Source: Ascidia mentula
Lineage: Eukaryota; Chordata; Ascidiacea; Phlebobranchia; Ascidiidae
Length of the DNA stretch: 64,000 bases
Direction: 5' to 3'
Assembly: GCA_947561715.1 (NCBI GenBank)
Contig: OX387200.1
Coordinates: forward strand, 9,736,501 to 9,800,500
Part shown: positions 1-64,000 of the stretch, one piece after another
How the letters are laid out: the number at the start of each line of letters is the position of its first letter
How positions within the stretch are numbered: position 1 is the first letter of the stretch
Notes under the pieces: model-generated
Seen by the model: only the letters and a program-made list of their open reading frames with translations
What the model was told of the DNA's origin: nothing
Databases searched by the model: none
Made by a program: the position numbers and the translations under genes

Positions 1-1453
1 CTATGCAACTGTGCTCTGCTTTGCTTTACACAGGATGGGCATCTCCGCTTCCGACTTTCGCCCCGGCAGCATAGCGTTCACTGCTGACGTGGATAAGAAA
101 CAGGCAACTGAGATTATGGAGAAAGCCAATTCGGGAAGACTGCAATTAGAGCTTTATAAACATGCAATGGAAATTGCCCTGGAGTTTTCCATGAAATATT
201 TGAATGCCTTGAAGTTTAACTCCGTGTCTGTTGTTGGTAAGAATGTTTAGAACAAAAATTAACTGTTTTAACTTCAAAATATATCGTTTTTGACAAATTG
301 TTTACAAACATACGCAGATGAGGGCAAGACCACTTTTAACTTCCAAGGGGCGAAGCTGGAAGATGCACGGGCTGGAATTCGCAACTTCACAAAAGTTAAT
401 GTGAATTTGGGAGCTGATGTAGATCCAGGTTTGAATAGATAATTATTGACAGTCTACTACACCTCACTAAAATATTTCAACTTCACATTGCACAACGAAT
501 TTCTTGGCTTAAATGCGTTTCATATATTATGTGTTGTTCTTGCTGTTATACTTTTTCTTATACACAGATTACACAAAAAGTCAAAACCGAGATCTTCACA
601 CAAAATTATCATTCACTTTTTTGCAGAAACAATAAGAAGCATTGCTGGTGCAAACAAACCGGCACCTGGTAAGTAGCAAAACAAAATTTTTCTGATGAAA
701 AAATTACTAGATTTTGCCGGAGTTCATAACTAACGCGGATAAAACTTGTGCAAGAAAATACAAAACCCCACAAAGCAAATACAACAAAATATTGCGGGAT
801 CAATGACGTGTTGTGAACTATGTTGTTTTTCGGGTCAAGGAATTATAATAAACCGAATGCTCATCTCTACCATGAGATAAAGTATATGGAGAAAGTCCAT
901 TGCTCCCGACTTAGCGTCTTCCTGTACGTCACCTCCTGTAATATAAACTTTTGAACCATAACGTCTAGAACTTGATGCCAAAGGTAAATTTCAGGGCGTT
1001 GTATGTGACAAGCGTGTGCTATTGAAAATGAAACAAAAATGTATGCCTATAAAAATACCTAAAATGTACATTGATAATCACTATAAGTGCGCTGCATAAT
1101 GTTGATAGCATATCTACATTGGTGCCAAGACTACTTTGGCACAATTTCTGGATGTAAAAGCTTTATGCGACCTATTTGAATATGCTTGGACCGTGTCGCT
1201 TGTAAACAGCCTTCATTAATATGCAACAAACCTTTGTGGCCCGTCTTCTGTTTATACAGACCAATACGTCGATTGCAATACAGGTTTTTGCTTATGAAGG
1301 TTTAATCGTATTTGTTGTTCAGGTGGTACCGAAGTGTACAACTTCCACAAAGCAGTCATCAAAGAATCGGTAGCTGGTGTCAGCAGAATGCGAGAATATA
1401 CATTCGGCGAGAAAGGTGCTGGAAACCCCAAAGATAAAAACCAAGAGAAGTAA
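1..1453 (+). CDS. Array gene copy 1 (5' part cut by window edge)
   Basis: This is the last part of a four-exon gene whose start lies left of the window. Coding exons read 1-236, 318-428, 627-668 and 1323-1453, all joined at phase 1 GT-AG introns, ending in TAA. Exon 1 carries the FRPGSIAFTADVDKKQ segment, exon 2 the KTTFNFQGAKL segment, exon 3 a 14-residue linker, and exon 4 the GGTEVYNFHKAV start and a charged NPKDKNQEK tail. An AATAAA at 1589-1594 fits the 3' end. Intron 1 is short (81 bases) and intron 2 long (198), a combination shared with copies 3 and 6. I do not recognise the family; no catalytic motif or signal peptide is visible, so a cytoplasmic non-enzymatic protein is the plain inference. 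Confidence 0.8.
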
Positions 1454-1610
1454 CTGATCACAACTGATTCTTGGTGACCTGAACTATGTTAATACTGTGT
1501 TACATCTTATATCCAAGTAATTGCTGATTTCTATTAATGTCAAATTTATCCAAGACTATGTGTTGTAATCTATTGTGGTATGTGACGTAATAAATAACTG
1601 CGGGTTTTAT

Positions 1611-4434
1611 TTGAAAACACAACGTGGTTTAGTTTTTTTCGAGTTTTACTTCCGTGGAGCGCGGTGATGCGTCAGTCGTCATGCATTTCTTTGTTGCATA
1701 GAACATGATCGGTGAGCCGGTTTATATATCTATGTATTGTTAGGTTTATGAACTGAATCATTAAAACTGTAACTGCTGTAGTCTTATAGGGTACAATTGT
1801 ACGAAACTGTTCTTGAAATCATTGAAAGTTACGCAACCACAAGATGGGCGCCAGTTTACGACATTACACCAAAACTACGTCACTGAGCGTTATGTGCTAT
1901 CGAAGAAACACAACTACCCCTATACCTATCTTCTGCCGGCATTAGAAGTTTCCTAAAGTACATAAAGTTCTTGTAGACACTAATGATGCTTTTGTATCGA
2001 AATATATTTTTGTACAAAGGTGTACAGAGCTGTCTGGAATTATCGCTTCGACACGCATGATTGCGTTTTAGTTGCACAATCTGCGTCGTCGGGATTTGTT
2101 TGGCCTGCCAAACTTCCGCTTTCATGAAGACTGGTGTTTAATTAAAAAGAGCAGGATGCAAGGCTTGACAATAATAAAGGCTATTTACTCAACACATATT
2201 GATAAAATTTAAACCAGGGGATATTATCAGAAAAGTTAAAACTGTGCTAGGATTTGGATGTTTTGGTGGGTTTGATAACCTGTAATCTTCATTCCAGTGC
2301 CTGTGGTTGACTTTGGAAATATCTTTTAGTTAAATCTTATATACGTCACGTAGGCTGAGTATGACCACTTGCTTTCAATAGTGTAAAGCAGGTTTAAAAG
2401 ATAAATGCTTTTTAAGGTATGTATATCCGATTTATATCATAAAATAACCAAAATTGTGTGTTTTACACATCACTACTATAAACACTCTTTATTATCAATT
2501 TCAATCAAATTCCCAATCGGTTTTGGGGACGCCATAATATTTTATGACTATGCAATGAAAAACATTTGGTCCAAACGATATATACCTGCTGTTGGATGGT
2601 TCTAGGTCTAAAAATAAATTGCGATTCTCTAAACTGTTTAAAATTGTTGCACTTTAAGGATATAAAAGTCCATATGTTAGCAGCGTTTAGGGCAGAACCA
2701 AGTGTAATTGCTTTACCGCCATAAGCAGCCATCTACTCTGTAAAGAGTGATACAAGGTTTACCTCACGAAACAAAACAATACTTGAGAGGAGCAGTGCGC
2801 CTTTTGCACACGAATGATTGAAACAAGAATCCACTATAGGTTTTAGTTTGACGTAGGTTGAGTTTATAATTACTTTCGCTTTCTGAGGAAGGATTATTAC
2901 GGTCGAAAACTTTATCATGTGACAGCTTAATCCATTCCAGGTGTGTCGAAAACACCAAGAAGTTCATTTTGTTGCTTGTGGGTTTGGCATCCCTATGTGT
3001 TATTGAACCATTTATTAAAAATTTGCAAGTATAATGTGTTGAAATTTTTGGTGAGGTTTGAATGTGCGTACACAGATATTTTGTTTCGAATGTAATGACA
3101 CCGAAACAACATCGTTTATTTCCCATCACTTTGTAGACACAACGCAGCTGCACGAGTCACTGTTCCGTTCATTGCTGTTCTCGGAAGCTTGTAGTTAAAT
3201 ATTAACTGTAAAACAACAGTCTTTGTTGGTCGCATTTGGCATTTTATAGGATTAATGACTGACAAATGGTGTCCCAGGTTCTACCTTGGAGTTTAACTTG
3301 ATTAAACCAATTATTAACTAGTGATTCTGGAATAAATCAGGGCTTTACAACTATGGATTGCGACCCCATTTGTTGTCATCAAATGCAATTTTACAGTCGC
3401 GAAACTGAAATACAACCTAATATTTATAATGGTACATGCATTGTTTATCATTTTTGTGTAAGTTTTTAGATCCAGGTTGTTCTTTTTATGTCGTTATTGC
3501 TTGTGTCTCTTGATTCGTGGAACGGGAGTGCTGAATGTCCATGTCACATGATATACAATGTGCTGATATATAAGAACTGATATATAACGTCTCTTGCAGA
3601 TTCTAACAAATAAATACAGTCTACTCATGTATGGGGGTGGATAGAAATACCAAATAGGCAGGTAAACAACCACTACCAATACTACGGTGGCCTGCATTAC
3701 TCTTTGCTGTTAAGTAGGAGCAGTGGGCAATTGGGGGCGAAGTTTTGAAACAGCACCTTTCCCGATTTTGGGGTAAGATAGATTAATTTTGAAACCTGAC
3801 ATTTTGGTTTGTTTCACTTTATCTCGTGACAACTTCACACATATCAGGTGTATCGAAAACATAAAGATGTTTAAATGAATTGTTAGGGATTGTTATAGAT
3901 AACCATCCCCATGACTTAAACAGATGTAGTTTCTATGTTACCAAACTTAAGTCTCGACGTTACATGTTTAAACTAAAACGATACATGTGTGTGAGTAAAT
4001 CACGTTGGAAAAACATTTTTCAATTTTGTTCGTTGCCAACCACCTACCAGTGGGCCACATTAAGAGGATACACATGATATCAAGTCGATTCGGCAGGCCT
4101 AAAAGCGATTTCACTTCTGGCGCATGCATTGACGTGCCATGTGTCATCGACAACTCCACTTTCATGAATAGGTGGTTTTCTGAGGCTGGGTAAAGTGGAG
4201 ACTGGGACAGCTAGAAATTTGAATTGTTTGCAGTTTTTGTTATTACATTTTCTTCCTGAAGATGGGTATGCATTAACATACAATAGATTTGTGGACCTAT
4301 ACTTTACGCAGCTTTTGTCAAATCTACTGTATTTGTGTAAATAATGTACTGACCACAAACGAAGCAACATTAACAATTATTACGCCAAAAAACTATATAG
4401 AATACATTTGTGTTGGAAATACTTACCAATTTAA
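1611..4434. repeat. Inter-gene spacer, type X, unit 1
   Basis: This spacer begins with a block found after every array gene (the GTGGAGCGCGGTGATGCG stretch near 1653) and continues with X-type sequence also seen at 8.5-9.9, 22.3-24.1 and 42.8-44.2 kb. Compared with the X spacers of units 2 and 5 it lacks the piece equivalent to about 6530-8480: the CTTCTGCCG text is joined directly to CATTAGAAG near 1936. Only short, non-conserved open frames are present. I see no gene or RNA gene. Confidence 0.65.
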
Positions 4435-4484
4435 TTTGCAGTTCGTAACGCTACAGGTTGGTCTAAGATATTGTGTAATTAACT

Positions 4485-6044
4485 ATGATGGAACCAGCAC
4501 AAGCATCTGGAGAAGTGGAAAGAAGAAGCCTCAAGTTTAAAGTTGACATGGAATATCGCGACACCGAAATTTGTGTCGAAGTTCGCGACGGTCGTTATGC
4601 GGTGAAAGTGGGTGGCGCTTTCCGTGATGTGGGCACTGCTCTCTTTTCGCAATTCGAACCGAAGGATATCGTAAAATGTGGTGGCTATGTAGCTGTGCTT
4701 TGCTTTGCTTTACACAAGATGGGCATCTCCGCTACCGACTTTCGCCCCGGCAGCATAGCGTTCACTGCTGACGTGGATAAGAAACAGGCAACTGAGATTA
4801 TAGAGAAAGCCAATTCGAAAAGACTGGAATTAGAGCTTTTTAAATACGCAATGGAAATTGCCCAGGAGTTTTCCATGCAATATTGGAATGCCTTGAAGTT
4901 TAACTCCGTGTCTGTTGTTGGTAAGAAAGTTTTGAAAATAGCAACAGTTTTTGTTACTTCACTGCTGACATTTTTGGCCACTAATGCTCCAAGAATTTTT
5001 CGTGCAACTGTTTTAAATTCAAAATATATTGGTTATTTGCTGACAAATTGTTTAAAAACATACGCAGATGAGGGCAAGGCCACTTTTAACTTCCAAACTG
5101 CGAAGCTGGATGATGCACGGACTGGGATTCGCGACTACACAAAAGTTAATGTGGAGTCGGGAGCTGATGTAAATTCAGGTTTGAATAAGTTGCATTTGTT
5201 GGTGGTCTACTACACAGTAAACAAAAAGTCAAAACCTAGATCTTCACCCAAAATTATCATTCACTTTTTGCAGAAATAATGAGGATTGCTGCTGCTGCAA
5301 ACAAACCGGTAACTGGTAAGTAGCAAAAACAAACTTTTCTTTTGAAAATTTAACTAGATTTTTCCGGAGTTTATAACAAACGCAGATATAAAACTTGTGC
5401 AAGAAAATACAAAACTCAATGAAGCAAATTACAACAAAGTTAACAGGAAAATATTGCGGCGGCCCATTTGATGTGTTGTTGTTTTGCGGAAATGGAATTA
5501 TAATAAACCGAATGCTCATCTCTACCACGAGACAAAATATATGGGAAAAGTCCATTGCTCCCGACTTAGCGTGTTCCTGGACGTCACCTCCTGTAATATA
5601 AACTCGTGTGCTATCGAATATGAAAGAAATGTATGCCTATAAAAATACCAAAAATGTACATTGATAATCACTATTAAGTGCGCTGTATAATGTTGATAGC
5701 ATATATCTACATTGGTGCCAAGACTACTTTGGCACAATTCCTGGATGTAAAAGCTTTATGCGACGTATTTGAATGCTTGGACCGAGTCGCCTGTAAACAG
5801 CCTTTATTAATATGCAACAAACCTTTGTGGCCCGTCTTCTGTTTATACAGACCAATACGTCGATTGCAATACAGGTTTTTGCTTATGAAGGTTTAATCCT
5901 ATTTGTTGTTCAGGTGGTACCGAAGTGTACAACTTCAACAATGCAGTCATCAAAGGAGGTGTAGCTGGTGTCAGCACCATGCGAGAATTTACATTCGGCG
6001 CGAAAAGTGCTGCAAACCCCAAAGATAAAAACCAAGAGAAGTAA
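4485..6044 (+). CDS. Array gene copy 2, unknown 239-residue protein
   Basis: Coding exons are 4485-4920, 5068-5178, 5274-5315 and 5914-6044. All three introns are phase 1 and the stop is TAA. A conserved splice acceptor (TTTAATTTGCAG, ending at 4441) lies 43 bases before the first ATG, at the same distance in every complete copy, so a 5' UTR exon or trans-spliced leader joins there. AATAAA lies at 6180-6185. The start at 4485 is followed at once by a second ATG; all copies keep both. The N-terminal about 145 residues look like a mixed strand/helix domain; exons 2 and 4 encode similar 30-residue repeats. An unusual point is that intron 1 is 147 bases, a multiple of three without a stop, so its retention would add 49 residues with a hydrophobic run (IATVFVTSLLTFLA). 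Family not recognised. Confidence 0.82.
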
Positions 6045-6516
6045 TTGATCACAACTGATTCTTGGTGACCTGAACAAAATTAATACCGTGTTACATCTTA
6101 TATCCAAGTAATTGCTGATTTCTATTAATGTCACATTTATCCAAGACTATGTGTTGTAATCTATTGTGGTATGTGACGTAATAAATAACTGCTGGTTTTA
6201 TTGGAAAACGCAACGTGGTTTAGTTTTTTTCAAGTTTTACTTCCGTGGAGCGCGGTGATGCGTCAGTCGTCGTGTATTTCTTTGTTGCATAGAACATGAT
6301 CGGTGAGCCGGTTTATATATATCTGTGTATTGTTAGGTTTATGAACTAAATCATCAAAACTGTAACTGCTGTAGTCTTATAGGGTACAATTGTATGAAAC
6401 TATTCTTGAAATGATTGAAAGTTACGTAACCACAAGGCGGGCGCCAATTTATGACATTACACCAAAATTACGACAATGAGCGTTATGAGCTCTCGAAGAA
6501 ACACATCTAGCCCGAC

Positions 6517-6723
6517 CTATCTTCTGCCGATAATCAAAGCAAATACAACGTCAACTAATTCCCTCTCGATCTGTCGGATGTACTGGCTCTCATCAGCTGC
6601 AGCCTTCTTTGCAAGTTTGCCACCTTCGTCCTTAATGGAGCCATCGTAGGCCATAGCCCTTGACATCAATGGTGCAGTAAACGAACGACCCACTGAAAGA
6701 GATTTGGAAAACGCACGCAACAT
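6517..6723 (-). pseudogene. Fragment of mitochondrial ATPase inhibitor (IF1), copy A
   Basis: The minus-strand frame starts MLRAFSKSLSVGRSF, a typical basic amphipathic mitochondrial presequence. It continues with GSIKDEGGKLAKK and DESQYIRQIERE, which match the start of the IF1 inhibitory helix (human GSIREAGGAFGKR and EEERYFRAQSRE). IF1 blocks F1Fo-ATPase hydrolysis in the matrix. Here homology stops after about 55 residues, and the frame runs 13 unrelated residues into spacer sequence; the histidine-rich coiled coil that normally follows is missing. No intron interrupts the piece. In the related Y spacer at 46.8 kb the same flanking text (GCCGATAATCAAAGCAAATA) continues without IF1, so this is an inserted, truncated fragment. 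An identical copy lies at 40874-41080. It is probably not functional, although an expressed short peptide cannot be excluded. Confidence 0.65.
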
Positions 6724-7309
6724 TTCAGCAGTTTCCTATATATGGACTGAAAAATAAAAACGTGGCTTTAATATAATCTGCACCACGCCCGAGCTCACAT
6801 GGCAAAACAACTATTAGGGTTCATCGACATTGTGAAATGAATGTCGGCACTTGTGAAAACGAAGTTTTATAGCACAGAGGAAAAAACAAGGGGCGACAAC
6901 AAACGGTGATAAAGTTTCTGGACTGTTCCAAACAGCTGCAGCGATGGTGGTTACGTGCGGGAATTCACAGAGACAGAAGTCGTGCAATGTCAAACAGGGG
7001 TATTTTATCCGCAGGCGTACAACCTTCTTTCTACAACTGTGTGATTACTGTGATGTAACGACAATCGTTATTTCCATATGTTTTAGATGTCACCAACAGT
7101 CTTGTGTTATAAAAAAGAAACACTTTTTAAAGAAAAACTTTGAGTTGGTCAGTTGAACGAACGTATGAAACCTGGAGTTCGGGGGTGGAACAAGTGCTGC
7201 AGTGCTCCGCTTCCCAAAGGCAAATCTTAAGTGGCATGAAAATACACATATATTGCGCTCAAATCTCTGCGTTCCTTCACGCTCACGAAGAATACGAGTA
7301 AAACGCAGG

Positions 7310-7690
7310 GAGTCGAACCGCTCATCATACGGATACAGTTCCGGTTCGGGTTTCTAATTTGTTTGTTTTCCCCTTTAACTCCGGTTTGGGTTTCAAAAGT
7401 TTTTCATCCGGTCCTGTTCCGGTTAGCGTTGTAAAATTTATACGCAAGGGGTACGGATTCAGATCCGGTTCAACCAAATTAACGCTCATGGGGATCAAAG
7501 GTTTAGATTAAGGGCCTCTTTACTACTGTTTCAGCATTTTCGGAAGGCAAAGACGTTTCAGTTCAAAAAGGGGAGTTTTATCCGGTTTAGTTCCGGTTCG
7601 GGTTTTTGCAGATTTCACTTTACTGCTTCGGGTTCAGCCCCGGTTCATGAAAATAAACCGTTCAAACCGGTTCTCATTTGCGGGTTCAGT
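7310..7690. repeat. Degenerate TCCGGTT / TTCGGGTT repeat patch, copy A
   Basis: About ten imperfect copies of a CCGGTTCGGGTTT-like word occur on the + strand in roughly 380 bases. They are irregularly spaced and the patch is less AT-rich than its surroundings. Such clusters are common as subterminal repeats of DNA transposons, but I see no clear terminal inverted repeat or target duplication here. The same patch recurs at about 41667-42047 within the identical tract. Confidence 0.5.
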
Positions 7691-9975
7691 TCCGGATCGA
7701 CACTCTGGTAAATACACTGGAATACAGCGACATACTAACCAATGTATTCTGCGAAGTCAAGTTTGTGAAGGAATATTTTTATGCAATGCAGACCGTTTGA
7801 CCTTTTTAAGTTGTGAACCTTTGTCGCAAAGTTATATAGATGGTCTGGATTATGCCTTGTCTTTTTTCCAAGCAGGGATTATCAACTAGCTCAACGACAA
7901 AATAGAAACAAGCGATAGCACAGTGTTCGCTACTACAGCATGAACGATAACAATGAATTTCTGTTGATTTCCAAATCATTCCAAATCAAAACACTACATT
8001 TTAGCGTCAGTATACAAAACGTTTTAACAACCTCGGTTCAATTATAACGTAATCTATCTTTTTGGCGATCCTGCGCTTGCGCACCATTGTTCCTTGTCCT
8101 TTTTTTTATTGGGTGTATCAGGAAACAGGAACAACTTCATTGTTTGGGGAGTTTGGTATCCCCGCTAAGAAAAATAGTTTTTGGATCCCATGGTTTAAAC
8201 AACTGTTCCACTTTTTGCGTAATGAAACAGGTTTCGGGGGCATGCTATATAGGTATCATTAAAAATTTACATGCGCAATATCAAAGATATAGTTTTCACA
8301 GGTTTAGGTTGGTTAGTGAGAGTTTATTTGATAATCACACCAAACGAAATTTAGATGTTACAAAAGTAAACAGAGCGCTTTAAAAATATCTTGCAGTCTT
8401 ATTATAAGCGATCATAGCAGACAGCTCTGTAAATGTTGATTATAAAGAAAAATACATTTCGCTAAATTTTCGTAAAGGCATTAGAAGTTTCCTAAAGTAC
8501 ATAAAGTTTTTGTAGACACTAATGATGCTTTTGTATCGAAATATATTTTTGTACAAAAATATACAGAGCTGTCTGGAATTATCGCTTCGACACGCATGAT
8601 TGCGTTTTAGTTCTACCAAGTGCACAACCTTCATCGTCGGGCTTTGTTTAGCCTGCTAAACTTCCGCTTTCATGAAGACTGGTGTTTAATTAAAAAGAGC
8701 AGGATGCAAGGCTTGACGGGTCACTGTTCCGTTCATTGCTGTTCTCGGAAGCTTGTAGTTAAATATTAACTGTAAAACAACAGTCTTTGTTGGTCGCATT
8801 TGGCATTTTATAGGATTAATGACTGACAAATGGTGTCCCAGGTTCTACCTTGGAGTTTAACTTGATTAAACCAATTATTAACTAGTGATTCTGGAATAAA
8901 TCAGGGCTTTACAACTATGGACTGCGACCCAATTTGTTGTCAACAAATTACAGTCGCAAAAATGAAATACAACCTAATATTTATAATGGTAAATGCATTG
9001 TTTATCATTTTTGTGTAAGTTTTTAGATCCAGGTTGTACTTTTTATTTCGTTATTGCTTGTGTCTCTTGATTCATGGAACGGGAGTGCTGAATGTCCATG
9101 TCACATGATATATAATGTGCTGATATATAACGTCTCTTGCAGATTCTAATAAATAAATACAGTCTACTCATGTATGGGGGTGGATAGAAATACCAAATAG
9201 GCAGGTAAACAACCACTACCGATACTATGGTGGCCTGAATTATTCTTTGCTGTTAAGTAGGAGCCGTGGGCAATTGGGGGCGAAGAATTGAAACAGCAAC
9301 TTACCCGATTTTAGGGTAAGATAGATTAATTTTGAAACCTGACATTTTGGTTTGTTTCACTTTATCTCGTGACAACTTCAAACATATCAGGTGTATCGAA
9401 AACATAAAGAAGTTTAAATAAATTGTTTGGGATTGGTAAAGATAGGTTTCGCTCCCTATCACTTAAACAGATGTAGTTTCTAGGTTACCAAACTTATATA
9501 AGTCTCGACGTTACATGTTTAAACTAAAACGATACATGTGTGTGAATGTAAATCGCGTTGGAAAAAAACATTTGTCTATTTTATCGGTTACCAACCACGT
9601 ACCAGTGGGCCACATTGTGAGGATACATATGATATCCAGTCGATTTGGCAGGCTTAAAGGCGATTTCACTTCTGGCGCATGCATTGACGTGCCATGTGTC
9701 ATCGACAACTTCACTTTCATGAATAGGTGGTTTTCTGAGGCTGGGTAAATTGGAGACTGGGACAGCTAGAAATTTAAATTGTTTGCAGTTTAATTGTTAT
9801 TAGGACATTTTCTTCCTGAAGATGGTTGATTATATGCATTAACATACAATAGATTTGTGGACCTATACTTTACGCAGTTTTTTTGAAATGTACTGTACTT
9901 CTGTTGGAAATACTTACCAATTTAATTTGCAGTTCGTAACGCTACAGGTTGGTCTAAAGTATTGTGTAATTAGCT

Positions 9976-11628
9976 ATGATGGAACCAGCACAAACACCTG
10001 GAGAAGTGGAAAGAAGAAGCCTTAAGTTTAAAGTTGAAATGGAATATCGCGACACCGAAGTTTGTGTCGATGTTCGCGGCGGTCGTTACGCGGTGAAAGT
10101 GGATGGCGCTTTCCGTGATGTGGGCACTGCTCTCTTTTCGCAATTCAAACCGGGGGATATAGTGAAATATGGTGGCTATGTAGCTGTGCTCTGCTTTGCT
10201 TTACACAAGATGGGCATTTCCGCTTCCGACTTTCGCCCCGGCAGCATAGCGTTCACTGCTGACGTGGATAAGAAACAGGCAACTGAGATTATAGAGAAAG
10301 TCAATTCGAGAAGACTAGAATTAGAGCTTTATAAACTTGCAATGGAAATTGCCCTGGAGTTTACCATGCAACATTTAAATGCCTTGAAGTTTAACTCCGT
10401 GTCTGTTGTTGGTAAGAATGTTTAGAACAAAAGTTAAATGTTTTAACTTCAAAATATATTGGTCATTTGCTGACAAATTGTTTACAAACATACGCAGATG
10501 AGGGCAAGACCACTTTTAACTTCCAAGAGGCGAAGCTGGAAGATGCACGGGCTGGAATTCGCAACTACACAAAAGTTAATGTGAAGTCGGGAGCTGATGT
10601 AGATCCAGGTTTGAATAAATAATTGTTGGCAGTCTACTACACCTTACTAAAATATTTCAACTTCACATAGCACAACGAATTTCTTGACTTGAATGCGTTT
10701 CATATATTATGTGTTGTTTCTGCTGTTATACTGTTTCTTATACACAGATTATACAAAAAGTCAAAACCGAGATCTTCACACAAAATTATCATTCACTTTT
10801 TTGCAGAAACAATAAGAAGCATTGCTGGTGCAAACAAACCGGCACCTGGTAAGTAGCAAAACAAATTTTTTTTATGAAAAATTACTAGATTTTGCCGCAG
10901 TTTATCACAAACGGATAAAACTTGTGCAAGAAAATACAAAACCCCACAAAGCAAATACAACAAAATATTGCGGGACCAATGACGTGTTGTGAACTATGGT
11001 GTTTTTCGGGTCAAGGAATTATAATAAACCGAATGCTCATCTCTACCATGAGATAAAGTATATGGAGAAAGTCCATTGCTCCCGACTTAGCGTCTTCCTG
11101 TACGTCACATCCTGTAATATAAACGTTTGAACCATAACGTCTAGAACTTGATGCCAAACGTAAATTTCGTGGCGTTGTATGTGACAAGAGTGTGCTATCG
11201 AAAATGAAACAAATGTATGCCTATAAAAATACCTAAAATGTACATTGATAATCACTATTAAGTGCGCTGCATAATGTTGATAGCATATATCTACATTGGT
11301 GCCAAGACTACTTTGGCACAATTCCTGGATGTAAAAGCTTGATGTGACGTATTTGAATGCTTGGACCGTGTCGCCTGTAAACAGCCTTCATTAATATGCA
11401 ACAAACCTTTGTTGCCCGTCTTCTGTTTATACAGACCAATACGTCGATTGCAATACAGGTTTTTGCTTATGAAGGTTTAATCGTATTTGTTGTTCAGGTG
11501 GTACCGAAGTGTACAACTTCAACAAAGCAGTCATCAAAGGATCGGTAGCTGGTGTCAGCAGTATGCAAGAATATACAATCGGCGAGAAAGATGCTGGAAA
11601 CTCCAAAGATAAAAACCAAGAGAAGTAA
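9976..11628 (+). CDS. Array gene copy 3, unknown 239-residue protein
   Basis: Coding exons are 9976-10411, 10498-10608, 10807-10848 and 11498-11628, with phase 1 introns of 86, 198 and 649 bases. The splice acceptor before the 5' UTR ends at 9932, 43 bases before the ATG. Residues differ from copy 2 at scattered sites (for example CVDVRGGRYAVKVDG), while the frame and all splice sites are kept, which suggests a working protein. The 3' end is unusual: 107 bases after the stop a 4545 bp transposon interrupts the UTR, so the usual AATAAA now lies at 16310-16315. The transcript must either read through the transposon or use a signal inside it. The family is not recognised. Confidence 0.82.
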
Positions 11629-12794
11629 CTGATCACAACTGATTCTTGGTGACCTGAACAAAATTAATACTGTGTTACATCTTATATCCAAGTAATTGCT
11701 GATTTCTATTAATGTCACATTTATCCAAGACTATGCACTGTAAATTTTTAGGGTGGAAAAAAGGTGGTAATTACCAACATAGCTTGGAATTTTCCAACCT
11801 ATGTTTGACTTTTCCACCCCGAAGTGGAATTTTACCACCTTTACGTGTTAAAATCCACCCCTTTGTTGTAGTTTTCCACCTCAAAAGTTTTGGCGTGTGC
11901 TTTGCCACGTATTGATAAATTGTCGGTGGAAAGTTACACCCATGTGGTTGTTGTAGTTCCACCCTTGTAGGCTCGGTGATCATTGCAATTGTAAATTGTT
12001 TTCCATTGATGGAGAATGACTTATGGGTAGAACTAACTAAATTTTCCATCTGGAGGACGTATCTCTGTATTTCTGTGGAAAAGAGTTTCTTGGTCGGGAA
12101 ATGCCCTTCTCGAACTCCTGCGTAACAGAGTTAATTGTGTGCAACAATGCAATGGGCCATGCATAGGTGCTGGTGTTTTGATTGAGTGAGCGCAAATGAA
12201 CAGGCTGTTGCCAGAGCGATTCAGCGAGCTTGGGGCGGTTTTATTATGGTTTCCAGGCAGTAAATTGGTAGAGGGTGCTGTTGAACATTTAGCAGAAAAA
12301 CTACCAAAATATTAAGGTAGATTTTGTGGAAAAATGAATCACAGAAATTATGCTCAATTTGTAATTTTCTGTTAGTCCTGACCCTTGTTTGGGAATTCTG
12401 GTCAAAACTATTTTCTGTTAACCAGTCGTAGTTCTCCTTCATAAGTCATCAGACCCGGCAATTGTTTTTGGCAAACAAGAGAAACTGTCACCAGGTGCAT
12501 GAACGAATGACCTCTAACGCTCAATTTTCGAGACTTGTGAGATACGGCCCCACATGGAGCTTTTTTTGCAATCAACGTATATTTGCCCGATTAGACCAGA
12601 TTAATTGAAAATTTTGAATTAACATTCAGTTTTGCATTGAGTGTTTAAAAACAAAAATAAATTAAGCGATATATCGTTGTTTAACCAGCATTACGTTACC
12701 CAAAAGAAGATTGTACAAATAAAAGGAAAAAATATATTCGCATAACATTTTTATGTTTTGCCGCGTATTTTCGAAACTCGTTAATTTGGAAGAA

Positions 12795-13982
12795 AAATAC
12801 ACATGCGGATACAGACAGACCAGTAACCATAATTTTATCCACTAAGTGGCGCAATTTTTCCAGCAACTTTTTTAAAATTTTATTGGTCGGGGTGCATTCC
12901 TTGAGATCGACATCCATTTCAATGCGAAAACTTTTCTTGGAGTAAAAAATTAACAAACATGTACAAAACACATTAAAAAAAACTTTGTGCCACTCCGAAA
13001 TACATGGTTGTATTACTTTCTTTTGCAATTTATTACACGTTCCGCCATTCTAAGCGCTGCGAAACTCACCCAACCATCTATGAAAAGTTACTTGAAAATT
13101 ATGGCAACCTTAACAAGTTGTTATCTGATGTCGCATACATAAAAAAGCATATCAAGCACTTCCATATTTAAACTCTGCAACTGAGCTATATGCCAATTGT
13201 GCCCAAACAAAGGCTGGATTGTTTTCTCACACATGAATTACAGTGACAATAGACAGTGAGAGATTTTTGTATCGCAATCAAGTTATCACAAGAAATAGGA
13301 GTTACGCGGGGTTTTGTAAAGCTCCATTGTTGCCTGAGGGCACCTCTACAAATTTCAATTAATTTGAAAACATTTGCCGAACTAACAACTAATAGCAAAA
13401 CAACAACTAATATCTTGTAAGTAAAGGTTGATTCCCGCCTATCTGTGGGGTGGCTCTTTAGCATCTACCCTACCAACTGATTGGTCGGTTAAAAAATTAA
13501 CGCTACACTCCTGGTAATCAGTAAGTTGAGACAGAAATACGCGTGGCTAGTATCACAACAGTTGTATACTTTAATGTAAGTTCCATATGAGGCAAAAATT
13601 GACATATAGCTCAGTTGCAGGGTTTAAATGTGGAAATGCTTGTTCTGCTTTTTTATGTATGCGACATCAGATAACAACTTGTTAAGGTTGCCATAGTTTT
13701 TAAGTAACTTTTCACAGACGTTTGGGTGAGTTTCGCAGCGCTAAGAATGGCGGAACGTGTAATAAATTGCAAAAGAAAATTAATTCAACCATGCAGTTCG
13801 GAGTGGCAGAAAGTATTTTTTTTTAATGTGTTTTGTACATGTTTGTTAATTTTTTACTCCAAGAAAAGTTTTCGCGATCTTACAGATTGCACCCCAACTA
13901 AAAAAAATTGCTGAAAAAATAGAGCCACTTAGTGGATAAAATTATGGTTACTGGTCTGTCTGTATCCGCATGTGAAAAATAC
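12795..13982. repeat. Large imperfect inverted repeat inside the CACTG element
   Basis: The left arm (about 12795-13200) and right arm (about 13592-13982) are reverse complements with moderate divergence. Recognisable pairs are GCGGATACAGACAGACCAGT at 12803 against ACTGGTCTGTCTGTATCCGC at 13951, and CTGAGCTATATG at 13181 against CATATAGCTCAG at 13602. The spacer of about 390 bases is single copy. The arms may be two oppositely inserted copies of a smaller element, or a fold-back structure belonging to the transposon. No protein is supported in arms or loop. Confidence 0.7.
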
Positions 13983-14799
13983 TTGGCTAAAGTTGACTTG
14001 CTGTTAGAGTTTATTTAGTTAACGATGCGTTTTGGAAGGAAAGCTGCTTGTTAAAACTTAAGGTAGGTAATTATGTTTTAGTTTTGCTACCCACGTTAAA
14101 TTATACCATTTTTATGCGGTTGTGTGTTAAACCAGTACCAGTTTGTGTATTAAACAACAACTTCCACAGATTCAGACATTGAAGTACTAATCCTGATGCT
14201 TCCTTAATGTACTAATAATTCTTTTAATACTGGTATAAAATACATTCTTAAGAAAGAGGTAAAAGTGTGATAACTGAACAGTTTCAGAACATGAAGATAA
14301 ATGACCATGTCGGACAAAACAACCCAGATTCAGCAAGCAATTAAGTTACCAACTGTGATGTCAATCACCAGCTTTACTTCTATATAAAAATAAAATAAAA
14401 GGTAGCAGCAAGCACAAATGTTAAATTGGTTGACAGTGCTCAAAGAAGCTTAGTCAATTCAATGTCGAATCATATATGTATAAATATTTGAAAATATTGA
14501 AATATTTTCCAACTGTAACCAGCGTCCAGCGACTGACATACTGTGCTGACCTATAATTTGGTTTTTAAGTTAACCTTCATCTCTTGTCTTCAGCTTATTC
14601 TTTGCACAAACATTCCTCACCAGGCCACAGTCTGGTGTGACGGACATGCAAACAATTAAAGTCATGGCAATGAAAAAAAATTGTGCACTCTTTTGAGAAA
14701 ACCAGACAACCTCTTAACAGGTGATTGCCTTTGATTTGACAACATTTTTTAGTTTGATTTTATTTCATATTAATGCTATGGTTGTTTGATTTTCTTCAG

Positions 14800-15702
14800 G
14801 TTTCAGATCCTAATAATTTTACTTTGGGTCAATGGATGATCATAGCATTTATAAAAATGTCGTATATGCCCGATTAACAGTTGATGACACAGATAAACAT
14901 CTCCAGTCCTTCAGTTTTCTTTTGTTGTAAGTCATTTTATTATTCTTTGTTGTGTTTATATACTAAATTGTACCTAGTTCTTAAATCTTTGCACTTCAGG
15001 AGCAAAATTGTTATTGGGTTTGTTATTGTCAATTTTATTACAAATATCGATAAATCGTTGATGACAGGCTAAAAAAGTTGCTCAACCAAAAATTTATTCT
15101 TCTTCATGCCAATTTTGATACCCTACGTAAAGTTTGTTCAAGTTATTTGTCTGTATTTTGTAGGAGCTGTATGGAATAATAAAGCAATTGTCAGTTTTGT
15201 TGGATGAAAAACTTCCTTCATGCATATTAACAGTGAGGTAAGTTAAAGCATATTTTTCGTGTTATTTTGATCTGTTGTACGTTAAAATTATGTTTCTTAT
15301 TCTTTCCTTAAGCAACCCAAATTGGTCCGGAAAGCTTTTTCAAAAAACAGCAAAAATTACTACCATTAAACTAAAGTGCAGTCATTTGTGGGCCATTTTG
15401 ATTTTGTTGTTTTCCAGCATTTAATCTGCTCCTTTAGAAAATATTGTCATGCACTTGCTTGACATAATAGACATAAAGTGCCTGCTTATAAAAAATATTT
15501 GCAACTCCTACTAATTTCCTAAAATAATGCACTGCACCAAACTTTTAACTGTATAGTTGTGATTTTTCGTCAAAGTAAAGGCTTCAGAAGTATATTTTTA
15601 GCAGGTTCGTTCCAAATATTTTTAGTTTATATATAAATCATAATTTGCAGGTTGAAGCGAAACAACAACACCTTATCAGACTGTTGTGAAGTCATCATGT
15701 AA
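14800..15702 (+). other. Possible captured exons inside the CACTG element
   Basis: Several stretches have exon-like signals. The first runs from 14800 (acceptor TTTTCTTCAG) with an ATG at 14832 encoding MDDHSIYKNVVYARLTVDD and a GTAAGT donor after 14926. A second, 15164-15237, has a TTTTGTAG acceptor and GTAAGT donor and encodes ELYGIIKQLSVLLDEKLPSC. It can join in phase to 15651-15702, which ends RNNNTLSDCCEVIM and a stop. I could not join the first and second stretches in one frame. The peptides are not recognised. These may be fragments of a host gene picked up by the transposon, or chance; confidence is low. Confidence 0.25.
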
Positions 15703-16315
15703 TGCAAACACCTTCAAAAAAGAAATATTCTGTAAAGGTGACAACATATGTATTGTGAACTCTCTTATCCTTTGAATGTGCTGATCACCGATCTTTGTTT
15801 TCCTAAAACTTTACTACCTTTATGCTGCCACAGTATGCAATCTAATTACCACTGTTTTCTTTTCAAGATTTGTAACCACTATTATAACATTTCTGTTTTG
15901 TGTAAGAAACATTGCTTCTGATAAATATGCTAGCTATAAACATTTTTATAAAACTTGACCACTAAAGAGGCTAATTTTGAATAAATATTTCATTTACAGT
16001 GATTGTTTCTTTCATTTCTTGTTTTGTAATACATTTCCATTGCTACATTTGTGCAGTTTTGTAGGAGTGGAAAAGACCACGCAAGGGTGTAACAGTAAAA
16101 TATGTAGGTTGCAGTGGGTGGGTAAACGCAGGTTAGTGGTGGAAATTACCACCACTGGCGGTGTTAATCCTGAGGCGTGGAGTTTTCCACCCCAACCCTA
16201 GGGGTGGAATTATGCATCGTAGCTTGGAATTATGGGACCACCCCTCGGGTTGGTAAACTCCACGTTTTTGATTTACAGTGTGTGTTGTAATCTATTGTGG
16301 CATTAACGTAATAAA

Positions 16316-18960
16316 TAACTGCTGGTTTTATTTGAAAACACAACGTGGTTTAGTTTTTTTCGAGTTTTACTTCCGTGGAGCGCGGTGATGCGTCAGTCGT
16401 TGCATATTTCTATATCGCATAGAACATGATTGGTGAGCCGGTTTATATATCTATGAAATGTTAGGTTTATGAACTAAATCATCAAAACTGTAACTGCTGT
16501 GGTCTTATAGGGTACAATTGTACGAAACTGTTCTTGAAATCATTGAAAGTTACGTAACCACAAGATGGGCGCCAATTTATGACATTACACCAAAAGTACG
16601 TCACTGAGCGTTATGCGCTATTGGAGTAAAACACCTACCCCGACCTATATTCTGTCGATAATTAAAGAAAATACACAGTGGCCCAATTTCAGATGTGATG
16701 CCCCGACCTGTGGTTACAAACAAAATGTGCACTAACAACATTGGGCTGCGACCTGGCTACATTTACTATGAAAGTTGCTATGATGAGGTTACGTAAAGCA
16801 TGAAATCTGATTCGTACAGCCATAATAATACAAGTTTCAACAAATCTATAGTGGCGACGTATCATAGCAACTGACAACGATATAACGGGTGTAAAATACT
16901 CTTCATAATGTATTGCATGAACTTTCTAGCCGCAATCCTCGTTCACGGTACGAGCGCATGAGCATTTATTGTAACATTAATAAATTGCTGCGATGTAAAT
17001 GTACTGTGGGCCTTACGTAAGATTTTCCGTAAAAACAAATAGCAAACACAAACACAGTAATTACAATTGTAAATACAGTTTAATTAGGGAGGTGATAAGC
17101 GACACAGTTGTTGTCGTATGTTATACCAACACGCCAAAAAAATCACCACAATTTACTTTTGTCTCATGTACTGAATTTTCACAAAGCGACAAATAAAACC
17201 ATAACATGTACGCAAAAAATGTTGACCAGCTGCATACGCAGATGCTCTCGCATTTTTATTACGATTTTTTTTGTCTTGAGCGTTGGTGTTACAACACGGC
17301 ATTAATACGATATAACTTATTACTGCGTATATGAAAGAGTGTCACGTGAAGAGTAGAAGCATTGTGCAATTGCGGTCAAACCAAAAAAACATTATATTTT
17401 GGGGTGACATATAAGATTAGGGTTGCTTTCCGATTATGTCTTTATAAAGCTGAACAATCCGTGCTTCTCACATTAAATACAGCTCAATTATTACAGACGC
17501 AAACACACAAAATGCCCACAAGCAAGTTGACGATAAATTAACTGGAACACAGACAGGTATTGCTCGTTGCTTCTTCTACCAGCGACATCAGTATGTTGAA
17601 ATATGAATTAAATTAAATTGCTTTAAACCAGACGCTTCGAATTGGAGTCAGCCACTATATTGAACTACGAAAACAAGTAAGCTATACTTGGCATAGATTT
17701 AACTGCGACGACTTAGATGTCGTTGTCCCGAACAATAATTGTCCTGTTTGAAATGCTACGTATGAAGTCAACGTGCTTACAGTATAGCCTGTTGTGTTTT
17801 CGTGTATTTGAACCCATTGGAAGTGTGGTGAATTAAGTGTGCTGACGCCAAACGTAGCTTTCGTAGGCATTATTTGTGACGTCATACTAGCGCTTTGGGT
17901 TTCATATTGCTTGTATCCTTGAGTGTGCTTCAGTGATTTCTGAGGCTACATATGTTTTTTTGCAACCTTCCAGTTCTTAAACAGTTGGCGAGCCTAATGT
18001 TGTTCACTAAATACCAATAATTTGCTCGAATACAGCCAGACGGAGCGTTTCAAAACGTCATTTTGTTGTAACAGGAAAAAAGTTTGTTCAAATTACGTTT
18101 TATATCCAATAATTTGCACGGATCTCCGCCACTGCTTGTGAGTCGGTCTCAGAAACGGAAGTATATCAAAACAGTGTAGACTGTAGTATGAATTCGACAG
18201 GAAAGGAATACAATGGAGCAGTAGAATAATCACAAATACCGGTAGCGAACGCTTTATTATAAAGACGGTCAGTCACGTTATTGGGAAAGGACGACACAGT
18301 GCGCTGGGGGAAAACAACCATTAGCCTACAGCTGGTAAGCTTTTTAATGAGTTATTGAACAGTTTAAGGTAATTTTACGAAAAATTAATAACAATGCCAT
18401 TATCAAAACAAAATGGGTTAAAATGCGAATAGCATATAATTGCTTTCAGTGTCCAGGGAACAATCATTACGTTTGCCAGAAACATCTTTTTGGGGCAAAG
18501 GGAGATTTCATTATATTTGATCAAATTTAGACGATATATGCTTTTGCAAAATGGACGATCACGTTAATGTCTATTGTGGTTATCAGACGTTTTAGGCCTC
18601 TTTTATGGGGCCTGATTTGCTAATACGTGAATTACTTGACTGTATTTGACTGTTTATGCAAAAGCAACGCAGGACACAATAATTTGCAACATGGAACAGG
18701 AGTGATGAATGTCCATGTCATAGAACTGATATATAATGTGAAAAATATAGTTTCTGCATCCGTGATTTAAGAAACTGTCTTGCATTTTACTTGAGGAGAA
18801 AGGTTTGGTGGGCAGGCCAGCAAAATTGTATCGGTTTTGGGGACACAATAATGTTTCATGACTATGTAGGCCAGAATCTTTCTTTGCGGTTACGTAGGAA
18901 CATTGTAACAATTAAACAGTGAACTATTTATATTTCTAGCTGTCCCAGTCTCCAATTTAC
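16316..18960. repeat. Inter-gene spacer, type Y, unit 3
   Basis: After the common downstream block, this spacer follows the Y type shared with 46.8-49.3 and 51.3-53.3 kb: a block around 16680-17320, the sequence with GGTTGCTTTCCGATTATG near 17420, and an LTR-like segment at about 17686-18010. A minus-strand 67-codon frame (17682-17885) is also open in the 47.8 kb copy but not in the 52.4 kb copy, so I do not call it a gene. The end of the spacer leads into broken copy 4. Confidence 0.65.
17686..18010 (+). mobile_element. Diverged BEL/Pao-LTR-like fossil segment, Y spacer 1
   Basis: Read on the minus strand, this segment aligns with part of the LTR at 24335-25203 as written on the + strand. 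Shared words include AGGCTC-CCAACT-TTT, ATGACGT followed by AATGC-TAC, CACCAC-CTTC, and TCTAAGTC-TCGCA-TTAAAT in the same order. It is therefore an old relative of that LTR in opposite orientation, probably a decayed solo LTR or LTR piece. It predates the spread of the Y spacer because all three Y spacers carry it. Ends are not clear. Confidence 0.55.
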
Positions 18961-19617
18961 CAAGCCTCAGAAAACCACTTCATGAAAGTAAAGTTGTCGA
19001 TGACACATAGCCCGTCAATGCATGTGCCAGAAGTGGAATCGTTTTTAACATACAATAGATTTGTGGGCCTATACTTTACGCAGCTTTTGACAAATGTACT
19101 GTACGTTGGACCCCAGACAAAGCAACATTACAAAAACAAAAAATTGGTAAGAAAGTTTAAAAAAAGGCAACAATTTTTGTTACTTCACTGACATTTTTCG
19201 CCACTACTGCTCCAAGAGTTTTTCATACAACTGTTTTAACTTCAAAATATATTGGTTATTTGCTGACAAATTGTTTAAAAACATACGCAGATGAGGACAA
19301 GACCACTTTTAACTACCAAGGGGCGAAACTGAAAGATGCACGGGCTGGAATTCGCAACTACACAAAACTTGATGTGGAGCCGGGAGCTGATGTAGATCCA
19401 GGTTTAAATAAATTATAATTGTTGGCGGTTTACTATACTGTACACAAAAAGTCATAACCGAGATCTTCTCACAAAATTATCATTCACTTTTTTGCAGAAA
19501 CAATAAGAAGCATTGCTGGTGCAAACAAACTTTTCTGATAAAAAATAAACTAGATTTTGCCGGAGTTTATAACAAACGCGGATAAAACTTGTGCAAGAAA
19601 ATACAAAACCCCATTAA
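18961..19617 (+). pseudogene. Array gene copy 4, broken
   Basis: Upstream sequence typical of the array (near 19045) jumps directly to the end of exon 1 (TTGGTAAGAAAGTTT near 19144), so almost the whole first coding exon is missing. Exon 2 is complete at 19291-19401. Exon 3 starts at 19498 but is cut after 33 of its 42 bases. Similarity to intron 3 stops at about 19617 and exon 4 is absent. The long intron 1 and 96-base intron 2 place it with copy 2. It cannot encode the family protein. Confidence 0.8.
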
Positions 19618-20186
19618 GACTTCTTGTGCAGTTCCACATTTTGACTCAGGACTTTGAATTCATAAATGTGTTTTGAAGTTTTAACGCTTTAAACCTGTGT
19701 TTCCCAACCGGTAGTACGCGGGGGCATTCCAGGTGGTACTCGAGCAACTTTCTATAGTTTGCGGATATGGTTCTAATTTAAAAATTCGTTGGTTATCTCA
19801 AAATGTTTGTTACTTCATATCTAGGTCACTTTTTAATGCTCAACTAGGTGGTACGCAACAAAACTTTTGACGATCTTGCGAGGTAGTGGCGTTGAAGTTT
19901 TACCTGTGCTGTGCCCGTAGCATACACCCCTCACATTTAAACTCTTTCAATAATACCAACAGACAGCATTTTTTCACAAGGGTCTTATACGTGCGAACAA
20001 TCTCAAAACTAAGGTCGTTTTTGTAAACAAAACGATCCCGCAATGATCAATAATACCATTTGCATTCTGCCCGAGATGTATTCATCTGTTGCAAAAGAAA
20101 AAAACATTTTTTTCATAAGCCTGACAAGTTGTGCGCTTGCGCACCAGTGTACCTTGGCCACACTAAACCGCCCGTGAAGCCACTGA
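19618..20186. other. Unassigned DNA with a hAT-like scrap
   Basis: This stretch is foreign to the array unit. Near 19697 the text GTGTTTCCCAACCGG followed by GTACGCGGGGGC, and a second GGTGGTACGC at 19855, resemble the ends of hAT-type MITEs. No matching opposite terminus or 8-base duplication is evident. I see no coding region in it. Confidence 0.35.
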
Positions 20187-20349
20187 GCTCCTGTAGCTCA
20201 GTTGGTAGAGCGTTGGGCCTGGTTAGCCCAGGGTCGTGAGTTCAAACCTCACCGGGAGCTTTATTTTTCAGTTCTCGCTCCGACTTGTCGGGAAAAGTGG
20301 CTGATCCAGCTTGTGTGCAATGCCTTGGCTGCGAAGCCTGTGAACCTTA
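20187..20349 (+). mobile_element. tRNA-derived SINE, copy 1
   Basis: Bases 20187-20259 fold as a complete tRNA cloverleaf: acceptor GCTCCTG/CGGGAGC, D arm GCTC-GAGC, anticodon stem TGGGC/GCCCA with loop CTGGTTA, and T arm GTGAG/CTCAC with loop TTCAAAC. A and B box promoters (TAGCTCAGTTGG and GTTCAAACC) are present. The anticodon position reads GGT, which would be a threonine form not normally used in eukaryotes. The head is followed by a body (CTCGCTCCGACTTGTCGGG and on) shared with the minus-strand copy at 21920-22087, which marks it as a SINE and not a tRNA gene. There is no clear tail or target duplication. Confidence 0.75.
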
Positions 20350-21215
20350 TGAAAAAATTGCTTTGTTACAATTTTGCGATAACGCTTGCTTCAAGGTATT
20401 CTTGTATTTGCAAGCCGCATTTCTCCCTTGACGTCCACCTTTCAATAACAGGTCGCTTTAGCACCACATAACACAGCTGCACGGTTAGCTTTGTTCAAGC
20501 TTCATATTGCAAACGGAATTAAAATTGATTTTACTTTAGGAACTTTGGAATAGAGGAATGCTCTTCGATTAAGTTTGTGACACATAAAAATATCGTTTGT
20601 GACACACAAACAAATAAAAAAATAATACCAATCTGTGACTGGTTTAGTCAATTTATAACAAGATTATAGAACAATTAACACTAGACTGATCAGAATAAAA
20701 GCAATTATGGACTCAGGTCGTGATTTACACGGGTCTGGTCAACCCGCAAGGAAGAAAAACTGTTTAGATATTTTCTGTATTTTCCCCATGGTATATCGTA
20801 ATGTGCGTGTAACTGCGAATATGGACGGCTTTTAGGCAGCGACAATGGCAAGAACACGTTGGAAATTAACTTCAAGGACGAAATTATCAAGAACGCTACT
20901 ATGGATGTTGTGGCAGGAAGTCACAACTTTGGAGGTATTTTTAACGTGTGATGTAATCTGCGTTATCATACATTATAGCGCCTTATTTTCGCTGATGGTT
21001 TGGCAAATTAAATTTTTATAGTGGTGAGTTCTCGCTTTATAAAACATAAAGTTACATAAATTATAAGGTTCACTGTAAAATATGTCTCATAAAAGGGAAC
21101 TAAGTTAGAGGAACCGAAACTATTGGTGGCGCGACCTTTATGTATACGCGACGTTGACGTAACTGTTTGAACAATCGGCCATGACGGTGTGAAACCACAC
21201 GTTTCCACAAACCTA
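20350..21215. other. Unassigned DNA between SINE and BEL fragment
   Basis: The stretch is AT-rich and contains no frame or RNA gene that I can support. It separates a plus-strand SINE from a BEL/Pao pol remnant. Confidence 0.4.
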
Positions 21216-21640
21216 TTGGCTAGCAACATCGACTTGTATCGGAGAATCCATCCGACAGCCTTCTTTAGCCGATTCCAGGAAAGAAACTGGGGTCCACTGA
21301 GCCATTGGCTAGATCTTACAAATTTGTTCACACAAAGTCCACGTGACGCTTCGTCAGCAGGGTTTACCTTTGTGCTTACATGCCTCCACTGATTTGGATG
21401 AGATGCCTCTTCAATTTTAGCCCAGCGGTTTGCTACGAACAGTTGCAGATGCTTTGGAGAACGGCAGTCGAGTCTGTCCAGAACACAGATTGGCATCCGA
21501 CCAGATCCAATTCCTTCCTCGCAAGTTGATCCAACTTGACTGAAACAACGGCGGCCAACTCCAGGCGGCGAATCGAACACGTCTTCAGTGAGGCAACACG
21601 TGCTTTACCCATCAGAAACGTCAAGTGGAAGTGCCCAGAC
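21216..21640 (-). mobile_element. BEL/Pao pol fragment (RNase H to linker), fossil
   Basis: The minus strand encodes parts recognisably like the tandem BEL/Pao elements at 24-38 kb: the MGKARVASLKTCSIRRLEL stretch of the RNase H region, VNPADEASRG, SSQWLSGPQFL and WNRLKKAVGWILRYKSML. It is a broken fragment with no LTRs attached. Its divergence from the other two copies is slight to moderate, so it is probably of similar family age. Confidence 0.8.
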
Positions 21641-21750
21641 AATATTTTATTGGCTGCACATCACTGGTTCTATCAAGCTTTTACGAACAAACAAGTTGCA
21701 CTCTAAATGGACTTACAATTATTCAAATTTCGCATTGCTATTATAAGTTA

Positions 21751-21770
21751 CATATATATATATATATATG
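21751..21770. repeat. (TA)n microsatellite
   Basis: A short run of alternating T and A bases lies beside the BEL fragment. Nothing else is notable. Confidence 0.8.
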
Positions 21771-21919
21771 TATGGTAAACCAACACACATTTGTTCGTAA
21801 ATCATATGTGATAAATCATTGGTGTAGAAGTATTACCATGCTTTTGCATAGCAAGGCAGGATCGCCCCACTGCGCAGGCCCTTTTAAAAATTTGGCGACA
21901 TTAGCTCAAGTATTTTGAT

Positions 21920-22087
21920 CATACGGTTCACAGGCTTTGCTGCCAAGGCATTGCAGCCAAGCTGGATCAGCCACTTTTCCCGACAAGTCGGAGCGAGATC
22001 TGAAAAATCAAGCTCCCGGTGAGGTTTGAACTCACGACCCTGCTGGGTTAACCAGGCCCAACGCCCTACCAACTGAGCTACAGGAGC
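21920..22087 (-). mobile_element. tRNA-derived SINE, copy 2
   Basis: The minus strand repeats the structure of the SINE at 20187: a tRNA-like head at 22012-22087 (GCTCCTGTAGCTCAG to CCGGGAGC) and a body with CTCGCTCCGACTTGTCGGG and GCAAAGCCTGTGAACC. It faces the first copy, about 1.7 kb away, so the two form a loose inverted pair around the BEL fragment. Confidence 0.75.
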
Positions 22088-22146
22088 TTTAGCGTTTTTT
22101 CTTTGTTTATGTGCTTTGTCCACATTGCTTGATTTACATTTCATAC

Positions 22147-22185
22147 CTCCTGATAAAGGCTGCTGCATAACAGCCGAAACGTCGA
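22147..22185 (+). other. Hammerhead-like relic motif
   Basis: The order CTGATAA, GGCTG stem, loop, CAGCC stem, GAAACGTC follows the hammerhead core, but the invariant G after CTGAT is A and no stem I can be formed by the flanks. It is likely a decayed or non-catalytic tail motif of a retroelement. Confidence 0.35.
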
Positions 22186-22254
22186 TAAAATAAAGTTTGC
22201 AAGAAGAGCAGAATTCAGCAATGAAACATGCCTGGCATCGTCAGTAACAATTTG

Positions 22255-24136
22255 GATATCAACAGGTTTTAGCGTGACGTAGGTTGGATTTACAATTGCT
22301 TTCCTTTTGTGGGGGTCGTATATGTGGTTTCACATCCATTGTGCTAAGCGGAACAATCGGTCACGCGACAACCGATATTAGGTGTATCAAAAACAGGAAC
22401 AACTTCATTGTTTAGGGAGTTTGGTATCCCCGCAAAGAAAAATAGTTTTTGAATCCCATGATTTAAACAGCTGTTCCACTTTTTGCGTAATGAAACAGGT
22501 TTCGGAGGCATGCTGTAGGTATCATTGGAAATTTACATGCGCAATGTCACAGATATAGTTTTCACAGGTTTAAGTTCGTTAGTGAGTGTTTATTACCTAA
22601 TCACACCAAACGAAATTTAGATGTTACAAAAGTAAACTGCGCGCTTTAAAAAAATCTTGCAGTCTTCTTATTAGCGATCATAGCAGGCAGCTCTGTAAAT
22701 GTTGATTATGTAGAAAAATATATTTTGCTGTAAAGACATCAGAAGTTTCCACAAGTACATACAGCTCCTATGGGAACTGATGATGACTTTAAGGCGAAAT
22801 ATATTTTTCTGTAAAAATCTACAGATCTGTCTGGCATAAAGATCAGCCTGCAAGAATACTTTCGATCACGTGATTTCGTTTTAGCTCTAGCAAGTTCACA
22901 AACCCATCTCGTTGTTTGGTACTTCCGCTTTTAGGAAGAAGGTGCTTTATTCCAAAGAGCACGATGAAAGGCCGAAAATATTGCAGGCTCTGATGAAATT
23001 TAAACCAGGGGATATTGTCAGATTGTTACAAAGCATAGAAGGGGTAGAATATAAGTTCCTATTTGTGTGACTTTTGTTAAAAGTTAAACAGAAGCAGGAT
23101 TTGGATGTTTTGTGAGTGTGATAACCGGTAATCTTCATCAGTGCCTGGGGTTGACTTAATATCTTTCAGTTAAATGTTATACGTCACGTAGGCAGGATTT
23201 TGTAAAAGGTAACAAACAAATCTCAGCATGTCAGCAAGATAACAACTGTCGCTGTAAAGCAACATTATTTAACTATTACTGTTTGAATGGTCAATGACAG
23301 AATCGTTTCCGACAATTTTCTATATGGCCGTACTTCAATTTTAATTTGGCAATTAAGAATATGCTTTCAACAGTGTAAAGCAGGTTTAAAATGTCAATGT
23401 TTTTATAAGTAGGAGTAGTGCGCCTGTTGCACACGAATAGTTGAAACATGACACCACTAAAGGTTCTAGTTTGACGTAGGTTGAGTTTACAATTACCGTT
23501 AAACTACGGTCTTTGTTCGCAGCATTTGGCCATTCATATGATTAATGACAAATGATGTGCCAAACTTGATCAAACCAATTATTAAAAAGTGTATCTGGAA
23601 TAAATCAGGGCTTTACAAACTAATGGCTGCGACCCCATTTGTTGTCATCAAATGCAACTTTACAGTCGCGAAACTGAAATACAACCTAAGACTTGTAATA
23701 GTACATGCATTGTTTATCATTTTTGTGTAAGTTTAAAGATCCGGATTGTACTTTTGAAGCCGATATTGCTTGTGTCTCTTGATTTATGGAACAAGAGTCA
23801 TTAATGTCCATGTCATAGAACTGACATATAATGTCTCTTGCAGATTGTAACAAAAAAATACAGTCTACACGTGTATGGGGTTGGATAGAAATACCAAATA
23901 GGCAGGTACACAACCACTACCAATACTTGGTGGCCTGAATTTTTCTTTGCTGTTTCGTAGGAGCAGTGTGCAATTGGGGAGTAGAATTGAAATAGCAACT
24001 CATTAGATTTGATAATAAGAACGGTTAATTATAAAATCCTGACATTTTGGTTTGTTTCACATGCATTGTTTTGGGCGGAATTCTTTATCACGTGACAACT
24101 TCACCCATACCAGGTGTACCGAAAACATAAAGAAGT
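22255..24136. repeat. Inter-gene spacer, type X, unit 4
   Basis: The sequence returns to X-type spacer with blocks matching 8.1-8.5 kb (AACAACTTCATTGTTT near 22400), 2.1-2.4 kb and 3.2-3.9 kb. It is more diverged than the X spacers of units 2 and 5. It ends at the target site of the hammerhead-bearing insertion. No gene is supported. Confidence 0.6.
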
Positions 24137-24152
24137 TTAAATTAATTGTGCA

Positions 24153-24205
24153 AGCTGCAGACAGATGGCCACTGTTTCGACCTAAAAGGTCTCATCAGTG
24201 CAGCT
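24153..24205 (-). ncRNA. Type I hammerhead ribozyme (insertion A)
   Basis: On the minus strand the 53 bases contain every hammerhead element in order. Stem I is AGCTGCA with TGCAGCT (7 perfect pairs). The core CTGATGA is followed by stem II, GACCT with AGGTC closing a short loop, and then GAAA. Stem III is ACAG with CTGT around a seven-base loop, and the cleavage triplet is GTC. The short stem III is typical of the hammerheads known from Penelope-like elements and retrozymes. All invariant core bases are present, so self-cleavage is expected. Confidence 0.87.
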
Positions 24206-24334
24206 GGTGTGACTATCCCACGACTTTGCTGACCAAACGGCCAAAAAAAGACTTCCAGTTTGTGGTGACTATACAATCACCGTCATCCGTTGAGCACTAA
24301 ACTAGGTGCAACCGTACGGAGAAAACATACCAGA

Positions 24335-25203
24335 TGTAACGTCCGTTGAACGCGCCCCCGTTCTTGGCGCGAAACGTCACACGAGGCGGAATTCCCGCAG
24401 TTAAAACGCGTATCTTTAATGGGCAACAAACTCGCTCACTCAGTTGATGTTATTTCTTGTTGTCAGGAGACGAAAAGAAACGTAGGACACGTGGGCCCTT
24501 AGAACACGGTTTCTACACAGAAGGCAATGTGTCAAACAAATACACTTCACACGTTGTTAATTACAGCATAAGGCTCACCAACTATTTGGGAACCGGGAAA
24601 CTCTGGACCACAAAGACGGTCCAAGCAGTTACTGTCGCACACCTAAACGAAACAGGCAAAATAAAATACAATGCGCCACTATGACGTAATACACACAATG
24701 CTTACCGATAACTTTGGGCGACCGAAGATTGAATACACCACGCTTCACGTGTGTATAAATGCAAGAGAGACATTGTGAGTACAAAGACAGCGTCAACACC
24801 GTGTGTAAACTTAATCACATAAACAAGGGCAGCTATATACTGTTCAGCGAACTGACTTCTAAGTCATCGCAATTAAATTTGCCAATGTTACAATTTACAC
24901 ATTTCGCTTATCAGTCGTTACACACATATGTACACTTATCAGTCGTTACACACATATGTACAAAGAGACTCACCAGAAAATGCTCGCTCGCAACACAAAA
25001 AAACCTTTGCAGAATAAAATGACGTAGCACTGTGCTGCACAGTTGTCGGACACAGAAAGAACAGAACCACGTTGCGTTGTCACTTAAAGCTTGGTCTATT
25101 ATTATTATTGCGTCACAGACCGTATGAGATTGCAACACACATTAGTGTAGAAAAAAATGCGCCTTCATAGAAATCGGCAATTATTGGCAAACAAGATGTA
25201 ACA
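24335..25203 (-). mobile_element. BEL/Pao LTR A (3' LTR of left element)
   Basis: This 869-base LTR begins TGTAACGTCC and ends GATGTAACA on the + strand, i.e. TGTTAC...GTTACA in element sense. It is adjoined on the right by a polypurine tract (G run on the minus strand). It closely matches LTRs B and C apart from small length differences. The five bases outside it (CCAGA) nearly match those right of LTR C (CCAGC), consistent with one target duplication for the whole array. Confidence 0.88.
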
Positions 25204-28200
25204 TACCCCCCCCCACAATGTACGAATCCAAGGAGTACATTTCAACACAACAAACAAACATCGGACAGTAATTGAGCCACTTGCTCCGGGGCTAGTTGTC
25301 ATCCGCCACAAGAACCACATCATTGACCATAAAATTCGAATGTCCACTTGCCCACTTCGATCTGGGCATGAGCGTAGGCAGGTACTCGCGAGACCATCGC
25401 CTCCAAAACTGATCGGCCAGGTATTGCACCTGACGCCACCGGTTTCGATGGTAACAGTCCTTCCCCGCGAACAGTCCTGGGGGCATATTCGGCGCTGTAC
25501 GTTGCAGCAGTAAATGATTGGGAGTAAGGGGCTCCTCATCCTTCGGATCGAACGTCACTGGGACCAAGGGACGGGAGTTTAGGATTGCCTTCACCTCTAC
25601 CATCAGAGTGCACAATCGCTCATCAGACAACGTCTGCTCCGAGAGCAGGGCGTTGGGAATTTTGCGCACAGAGCGTATCATGCGCTCCCATACCCCACCC
25701 ATGTGGCTGGCAGTGGGGGGATTAAAGCTCCATGCAATTTCGCGTTGTTGCAGATATTCGTAAATCTGCTGTTGGTTCCTCTTCTTTAGTTCTTCGCGCA
25801 GGATACGCTCAGCTCCGACGAAATTCGTGCCGTTGTCGCTGAAAATCTGGTTTGGACGTCCACGACGACCCATGAACCGTCGGTCGACAATGAATGGGCT
25901 ATATCGATATGTGCGGCCCTGGTGGAGAAACAAGTAAAGATGCAACCTCTTTACCTCACTTCGCCCTTGCTTCACAAGGAAGGGTCCGAAGTAGTCGACA
26001 CCCACCACTGAAAATGGTGGCTTGTTGGCCTGCAGCCTCGCAGCAGGAAGGTCTGCCATCATCTGCTTCCCCAAGGAACCGTTTCGTCGTCGGCAAGAGA
26101 GACACTTGCCCAGCACGCTTCGAACCGTCATACCTCCTTTGACAATCCAGTAGCGTTGCCTAAGGGACGACCAGGTGTGTCCCATTCCAGCATGACCAAC
26201 TTCATCATGCTGCTGCATAATCACCAGGTCTGTAACCCGATGGTCGTACGGAAGGATGATCGGATGTTTCACGTCGAAGTCGATCAATGCGCGCTCCAGC
26301 CTTCCGCCAACCCTTAGAACTCCATCAACAAGAATTGGGTTGAGCTTTCCCAAAGCTTCCGTCCTTTGCCTTTGACACTGTAGCAATGACGTCTGGGAAA
26401 CTGCGCCCCTGCACGTACTTCACGATCGCAAGCTCAGCAGCTTTGAGTTCGACGACAGTCACTTGACCAGTCGGCACCCTGTACTTATTGGCTAGCAACA
26501 TCGACTTGTAACGGAGAGTCCATCCGACAGCCCTTTTTAACCGATTCCAAGACGAGTACTTAAGTCGATCAGTGGGAGATTCGATGGCGACGAGACAAAC
26601 AGTTTGAGCTTCCTTCTTTATTTGAAGATACTCGATCGGCACGTTGGACAGGTCGGGGGAAGAGGGCCATGTATCTTCTCGTTCCCAAAGAAACTGGGGT
26701 CCACTGAGCCATTGGCTAGAACGGCGGCCGTCAACTCCAGGCGGGGAATCGAACACGTCTTCAGTGGGGCAACACGTGCTTTACCCATCAGAAAGGAACA
26801 GTGAATGCGTCCTCGCTCATCTACCAGCTTCAGGTATGTCACCGCACCGTAAGCTGTAGATGACGCATCTGCGAAATGGTGCAATTCCGTTTTTAGCACC
26901 TTACCGAAACTGCTTGGCTTCACGTATCTAGATAGAACGACATCTTTTAAGCGCGGTAGTTGCTGCAACCATTTCCTCCACGTTTCGGAATCCTCATCGG
27001 AAAGCACGTCGTCCCAACCAAGTTGTTTCCTGCAGAGGTCTCTTAGCATCGTCTTTGCCACCACGATCACGGGCGCTGCAAACCCAAGAGGATCATACAA
27101 CGAACTCACCACTGACAGTATGACTCTTCTGATAAAGGACTTCGGCTGCTTTACGTCAACGGAGAACCCGAACTCGTCCGAGCAAATATTCCACCGAACT
27201 CCGAGAACTCTCTCGCACGACGACCCATCTAGATTCAGCTCTTTCACCGATTTTGCTCGTTCCTCTTCGTCAATGGACGCAAGAACTCGCTCGCTGTTGC
27301 TAACCCACTTGGTCAAACGAAATCCCTTCCTCTTAAAAAGTGTGCAAATACTCTGGACAAGATTTATAGCGTCTGCTTCAGTTGATACAGACTTCAGACA
27401 GTCGTCGACGTAGAAATTCTTCTTTATGGTCTCGACGACCTCACTTGGAAACTCGTTTTGCAAATCTTCAGCAGCCTGCTTCAGGCAAAAGCTCGCACAT
27501 GAGGGGGAGGAAGCCGCCACGAACAGGTGAACCAGCATCCGGTGTGCCATGGGCTTCTTCGACATATCGCCTCCGGGCCACCACAGGAATCGAAGTGCAT
27601 CGCAATCAGTCGGTTGTACACGTATCTGATGGAACATCCGGAATCTTGAAAGGACACCAACCAACGAGTTGGTCAGGTCCGGGCCCTGAAGGAGAGCTTC
27701 ATTCAGCGACTGCCCGCGATGCTTGGCGACGCAGTCGAAAACCACCCGCAGCTTTCCTGGCTGGTGCGGATTTGTGACAGGATGATGTGGCAGATACCAC
27801 ACAACGTCTTTGGTCTGTTTCTCATAAGGAATCTCCTCTGCATAGCCTTTAGCTATGTAACCCAGGACCGTCTTCATGTATGCGTCCCGCAGAAAGTCAT
27901 CACGCATCAGGCGGCGTTCCAAAGATCTCAGACGGTTTAGTGCCATGTCCCTGTTGTTGCGCAGCGGCTGCGCATTCGGACGCCACGGCAACGGCAACTC
28001 ATAATGTCCCTGCTGGAATTTCACACCGTACTTCATTTTTTCTAAAACATACCGGTCTTCACGGGACATAGGTATCTCTGTGCAGTTGGTATCCTGAAAG
28101 TCGGTCTTCCACATTCGCTCTGGCTTATCCTGTAGCGAATTATCGGCAACTTAGGTAAAGTTCACTGCAAACCAATCGTTTGATTTCTTGCAGACAGGTC

Positions 28201-30765
28201 CCGCTAAGGCCCATCCAAGTGGAACCCTAAATGCAATAGGCTGCTTCGGTTTTTCCTTGCGTACCTCTTGTATGAAAAAGGCATCTGGCACATCCAAACC
28301 AATCAGCAGCAAGGCTTCACTGCAGTCAACACGCGGGAATGACAGATCCTTGATATGAGGCAGTCCGTTCAATTCTATCTTTGTCGGAAACTTGTTGGCG
28401 GAAATAGGCAAACAATCAACGGCAAACACTTCCGGGAGTTCCACGGTTGCAGCACCATCAAGCGAAGCAACGGTCAAGCAAACCATCTTGCCTTCGCGCC
28501 TGCGACTCATAGTGACACCAGAACCAGTATCCAAAAGAGCTTCTTGCCTTCGCCCCTGCGTCACACAAAGTGACACCAGAACCAATATCCAAAAGAGCGT
28601 TCGTGTTTACGCACCTTTCGTTGGCATTGGCCTTGACGGAAACCATCATCAGATTGACATTTTGGCGACCAGAAGAAGCATGACAGTCCCTTTCACTTGC
28701 CGACACAACCGAACAGACAGTGCGTTCCGGTGTGCGGTTCCTAACAGGGGAGGATTCGTCTTCTCTCTTCTCCGGTCGATGCAACAATGTATGATGAGCT
28801 TCTATGCAGTCCTTCACTGTTGTTGCACCTTGTAGCAAAATGTCCAAATCGAAAACAGTTGTCATATAGTCTGCGGCGTCGAGTAACGCGCAAACGATCA
28901 CGGTACGACCGGGATTTAAATTCCTCGCACTTTACAAGGCCGTGCCTTCCTGAACAGCACGGACACAAAGGGACTGCTGGAACTTGGGAAGGTCAAGCTT
29001 GAGCCTTGGGCTTAGACTCTTCTTCCTTTACAGCGAAATGACTAGAGGCCTTTACGTGACTAGCTTTACCTTTTGCTTTCTTGGCTTCGTTGCGATGCTC
29101 GTCCAGCATACGACTAAAGAGCGAATTCGCAATCTGATTCTCAGATTCCACGAAGTCAACGAGATGCTCGAACAGAGGTTCACGGCCAGTCTCTTTTATT
29201 ATTTTTGCAACACGTCGTTTCCAAGCTTCCTGCATCTTGAACGGAAGACGATTTGCAACAGCAATTAGCGTTGGATAGTTATTCATCTCAGAATGCTCGT
29301 CAATGTCTGAAAGAGTAAGTAGACAATCGCGCAGCGACTGCGCCATTTCGCTTAAACCAGCAGCGTCATTTGGCCGTAATTCTAGGCCGTTGACTACACA
29401 CCTTACGCATGCATGGGCAATCATGTGTGACTTGCCATATTGATCGTACAACAACTGCCTCGCTTGCCGGTACCCGTTTTCCCTCAGTCTGTGGTAGTAT
29501 TCTATCAGCTTTCGGGCCTTTCCTTCGCAATGCTGAACCAAGTACGATAGTTTGGCTCCCTCGTCATCGACCTTATGTCGTCGATACGAGAATCGAAATT
29601 GCGAACAAACTTCTAATAGTCCATTGGATTGCCATAAAAAATAGTCACTTCAGGTTTGGGGCTATTTATGTGTTTCACAAGCGATGCAATTTCACTTTCA
29701 TGCATTTTGTTGGCTTGGCAGGTTCATTTTTAGGGGTCACACTCGGATTTATTGGATTCTTGTAATCTCGCCCGTCAAACGAGGATTTCTTATCAGGATA
29801 TGGCGACGGAGACAAAGTGGGGGTTACATAATCAACCTCATACCGCTGGTCCGGAAGTCTTTGCTGCGACGTGAACTGAACGCGACGCTGTTCCTCAAAC
29901 GGCTGCTCCGGGGGTGGTGTAGGCATTCCTCCAGAACCATCCTTGACCGTCAAGTACTCCGTGTTTCCTGACATCTCGTCCAAAACCTTCTCTTCAACCA
30001 CGGCTGCCTGCAATTTATGCTGCAGCTGTACCATCTCCATGTCGTCCCTTTGGAGCCTTTCTTCTTCAGCTTGTCGCCTTGTTTCGGTCATTTTTCTTTC
30101 TTCATGTTGCTTTGCCAGCGCCTGTCTTTGCGCAGTCTGTTGAATTGCAAGACGCGCGAGCTGAGTAGTCGCTTTGACGCGAGCTCTACTACTTGTCGAA
30201 GAACTAGAGCGTATACTTCGTCCGCAGGACGAGTTGTTGTCCTTCAGACTACCGTCACCGCTTCCACCTGGGCTGGTTGCATGCCCAGGTAAATCACGAC
30301 AAGATTGCGAGTTTGCCTCACAAACCCAGTGGGCAACTCGGTCGTCAAATTCAGTTTTGTTTTTCTTTACGCTTGCAAGATCATCGGCAAGCTCGGGATG
30401 CGCCTTGTAGGCGTCAACCGCATCAATAAAAAGCTGTTCTAAAAGAACCAAGACCGTCTCAAGCACTTGCAAGTTGCGACGATCCTTCATCAGACACTCG
30501 GCGATGATGTATTGTCCACTGAGTCGTCGAAGACGATCAACGACAGCATCAGGAAGTGTCGGTGGAGAAACGCTTGGTTCTGCTATATTGAAAGGCGAAC
30601 TTGCCAAGATACTTAAACTTTCTTTCCTCAAAAGGTTGAAACTTGCTTTCAACAAACAGTTGAACCTTGCTTTCAACAAACAGTTGAACCTTCCTTCAAC
30701 AAACAGTTGAAACTTGCTTTCAACAAACGGTTGAACCTTCCTTCAACAAACAGTTGAAACTTTCA
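25204..30765 (-). mobile_element. BEL/Pao internal region, left element (broken)
   Basis: In minus-strand order this holds a leader with tandem repeats (about 30635-30763), gag (about 29.0-30.7 kb, with a DUF1759-like region), a zinc-knuckle stretch (about 28.75-28.97 kb), protease (about 28.15-28.9 kb), reverse transcriptase and RNase H (about 26.4-28.1 kb, with YVDD) and integrase (about 25.3-26.4 kb, with a zinc-binding HHCC region, DNGTNF and a C-terminal DUF5641-like part). The order and motifs are those of BEL/Pao. It is a fossil, broken in perhaps half a dozen or more places, but recent. Confidence 0.88.
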
Positions 30766-31674
30766 TGTAACGTCCGTTGAACGCGCCCCTGTTCTTGGCG
30801 CGGAACATCACACGAGGCGGAGAATTCCCGCAGTTAAAACGCGTATCTTTAATGGGCCTCAAACCCGCTCACTCAGTTGATGTTATTCTTGTTATCGAAT
30901 GTGCAGTACGCACTCGTACGCAAGATAGAATGTATTCGAAGTGTAGACGATACAGACGTCGGGAGGAGACGAAAAGACACGTAGGACACGTGGGCCCTTA
31001 GAACACGGTTTCTACACAGAAGGCAATGTGTCAAACAAATACACTTCACACGTAGTTAATTACAGCATAAGGCTCACCAACTATTTGGGAACCGGGAAAC
31101 TCTGGACCACAAAGACGGTCCAAGCAGTTACTGTCGCACACCTAAACGAAACAGGCAACATAAAATACAATGCGCCACTATGACGTAACACACACAATGC
31201 TTACCGATAACTTTGGGCGACCGAAGATTGAATACACCACGCTTCACGTGTGTATAAATGCAAGAGAGACACTGTGAGTACAAAGACAGCGTCAACACCG
31301 TGTGTAAACTTAATCACATAAACAAGGGCAGCTATATACTGTTCAGCGAACTGACTTCTAAGTCATCGCAATTAAATTTGCCAATGTTACAATTTACACA
31401 TTTCGGTTATCAGTCGTTACACACATATGTACAAAGAGACTCACCAGAAAATGCTCGCTCGCAACACAAAAAAACCTTTGCAGAATAAAATGACGTAGCA
31501 CTGTGCTGCACAGTTGTCGGACACAAAAAGGACAGAACCACGTTGCGTAGTCACTTAAAGCTTGGTCTATTATTATTATTGCGTCACAGACCGTATGAGA
31601 TTGCAACACACATTAGTGTAGAGAAAAATGCGCATTCATACAAATCGGCAATTATTGGCAAACAAGATGTAACA
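30766..31674 (-). mobile_element. BEL/Pao LTR B (shared middle LTR)
   Basis: This 909-base LTR has the same ends as LTRs A and C. It serves as 5' LTR of the left internal region and 3' LTR of the right one, the layout left by recombination between LTRs of a tandem pair. A polypurine tract follows it at 31677-31685. Confidence 0.88.
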
Positions 31675-34600
31675 TACCCCCCCACAATGTACGAATCCAA
31701 GGAGTACATTTCAACACAACAAACAAACATCGGACAGTAATTGAGCCACTTGCTCCGGGGCTAGTTGTCATCCGCCACAAGAACCACATCATTGACCATA
31801 AAATTCGAATGTCCACTTGCCCACTTCGATCTGGGCATGAGCGTAGGCAGGTACTCGCGAGACCATCGCCTCCAAAACTGATCGGCCAGGTATTGCACCT
31901 GACGCCACCGGTTTCGATGGTAACAGTCCTTCCCCGCGAACAGTCCTGGGGGCATATTCGGCGCTGTACGTTGCAGCAGTAAATGATTGGGAGTAAGGGG
32001 CTCCTCATCCTTCGGATCGAACGTCACTGGGACCAAGGGACGGGATTTTAGGATTGCCTTCACCTCTACCATCAGAGTGCACAATCGCTCATCAGACAAC
32101 GTCTGCTCCGAGAGCAGGGCGTTGAGAATTTTGCGCACAGAGCGTATCATGCGCTCCCATACCCCACCCATGTGGCTGGCAGTGGGGGGATTAAAGCTCC
32201 ATGCAATTTCGCGTTGTTGCAGATATTCGTAAATCTGCTGTTGGTTCCTCTTCTTCAGTTCTTCGCGCAGGATACGCTCGGCTCCGACGAAATTCGTGCC
32301 GTTGTCGCTGAAAATCTGGTTTGGACGTCCACGACGACCGATGAACCGTCGGTCGACAATGAATGGGCTATATCGATATGTGCGGCCCTGGTGGAGAAAC
32401 AATTAAAGATGCAACCTCTTTACCTCACTTCGCCCTTGCTTCACAAGGAAGGGTCCGAAGTAGTCGACACCCACCACTGAAAATGGTGGCTTGTTGGCCT
32501 GCAGCCTCGCAGCAGGAAGGTCTGCCATCATCTGCTTCCCCAAGGAACCGTTTCGTCGTCGGCAAGAGAGACACTTGCCCAGCACGCTTCGAACCGCCAT
32601 ACCTCCTTTGACAATCCAGTAGCGTTGCCTAAGGGACGACCAGGTGTGTCCCATTCCAGCATGACCAACTTCATCATGCTGCTGCATAATCACCAAGTCT
32701 GTAACTCGATGGTCGTACGGAAGGATGATCGGATGCTTCACGTCGAAGTCAATCAATACACGCTCCAACATTCCACCAACCCTTAGAGTTCCATCAACAA
32801 GAATTGTGTTGAGCTTTCCCAATGCTCTCTTCTTCTTTGGCAAACAAACAGTTCCGTCCTTTGCCTTTGACACTGTAGTAATGACGTCTGGGAAACTGCG
32901 CCCCTGCACGTACTTCACGATTGCAAGCTCAGCAGCTTTGAGTCCGACGACAGTCACTTGACCACTGGGCACCCTGTACTACGACGGAAACCCATTGGCT
33001 AGCAACATCGACTTGTATCGGAGAATCCATCCGACAGCCCTTTTTAACCGATTCCAGGACGAGTACTTAAGTCGATCAGTGGGAGACTCGTTGGCGACGA
33101 GACAAACAGTTTGAGCTTCCTTCTTTATTTGAAGAAACTCGATCGGCACGTTGGACAGGTCGGGGGAAGAGGGCCACGTATCTTCTCGTTCCCAAAGAAA
33201 CTGGGGTCCACTGAGCCATTGGCTAGATCTTACAAATTTGTTCACATCAAGTCCACGTGACGCTTCGTCAGCAGGGTTTACCTTTGTGCTTACACGCCTC
33301 CACTGATTTGGATGAGATGCCTCTTCAATTTTAGCTAAGCGGTTTGCTACGAACACGGGAAAGCGCTTGTTGCAGTTGCGAATGCTTTGGAAAACGGCAG
33401 TCGAGTCTGTCCAGAACACAGATTGGCATCCGACCAGATGCAATTCCTTCCTCGCAAGTTGATCCAACTTGACTGAAACAACGGCGGCCGTCAACTCCAG
33501 GCGGGGAATCGAACACGTCTTCAGTGAGGCAACACGTGCTTTACCCACCAGAAACGAACAGTGAATGCGTCCTCGCTCATCTACCAGCCTCAGGTACGTC
33601 ACCGCACCATAAGCTGTAGATGACGCATCTGCGAAATGGTGCAATTCCGTTTTTAGCACCTTACCGAAACTGCTTGGCTTCACGTATCTAGGTAGAACGA
33701 CATCTTTTAAGCGCGGTAGTTGCTGCAACAATTTCCTCCACGTTTCGGAATCCTCATCGGAAAGCACGTCGTCCCAACCAAGTTGTTTCCTGCAGAGGTC
33801 TCTTAGCATCGTCTTTGACACCACGATCACGGGCGCTGCAAACCCAAGAGGATCATACAACGAACTCACCACTGACAGTATGACTCTTCTGATAAAGGAC
33901 TTCGGCTGCTTTACGTCAACGGATAACCCGAACTCGTCCGAGCAAATGTTCCACCGAACTCCGAGAACTCTCTCGCACGACGACCCATCTAGATTCAGCT
34001 CTTTGACCGATTTTGCTCGTTCCTCTTCATCAATGGACGCGAGAACTCGCTCGCTGTTGCTAACCCACTTGATCAAACGAAATCCCTTCCTCTTAAGAAG
34101 TGTGCAAATACTCTGGACAAGATTTATAGCGTCTGCTTCAGTTGATACAGACTTCAGACAGTCGTCGACGTAGAAATTCTTCTTTATGGTCTCGACGACC
34201 TCACTTGGAAACTCGTTTTGCAAATCTTCAGCAGCCTGCTTCAGGCAAAAGCTCGCACATGAGGGGGAGGAAGCCGCCCCGAAGAAGTGAACCAGCATCC
34301 GGTGTGCCGTGGGCTTCTTTGACATATCGCCTCCGGGCCACCACAGGAATCGAAGTGCATCGCAATCAGTCGGTTGTACACGTATCTGATGGAACATGGC
34401 TTCCACGTCGGCCACGAGAGCCACCTGTCCCATCCGGAATCTTGAAAGGACACCAACCAACGAGTTGGTCAGGTCCGGGCCCTGAAGGAGAGCTTCATTC
34501 AGCGACTGCCCGCGATGCTTGGCGGCGCAGTCGAAAACCACCCGCACCTTTCCTGGCTTGTGCGGATTTGTGACAGGATGATGTGGCAGATACCACACAA

Positions 34601-37028
34601 CGTCTTTGGTCTGTTTCTCATTAGGAATCTCCTCTGCATAGCCTTTAGCTATGTAACCCTGGACCGTCTTGATGTATGCGTCCCGCAGAAAGTCATCACG
34701 CATCAGGCGGCGTTCCAAAGATCTCAGACGGTTTAGTGCCATGTCCCTGTTGTTGCGCAACGGCTGCGCATTCGGACGCCACGGCAACGGCAACTCATAA
34801 TGTCCCTGTTGGAATTTCACACCGTACTTCATTTTATCTAAAACATACCGGTCTTCACGGGACATAGGTATCTCTGTGCAGTTGGTATCCTGAAAGTCGG
34901 TCTTCCACATTCGCTCCAGCTTATCCTGTAGCGAATCATCGGCAACTTGGGTAAAGTTCACTGCAAACCAATCGTTTGATTTCTTGCAGACAGGTCCCGC
35001 TAAGGCCCATCCAAGTGGAACCCTAAATGCAATAGGCTGCTTCGGTTTTCCTTACCGTACCTCTTGTATGAAAAAGGCATCTGGCACATCCAAACCAATC
35101 ATCAGCAAAGCTTCACTGCAGTCAACACGCGGGAATGACAGATCCTTGATATGAGGCAGTCCGTTCAATTCTATCTTTGTCGGAAACTTGTTGGCGGAAA
35201 TGGGCAAACAATCAACGGCAAACACTTCCAGGAGTTCCACAGTTGCAGCACCATCAAGCGAAGCAACGGTCAAGCAAGCCATCTTGCCTTCGCGCCTGCG
35301 ACTGTCTCCGTTGACCATTTTCAGCGTCACGTTGCTCGGTTCACCTTTCAGCCCAAGCCTTTCAGTTAACTTCCTGTGACACAAAATGGCACCAGAACCA
35401 GTATCCAAAAGAGCGTTCGTGTTTACGCACCTTTCGTTGGCATTGACCTTGACGGAAACCATCATCAGATTGACATTCTGGCGACCAGAAGAAGCATGGC
35501 GGTCCCTTTCACTTGCCGACACAACCGAACAGACAGTCCGTTCCGGTGTGCGGTTCCTATAACAGGGGAGGATTCGTCTTCTCTCTTCTCCGGTGGATGC
35601 AACAATGTATGATGAGTTTCTATGCAGTCCTTCACTGTGCACGCCCTGGGGCTGTTGCACTTTGTAGCAAAATGTCCAAATCGAAACAGTTGTCATATAG
35701 TCTGCGGCGTCGAGTAACGCGCAAACGATCACGGTACGACCGGGATTTAAATTCCTCGCACTTTACAAGACCGTGCCTTCCTGAACAGCACGGACACAAA
35801 GGGACTGCTGGAACTTGGGAAGGTCAAGCTCGAGCCTTGGGTTTAGACTCTTCTTACTTTACAGCGACATGACTAGAGGCCGTTACGTGACTAGCTTTAC
35901 CTTTAGCTTTTCGTCCAACATACGACTAAAGAGCGAATTCGCAATCTGATTCTCAGATTCCACGAAGTCAACGAGATGCTCGAACAGAGGTTCACGGCCA
36001 GTCTCTCTGATTATTTTTGCAACACGTCGTTTCCAAGCTTCCTGCATCTTGAATGGAAGACGATTTGCAACAGCAATTAGCGTTGGATAGTTATTCATCT
36101 CAGAATGCTCGTCAATGTCTAAAAGAGTAAGTAGACAATCGCGCAGCGACTGCGCCATTTCGCTTAAACCAGCGTCATTTGGCCGTAATTCTAGGCCGTT
36201 GACGACACACCTTACGCATGCATGGGCTATTATGTGTGACTTGCCATATTGATCGTACAACAACTGCCTCGCTTGCCGGTACCCGTTTTCCCTCAGTCTG
36301 TGGCAGTATTCTATCAGCTTTCGGGCCTTTCCTTCGCAATGCTGAACCAAGTACGATAGTTTGGCTCCCTCGTCATCGACCTTGTCGTCGATACGAGAAT
36401 CGAAATTGCGAACAAACTTCCAATAGTCCATTGGATTGCCATCAAAAATAATCACTTCAGGTTTGGGTCTATTTATGTGTTTCACAAGCGATGCAATTTC
36501 ACTATCATGCACGTTTGTTGGCTTGGCAGGTTCATTTTTAGGGCTTACACTCGGATTTATTGGAGTCGTGTAATCTCGCCCGTCAAACGAGGATTTCTTA
36601 TCAGGAACATATGGCGACGGAGACAAAGTGGGGGTTACATAATCAACCTCATACTGCTGGTCCGGAAGTCTTTGCTGCGACGTGACAGGCGGATACGTGA
36701 ACTGAACGCGACGCTGTTCCTCAAACGGCTGCTCCGGGGGTGGTGTAGGCGTTCCTCCAGAACCATCCTTGACCGTCACGTATACTCCGTGTTTCCTGAC
36801 ATCTCGTCCCAAACCTTCTCTTCAACCACGGCTGCCTGCAATTTATGCTGCAGCTGTACCATCTCAATGTCGTCCCTTTGGAGCCTTTCTTCCTCGGCTC
36901 GTCGCCTTGTTTTTCAAAAGGTTGAACCTTGCTTTCAACAAACAGTTGAAACTTGCTTTCAACAAACAGTTGAAACTTGCTTTCAACGAACAGTTGAACC
37001 TTCCTTCAACAAACAGCTGAAACTTTCA
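31675..37028 (-). mobile_element. BEL/Pao internal region, right element (broken)
   Basis: In minus-strand order this has a short leader with tandem TTCAACAAACAGTTGAA units (about 36917-37024), gag (about 35.9-36.8 kb), protease (about 35.05-35.7 kb, with NALLDTGSGA), a long open reverse transcriptase/RNase H stretch (32979-34961, with YVDDCLKSV and HHFADASSTAYGAV) and integrase (about 31.76-32.97 kb). It is nearly identical to the left element over most of pol. It is a broken fossil, with fewer interruptions in pol than the left element; probably young. Confidence 0.88.
36917..37024. repeat. Tandem palindromic leader repeat
   Basis: Four or more units of about 27-28 bases contain the near-palindrome TTCAACAAACAGTTGAA and alternate with CTTGCTTTC or CTTCC. 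They lie directly beside the 5' LTR of the right BEL element. The left element has the same array at 30635-30763 with more units. Confidence 0.75.
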
Positions 37029-37905
37029 TGTAACGTCCGTTGAACGCGCCCCGGTTCTTGGCGCGGATCGTCACACGAGGCGGAGAATTCCCGCAGTTAA
37101 AACGCGTATCTTTAATGGGCCTCAAACTCGCTCACTCAGTTGATGTTATTCTTGTTATCGAATGTGCAGTACGCACTCGTACGCAAGATAGAATGTATTC
37201 GAAGTGTAGACGATACAGACGTCGGGAGGAGACGGAAGGACACGTAGGACACGTGGGCCCTTAGAACACGGTTTCTACACAGAAGGCAATGTGTCAAACA
37301 AATACACTTCACACGTAGTTAATTACAGCATAAGGCTCACCAACTATTTGGGAACCGGGAAACTCTGGACCACAAAGACGGTCCAAGCAGTTACTGTCGC
37401 ACACCTAAACGAAACAGGCAACATAAACTACAATGCGCCACTATGACGTAACACACACAATGCTTACCGATAACTTTGGGCGACCGAAGATTGAATACAC
37501 CATGCTTCACGTGTGTATAAATGCAAGAGAGACACTGTGAGTACAAAGACAGCGTCAACACATAAACAAGGGCAGCTATATACTGTTCAGCAAACTGACT
37601 TCTAAGTCATCGCAGTTAAATTTGCCAATGTTACAATTTACACATTACGTTACACACATATGTACAAAGAGACTCACCAGACCTGCTCGCTTGCAACACA
37701 AAAAAAACCCTTTGCAGAATAAAATGACGTAGCACTGTGATGCACAGTTGTCGGACACAAAAAGGACAAAACCACGTTACGTTATCACTTAAAACTTGGT
37801 CTATTATTATTACGTCATAGACCGTATGAGATTGCAACACACATTAGTGTAGAGAAAAATGAGCATTCATAGAAATCGGCAATTACTGGCAAACAAGATG
37901 TAACA
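37029..37905 (-). mobile_element. BEL/Pao LTR C (5' LTR of right element)
   Basis: This 877-base LTR has the same termini as A and B and differs from B by only a few changes per hundred bases, which points to a young insertion. It abuts the right half of hammerhead insertion A at 37906. Confidence 0.88.
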
Positions 37906-37959
37906 CCAGCGGCCATCTGTCTGCAGCTTACACAATTCATATTATTGGCTCCACTTTGC
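37906..37959 (+). mobile_element. Right half of hammerhead insertion A (ribozyme remnant)
   Basis: The half contains the stem III 3' strand, the GTC cleavage site and the stem I 3' strand TGCAGCT of a plus-strand hammerhead; the catalytic CTGATGA side is missing. It ends TTATTGGCTCCACTTTGC just before the duplicated target. Confidence 0.7.
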
Positions 37960-38533
37960 TTAAACTAATTGTTTGGAATTTGTAAAGATAGGATTTGCGC
38001 CCCATGACTTAAACAGATGTAGTTTCTATGTTACCAAACTTTAGTCTCGACGTTACATGTTTAAACTAAAACGATACATGTGTGTGAGTAAATCACATTG
38101 GAAAACCGTTTGTCAATTTTGCCGGTTACCAACCACATACCAGTGGGGACCACATTGTGAGGATACACATGAATGCGTTTTTATATCCTGTCGATTCTGC
38201 ATACTTAAAAGCGATTTCACTTCTGGCGCATGCATTGACGTGCTATGTGTCATCGACAACTCCACTTTCATGAATAGGTGGTTTTCTGAGGTTGGGTAAA
38301 TTGGAGACTGGGACAGATAGAAATTTGAAATGTTCGCAGTTTAATTGTTATTAGGCCATGTTCTTCCTGAAGATAGTTGATTATATGCATTAACATACAA
38401 TAGATTTGTGGGCCTATACTTAACGCAGCTTTTGTGAAATGTACTGTATTTTGGACCCCAAACGAAGCAACCTTACAAATTATTACGCCAAAAAATTACA
38501 TAGAATACACTTCTGTTACAAATACTTACCAAT

Positions 38534-38621
38534 CAAACTGATGATGGCATAAGTTTTTGCCGAAACGTTTTTTAAACATGACAATGTTAATAACAATATG
38601 GGCCAGTCTGCTTATTCTCAG
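38534..38621 (+). mobile_element. 88-base hammerhead-like insert beside the copy 5 splice acceptor
   Basis: Relative to copies 2, 3 and 6, exactly 88 bases are inserted, flanked by the 10-base duplication ACTTACCAAT (38524-38533 and 38622-38631). The insert starts with CTGATGATGGC and GCCGAAACG, which have the order of the hammerhead core with a poor stem II and no convincing stem I or III. Its end lies about ten bases before the TTTAATTTGCAG acceptor used by copy 5. It is likely a short non-autonomous retroelement. Confidence 0.65.
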
Positions 38622-38685
38622 ACTTACCAATTTAATTTGCAGTTCGTAAGGCTACAGGTTGGTCTAAGATATTGTGTAATTAACT

Positions 38686-40402
38686 ATGATGGAACCAGCA
38701 CAAGCATCTGGAGAAGTGGAAAGAAGAAGCCTTAAGTTTAAAGTTGAAATGGAATATCGCGACACCGAAATTTGTCTCCAAGTTCGCGACGGTCGTTACG
38801 CGGTGAAAGTGGATGGCGCTTTCCGTGATGTGGGCACTGCTCTCTTTTCGCAATTCGAACCGAGGGATATAGTGAGATATGGTGGCTATGTAGCTGTGCT
38901 CTGCTTTGCTTTACACAAGATGGGCATCTCCGCTACCGACTTTCGCCCCGGCAGCATAGCGTTCACTGCTGACGTGGATAAGAAACAGGCAACTGAGATT
39001 ATGAAGAACGCCAATTCGGGAAAACTGGATTTAGAGCTTTATAAATATGCAATGGAGGTTGCCCTGGAGTTTTCCATGCAGTATTTGAATGCCTTCAAGT
39101 TTAACTCCGTGTCTGTTGTTGGTAAGAAAGTTTAGAAAAATAGCAACAGTTTTTGTTGCTTCACTGACATTTTTGGCAACTACTGCTCCAGTATTTTTTT
39201 ATACAACTGTTTTAACTTCAAAATATATTGATTATTTGCTGACAAATTGTTTAAAAACATACGCAGATGAGGGCAAGACCACTTTTAACTTCCAAGAGGC
39301 GAAGCTGGATGGTGCACGGGCTGGAATTGGCGACTACACAAAAGTTAATGTGGAGCCGGGAGCTGCTGTAGATAAAGGTTTGAATAAATAATTGTTGGCA
39401 GTCTACTACACCTTACTAAAATATTTCAACTTCACATATAGCACAACGAACTTCTTGGCTTAAATGCGTTTCATATATTATGTGCTGTTCTTGCTGTTAT
39501 ACTGTTTGTTATACACAGATTATACAAAAAGTCAAAACCGAGATCTTCACACAAAATTATCATTCACTTTTTTGCAGAAACAATAAGAAGCATTGCTGGT
39601 GCAAACAAACCGGCAACTGGTAAGTAGCAAAACCAATTTTTCTGATGAAAAAATTACAAGATTTTGCCGGAGTTTATAACTAACGCGGATAAAACTTGTG
39701 CAAGAAAATACAAAACCCCACAAAGTAAATACAACAAAATATTGCGGGACCAATGACGTGTTGTGAACTATGTTGTTTTTCGGGTCAAGGAATTATAATA
39801 AACCGAATGCTCATCTCTACCATGAGACAAAATATATGGAGAAAGTTCATTGCTCCCGACTTAGCGTCTTCCTGTACGTCACATCCTGTAATATAAACGT
39901 TTGAACCATAACGTCTAGAACTTGATGCCAAACGTAAATTTCGTGGCGTTGTATGTGACAAGAGTGTGCTATCGAAAATGAAACAAATGTATGCCTATAA
40001 AAATACCTAAAATGTACATTGATAATCACTATTAAGTGCGCTGCATAATGTTGATAGCATATATCTACATTGGTGCCAAGACTACTTTGGCACAATTCCT
40101 GGATGTAAAAGCTTGATGCGACATATTTAAATGCTTGGACCGTGTCGCCTGTAAACAGCCTTCATCAATATGAAACAAACCTTTGTTGCCCGTCTTCTGT
40201 TTATACAGAGCAATACGTCGATTGCAATACAGGTTTTTGCTTATGAAGGTTTAATCGTATTTGTTGTTCAGGTGGTACCGAAGTGTACAACTTCAACAAT
40301 TCAGTCATCAAAGATTCGGTAGCTGGTGTCAGAACTATGCAAGAATATACATTCGGTGCGAAAGGTGCTGAAAACCCCAAAGATAAAAAGCAAGAAAAAT
40401 AA
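38686..40402 (+). CDS. Array gene copy 5, unknown 239-residue protein
   Basis: Coding exons are 38686-39121, 39267-39377, 39578-39619 and 40272-40402, with phase 1 introns of 145, 200 and 652 bases. The 5' acceptor ends at 38642, again 43 bases before the ATG, and AATAAA lies at 40539-40544. The protein keeps all family blocks (for example RDIVRYGGYVAVLCF and SGKLDLELYKYAME) and ends NPKDKKQEK. It combines the long type of intron 1 (as in copies 2 and 4) with the long type of introns 2 and 3 (as in copies 1, 3 and 6), so it appears to be a recombinant. Family unknown. Confidence 0.82.
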
Positions 40403-40544
40403 CTAATCACAACTGATTCTCGCTGACCTGAACAAAATTAATACCGTGTTACATCTTATATCCAAGTAATTGCTGATTTCTATTAAATTTCTCATTTCTC
40501 CAAGACTATGTGTTGTAATCTATTGTGGTATGTGACGTAATAAA

Positions 40545-43500
40545 TAACTGCTGGTTTTATTTGAAAACACAACGTGGTTTAGTTTTTTTCGAGTTTTACT
40601 TCCGTGGAGCGCGGTGATGCGTCAGTCGTTGTGTATTTCTCTATTGCATAGAATAATATTGGTGAGCCGGTTTATACCTACATGTATTGTTGGCCTTTTG
40701 AACAAAATCATCAAAACTGTAACTGCTCTAGTCTTATAGGGTACAATTGTATGAAACTATTCTTGAAATGATTGAAAGTTACGTAACCACAAGGCGGGCG
40801 CCAATTTATGACATTACACCAAAATTACGACAATGAGCGTTATGAGCTCTCGAAGAAACACATCTAGCCCGACCTATCTTCTGCCGATAATCAAAGCAAA
40901 TACAACGTCAACTAATTCCCTCTCGATCTGTCGGATGTACTGGCTCTCATCAGCTGCAGCCTTCTTTGCAAGTTTGCCACCTTCGTCCTTAATGGAGCCA
41001 TCGTAGGCCATAGCCCTTGACATCAATGGTGCAGTAAACGAACGACCCACTGAAAGAGATTTGGAAAACGCACGCAACATTTCAGCAGTTTCCTATATAT
41101 GGACTGAAAAATAAAAACGTGGCTTTAATATAATCTGCACCACGCCCGAGCTCACATGGCAAAACAACTATTAGGGTTCATCGACATTGTGAAATGAATG
41201 TCGGCACTTGTGAAAACGAAGTTTTATAGCACAGAGGAAAAAACAAGGGGCGACAACAAACGGTGATAAAGTTTCTGGACTGTTCCAAACAGCTGCAGCG
41301 ATGGTGGTTACGTGCGGGAATTCACAGAGACAGAAGTCGTGCAATGTCAAACAGGGGTATTTTATCCGCAGGCGTACAACCTTCTTTCTACAACTGTGTG
41401 ATTACTGTGATGTAACGACAATCGTTATTTCCATATGTTTTAGATGTCACCAACAGTCTTGTGTTATAAAAAAGAAACACTTTTTAAAGAAAAACTTTGA
41501 GTTGGTCAGTTGAACGAACGTATGAAACCTGGAGTTCGGGGGTGGAACAAGTGCTGCAGTGCTCCGCTTCCCAAAGGCAAATCTTAAGTGGCATGAAAAT
41601 ACACATATATTGCGCTCAAATCTCTGCGTTCCTTCACGCTCACGAAGAATACGAGTAAAACGCAGGGAGTCGAACCGCTCATCATACGGATACAGTTCCG
41701 GTTCGGGTTTCTAATTTGTTTGTTTTCCCCTTTAACTCCGGTTTGGGTTTCAAAAGTTTTTCATCCGGTCCTGTTCCGGTTAGCGTTGTAAAATTTATAC
41801 GCAAGGGGTACGGATTCAGATCCGGTTCAACCAAATTAACGCTCATGGGGATCAAAGGTTTAGATTAAGGGCCTCTTTACTACTGTTTCAGCATTTTCGG
41901 AAGGCAAAGACGTTTCAGTTCAAAAAGGGGAGTTTTATCCGGTTTAGTTCCGGTTCGGGTTTTTGCAGATTTCACTTTACTGCTTCGGGTTCAGCCCCGG
42001 TTCATGAAAATAAACCGTTCAAACCGGTTCTCATTTGCGGGTTCAGTTCCGGATCGACACTCTGGTAAATACACTGGAATACAGCGACATACTAACCAAT
42101 GTATTCTGCGAAGTCAAGTTTGTGAAGGAATATTTTTATGCAATGCAGACCGTTTGACCTTTTTAAGTTGTGAACCTTTGTCGCAAAGTTATATAGATGG
42201 TCTGGATTATGCCTTGTCTTTTTTCCAAGCAGGGATTATCAACTAGCTCAACGACAAAATAGAAACAAGCGATAGCACAGTGTTCGCTACTACAGCATGA
42301 ACGATAACAATGAATTTCTGTTGATTTCCAAATCATTCCAAATCAAAACACTACATTTTAGCGTCAGTATACAAAACGTTTTAACAACCTCGGTTCAATT
42401 ATAACGTAATCTATCTTTTTGGCGATCCTGCGCTTGCGCACCATTGTTCCTTGTCCTTTTTTTTATTGGGTGTATCAGGAAACAGGAACAACTTCATTGT
42501 TTGGGGAGTTTGGTATCCCCGCTAAGAAAAATAGTTTTTGGATCCCATGGTTTAAACAACTGTTCCACTTTTTGCGTAATGAAACAGGTTTCGGGGGCAT
42601 GCTATATAGGTATCATTAAAAATTTACATGCGCAATATCAAAGATATAGTTTTCACAGGTTTAGGTTGGTTAGTGAGAGTTTATTTGATAATCACACCAA
42701 ACGAAATTTAGATGTTACAAAAGTAAACAGAGCGCTTTAAAAATATCTTGCAGTCTTATTATAAGCGATCATAGCAGACAGCTCTGTAAATGTTGATTAT
42801 AAAGAAAAATACATTTCGCTAAATTTTCGTAAAGGCATTAGAAGTTTCCTAAAGTACATAAAGTTTTTGTAGACACTAATGATGCTTTTGTATCGAAATA
42901 TATTTTTGTACAAAAATATACAGAGCTGTCTGGAATTATCGCTTCGACACGCATGATTGCGTTTTAGTTCTACCAAGTGCACAACCTTCATCGTCGGGCT
43001 TTGTTTAGCCTGCTAAACTTCCGCTTTCATGAAGACTGGTGTTTAATTAAAAAGAGCAGGATGCAAGGCTTGACGGGTCACTGTTCCGTTCATTGCTGTT
43101 CTCGGAAGCTTGTAGTTAAATATTAACTGTAAAACAACAGTCTTTGTTGGTCGCATTTGGCATTTTATAGGATTAATGACTGACAAATGGTGTCCCAGGT
43201 TCTACCTTGGAGTTTAACTTGATTAAACCAATTATTAACTAGTGATTCTGGAATAAATCAGGGCTTTACAACTATGGACTGCGACCCAATTTGTTGTCAC
43301 CAAATTACAGTCGCAAAACTGACATACAACCTAATATTTATTATGGTAAATGCATTGTTTATCATTTTTGTGTAAGTTTTTAGATCCAGGTTGTACTTTT
43401 TATGTCGTTATTGCTTGTGTCTCTTGATTCGTGGAACAGGAAGGCTGAATGTCCATGTCACATGATAATGTGCTGATATATAACGTCTCTTGCGGATTCT

Positions 43501-44266
43501 AGTAAATAAATACAGTCTATACATGTATGGGGGTGGATAGAAATACCAAATAGGCAGGTAAACAACCACTACCGATACTATGGTGGCCTGAATTATTCTT
43601 TGCTGTTAAGTAGGAGCAGTTGGCAATTGGGGGCGAAGAATTGAAACAGCAACTTTCCCGATTTCAGGGTAAGATAGATTAATTTTGAAACCTGACATTT
43701 TGGTTTGTTTCACTTTATCTCGTGACAACTTCAAACATATCAGGTGTATCGAAAACATAAAGATGTTTAAATGAATTGTTTGGGATTGTTATGGATAGGT
43801 TTTGCTCCCTATCACTTAAACAGTTGTAGTTTCTAGGTTACCAAACTTTAGTCTCGACGTTACATGTTTAAACTAAAACGATACATGTGTGTGTGTAAAT
43901 CACATTGGAAAAACATTTGTCTATTTTATCGGTTACCAACCACGTACCAGTGCGCCACATTGTGAGGATACATATGATATCCAGTCGATTTGGCAGGCTT
44001 AAAGGCGATTTCACTTCTGGCGCATGCATTGACGTGCCATGTGTCATCGACAACTCCACTTTCATGAATAGGTAGTTTTCTGAGGCTGGGTAAATTGGAG
44101 ACTGGGACAGATAGAAATTTGAATTGTTTGCAGTTTCATTGTGATTAGGACATTTTCTAAAGATGGTAATGCATTAACATACAATAGATTTGTGGACCTA
44201 TACTTTACGCAGAAATGTGAAATGTACTGTACTTCTGTTGGAAATACTTACCAATTTAATTTGCAG
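40545..44266. repeat. Inter-gene spacer, type X, unit 5 (with tract identical to 6.37-8.94 kb)
   Basis: This spacer is the partner of the unit 2 spacer. Bases 40729-43299 read the same as 6372-8942, while the flanks differ at several positions per hundred bases. It contains the second IF1 fragment and the second CCGGTT-type patch (about 41667-42047). The end (about 43300-44266) leads to copy 6. No other gene is supported. Confidence 0.7.
40874..41080 (-). pseudogene. Fragment of mitochondrial ATPase inhibitor (IF1), copy B
   Basis: This copy is identical to the fragment at 6517-6723: presequence MLRAFSKSLSVGRSF, inhibitory-helix start GSIKDEGGKLAKK and the same unrelated end. It lies inside the identical tract and so was copied with it. 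It has no separate evidence of function. Confidence 0.65.
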
Positions 44267-44309
44267 TTCGTAACGCTACAGGTTGGTCTAAAATATTGTG
44301 TAATTAACT

Positions 44310-45959
44310 ATGATGGAACCAGAACAAGCATCTGGAGAAGTGGAAAGAAGAAGCCTGAAGTTTAAAGTTGAAATGGAATATCGCGACACCGAAATTTGTC
44401 TCCAAGTTCGCGACGGTCGTTACGCGGTGAAAGTGGATGGCGCTTTCCGTGATGTGGGCACTTCTCTCTTTTCGCAATTCGAACCGAGGGATATCGTAAA
44501 ATATGGTGGCTATGTAGCTGTGCTTTGCTTTGCTTTTTACAAGATGGGCATCTCCGCTTCCGACTTTCGCCCCGGCAGCATAGCGTTCACTGCTGACGTG
44601 GATAAGAAACAGGCAACTGAGATTATAGAGAAAGTCAATTCGAGAAGACTGGAATTAGAGCTTTATAAATATGCAATGGAAATTGCCCTGGAGTTTTCCA
44701 TGCAACATTTAAATGCCTTGAAGTTTAACTCCGTGTCTGTTGTTGGTAAGAATGTTTAGAACAAAAGTTAACTGTTTTAACTTTAAAATATATTGGTCAT
44801 TTGCTGACAAATTGTTTACAAACATACGCAGATGAGGGCAAGACCACTTTTAACTTCCAAGAGGCGAAGCTGGAAGATGCACGGGCTGGAATTCGCAACT
44901 ACACAAAAGTTAATGTGAAGTCGGGAGCTGATGTAGATCCAGGTTTGAATAAATAATTCTTGGCAGTCTACTACACCTTACTAAAATATTTCAACTTCAC
45001 ATAGCACAACGAATTTCTTGACTTAAATGCGTTTCATATATTATGTGTTGTTTCTGCTGTTATACTGTTTCTTATACACAGATTATACAAAAAGTCAAAA
45101 CCGAGATCTTCACACAAAATTATCATTCACTTTTTTGCAGAAACAATAAGAAGCATTGCTGGTGCAAACAAACCGGCACCTGGTAAGTAGCAAAACAATT
45201 TTTTTTATGAAAATATAACTAGATTTTTCAGGAGTTCATAACAAACGGATAAAACTTGTGCAAGAAAATACAAAACCCCATAAAGCAAATACAACAAATT
45301 ATTGCGGGACCAATGACGTGTTGTGAACTATGGTGTTTGGGGGTTAAGGAATTATAATAAACCGAATGCTCATCTCTACCATGAGACAAAGTATATGGAG
45401 AAAGTCCATTGCTCCCGACTTAGCGTCTTCCTGTACGTCACATCCTGTAATATAAACTTTTGAACCATAACGTCTAGAACTTGATGCCAAACGTAAATTT
45501 CGTGGCGTTGTATGTGGCAAGCGTGTGCTATTGAAAATGAAAAGAATATATGCCCATAAAAATACCTAAAATGTACATTGATAATCACTATTAAGTGCGC
45601 TGCATAATGTTGATAGCATATCTACATTGGTGCCAAGACTACTTTGGCACAATTCCTGGATGTAAAAGCTTGATGTGACGTATTTAAATGCTTGGACCGT
45701 GTCGCCTGTAAACAGCCTTCATTAATATGCAACAAACCTTTGTTGCCCGTCTTCTGTTTATACAGACCAATACGTCGATTGCAATACAGGTTTTTGCTTA
45801 TGAAGGTTTAATCCTATTTGTTGTTCAGGTGGTACCGAAGAGTACAACTTCAACAAAGCACACATCAAAGGATCGGTAGCTGGTGTCAGCAGTATGCAAG
45901 AATATACATTCGGCGAGAAAAGTGCTGAAAACCCCAAAGATAAAATCCAAGAGAAGTAA
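44310..45959 (+). CDS. Array gene copy 6, unknown 239-residue protein
   Basis: Coding exons are 44310-44745, 44832-44942, 45141-45182 and 45829-45959, with phase 1 introns of 86, 198 and 646 bases. The 5' acceptor ends at 44266. AATAAA lies at 46095-46100. The N-terminus is MMEPEQASGEVERRSLKFK, and the hydrophobic GGYVAVLCFAFYKMG block and two repeat exons are intact. It is most like copy 3 in intron layout. Family and function are unknown; conserved frame and splice sites argue that it is expressed. Confidence 0.82.
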
Positions 45960-46332
45960 CTGATCACAACTGATTCTTGGTGACCTGAACTATATTAATA
46001 CTGTGTTACATCTTATATCCAAGTAATTGCTGATTTCTATTAATGTCACATTTCTCCAAGACTATGTGTTGTAATCTATTGTGGTATGTAACGTAATAAA
46101 TAACTGCTGGTTTTATTTGAAAACACAACGTGGTTTAGTTTTTTTCGAGTTTTACTTCCGTGGAGCGCGGTGATGCGTCAGTCGTTGTGTATTTCTCTAT
46201 TGCATAGAATAATATTGGTGAGCCGGTTTATACCTATATGTATTGTTGGCCTTTTGAACAAAATCATCAAAACTGTAACTGCTGTAGTCTTATAGGGTAC
46301 AATTGTATGAAACTATTCTTGAAATGTGTATA

Positions 46333-46385
46333 AGCTGCAGACAGATGGCCACTGTTTCGACCTAAAAGGTCTCATCAGTGCAGCT
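46333..46385 (-). ncRNA. Type I hammerhead ribozyme (insertion B, left)
   Basis: The 53 bases are identical to the ribozyme at 24153-24205: stem I AGCTGCA/TGCAGCT, core CTGATGA, stem II GACCT/AGGTC, GAAA, stem III ACAG/CTGT and cleavage after GTC. Confidence 0.87.
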
Positions 46386-46575
46386 GGTTATTGTGACACG
46401 GGGCCTGACGGCACTATTGGTTGAGCTTTGCTTGGCCATAGTGTTTCCACCTTGTTTTCTCCGTTTTGGTTGCACCTAGTTTGGTGCCCAACGGATGACG
46501 GTGATTGTATAGTCACCACAAAGTGGAAGTCTTTGCTTGGCCGTTTGGTCACCAAAGTCGTCTGATAGTCACACC

Positions 46576-46628
46576 AGCTGCACTGATGAGACCTTTTAGG
46601 TCGAAACAGTGGCCATCTGTCTGCAGCT
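46576..46628 (+). ncRNA. Type I hammerhead ribozyme (insertion B, right)
   Basis: The same 53-base ribozyme occurs on the + strand with all core bases and stems. With the left copy it forms a perfect 53-base inverted repeat, so a transcript across the insertion could pair the two ribozymes with each other instead of folding each alone. Confidence 0.87.
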
Positions 46629-46675
46629 TATACACATTTCATATTATTGGCTCCACATTGCTTATTCTTGAAATG

Positions 46676-49335
46676 ATTGAAAGTTACGTAACCACAAGGC
46701 GGGCGCCAATTTATGACATTACACCAAAATTACGTCAATGAGCGTTATGAGCTCTCGAAGAAACACATCTAGCCCGACCTATCTTCTGCCGATAATCAAA
46801 GCAAATACACCGTCAACTTATTTCATGTTTAATGCCATAGCCTGCCCCGACCTGTATGGTTACATACAAAATGTGCACTAACAAAATTGGGCTGCGACCT
46901 GGCTACATTTACTTTGGAAGTTACTGTAATGAGGTTACGTAAAGCATGAAATCGGATTTGCACAGCCATAATAATACAAGTTTCAACAAATCTATAGTGA
47001 CGACGTACCATAGCAACTCGATATAACGGGTCTAAAATACTCTTCATAATGTATTGCATGAACTTTTTAGCCGCAATCCTCGTTCAGCATTTATTGTAAC
47101 ATTAATAAATTGCTGGGTTGTAAATGTACTGTAGGCATACGTAAGATTTTCCGTAAAAACAATTAGCAAACACAAACAGGCCAGTAATTGTAAATACAGG
47201 TAGGCCTAAATTAGGGAGGTAATAAGCAACACAGTTGTCGTATTTTATACCAACACATCTAAAAAATAACCACAACGTACATGGGTCGCATATACTGAAT
47301 TTTCACAATGCGACAAATAAAACCATAACATTTACGCAAGAAATATTGACCAGGTGCGTACGCAGATGCTCTCGCATTTTTATTACGATTGTTTTTGTCT
47401 TGAGCGTTGGTGTTAGAACACGGCATTAATACGATATAACTCATTTCTGTGTATATGAAAGAGTGTCACGTGAAAAGTAGAAGTATTGTGCAATTGCGGT
47501 CAAACCAAAAAACATGATACTTTTGGTGTGACATATGTAAGGTTAGGGTTGCTTTGCGATTATGTCTTTATAAAGCTGAACAATCCGTGCTTCTCACATT
47601 AAATACAGCTCAATTATAACAGACGCAAACACACAAAATGCCCACAAGCAAGTTGACGATAAATTAACTGGAACACAGACAGGTATTGCTGGTTGCTTCT
47701 TCTACCAGATACATCAGTATGTTGAAATATGAATTAAATTAAATTGCTTAAAACCAGACGCTTCGAATTGGAGTCAGCCACTATATTGAACTACGAAAAC
47801 AAGTAAGCTATACTTGGCATAGATTTAACTGCGACGACCTAGATGTCGTTGTCCCGAACAATAATTGTCCTGTTTGAAATGCTACGTATGAAGTCAACGT
47901 GCTACCAGTATATCCTGTTGTGTATTCGTGTATTTGAACCCATTGGAAGTGTGGTGAGTTAAGTGTGCTGACGCCAAACGTAGCTTTCGTAGGCATTATT
48001 TGTGACGTCATACTAGCGCTTTGGGTTTCATATTGCTTGTATCCTTGAGTGTGCTTCAGTGATTTCTGAGGCTACATATGTTTTTTTGCAACCTTCCAGT
48101 TCTTAAACAGTTGGCGAGCCTAATGTTGTTCACTAAATACCAATTATTTGCTCAAATACAGCCAGACGGAGCGTTTCAAAACGTCATTTTGTTGTAACAG
48201 GAAAAAAGTTTGTTCAAATTACGTTTTATATCCAATAATTTGCACGGATCTCCGCCACTGCTTGTGAGTCGGTCTCAGAAACGGACGTATATCAAAACAG
48301 TGTAGACTGTAGACTGTAGTATGAATTCGACAGGAAAGGAATACAATGGAGCAGTAGAATAATCACAAATACCGGTAGCGAACGCTTTATTATAAAGACG
48401 GTCAGTCACGTTATTGGGAAAGGACGACACAGTGCGCTGGGGGAAAACAACCATTAGCCTACAGCTGGTAAGCTTTTTAATGAGTTATTGCACAGTTTAA
48501 GCTGATTTTACGAAAAATTAATAACAATGCCATTATCAAAACAAAATGGGTTAAAATACGAATAGCATATAATTGCTTTCAGTGTCCAGGGAACAATCAT
48601 TACGTTTGCCAGAAACATCTTTTTGGGGCAAAGGGAGATTTCATTATATTTGATCAAATTTAGACGATATATGCTTTCGCAAAATGGACGATCACGTTAA
48701 TGTCTATTGTGGTTATCAGACGTTTTAGGCCTCTTTTATGGGGCCTGATTTGCTAATACGTGAATTACTTGACTGTATTTGACTGTTTATGCAAAAGCAA
48801 AGCAGGACACAATAATTTGCAACATGGAACAGGAGTGATGAATGTCCATGTCATAGAACTGATATATAATGTAAAAAATATAGTTTCTGCATCCCGTGAT
48901 TTAAGAAACTGTCTTGCATTTTACTTGAGGAAAAAGGTTTGGTGGGCAGGCCAGCAAAATTGTATCGGTTTTGGGGACACAATAATGTTTCATGACTATG
49001 TTGGCCAGAATTTTTCTTTGCGGTTACGTAGAAACATTGCAACAATTAAACTGTGAACTATTTATATTTCTAGCTGTCCCAGTCTGCAATTTACCAAGCC
49101 TCAGAAAGCCACCTATTCATGAAAGTAAAGTTGTCGATGACACATAGGCCGTCAATGCATGTGCCAGAAGTGGAATCGTTTTTAACATACAATAGATTTG
49201 TGGGCCTATACTTCACGCAGCTTTTGACAAATGTTCTGTACTTCGGACCCAAACAAGGCAACATTATAAATTATTACGCTAAAAAATTATATCGACTGCA
49301 CTTCTGTTGGAAATACTTACCAATTTAATTTGCAG
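46676..49335. repeat. Inter-gene spacer, type Y, unit 6
   Basis: This spacer is closely similar to the unit 3 Y spacer (16.3-18.96 kb) and somewhat less so to unit 7. It begins with the common block, whose CGCCGATAAT-like end here continues without any IF1 fragment. It includes an LTR-like fossil at about 47812-48135. It ends at the acceptor before copy 7. No gene is supported. Confidence 0.65.
47812..48135 (+). mobile_element. Diverged BEL/Pao-LTR-like fossil segment, Y spacer 2
   Basis: This is the counterpart of 17686-18010 in the second Y spacer, nearly identical to it, and homologous on the minus strand to the LTRs at 24-38 kb. Confidence 0.55.
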
Positions 49336-49378
49336 TTGGTAACGCTACAGGTTGTTCTAAGATATTGTGTAATTAACT

Positions 49379-50872
49379 ATGATGGAAGCAGAACAAGCAT
49401 CTGGAGAAGTGGAAAGAAGAAGCCTGAAGTTCAAAGTTGAAATGGAATATCGCGACACCGAAATTTTTCTCCAAGTTCGCGACGGTCGTTACGCGGTGAA
49501 AGTGGATGGCGCTTTCCGTGATGTTGGCACTTCTCTCTTTTCGCAATTCGAACCGAGGGATATAGTAAAATATGGTGGCTATGTAGCTGTGGTTTGCTTT
49601 GCTTTTCACAAGATGGGCATCTCCGCTTACGACTTTCGTCCCGGTAGCATAGCGTTCACTGCTGACGTGGATAAGAAACAGGCAACTGAGATTATGGAGA
49701 AAGCCAATTCGGGAATACTAAGATTCGAGCTTTTGGAATACGCAATGGAAATTGCCCTGGAGTTTTTCATGCTATATTTGAATGCCTTGAAGTTTAAGTC
49801 CGTGTCTGTTGTTGGTAAGAATGTTTAGAACAAAAATTAACTGTTTTTACTTCAAAATATATTGGTCATTCGCTGTCAAATTGTTTACAAACATACGCAG
49901 ATGAGGACAAGACCACTTTTAACTTGCAAGAGGCGAATCTTGTAAATGCACAGGCTGGGATTCGCGACTTCACAAAAGTTAATGTGAAGTCGGGAGCTGC
50001 TGTAGATGCAGGTTTGAATAAGTTGCATTTGTTGGTGGTCTACTACACTGTAAACAAAAAGTCAAAACCGGGATCTTCACCCAAAATTATCATTCACTTT
50101 TTTGTAGAAATAATGAGGACTATTGCTGGTGCAAACAAATCGGCAACTGGTAAGAAGCAAAAACAAACCTTTCTTTTGAAAACTTAACTAGATTTTTCCG
50201 GAGTTTATAACAAACGCAGATAAAACTTGTGCAAGAAAATACAAAACTCAATACAGCAAATTACAACAAAGTTAACAGGAAAATATTGCGGCGGCCCATT
50301 TGATGTGTTGTTGTTTTGCGAAAATGGAATTATAACAAAACCGAATGCTCATCTCTACCAAAATATATGGGGAAAGTCCATTGCGCCCGACTTAGCGTGT
50401 TCCTGGACGTCACCTCCTGTAATATAAACTCGTGTGCTATCGAATATGAAAGAAATGTATGCCTATAAAAATACCTAAAATGTACATTGATAATCACTAT
50501 TAAGTGCGCTGCATAATGTTAATAGCATATCTACATTGGTGCCAAGACTACTTTGGCACAATTCCTGGATGTAAAAGCTTTATGCGACATATTTGAATGC
50601 TTGGACCGTGTCGCCTGTAAACAGCCTTCATTAATATGAAACAAACCTTTGTTGCCCGTCTTCTGTTTATACAGACCAATACGTCGATTGCATGCAATAT
50701 AGGTTTTTGCTTATGAAGGTTTAATCCTATTTGTTGTTCAGGTGGTACCGAAGTGTTCAACTTCAAAAGAGCAGTCATCAAAGGAGGTGTAGTTGGTGTC
50801 AGCAGCATGCGAGAATTTACATTCGGCGAGAAAAGTGCTGAAAACCCCAAAGATAAAAACCAAGAGAAGTAA
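49379..50872 (+). CDS. Array gene copy 7, unknown 239-residue protein
   Basis: Coding exons are 49379-49814, 49901-50011, 50108-50149 and 50742-50872, with phase 1 introns of 86, 96 and 592 bases. The 5' acceptor ends at 49335 and AATAAA lies at 51008-51013. The exon 3 acceptor is TTTGTAG instead of TTTGCAG, still usable. It has more private changes than other copies (for example IFLQVRDG and SGILRFELLEYAME) but no break. It has the short intron 1 of copies 1, 3 and 6 with the short introns 2 and 3 of copy 2, the reciprocal of copy 5. It is the last gene of the array. Family unknown. Confidence 0.82.
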
Positions 50873-51013
50873 CTGATCACAACTGATTCTTGGTGACCTG
50901 AACTATATTAATACTGTGTTACATGTTATATCCAAGTAATTGCTGATTTCTATTAATGTCACATTTATCCAAGACTATGTGTTGTAATCTATTGTGGTAT
51001 GTAACGTAATAAA

Positions 51014-53335
51014 TAACTGCGGATTTTATTTGAAAACACAACGTGGTTTAGTTTTTTTCGAGTTTTACTTCCGTGGAGCGCGGTGATGCGTCAGTCGTCA
51101 TGCATTTCTTTGTTGCATAGAATAATATTGGTGAGCCGGTTTATACCTATATGTATTGTTAGCTTTATGAACTAAATCATCAAAACTGTAACTGCTGTGG
51201 TCTTATAGGGTACAATTGTACGAAACTGTTCTTGAAATCATTGAAAGTTACGTAACCACAAGATGGGCACCAATTTATGACATTACACCAAACTTACGTC
51301 ACTGGGCGTTATGCGCTATTGGAGAAACACACCTACCCCGACCTATATTATGTCGATAATCAAAGAATATACAGTGGCCCAATTTGATGAGTGATGCCCC
51401 GACCTGTGGTTACATACAAAATGTGCACTAACAACATTGGGCTGCTACCTGGCTACATTTACTATGGAAGTTACTGTAATGAGGTTACGTATAGCATGAA
51501 ATCTGATTCGTACAGCCACAATACAAGTTTCAACAAATCTACAGTGGCGACGTACCATAGCAACTAACAACGATATAGCGGGTCTAAAATACTCTTCAAA
51601 ATGTATTGCATGAATTTTCTAGCCGCAATCCTCGTTCACGGTACGAGCATGAGCATTTATTGTAACATTAATAAATTGCTGCGATGTAAATGTAGGCCTA
51701 CGTAAGATTTTCCGTAAAAACAAATAGCAAACACAAACACAGTAATTACAATTGTAAATACAGGAAATTAGGGAGGTAATAAGCAACACAGTTGTCGTAT
51801 GTTATACCAACACATCTAAAAAATAACCACAACGTACATGGGTTGCATATACTGAATTTTCACAAAGCGACAAATAAAACCATAACATGTACGCAAAAAA
51901 TGTTGACCAGCTGCGTACGCAGATGCTCTCGCATTTTTATTACGATGGTTTTTGTCTTGAGCGTTGGTGTTAGAACACGGCATTAATACGATATAACTTA
52001 TTAATGCGTATATGAAAGAGTGTCACGTGAAAAGTAGAAGTATTGTGCAATTGCGGTCAAACCAAAAAACATGATACTTTTGGGTGACATACGTAAGATT
52101 AGGGTTGCTTTGCAATTATGTCTTTACAAAGCTTAACAATCCGTGCTTCTCACATTAAATACAGCTCAATTATTACAGACGCAAACACACAAAATGCCCC
52201 AAAGAAAGTTGACGATAAATTAACTGGAACACAGACAGGAATTGCTGGTTGCTTCTTCTACTAGCGACATCAGTATGTTGAAATTTGAATTAAATTAAAT
52301 TGCTTAAAACCAGATGTTTCGAATTGGAGTCAGCCACTATTGAACTACGAAAACAAGTGAACTATACTTGGCATAGATTTTACTACGACGACTTAGATGT
52401 CATGGCGCCGAACAATAATTGTCCTGTTTGAAATGCTACGTGAAGTCAACGTGCTTACAGTATAGCCTGTTGTGTTTTCGTGTATTTGAACCCATTGGAA
52501 GTGTGGTGAATTAAGTGCGCTGACGCCAAACGTAGCTTTCGTAAGCATAGTTTGTGACGTCATACTAGCGCTTTGGGTTTCATATTGCTTGTATCCTTGA
52601 GTCTGCTTCAGTGATTTCTGAGGCTATATTTGTTTCTTACAATCTTCCGGTTCTTAAACAGTTGGTAAGCCTAATTCACTAAATACCAATAATTTGCTCA
52701 AATACAGTCAGAAGGCGCGTTTCAAAACGTCATTTTGTTGTAACAGGAAAAAAGTTTGTTTAAATTACGTTTCATATCCAATAATTTGCACGGATCTCCG
52801 CCACTGTTTGTGAGTCGGTCTCAGAAACGGACGTATATCGAAACAGTGTAGACTGTAGAATCAATTCGATAGGAAAGGAATACAATGGAGCAGTAGAATA
52901 ATCACAAATACCGGTATTATAAAGACGGTCAGTTACGTAATTGGGCAAAGACGACATTGTGCGCTGGGGGAAAACAACCATTAGCCTACAGCTGGTAAGC
53001 TTTTTAATGAGTTATTGGACAGTTGAAGCTAATTTCACAAACAAATAATAACAATACCTTTATCAAAGCAAAATGGGTTAAAATGCGAATAGCATATAAT
53101 TGCTGTCGGTGTCCAGAGAACAATCATCACGTTTGCCAGAAACATCCTTTTGGGGCAATTGATCAAATTTAGACGATATATGCTTGTGCAAAATGGACGA
53201 TCACGTTTATGTCTATTGTGGTTATCAGACGTTTTAGGCCTCTTTTATGGTGCCTGATTTGCTAATACGTGATTTATTTGACTGTATTTGACTGTTTATG
53301 CAAAAGCAACGCAAAGACACATTAATTTGCAACAT
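51014..53335. repeat. Inter-gene spacer, type Y, unit 7 (array edge)
   Basis: This third Y spacer is more diverged, with small deletions relative to units 3 and 6. Similarity to them ends near 53335, just after ATTAATTTGCAACAT, which marks the right edge of the tandem array. Confidence 0.65.
52372..52680 (+). mobile_element. Diverged BEL/Pao-LTR-like fossil segment, Y spacer 3
   Basis: This is the counterpart of 17686-18010 in the third Y spacer and the most decayed of the three. Confidence 0.5.
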
Positions 53336-54400
53336 ATTTAAACTGAGGTTTAATCTTTTTATAGTTCGAGTTTAGGCCAGGTTCGACTCTCTGGGTAATA
53401 GTAACTTTTGAAGATATGATTTTGAGGGTCTTCCATCGCCCAAAATCCGACATCAAGAAACAAAGACGCGGATGTTTTGTCGGAAGGTTTTGACGAAATT
53501 ACATCACCTCATCCCAACATCAAGTCAAAGGAGTCTTAGTCTGACAACAAACTGGCTGCACTAAAGGTTCCGTCGCCGATGGTCCGTTCTCGGACCCAAG
53601 TATGATCCGAGACCAAAACCGAGATTTGGACTGATCTGTGAGACCAAAAGCTACGATATGTTTATTTGTGCAAAGAAGCGCGAATGGAATAGGACGATAT
53701 CAGAGACGAGACTGCAACAAAAAGATATTTGGATTAGGCTAGAAGAAGTACGTAGGGCAAGTTGGAACACGCGACACCCAAGCGAGATAACTAGCAAATC
53801 AATTTTTTGCTCCCACAAACCAACGTGGCTTGTTAACATTTCTTACTCAAAAAAACAAAACATTCAAATTAAACGCGACGAAGGACCTTAGTGCGAGAAT
53901 TGTGTTTGACCTTGACACCCAAGGATTGACCGTGAACCAAAAAGGGTTTTCGAAGTATGATTAGACGAATTCCCTTCACTTTTTCCTGAGTTTGCGAAAA
54001 GCTGAGCAAAATAACTTGTAAATACATACAAGAATACAACAGAGAAACACCAATAATTCTAATTGTTTTTAAATATTGGAAGATGTGCTGAAAAAAATAT
54101 TTTACATTCGACCAGCTGATTTGAGACTATTTTATACAGCTCCTGATTGGTTGATGGTTTTGTTATTGTCTTGACACTCTCGTTAGATAGTTAGCGGAAC
54201 TTACATTTGCATTTGCAATTGCAAGGTTGTTTGAAGCTGCAAAGCTTTGAAGTCATAAGTAGCGCGTATTAAAATAACACGGAAAAAGTTGTCAAAAACC
54301 TTTGGGCATTTTTATTGCAGTGCAGGTGTGGTGCAACATACTAGTATACGTTAAACGTAAACAAAATTTTATCTTTGTTTAATTGTTGGATTATTTGGAT
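53336..54400. other. Unassigned DNA between array and MAF1
   Basis: This is single-copy-looking DNA with no recognised gene. A 77-codon plus frame at 53658-53891 has no splice context or recognisable motif. Sequence from about 54400 to 54848 is probably MAF1 upstream or 5' UTR DNA. Confidence 0.4.
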
Positions 54401-54848
54401 CTTTCTCAAGAAAAAGCGTCCAACTTGTATATTTGACAAAAGCATCAAGGCAAAAAGGTACAGTTTTTCAAATTTGTGTTTAATGAATGTAATGTTTGGT
54501 TAAAAGTTTAGCTTTAAACAACATCATTTAGTTTTGTGGATAGGCTACTTCAGAAACATTTTTTTACCGTTTTTATATTTTAGAATATCATCAATTCTGT
54601 TTACTGGATGCCAAAAGTGTCAATGGAGGCTTTTAAAACAAGAAACCAAACTTGTGACAACTGCTATTCTATAAGACTTTCTACAACTTTCACCCATCCT
54701 CAAAGAAACATTTGCTATCCGAGTTTGAGAAGTTTTAGTTGTTAAATATCTTCAGCTTTTAAACACTTTTATCACAAAATTTCTACACTGTGAAACTTTT
54801 GTACTTGGTTTTGTTTAACATTTTGTTTTGTCACGAACATTTGGAAAA

Positions 54849-56359
54849 ATGAAGTTTTTGGAAAACTCGAAACTAGAAGCACTGAACAGTGCACTCACAT
54901 TTGACAATGGTGAATGTCAAGTTATTGGTCGAGTTGAAAGCTACTCATGCAAAATGGCAGGTGAAGACAAGAGACTCTTTAAGCATCTTTCCAATGATGG
55001 CCAAATAAACAACCTTGCAGTACTTTCTCCACCGCAAACCATGCTTTCAGTTAGTCCTGGAACAAATTTGAGTCGAAGCTACAGTAGTGCAGATGAGATG
55101 GAAAGCCCCTTGGGATCTACATGCAGTAGAAAAACTCTATACTACTTGATCTCTACTTTAAATGCCTCGTTTCGACCAGATTATGACTTCAGTAATGCCA
55201 AAAGTGATGAATTTAGTCGGGAACCAAGCGTGGATTACGCAAAGAGCTTTATAGACAGCACACTTGCCGCAGTCCTTGGAGTAAGGTACAACAGGTGGGT
55301 ACATATATATATACATGTGTGTGCTTTATTTAAAACTTTAGTTCAGTACCCAAGGTAGTTTTTGCATTCTATATATTTATCACATACATTATGTGTAGAA
55401 TGTGTAAACTAAACAATGCTGTGATAAATGTTATGTATCGAAAAGTGTTTTATAACAACTTGCGTAAAAATAAACATGGATGAACTCCTTATAGCACATT
55501 ATGATCATCACACATTACCTGGGTATATTGTCTGGTTGCATTGTCCGGTCGAAAAGTGACAGTGTTAAACAATCCCTTACGTATGTTTGTTAAAATTACT
55601 GTTTACTCCATATACAATACCTACAGTGGCGGACCTAGAAAAATTATGAAGGGGTTTCTGGTTTGGGTACACATTACCGATCTTGTACCAGGCGTGGGCA
55701 AAACGATAATACTTTAATGAATACTATTGACTCGGTTTTTAAAGGATATGTTGTTAGCCACTGTAAATGCTAACATTTGCATCACAAAAAATAACCCCTC
55801 TCCATAACAGTTTTATCGTTATGTCACTGAACAATCATATCACTGAACAGGCATTGTTAATTCTGCAAGATTGTGTGATACACAGTTACGCAGAAAGGAC
55901 AAGTTTTGCATCCAAAAAGTATTGAAAAAGTCCGTCACCTACACACCCTCCTAGATCCACTACTAAATACCTATAATTTAATGATCATAGTATATATATA
56001 ATATGTGATCTTTTAAAAATACTCAACATGTTAAAAATGTTTTGTGTCATTGTTTTAGGTTGAGTGGTATGCTTTGGTCCACAATGGATGAGGAGATCAA
56101 TTTTGCTGACTGTGATGTGTACAGCTATAACCCTGATCTAGATTCTGATCCTTATGGTGACGATGGGTGCTTGTGGTCCTTCAACTTCTTCCTTTATAAC
56201 CGCAAGATGAAGCGAATTATCTTTTTCACATGCAAAGCTGAAAGTTTGTCCATGAGCGCATTTAGAGAGGATGACAGTGGGTTTATTGGGACAGAAACAG
56301 ATAGTATGGAGTTGGAAAATGAAGAATTTGGTACAGCTTACCCTGTTATGGTGCCCTAG
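54849..56359 (+). CDS. MAF1: MAF1, repressor of RNA polymerase III
   Basis: There are two coding exons, 54849-55294 and 56059-56359 (phase 2 intron, CAG|GTGGGT to TTTTAG), giving 248 residues against 256 in human. The start [16 protein letters not shown] matches human MKLLENSSFEAINSQL, so the ATG at 54849 is chosen over upstream non-ATG sequence. Conserved blocks follow: [14 protein letters not shown], a variable serine-rich linker (phosphorylation region in other species), [22 protein letters not shown], then in exon 2 [15 protein letters not shown] and [19 protein letters not shown], with an acidic tail. MAF1 binds RNA polymerase III and shuts off tRNA and 5S synthesis under stress, downstream of TORC1. 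The gene ends near an AATAAA at 57336-57341. An isolated host gene with no array similarity. Confidence 0.96.
55624..55962. mobile_element. MITE-like insertion in the MAF1 intron
   Basis: The left end CAGTGGCGGACCTAG and right end CTAGATCCACTA form imperfect inverted repeats. The flanks ATACCTAC and ATACCTAT are near-identical but lie asymmetrically at the edges, so the duplication is uncertain. It is a short non-coding DNA element candidate. Confidence 0.5.
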
Positions 56360-57819
56360 GATTACTGTTGTCCACAGACACTTGGGGTTGGGATAGGTCA
56401 TTTAAATTGGTACCTTCTATGTTGGAGAAAACCTTTCACACATATATATACATCTACTATTGTATAGGATATAGTATGTCACCTTCCTGTGTTGAGGGTA
56501 CTCATGTTACCAGCTTTCAGTATTATGTTCCTTTATTGTTCTCTGACTTTGATATTTTTCATTTCCTCAATCATTTCTGCAGAATGTCGGAGGTAAATCA
56601 TACCAAATATGTGACATTTCACCATTTTGTGTGACCAAATGTTTGAACTGCAGTGTTGCAGGCACTTCAATACGTTGCCGGACAGGAAATGCATCATTAT
56701 GAATGACTGTTAAGCATATGTTATAAACAGACAGTTGTAACTGGTTGAATATAGGTTTTAAAATTTTGATGACAAGCATTTACTTACACAGACACCCATG
56801 TACATTACTCTCACATTGTTTTTTGTTCCAGCAAGCACACCACACTGCACTCCGAACATTTTCATTAATTGACTTTAAGCTGTAAACTGTCCAATGTTAT
56901 CCAACAGTTTCCCTTCTGTACATAATTTCTTGTTTTATGTGATTTCCCTTTTATTAAAAGATTTATGAATATTGTTGCTTGATTTTGAAGATGTCCATGC
57001 AGAAATAAGGTTGGCATATGACAGTGTTTTTTGATTAATTTTAATGATTTTTAAACATCTTGCAACCCCTGCCTGAATCTCTTTTTGCATATTTTGTAGA
57101 GTAAACACTACTGTACACATCTAAAAAGAGTCACATATATTTGTTAAAGTCACAGTAACTTAGTGGTGGAATGTTCAGGACTGTCTCATTAGTGTGCGAA
57201 ACAAACTGTGGTTTACCAATGCAAATATGTCTATAGAACTAACAGTGTTTGTTCGGCTCATTTAGTTTCATTGTCTTCCGTGTGACTGTACTCACTCTAT
57301 TTCATAACAATAGCTGTTCATTATCCGATTTTAACAATAAATTGGTCTGCTACTTGCAAGGACACTATTGCCACATGATCACAACAAAACCTTTATCTTT
57401 CGCAACAAGACAAATTTTTTGTTGTTTACCTATTATCACAAATGTTTTTGTGATCTTTTCAAAAGTCCTTGTCGCTGCCATATGTTTTGCATCAAGATCC
57501 GGTCTGTGAGGCAGTTGCAACCTGTTCTGTTTCTTCACAGAAAGAACAAATTATTGTCCATTTCTTGTAAACAGGTTTTAGACACCAGTAAGATAACAAA
57601 ATTTGACTTGAAGTTTCAGTTTGACTAAAGTTTCCTACAACTTCCAGGATTTACTGTTATTTCAAGAATTGCAGTAGTTAAAAGCACAACATATCAATCA
57701 ACAGGCTGGTTTAAAGACAAAAAAATCAAATTTATTTGCATAAAAGTAGTAATTCGCCTACACAACCCAAATTCTCTTGGCCAGAAATGCAAACAATTAT
57801 CTGCCAAGGCATGATGTGT
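56360..57819. other. MAF1 3' UTR and convergent intergenic DNA
   Basis: MAF1 (+) and TIMM44 (-) converge here. An AATAAA at 57336-57341 fits the MAF1 3' end. A minus-strand AATAAA (complement of 57731-57736) fits the TIMM44 3' end. No other gene is seen. Confidence 0.6.
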
Positions 57820-60800
57820 TTATAGAAGCATGGGTGTTGCAGACATAGATTGGTCAATAATTTTCCAAGCAGCTCTGGGGTCAATTTCTTCAACATCACG
57901 ACATAATGCCCAAACATGGTGCACTCGCATAATTTGATTCTAAAAAATATGCCTCTTGTAAACCCTGAAGATTACATAATGCCCGAATGCTCATATCATA
58001 TGGACAAAAAAATACTTAAACATGGATAAAATACTGGAATTATGCAAAAATATTTCCTACCTCGTCACCTTCAATAACTATTCCCTTCTTATCTCGTACA
58101 ACCATAATTTGTTGCGTTTGAAAACTAATAACCAGTACAGGTCCTTGGTCCACCTTTGTTGCACCGACAATATCGATATGATCGACATCAATTGTTGCTA
58201 ATTCGTAACGACAACCAATCTGTTCAGCTTGCTTCACCGGAAATATTATTTGATTGTAAGGCTAAAACATATTATAGGTACACAGATTATGTTTTGCACA
58301 CAGCTGTTTGCACCAACCTTAAAACACACAAGCAATAATAGAGTTGAAAAGTAAATTTGCTTACAGCTTCACTGCACCAGTCTTTAATGATTTCCTCATT
58401 ATTTTGTGCTATTGCTTCCAACATATTTGGAATTATGTCTGTTTTACAGAATTCAATAAACCCCTGCGCAGAAAAATTGGGGTCAGATTTAATAATTTCA
58501 GTCATAACTTTTGATATTTCAGTTCCGCCGAACAGTCCACCTGAAAAATAAATATGCTGTCAACTCTTTTTTATCAAAATGCTGGGTTTTATGTTTAGAA
58601 GCCAGAACTACTTTCTGACTGTATGATGTACATAGTACATATTTACTTACCAGCCATAGATGATATTCTATCAGTGACAAAACGGGAGCTTCGAATGAAA
58701 ACATTGTCACTTTCATCAAACTGCATTTTCATTTCGGAAATTCCTGTTGAAAGTTAAAAAAAATTAGGATGTAGATTTTTTGTTGCACTGACTGATCAGT
58801 ACTTTCTGCTCATCCAAAATCTTATCTTGTTTATTTTTACAACTGTCAGAAAAATTAGAGTGATAATTTGTAATTTACTTTATGGTGACATTTCGATTTG
58901 TTGTGTAACAAAGATAGATTCTTTATAGATCTTACCCAAAACACAAGTAAGATCTACTTACTCTCTCCAACTTTACTGTTTTTAAATGATTCCCATTGTT
59001 GATTCCACACAGAATCTTTGTGCATAACAATGTTTGTCGCATCTGTATTTGCTTCTATTTCTCTTTCTACCTCACCAAATGGATTTTCTTTTCTTTTTCT
59101 TAACTTTACTTTAAAAAAAATAATACCAACACTTACTTTAAATGCATCATGAAGGAAACGTAAACCTTATACAATTGGATTCCATTGTTAACATATATAT
59201 GTAGAATGTCGATATACAATACTATTCAAATATTGCCTGTACAACAAGGTTACATTTTGCCAAATATCAGCATTTCAGAGATATATATTTATTTATTCTG
59301 TTTAAAAAGCAATCACATGTCAACATAACATATAATAACTTTTCTAATATATCACCTGGTCGTTTGTAAAGACTATCAGGCGCTACTCCAGATCCTTCCG
59401 CAATTTTGGACAACATACTTTGTGCTTTTTTTAATGTTTCACTGTCTGCTGCTTGCTTGGCAGCACCAGAGATGCCATCAGTGAACTTTCCCGCAACTTT
59501 GCCAAACTCTTTCCCGAATTCTGTCTTTCCAAGACCCTCGGCTGTCTGTTGATAGAACAAAAGTCTAAGGAATTTTGATGTTTGTGCTCTTCCTTATTGA
59601 GGTAACTGGAATTTAATGTTCAGGTTTAAACATAGTTCGTAGATTTAATTAATTTCCAATGGATTACTAACTTTTACAAAAATTATACTCTTTATTCCTG
59701 TAAAACACATGTTGACACTTGAGAGTGAATACAAACAACAGTATATATTTTTCTTAAATTGTTACTTCTAAACCCCTAAGTTTAATTTTGCCTAAGCATG
59801 ATTTATGCAATTTTTGATGTATGTTTTGAGTTGTGTCTATAGTATTAGTGTTGCGACCATCAAGAAATAAAGTTTTGAAATACCTCAGATATTTTTGTCT
59901 TAACTTTTTCAAAGGCTTCAGGAATTGCTTCTTTTTCCATATCCTTGAACTTTTGACGTGCAGCCTTTAGAGCCTCAGAATCCTCCAACTCTTGGGCTTC
60001 TTTGCGGAACTTTTGAATTGTTTCTTTTAATTCAGTGTCTTTATTATATTCTTGTTTTATATTGTCCATTAGGTTTTCCAAAAATCCTTTCTTGGAGTAG
60101 TAACGGTTAGCAGTCGACACCTAGACAAAGAAAACAAATGTTAGGTATGACTTCAAATATTAAAAAATTTGGATCTTTCTTAACCATAGATTGCAAATGC
60201 TGGCATGGCAATCAGTGTACCTTCCGTAATATCAATATGCACAAAAATGTGTAGGCAATTCTCAAAAATGCCTTCTCCTGCACTGCTTGCAACACAGTGA
60301 AGTGCCCTTTGCTAACCTGGTCACAGAACTGTTGCAACAGGTTGAAGTTGTTTTTAATCCTTAGTCCATTTATTGTTACTTTTTTTCAAACATTTTTTAC
60401 ATCATTTTTTGGCTGTTGTTTACTATGAAGGAACTGATGATGGCCGCAGGTAAAATATATAATATTTCTAAAAAAAAGTCAGACTGATCCTGTTTTTAAA
60501 GCTAGTGCTTTGTGTGCATATTGCCAAAGTTAGAATGGTTATATACATAATTTTTTCATAATATATGCCCAGAAAAAACACCACCACCGAACAAATGCTT
60601 TCATTAGAGATCTTGAGGATATTCTTTGGTTTATTAGAGCAACCCAGCATATACTTCTTAGACTTTGATATAGACCTATGTTTACACCAAAGTAAATAAG
60701 TATTTTACCATTGGTACGAACTGTTTCGTTCCTTCTAAAAGCGTTTGATGTTGCTGAGGTGGTTGCTCAGCTAAACATTGTGCAGCACTTCTCCACAAAG

Positions 60801-60834
60801 TTGACTTGAAAACAACCCTTGATACAGGCCACAT
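57820..60834 (-). CDS. TIMM44: TIMM44, mitochondrial import inner membrane translocase subunit
   Basis: Eight exons on the minus strand: 60709-60834, 59884-60120, 59356-59545, 58962-59108, 58651-58743, 58365-58540, 58061-58261 and 57820-57939. They give 429 residues (human 452). The N-terminus MWPVSRVVFKSTLWRSAAQ is a presequence. RYYSKKGFLENLMDNIKQE begins the charged helical region that holds mtHsp70 at the TIM23 channel, followed by KRPGVKLRKRKENPF. The C-terminal Tim44 domain (about residue 265 on) shows GGLFGGTEISKVMTEII, DIIPNMLEAIA, KDWCSEA, VDQGPVLVISFQTQQIMVV and VWALCRDVEEIDPRAAWKI. Tim44 is a peripheral matrix protein of the import motor. All junctions are GT-AG and all phases agree. 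No anomaly is seen. Confidence 0.96.
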
Positions 60835-60849
60835 TTCCAACCTTTTTTA

Positions 60850-62530
60850 AAACCAAACACCTTTTGGATGAGTAATTAGTCGCATACAAATACCTACACA
60901 TTAACGGAATAGCTGCAAAAAAATGTTAACAAGGCATTTTCAATATGTAAATCCAGGTTAATTTTTACAGTTTACACGTTAAATGTTGAAATGTTATGCA
61001 TTTTTGCATCAAGTAACGAAAACCCGTGCTTCCAGACCAAAATACCAACAACAAAAACAGAAAGCTTCATTGCATATCTCAGTGGATTGTTTCATCAGAA
61101 ACGCACATTGTAATATTCTCTAGCAACCACAAAGCTAAAGTTTGCCACAAACTACTACCACAGTGAATCCGCTATAATATTTTTAAAACTTGATCCATAC
61201 ATAAATATGTGTAAAATAGAAATATATGCAAATTTTAATGGTTAGGTGTGAACAGGGTAACCGCTTGTTATTTTTGCTTACACATTTGAATTAAACTACT
61301 ACACTAATTATAGCGTTAATATTAGCACAGATTTTTATATGTGAATCAAGTTTGGCGAAAACTGCGTGCCCCCGTGTATTAGTGCTTTCCGCTAAATCAG
61401 TGGTGGTCAACCAAAGTTCGATCGCACACCTTTTCAGGGTTTGATGGTTGCGGCCCTTCAGAAGTTCGGCGAAGTTCCTTCGAATAAATATTCAGTGAAC
61501 GTTTTCGTCATATTTTTCTTTCGTTTAGTTGCAAAAAAAAGAGCAAAACTGGCCAGCCATTGCAGCCACTTAACTGAGGACAAAGCACAGACGTATTTGA
61601 AACTGAGGGAATTCTACCGCATTGACTCAGACACAAACGACCTCCACATGATGTAGGCCTAAAATTTGCCGACTCCTTATTTTCACCCCCTTTTTCAAAC
61701 ATTGTGTTCTTTTATTTGTGGATCTAGACCAAAAACCAAAAACAAATTTTTGCAACAACATACTGACACTTTAGGAAATCGTCTCCCATTGCATATAAAG
61801 CTTGTCCAACGCCACATAAAGATTCTCATCGCCCTGCCTTTTCTCTGTTGATGAAAATACTTTAAATTAAAGAGTTAGTACTGTAGGAGGCAGCGAGAAT
61901 AATTGCCGTTTTACCCTGCAATCATTAACAGCAAATACCTTAGCCGAAAATCATACAGGTTCTTGTCAGTGCCCCAGAAGAGTACTTCTCTTCTTACACC
62001 ACAGACAATCTAATATTTCTCCATTTTGACAGAATTTTAGGCCTATAGCATTTTTTGAACTTACCTTGTGGACTATTCGATGCTTGCTTAAGTGACTAGT
62101 GCCGTTTTTCTGTTTATTATAGTTATAAAAATCTACAATAAAAAAAAACAAACATAAAATTTCCTAAAATTGTTCAGGCGTATCAGCGGAAAATGTTGTG
62201 TTTACAACAACTGGTGGCGCTAGTGGTTAAGTACCTGCCTGTTCTTTTTGTTTCCTTTGGGGCGGGGAGTTGATGAAACGAATCAACAGTTTTTTGCAAC
62301 ATCTTTTTGGAAGGATGAGGAAATCATTTTGTCATGAGTCGAAAATAATTTAGTGGAACAAAAATTAAACTATAAAATTTTAGACGAAAAAAGCTGTGTT
62401 TCCAGGACTGTTGCTACAATTTATGTTCTGCACGTTTATAAATAAAGTGCCAATGTGCCATGTTGCATACAGTTTATACATTTAGTCAGGCTGTACTTAG
62501 TTGTTTTTTTGTGCTTAACTGAGATTTTTG
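60850..62530. other. Intergenic DNA between TIMM44 and the NEDD4-like gene
   Basis: TIMM44 (-) and the NEDD4-like gene (+) diverge here, so both promoters probably lie in this 1.7 kb. A CAGTGGTGGTCAACC word at about 61400 resembles a hAT-type terminus, and a 71-codon frame follows it (61441-61656) without recognisable homology. Nothing else can be supported. Confidence 0.45.
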
Positions 62531-62541
62531 TCTTGTAGTTA

Positions 62542-63735
62542 ATGGCTATAGAGAATGTTAGGTCAATGGCAGTCCATGGACATAGTACCCCTGCTGTAAG
62601 TACATGTTATTATGTGTTGTTAAACTAACACAATTATATTTTGCTTTCATTTATTTTAATAATATACATATTTATTCAGGCCGGTCATCGAGTTGTAAAA
62701 ATCGACATCTTGTCAGGACATAGTTTGGCAAAAAAAGACATATTCGGAGCTAGGTAAGTGAAAATTATTGTAGATCCTGACTTGATGTGGGAGTGTCAAT
62801 CCGATCTTCAACACTGGAAAATTCATTGTGTTTTTTTGTTAACGGAAACTGAATATTTTCATTATGACACCCATTGACAGTATACTTGACTGCAAGACCT
62901 TTAAGGCATGGTTGTATTATCAGGAATAATGTACATGTATGCACTTCTCCTTAAATGTTTTTTTCATGCCAATCCAAGTAGATTGGAAAATATGTCACAA
63001 ACTTCTATAAAAGATTTTTGTTGATAATCAAGGCAAAAAAATAAACAATATATACATTAATATTTAAAAACATTTCCTTTGTGTACATTGTCTGCATCAT
63101 AATCAATGGATGTTGAAAAACATCCTCTGCAAAAATTATAATATTTCCATTCTGGAGTAAAGATATATACTTTGCAATGGGTGTTTACGCACACCATTTA
63201 TTTATACTGCCATTTTGGTTTATGTTTGACTTATGTTGCAGTGATCCATATGTGACAGTTTCGCTGTACAAAACAGGCAGAGGTGGAAACAACAGAACAG
63301 TTGATCAAGTGAATACTAAAACAAAGAAAAGGGTGTGTATATACAACTGCTTTGCACCTGACTTTTTCTTTACAAATTTTAATTAGTTTCTTACATTTTA
63401 TCACTTATATTGTGGGGTGTGTCTATTACAAACAAATGCTTAAAAACATTTTTTTTTTTTTTTTTAAAACAAAAATGAATACAAACAGTTGATCCATAAA
63501 TCAAATTATTACAAGGAAGTAAAACTATTTTTGTGAAAATGTTCAACATGTATATATAGAATGTGTTGGTTTCAGTGTTGTATGAACAGAGATTTCTTGT
63601 TAACTATGCTTAGTTGATGGATGTGCTTGTTGTACAATAATTTTTGCATATTATGCTATGTAGCTATGCTTTACTTGTATTATGTTTGTCTTGTAGACAT
63701 TAAATCCCACATGGAATGAACAGTTTCTCTTCAGA
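62542..63735 (+). CDS. NEDD4-family E3 ubiquitin ligase, N-terminal C2 domain (continues right)
   Basis: The first four coding exons are 62542-62595, 62680-62753, 63242-63332 and 63697-63735, all with good GT-AG sites and agreeing phases; the gene runs beyond the window. The 86 residues read MAIENVRSMAVHGHSTPA, then VVKIDILSGHSLAKKDIFG, SDPYVTVSLYKTG, VNTKTKKRTLNPTWNEQF. This is the calcium-binding C2 domain opening of NEDD4 and NEDD4L (human LAKKDIFGASDPYV, KTIKKTLNPKWNEEF). Such ligases bind membranes through C2, PPxY substrates through WW domains and transfer ubiquitin with a HECT domain; WW and HECT lie outside the window. The AG acceptor (TTGTCTTGTAG) sits only three bases before the ATG, so a further 5' exon or a trans-spliced leader supplies the 5' end. 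Confidence 0.9.
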
Positions 63736-64000
63736 GTAAGTTGGTCGAATTATAAACATTGTTGTGTTGTAAAACAACCTTATCTATAACATAATTTTGT
63801 ACTTTTTAATATCTATTTCACTTCAAGTGGCCGGTAATTTTGTAAATGTCTTGTAGGTAGATATTTGATAGTGTGCCCTTCAACTTGCTGTTTGTAATCT
63901 TTTGAACTATTATAAAGTTGGTTATGCAAATTTTGAGTTTTGTCACAAAATTTTATCTGAAGTTTTTCGCTTCCACTTAATATTCACAAAAACAAACTAA
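63736..64000 (+). other. Intron of the NEDD4-like gene (cut by window edge)
   Basis: The sequence after the GTAAGT donor at 63736 is AT-rich intron. The next exon is not in the window. Confidence 0.7.

What the first reader, a model, noticed from the sequence alone, without database searches (positions are those of the whole stretch)
46327..46662. Small insertion unit with two complete hammerhead ribozymes in inverted orientation
Two 53-base type I hammerheads with all core residues face each other about 190 bases apart in a 336-base insertion with perfect 13-base target duplications. Insertion A shows the same plan, so this may be a distinct non-autonomous, ribozyme-bearing retroelement. In known retrozymes and Penelope-like elements ribozymes lie in direct, not inverted, order, which makes the paired layout notable.
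Basis: partly seen in the sequence, partly recalled or inferred. Interest (0 to 1): 0.8.

Follow-up and report, generated by a model that had tools for sequence, protein, structure and literature searches.

The report
Ribozyme retroelement inserted from both ends
A small RNA-derived mobile element carrying a self-cutting ribozyme sits in the genome as two mirror-image halves, apparently because both cut ends of the target DNA were used to copy the same kind of RNA inward, following the same rule as the larger Penelope-like retroelements of this genome.

Summary
In detail: 46327-46662 is a 336-base insertion with a 13-base target duplication. Paralogous empty sites lie in the same window, and each strand carries one type I hammerhead. 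The family has 1366 hammerhead copies (up to 3 mismatches) in this 196-Mb genome. Its unit is a 285-nt tandem-capable repeat, as in metazoan non-LTR retrozymes. The inverted layout is neither an accident nor a new element class.

In a positional sample of 71 distinct insertions, 32 are head-to-head and none tail-to-tail. In 31 of those 32, one outer end lies near nt 15 and the other near nt 45 after the ribozyme cut. Close pairs have the same orientation in a second retrozyme family (8:0) and among GIY-YIG genes of Penelope-like elements (PLEs) (19:0). All three PLE loci read at both ends have one tailed and one tail-less end (34-44 nt apart).

Best reading: PLE-type machinery cuts both target strands. 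Each 3' end primes reverse transcription at one of two start sites on retrozyme RNA, and the two cDNAs are joined in the middle.

New, as far as the papers searched show, are the retrozyme-PLE link by insertion anatomy and the one-end-per-start-site rule.

The parts
46314..46326 (.). left target-site duplication TATTCTTGAAATG
   Evidence: single copy in paralogous empty sites near 40758-40770
46327..46384 (-). left cDNA: inverted 58-nt piece, unit positions 13 (outer end) back through the ribozyme to about 241 (inner end)
   Evidence: segmentation and TSD anchoring
46334..46384 (-). hammerhead ribozyme, minus strand; cut site between 46340 and 46339
   Evidence: mirror of the right copy through the 69-nt inverted repeat; core read by inspection; Rfam sub-threshold only
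46385..46662 (+). right cDNA: nearly one full 285-nt unit, position 50 round the circle to position 42 (outer end)
46577..46627 (+). hammerhead ribozyme, plus strand; cut site after C46621
   Evidence: core read by inspection; 1366 genomic copies with up to 3 mismatches
46635..46662 (+). 'tail': stretch between the two reverse-transcription start sites (unit about 14-42), present on the right end only
   Evidence: compare the PLE tail in PMC11167929 and PMC3846280
46663..46675 (.). right target-site duplication
24150..24327 (-). insertion A, left arm of the same family (unit 13 to about 117), ribozyme region 24152-24208 identical to 46332-46388
37905..37960 (+). insertion A, right arm (unit about 271 to 44); separated from the left arm by a later BEL/Pao-like block (about 24334-37904); 12-nt TSD with 1 mismatch at 24138-24149 and 37961-37972
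   Evidence: TSD read by eye

Best explanation
The insertion is a retrozyme: a non-coding retroelement whose hammerhead cuts tandem transcripts into 285-nt RNAs that are probably circularised. A Penelope-like (GIY-YIG/RT) machinery inserts it. The enzyme makes a staggered break of about 13 nt in AT-rich DNA. Each of the two 3' ends primes reverse transcription, with 0-6 nt of pairing, at one of two start sites on the RNA about 30 nt apart (near nt 15 and nt 45 after the ribozyme cut). The two cDNAs run inward for varying lengths, sometimes several times round, and are joined at their 3' ends with little or no homology. The product is head-to-head with RNA 3' ends outward, one end tailed and one tail-less, so the two ribozymes end up inverted. 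Shown by sequence: TSD, empty site, orientation rule, paired ends, variable joints, tandem laps, the same plan in PLE loci of this genome. Inferred: that a PLE enzyme does it, that the template is circular, use of both ends in one event, and ribozyme activity.
For: Orientation: '-+' 33 loci and '+-' 0 of 77 sampled; 32 of 71 after removing duplicated loci. Paired ends: 31 of 32 head-to-head insertions by segmentation alone, 27 of 28 with TSD of 9 nt or more. TSD of 11 nt or more in 42 of 86 loci, against 4 of 5103 permuted flank pairs. TSD bases are 457 A/T of 591. Pairing at the start sites averages 1.62 nt against 0.76 for exchanged flanks. Inner joints: 38 different ones in 39 insertions, so nearly all are made anew; joint microhomology averages 1.38 against 0.67 (37 joints). 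Tandem laps up to 6 units with 0.4% divergence in L020. Same orientation in a second retrozyme family (8 against 0) and among GIY-YIG matches (19 against 0). Three of three PLE loci read at both ends have one tailed and one tail-less end, 34-44 nt apart, with 12-nt TSDs. Purified Poseidon PLE protein cuts and extends both strands and starts at two internal sites bounding the 'tail' (PMC11167929, parts 1-2 of 4 read).
Against: No PLE was found whose RNA shares the retrozyme's start-site sequence; seven GIY-YIG loci were read at their 3' side. The in vitro PLE study saw no difference in start site between the two strands, so the one-site-per-end rule is not predicted by it. One inner joint (149|11) is identical in two insertions at different sites, L004 and L064; uniform chance gives such a repeat in 0.8% of trials, so one of them may be inherited or the point may be a hot spot. 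Arms of one insertion share variants more than random members (22 of 56 against 6.1 expected), but in several insertions (L004, L011, L023, L090) none are shared, so a single template molecule is not shown. Mean arm-to-arm divergence within insertions (0.051) is hardly below that between insertions (0.054). Over half of the sampled insertions (39 of 71) are not head-to-head. 26 of 80 TSD-anchored ends have no pairing at all. Ribozyme cleavage and RNA circles are untested here.
Confidence: 0.81

Rival explanations
1. Self-priming: the first cDNA or an antisense RNA folds back and copies itself, giving a palindrome (the explanation offered for head-to-head PLEs in PMC3846280).
For: Inverted arms are near-identical in many copies and some joints are close to palindromic: inner offsets of +4, +5 and +15 in L018, L011 and L077, and the family-2 copy in L074 is nearly a palindrome, 86% over 262 nt.
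Against: Fold-back predicts inner ends at the same unit position. Observed offsets spread over the whole circle from -142 to +126 in 37 joints. It does not explain why the outer ends are at two different start sites in 31 of 32 insertions.
Confidence: 0.08
2. L1-type twin priming: the second target end primes inside the same linear RNA, upstream of the first cDNA.
For: One insertion, L087, fits: right arm from about 49 back to 234, left inverted piece 225-194 just upstream, 14-nt TSD.
Against: In the other 31 of 32 head-to-head insertions both arms start in the same 3' region, 23-38 nt apart where TSD-anchored, and often copy the same sequence. L1 twin priming gives non-overlapping pieces (recalled).
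Confidence: 0.04
3. Inherited inversion: an existing head-to-head copy is transcribed through and re-inserted whole.
For: L004 and L064, with different TSDs, share the joint 149|11 exactly. Segmental copies with the same TSD also exist (L088/L089, L056/L057; family-2 pairs with equal spacing).
Against: 38 different joints in 39 insertions.
Confidence: 0.04
4. A miniature DNA transposon with terminal inverted repeats that happens to carry ribozymes.
For: Perfect 69-nt inverted arms and a TSD.
Against: Outer ends differ on the two sides; arm lengths, inner joints and number of units vary from copy to copy; TSD length varies (mostly 12-14, range 9-16 among those of 9 nt or more); direct tandem and single-orientation copies occur.
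Confidence: 0.02

Closest known systems
Metazoan non-LTR retrozymes (Cervera and de la Pena 2020, PMC7229834)
   Same: Type I hammerhead in a roughly 300-bp non-coding unit of low GC (here 47.4%), tandem copies, TSDs longer than 4 bp (parts 1-2 of 6 and passages read).
   Different: The paper describes tandem direct repeats; a text search of its main text for 'inverted' and 'head-to-head' found none. Here nearly half of the sampled insertions are head-to-head, with defined paired ends.
EN-containing Penelope-like elements with inverted pLTRs and a 'tail' (PMC3846280, passages; PMC11167929, parts 1-2 of 4)
   Same: Head-to-head inverted repeats, a 30-40 nt tail on one end, target duplication, two internal reverse-transcription start sites, AT-rich targets.
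   Different: The retrozyme unit is 285 nt and has no RT/EN gene. Its start sites lie 10-20 and 40-49 nt after the ribozyme cut, against about 56/100 and 75/117 nt after the hammerhead-like cut in two PLE families of this genome (hand count). The tail was called optional there; here one end of nearly every head-to-head insertion has it.
L1 twin priming
   Same: A second target end primes on the RNA and gives an inverted piece (recalled).
   Different: There the pieces do not overlap (recalled); here both arms start at the RNA 3' region. Only L087 looks like twin priming.

Membership tests
metazoan non-LTR retrozyme | type I hammerhead with complete core and open helix I | tested here: met
   Core and helices read by inspection; 1366 near-identical copies. 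Caveat: Rfam only sub-threshold; loop-loop tertiary contacts not assessed.
metazoan non-LTR retrozyme | short tandem units (150-450 bp), GC below 50% | tested here: met
   285-nt unit, arrays up to about 6 laps; GC 47.4%.
metazoan non-LTR retrozyme | no LTR, no coding capacity, TSD longer than 4 bp | tested here: met
   No ORF of 150 aa or more overlaps 46327-46662 (a weak test for so short a unit); TSD mostly 12-14 where found. PBS and PPT not searched.
metazoan non-LTR retrozyme | self-cleavage and circular RNA in tissue | not testable with these tools
   Only a fold: circular MFE -89.6 kcal/mol, z -2.4 against 200 dinucleotide shuffles.
Penelope-like element | ORF with RT and GIY-YIG endonuclease | tested here: not met
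   Not in this element. A PLE ORF of 886 aa elsewhere in the genome (L070) has both domains, so it is at most a passenger of PLEs.
Penelope-like insertion mechanism | head-to-head inverted ends, 30-40 nt tail on one, two reverse-transcription start sites | tested here: met
   31 of 32 head-to-head insertions; three of three PLE loci read at both ends show one tailed end. Genomic anatomy only, no enzyme assay.
Penelope-like insertion mechanism | shared RNA recognition sequence with a PLE of the same genome | tested here: inconclusive
   No shared start-site sequence in the seven GIY-YIG loci read; 134 GIY-YIG matches were listed.
TIR DNA transposon / MITE | fixed identical ends and fixed TSD length | tested here: not met
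L1-type twin priming | two non-overlapping inverted pieces of one RNA | tested here: not met
   31 of 32 not of this form; L087 is.

The most novel reading that the evidence does not exclude
Each head-to-head insertion is made by a concerted two-enzyme reaction. A PLE dimer gives each side of the staggered break its own dedicated start site on the RNA. The new copy then consists of two first-strand cDNAs joined at their 3' ends, with no classical second-strand step between target ends. Retrozyme circles are passengers of this reaction, and rolling round the circle gives the tandem arrays.
Probability: 0.55. Interest if true: 0.8.

Novelty: new variant of a known kind. Interest (0 to 1): 0.63.

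Why it matters
Which machinery moves metazoan retrozymes has been an open question; PLEs were proposed from co-occurrence, shared ribozymes and tandem copies (PMC7229834; PMC7761336; passages). For the head-to-head repeats of PLEs, the one paper seen that explains them suggests self-priming and leaves the point open (PMC3846280). With over a thousand very similar copies, this genome shows both questions in one pattern: two start sites, one per target end. That gives a direct prediction for the purified PLE enzyme and for a plasmid retrotransposition assay.

Tried and rejected
TIR transposon, inherited inversion and L1 twin priming were rejected as the general route, and fold-back disfavoured. 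An assembly artefact was judged unlikely because of the TSDs and the empty sites.

I looked for a partner PLE sharing the retrozyme start-site sequence and found none in the regions read.

The test of whether both arms come from one RNA molecule was inconclusive. Raw divergence hardly differs (0.051 within, 0.054 between; lower within in 19 of 28). Shared variants are above expectation (22 of 56 against 6.1), but subfamily structure could give the same.

A tempting detail was dropped. In the window copy the left TSD end (TGAAATG) is fully complementary to its own right arm, as if 7 nt of primer had annealed. The 23-nt variant is rare (2 exact places in the genome). The second place (L092) is a more divergent copy with a damaged ribozyme, and the core of the variant also stands at the joint of L004. 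So template variant, recurrent mutation and arm-to-arm conversion cannot be told apart.

L015-L017 (retrozyme pieces inside a longer tandem genomic repeat) were first suspected to be PLE ends; no PLE-like ORF was listed in the two of the three scanned (L015, L017).

The organism was not identified: a COX1 family search did not complete.

Rows dropped: L007 and L001 (overlap other loci). Six duplicated loci (L016, L017, L054, L057, L078, L089). For the inner-end histogram, also L009, L015 and L053. For joints, the loci named in the scripts. For the arm tests, those. The C2:5388500 locus was not fetched.

Full report
What is there. The window insertion 46327-46662 is real: a perfect 13-nt TSD and 69-nt perfect inverted arms. 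Paralogous stretches of the same window, around 40739-40800 and 6382-6443, carry the target once and uninterrupted. Each arm holds a hammerhead core, one per strand, read by inspection. Rfam reports hammerhead families only below its cut-offs. The window lies in a 195.8-Mb genome in 79 contigs. The ribozyme (45 nt, up to 3 mismatches) occurs 1366 times there, against 0 for the reversed control.

The unit. Tandem copies define a 285-nt unit. I number it from the first base after the ribozyme cut. As a circle it folds to -89.6 kcal/mol (z -2.4 against 200 shuffles), and nt 12-60 form a stem-loop with an AC-rich loop. The window copy is a 58-nt inverted piece (13 back to about 241) followed by a nearly full unit (50 round to 42).

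Sampling. One search lists the first 100 exact ribozymes by position. I grouped them into 78 loci (66 on C1, 12 on C2) and fetched 77. One was left out because the list ends inside it. Each locus was segmented against the circular unit, with jumps allowed. In 33 of 77 a minus segment is followed by a plus segment (pieces of 20 nt or more); in 0 of 77 is a plus followed by a minus. After removing six duplicated loci it is 32 of 71. Of the remaining 44 of the 77, 39 are single-orientation and 5 are complex or have only shorter pieces of the other orientation (L009, L015-L017, L058). The sample requires an exact ribozyme, so at least one arm must reach unit position 247; insertions with very short cDNAs are missed.

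Ends. TSDs of 11 nt or more were found in 42 of 86 loci (the 77 plus nine others), against 4 of 5103 permuted flank pairs. Where a TSD of 9 nt or more anchors them, outer 3' ends fall at unit positions 10-20 or 40-49, save one end of L087. Within one head-to-head insertion, one end is of each kind: 27 of 28 with such a TSD and 31 of 32 by segmentation alone. The distance averages 29.6 nt, range 23-38 (31 insertions; L003, L004, L006, L089 and the window included). The one exception, L087, looks like L1-type twin priming. Single-orientation insertions with such TSDs end 10 times at the near site and 6 times at the far one. The 3' end of the target pairs with the RNA beyond the start for 1.62 nt on average (1.93 near site, 1.29 far site), against 0.76 when flanks are exchanged; 26 of 80 ends show none.

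Joints and laps. Inner ends of the two arms are unrelated (offsets -142 to +126 in 37 joints), with a little microhomology (1.38 against 0.67 nt). 39 insertions have 38 different joints; L004 and L064 share one exactly, which uniform chance gives in 0.8% of trials. 14 of 100 inner ends lie at 235-245, at the 5' edge of the ribozyme. A structured RNA that stalls the enzyme would give this, but the sampling threshold at 247 may add to it. Some arms run several times round (up to 6 laps in L020, 0.4% divergence among laps). A circular or tandem RNA allows this; a self-cleaved linear monomer does not.

Other elements of the genome. A second retrozyme family (903 motifs with up to 1 mismatch) has 8 '-+' and 0 '+-' close pairs among its first 100 places, with 6 distinct spacings, so some may be duplicates. 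One copy read in full, in L074, has a 12-nt TSD and ends 12 and 38 nt after the cut (lengths counted by hand). GIY-YIG matches (134 listed; 150 of 382 candidates were scored) form 19 '-+', 7 '++', 1 '--' and 0 '+-' neighbours within 8 kb. Three PLE loci, two of one family, were read at both ends. Each is head-to-head with a 12-nt TSD and one end 34, 42 or 44 nt longer (lengths counted by hand). The ORF of one (886 aa) has RVT_1 and GIY-YIG domains. PLE 3' regions carry hammerhead-like motifs (by pattern only).

Insertion A. Window pieces 24150-24327 (-) and 37905-37960 (+) are the two arms of one older insertion of the same plan, later split by a BEL/Pao-type block. The BEL/Pao name is my reading of the ORFs, not a family search, and the imperfect TSD was read by eye.

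What it works like. Frangieh et al. 2024 (PMC11167929, parts 1-2 of 4 read) show that a PLE protein cuts and extends both strands and starts reverse transcription at two internal sites that bound the genomic 'tail'. PMC3846280 (2013, passages) describes head-to-head inverted pLTRs with a 31-bp tail on one, and suggested self-priming. The retrozyme data fit two-sided target-primed reverse transcription better than self-priming, because the inner ends are unrelated and the outer ends sit at two sites.

What it is. It is a metazoan-type non-LTR retrozyme by unit, ribozyme and TSD. It is not a PLE. PLE mobilisation was proposed before from co-occurrence, shared ribozymes and tandem copies (PMC7229834 and PMC7761336, passages).

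Novelty. In the open-access library the listings showed no title or opening abstract reporting head-to-head retrozymes or a one-start-site-per-end rule. Subscription papers, preprints and supplements were not seen.

Limits. Ribozyme activity, RNA circles and the enzyme are inferred. No PLE with a matching start-site sequence was found. Whether both arms are copied from one RNA molecule is open. The organism is unknown.

Noticed in passing
window 24334-37904: About 13.5 kb of BEL/Pao-like retrotransposon sequence with long repeated stretches (93-95% alike), inserted between the two arms of an older retrozyme insertion; possible 5-nt duplication ACCAG.
   Followed up: partly
L074 960-1245: Second, diverged retrozyme family (903 motifs in the genome) with the same head-to-head plan, 12-nt TSD, ends 12 and 38 nt after the cut.
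   Followed up: partly
L087: The one exception to the end rule looks like classical twin priming: left inverted piece 225-194, right arm 234 to 49, 14-nt TSD.
   Followed up: no
L004 and L064: Two insertions with different TSDs share the same inner joint (149|11): inherited inversion or a joining hot spot.
   Followed up: no
G000:C67:6134028-6146916: PLE array with five regularly placed GIY-YIG genes (spacing 2870 within each arm), head-to-head, with open frames of 559-892 aa: probably recently active.
   Followed up: partly
window 12800-13974: A nearly palindromic 1.17-kb stretch (arms of 182, 74, 59 and 50 nt, 84-100% complementary), unexplained.
   Followed up: no
window 5606-11743 and 39964-46074: A 6.1-kb block repeated in the window, 97% alike, with further diverged copies; its kin supply the empty sites used here.
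   Followed up: partly
L015, L016, L017: Retrozyme fragments (unit about 142 to 28) embedded in a longer genomic repeat (about 2.1-2.8 kb apart), amplified with it.
   Followed up: partly
retrozyme unit positions 235-245: 14 of 100 inner cDNA ends fall at the 5' edge of the hammerhead; the sampling threshold at 247 may add to this.
   Followed up: no
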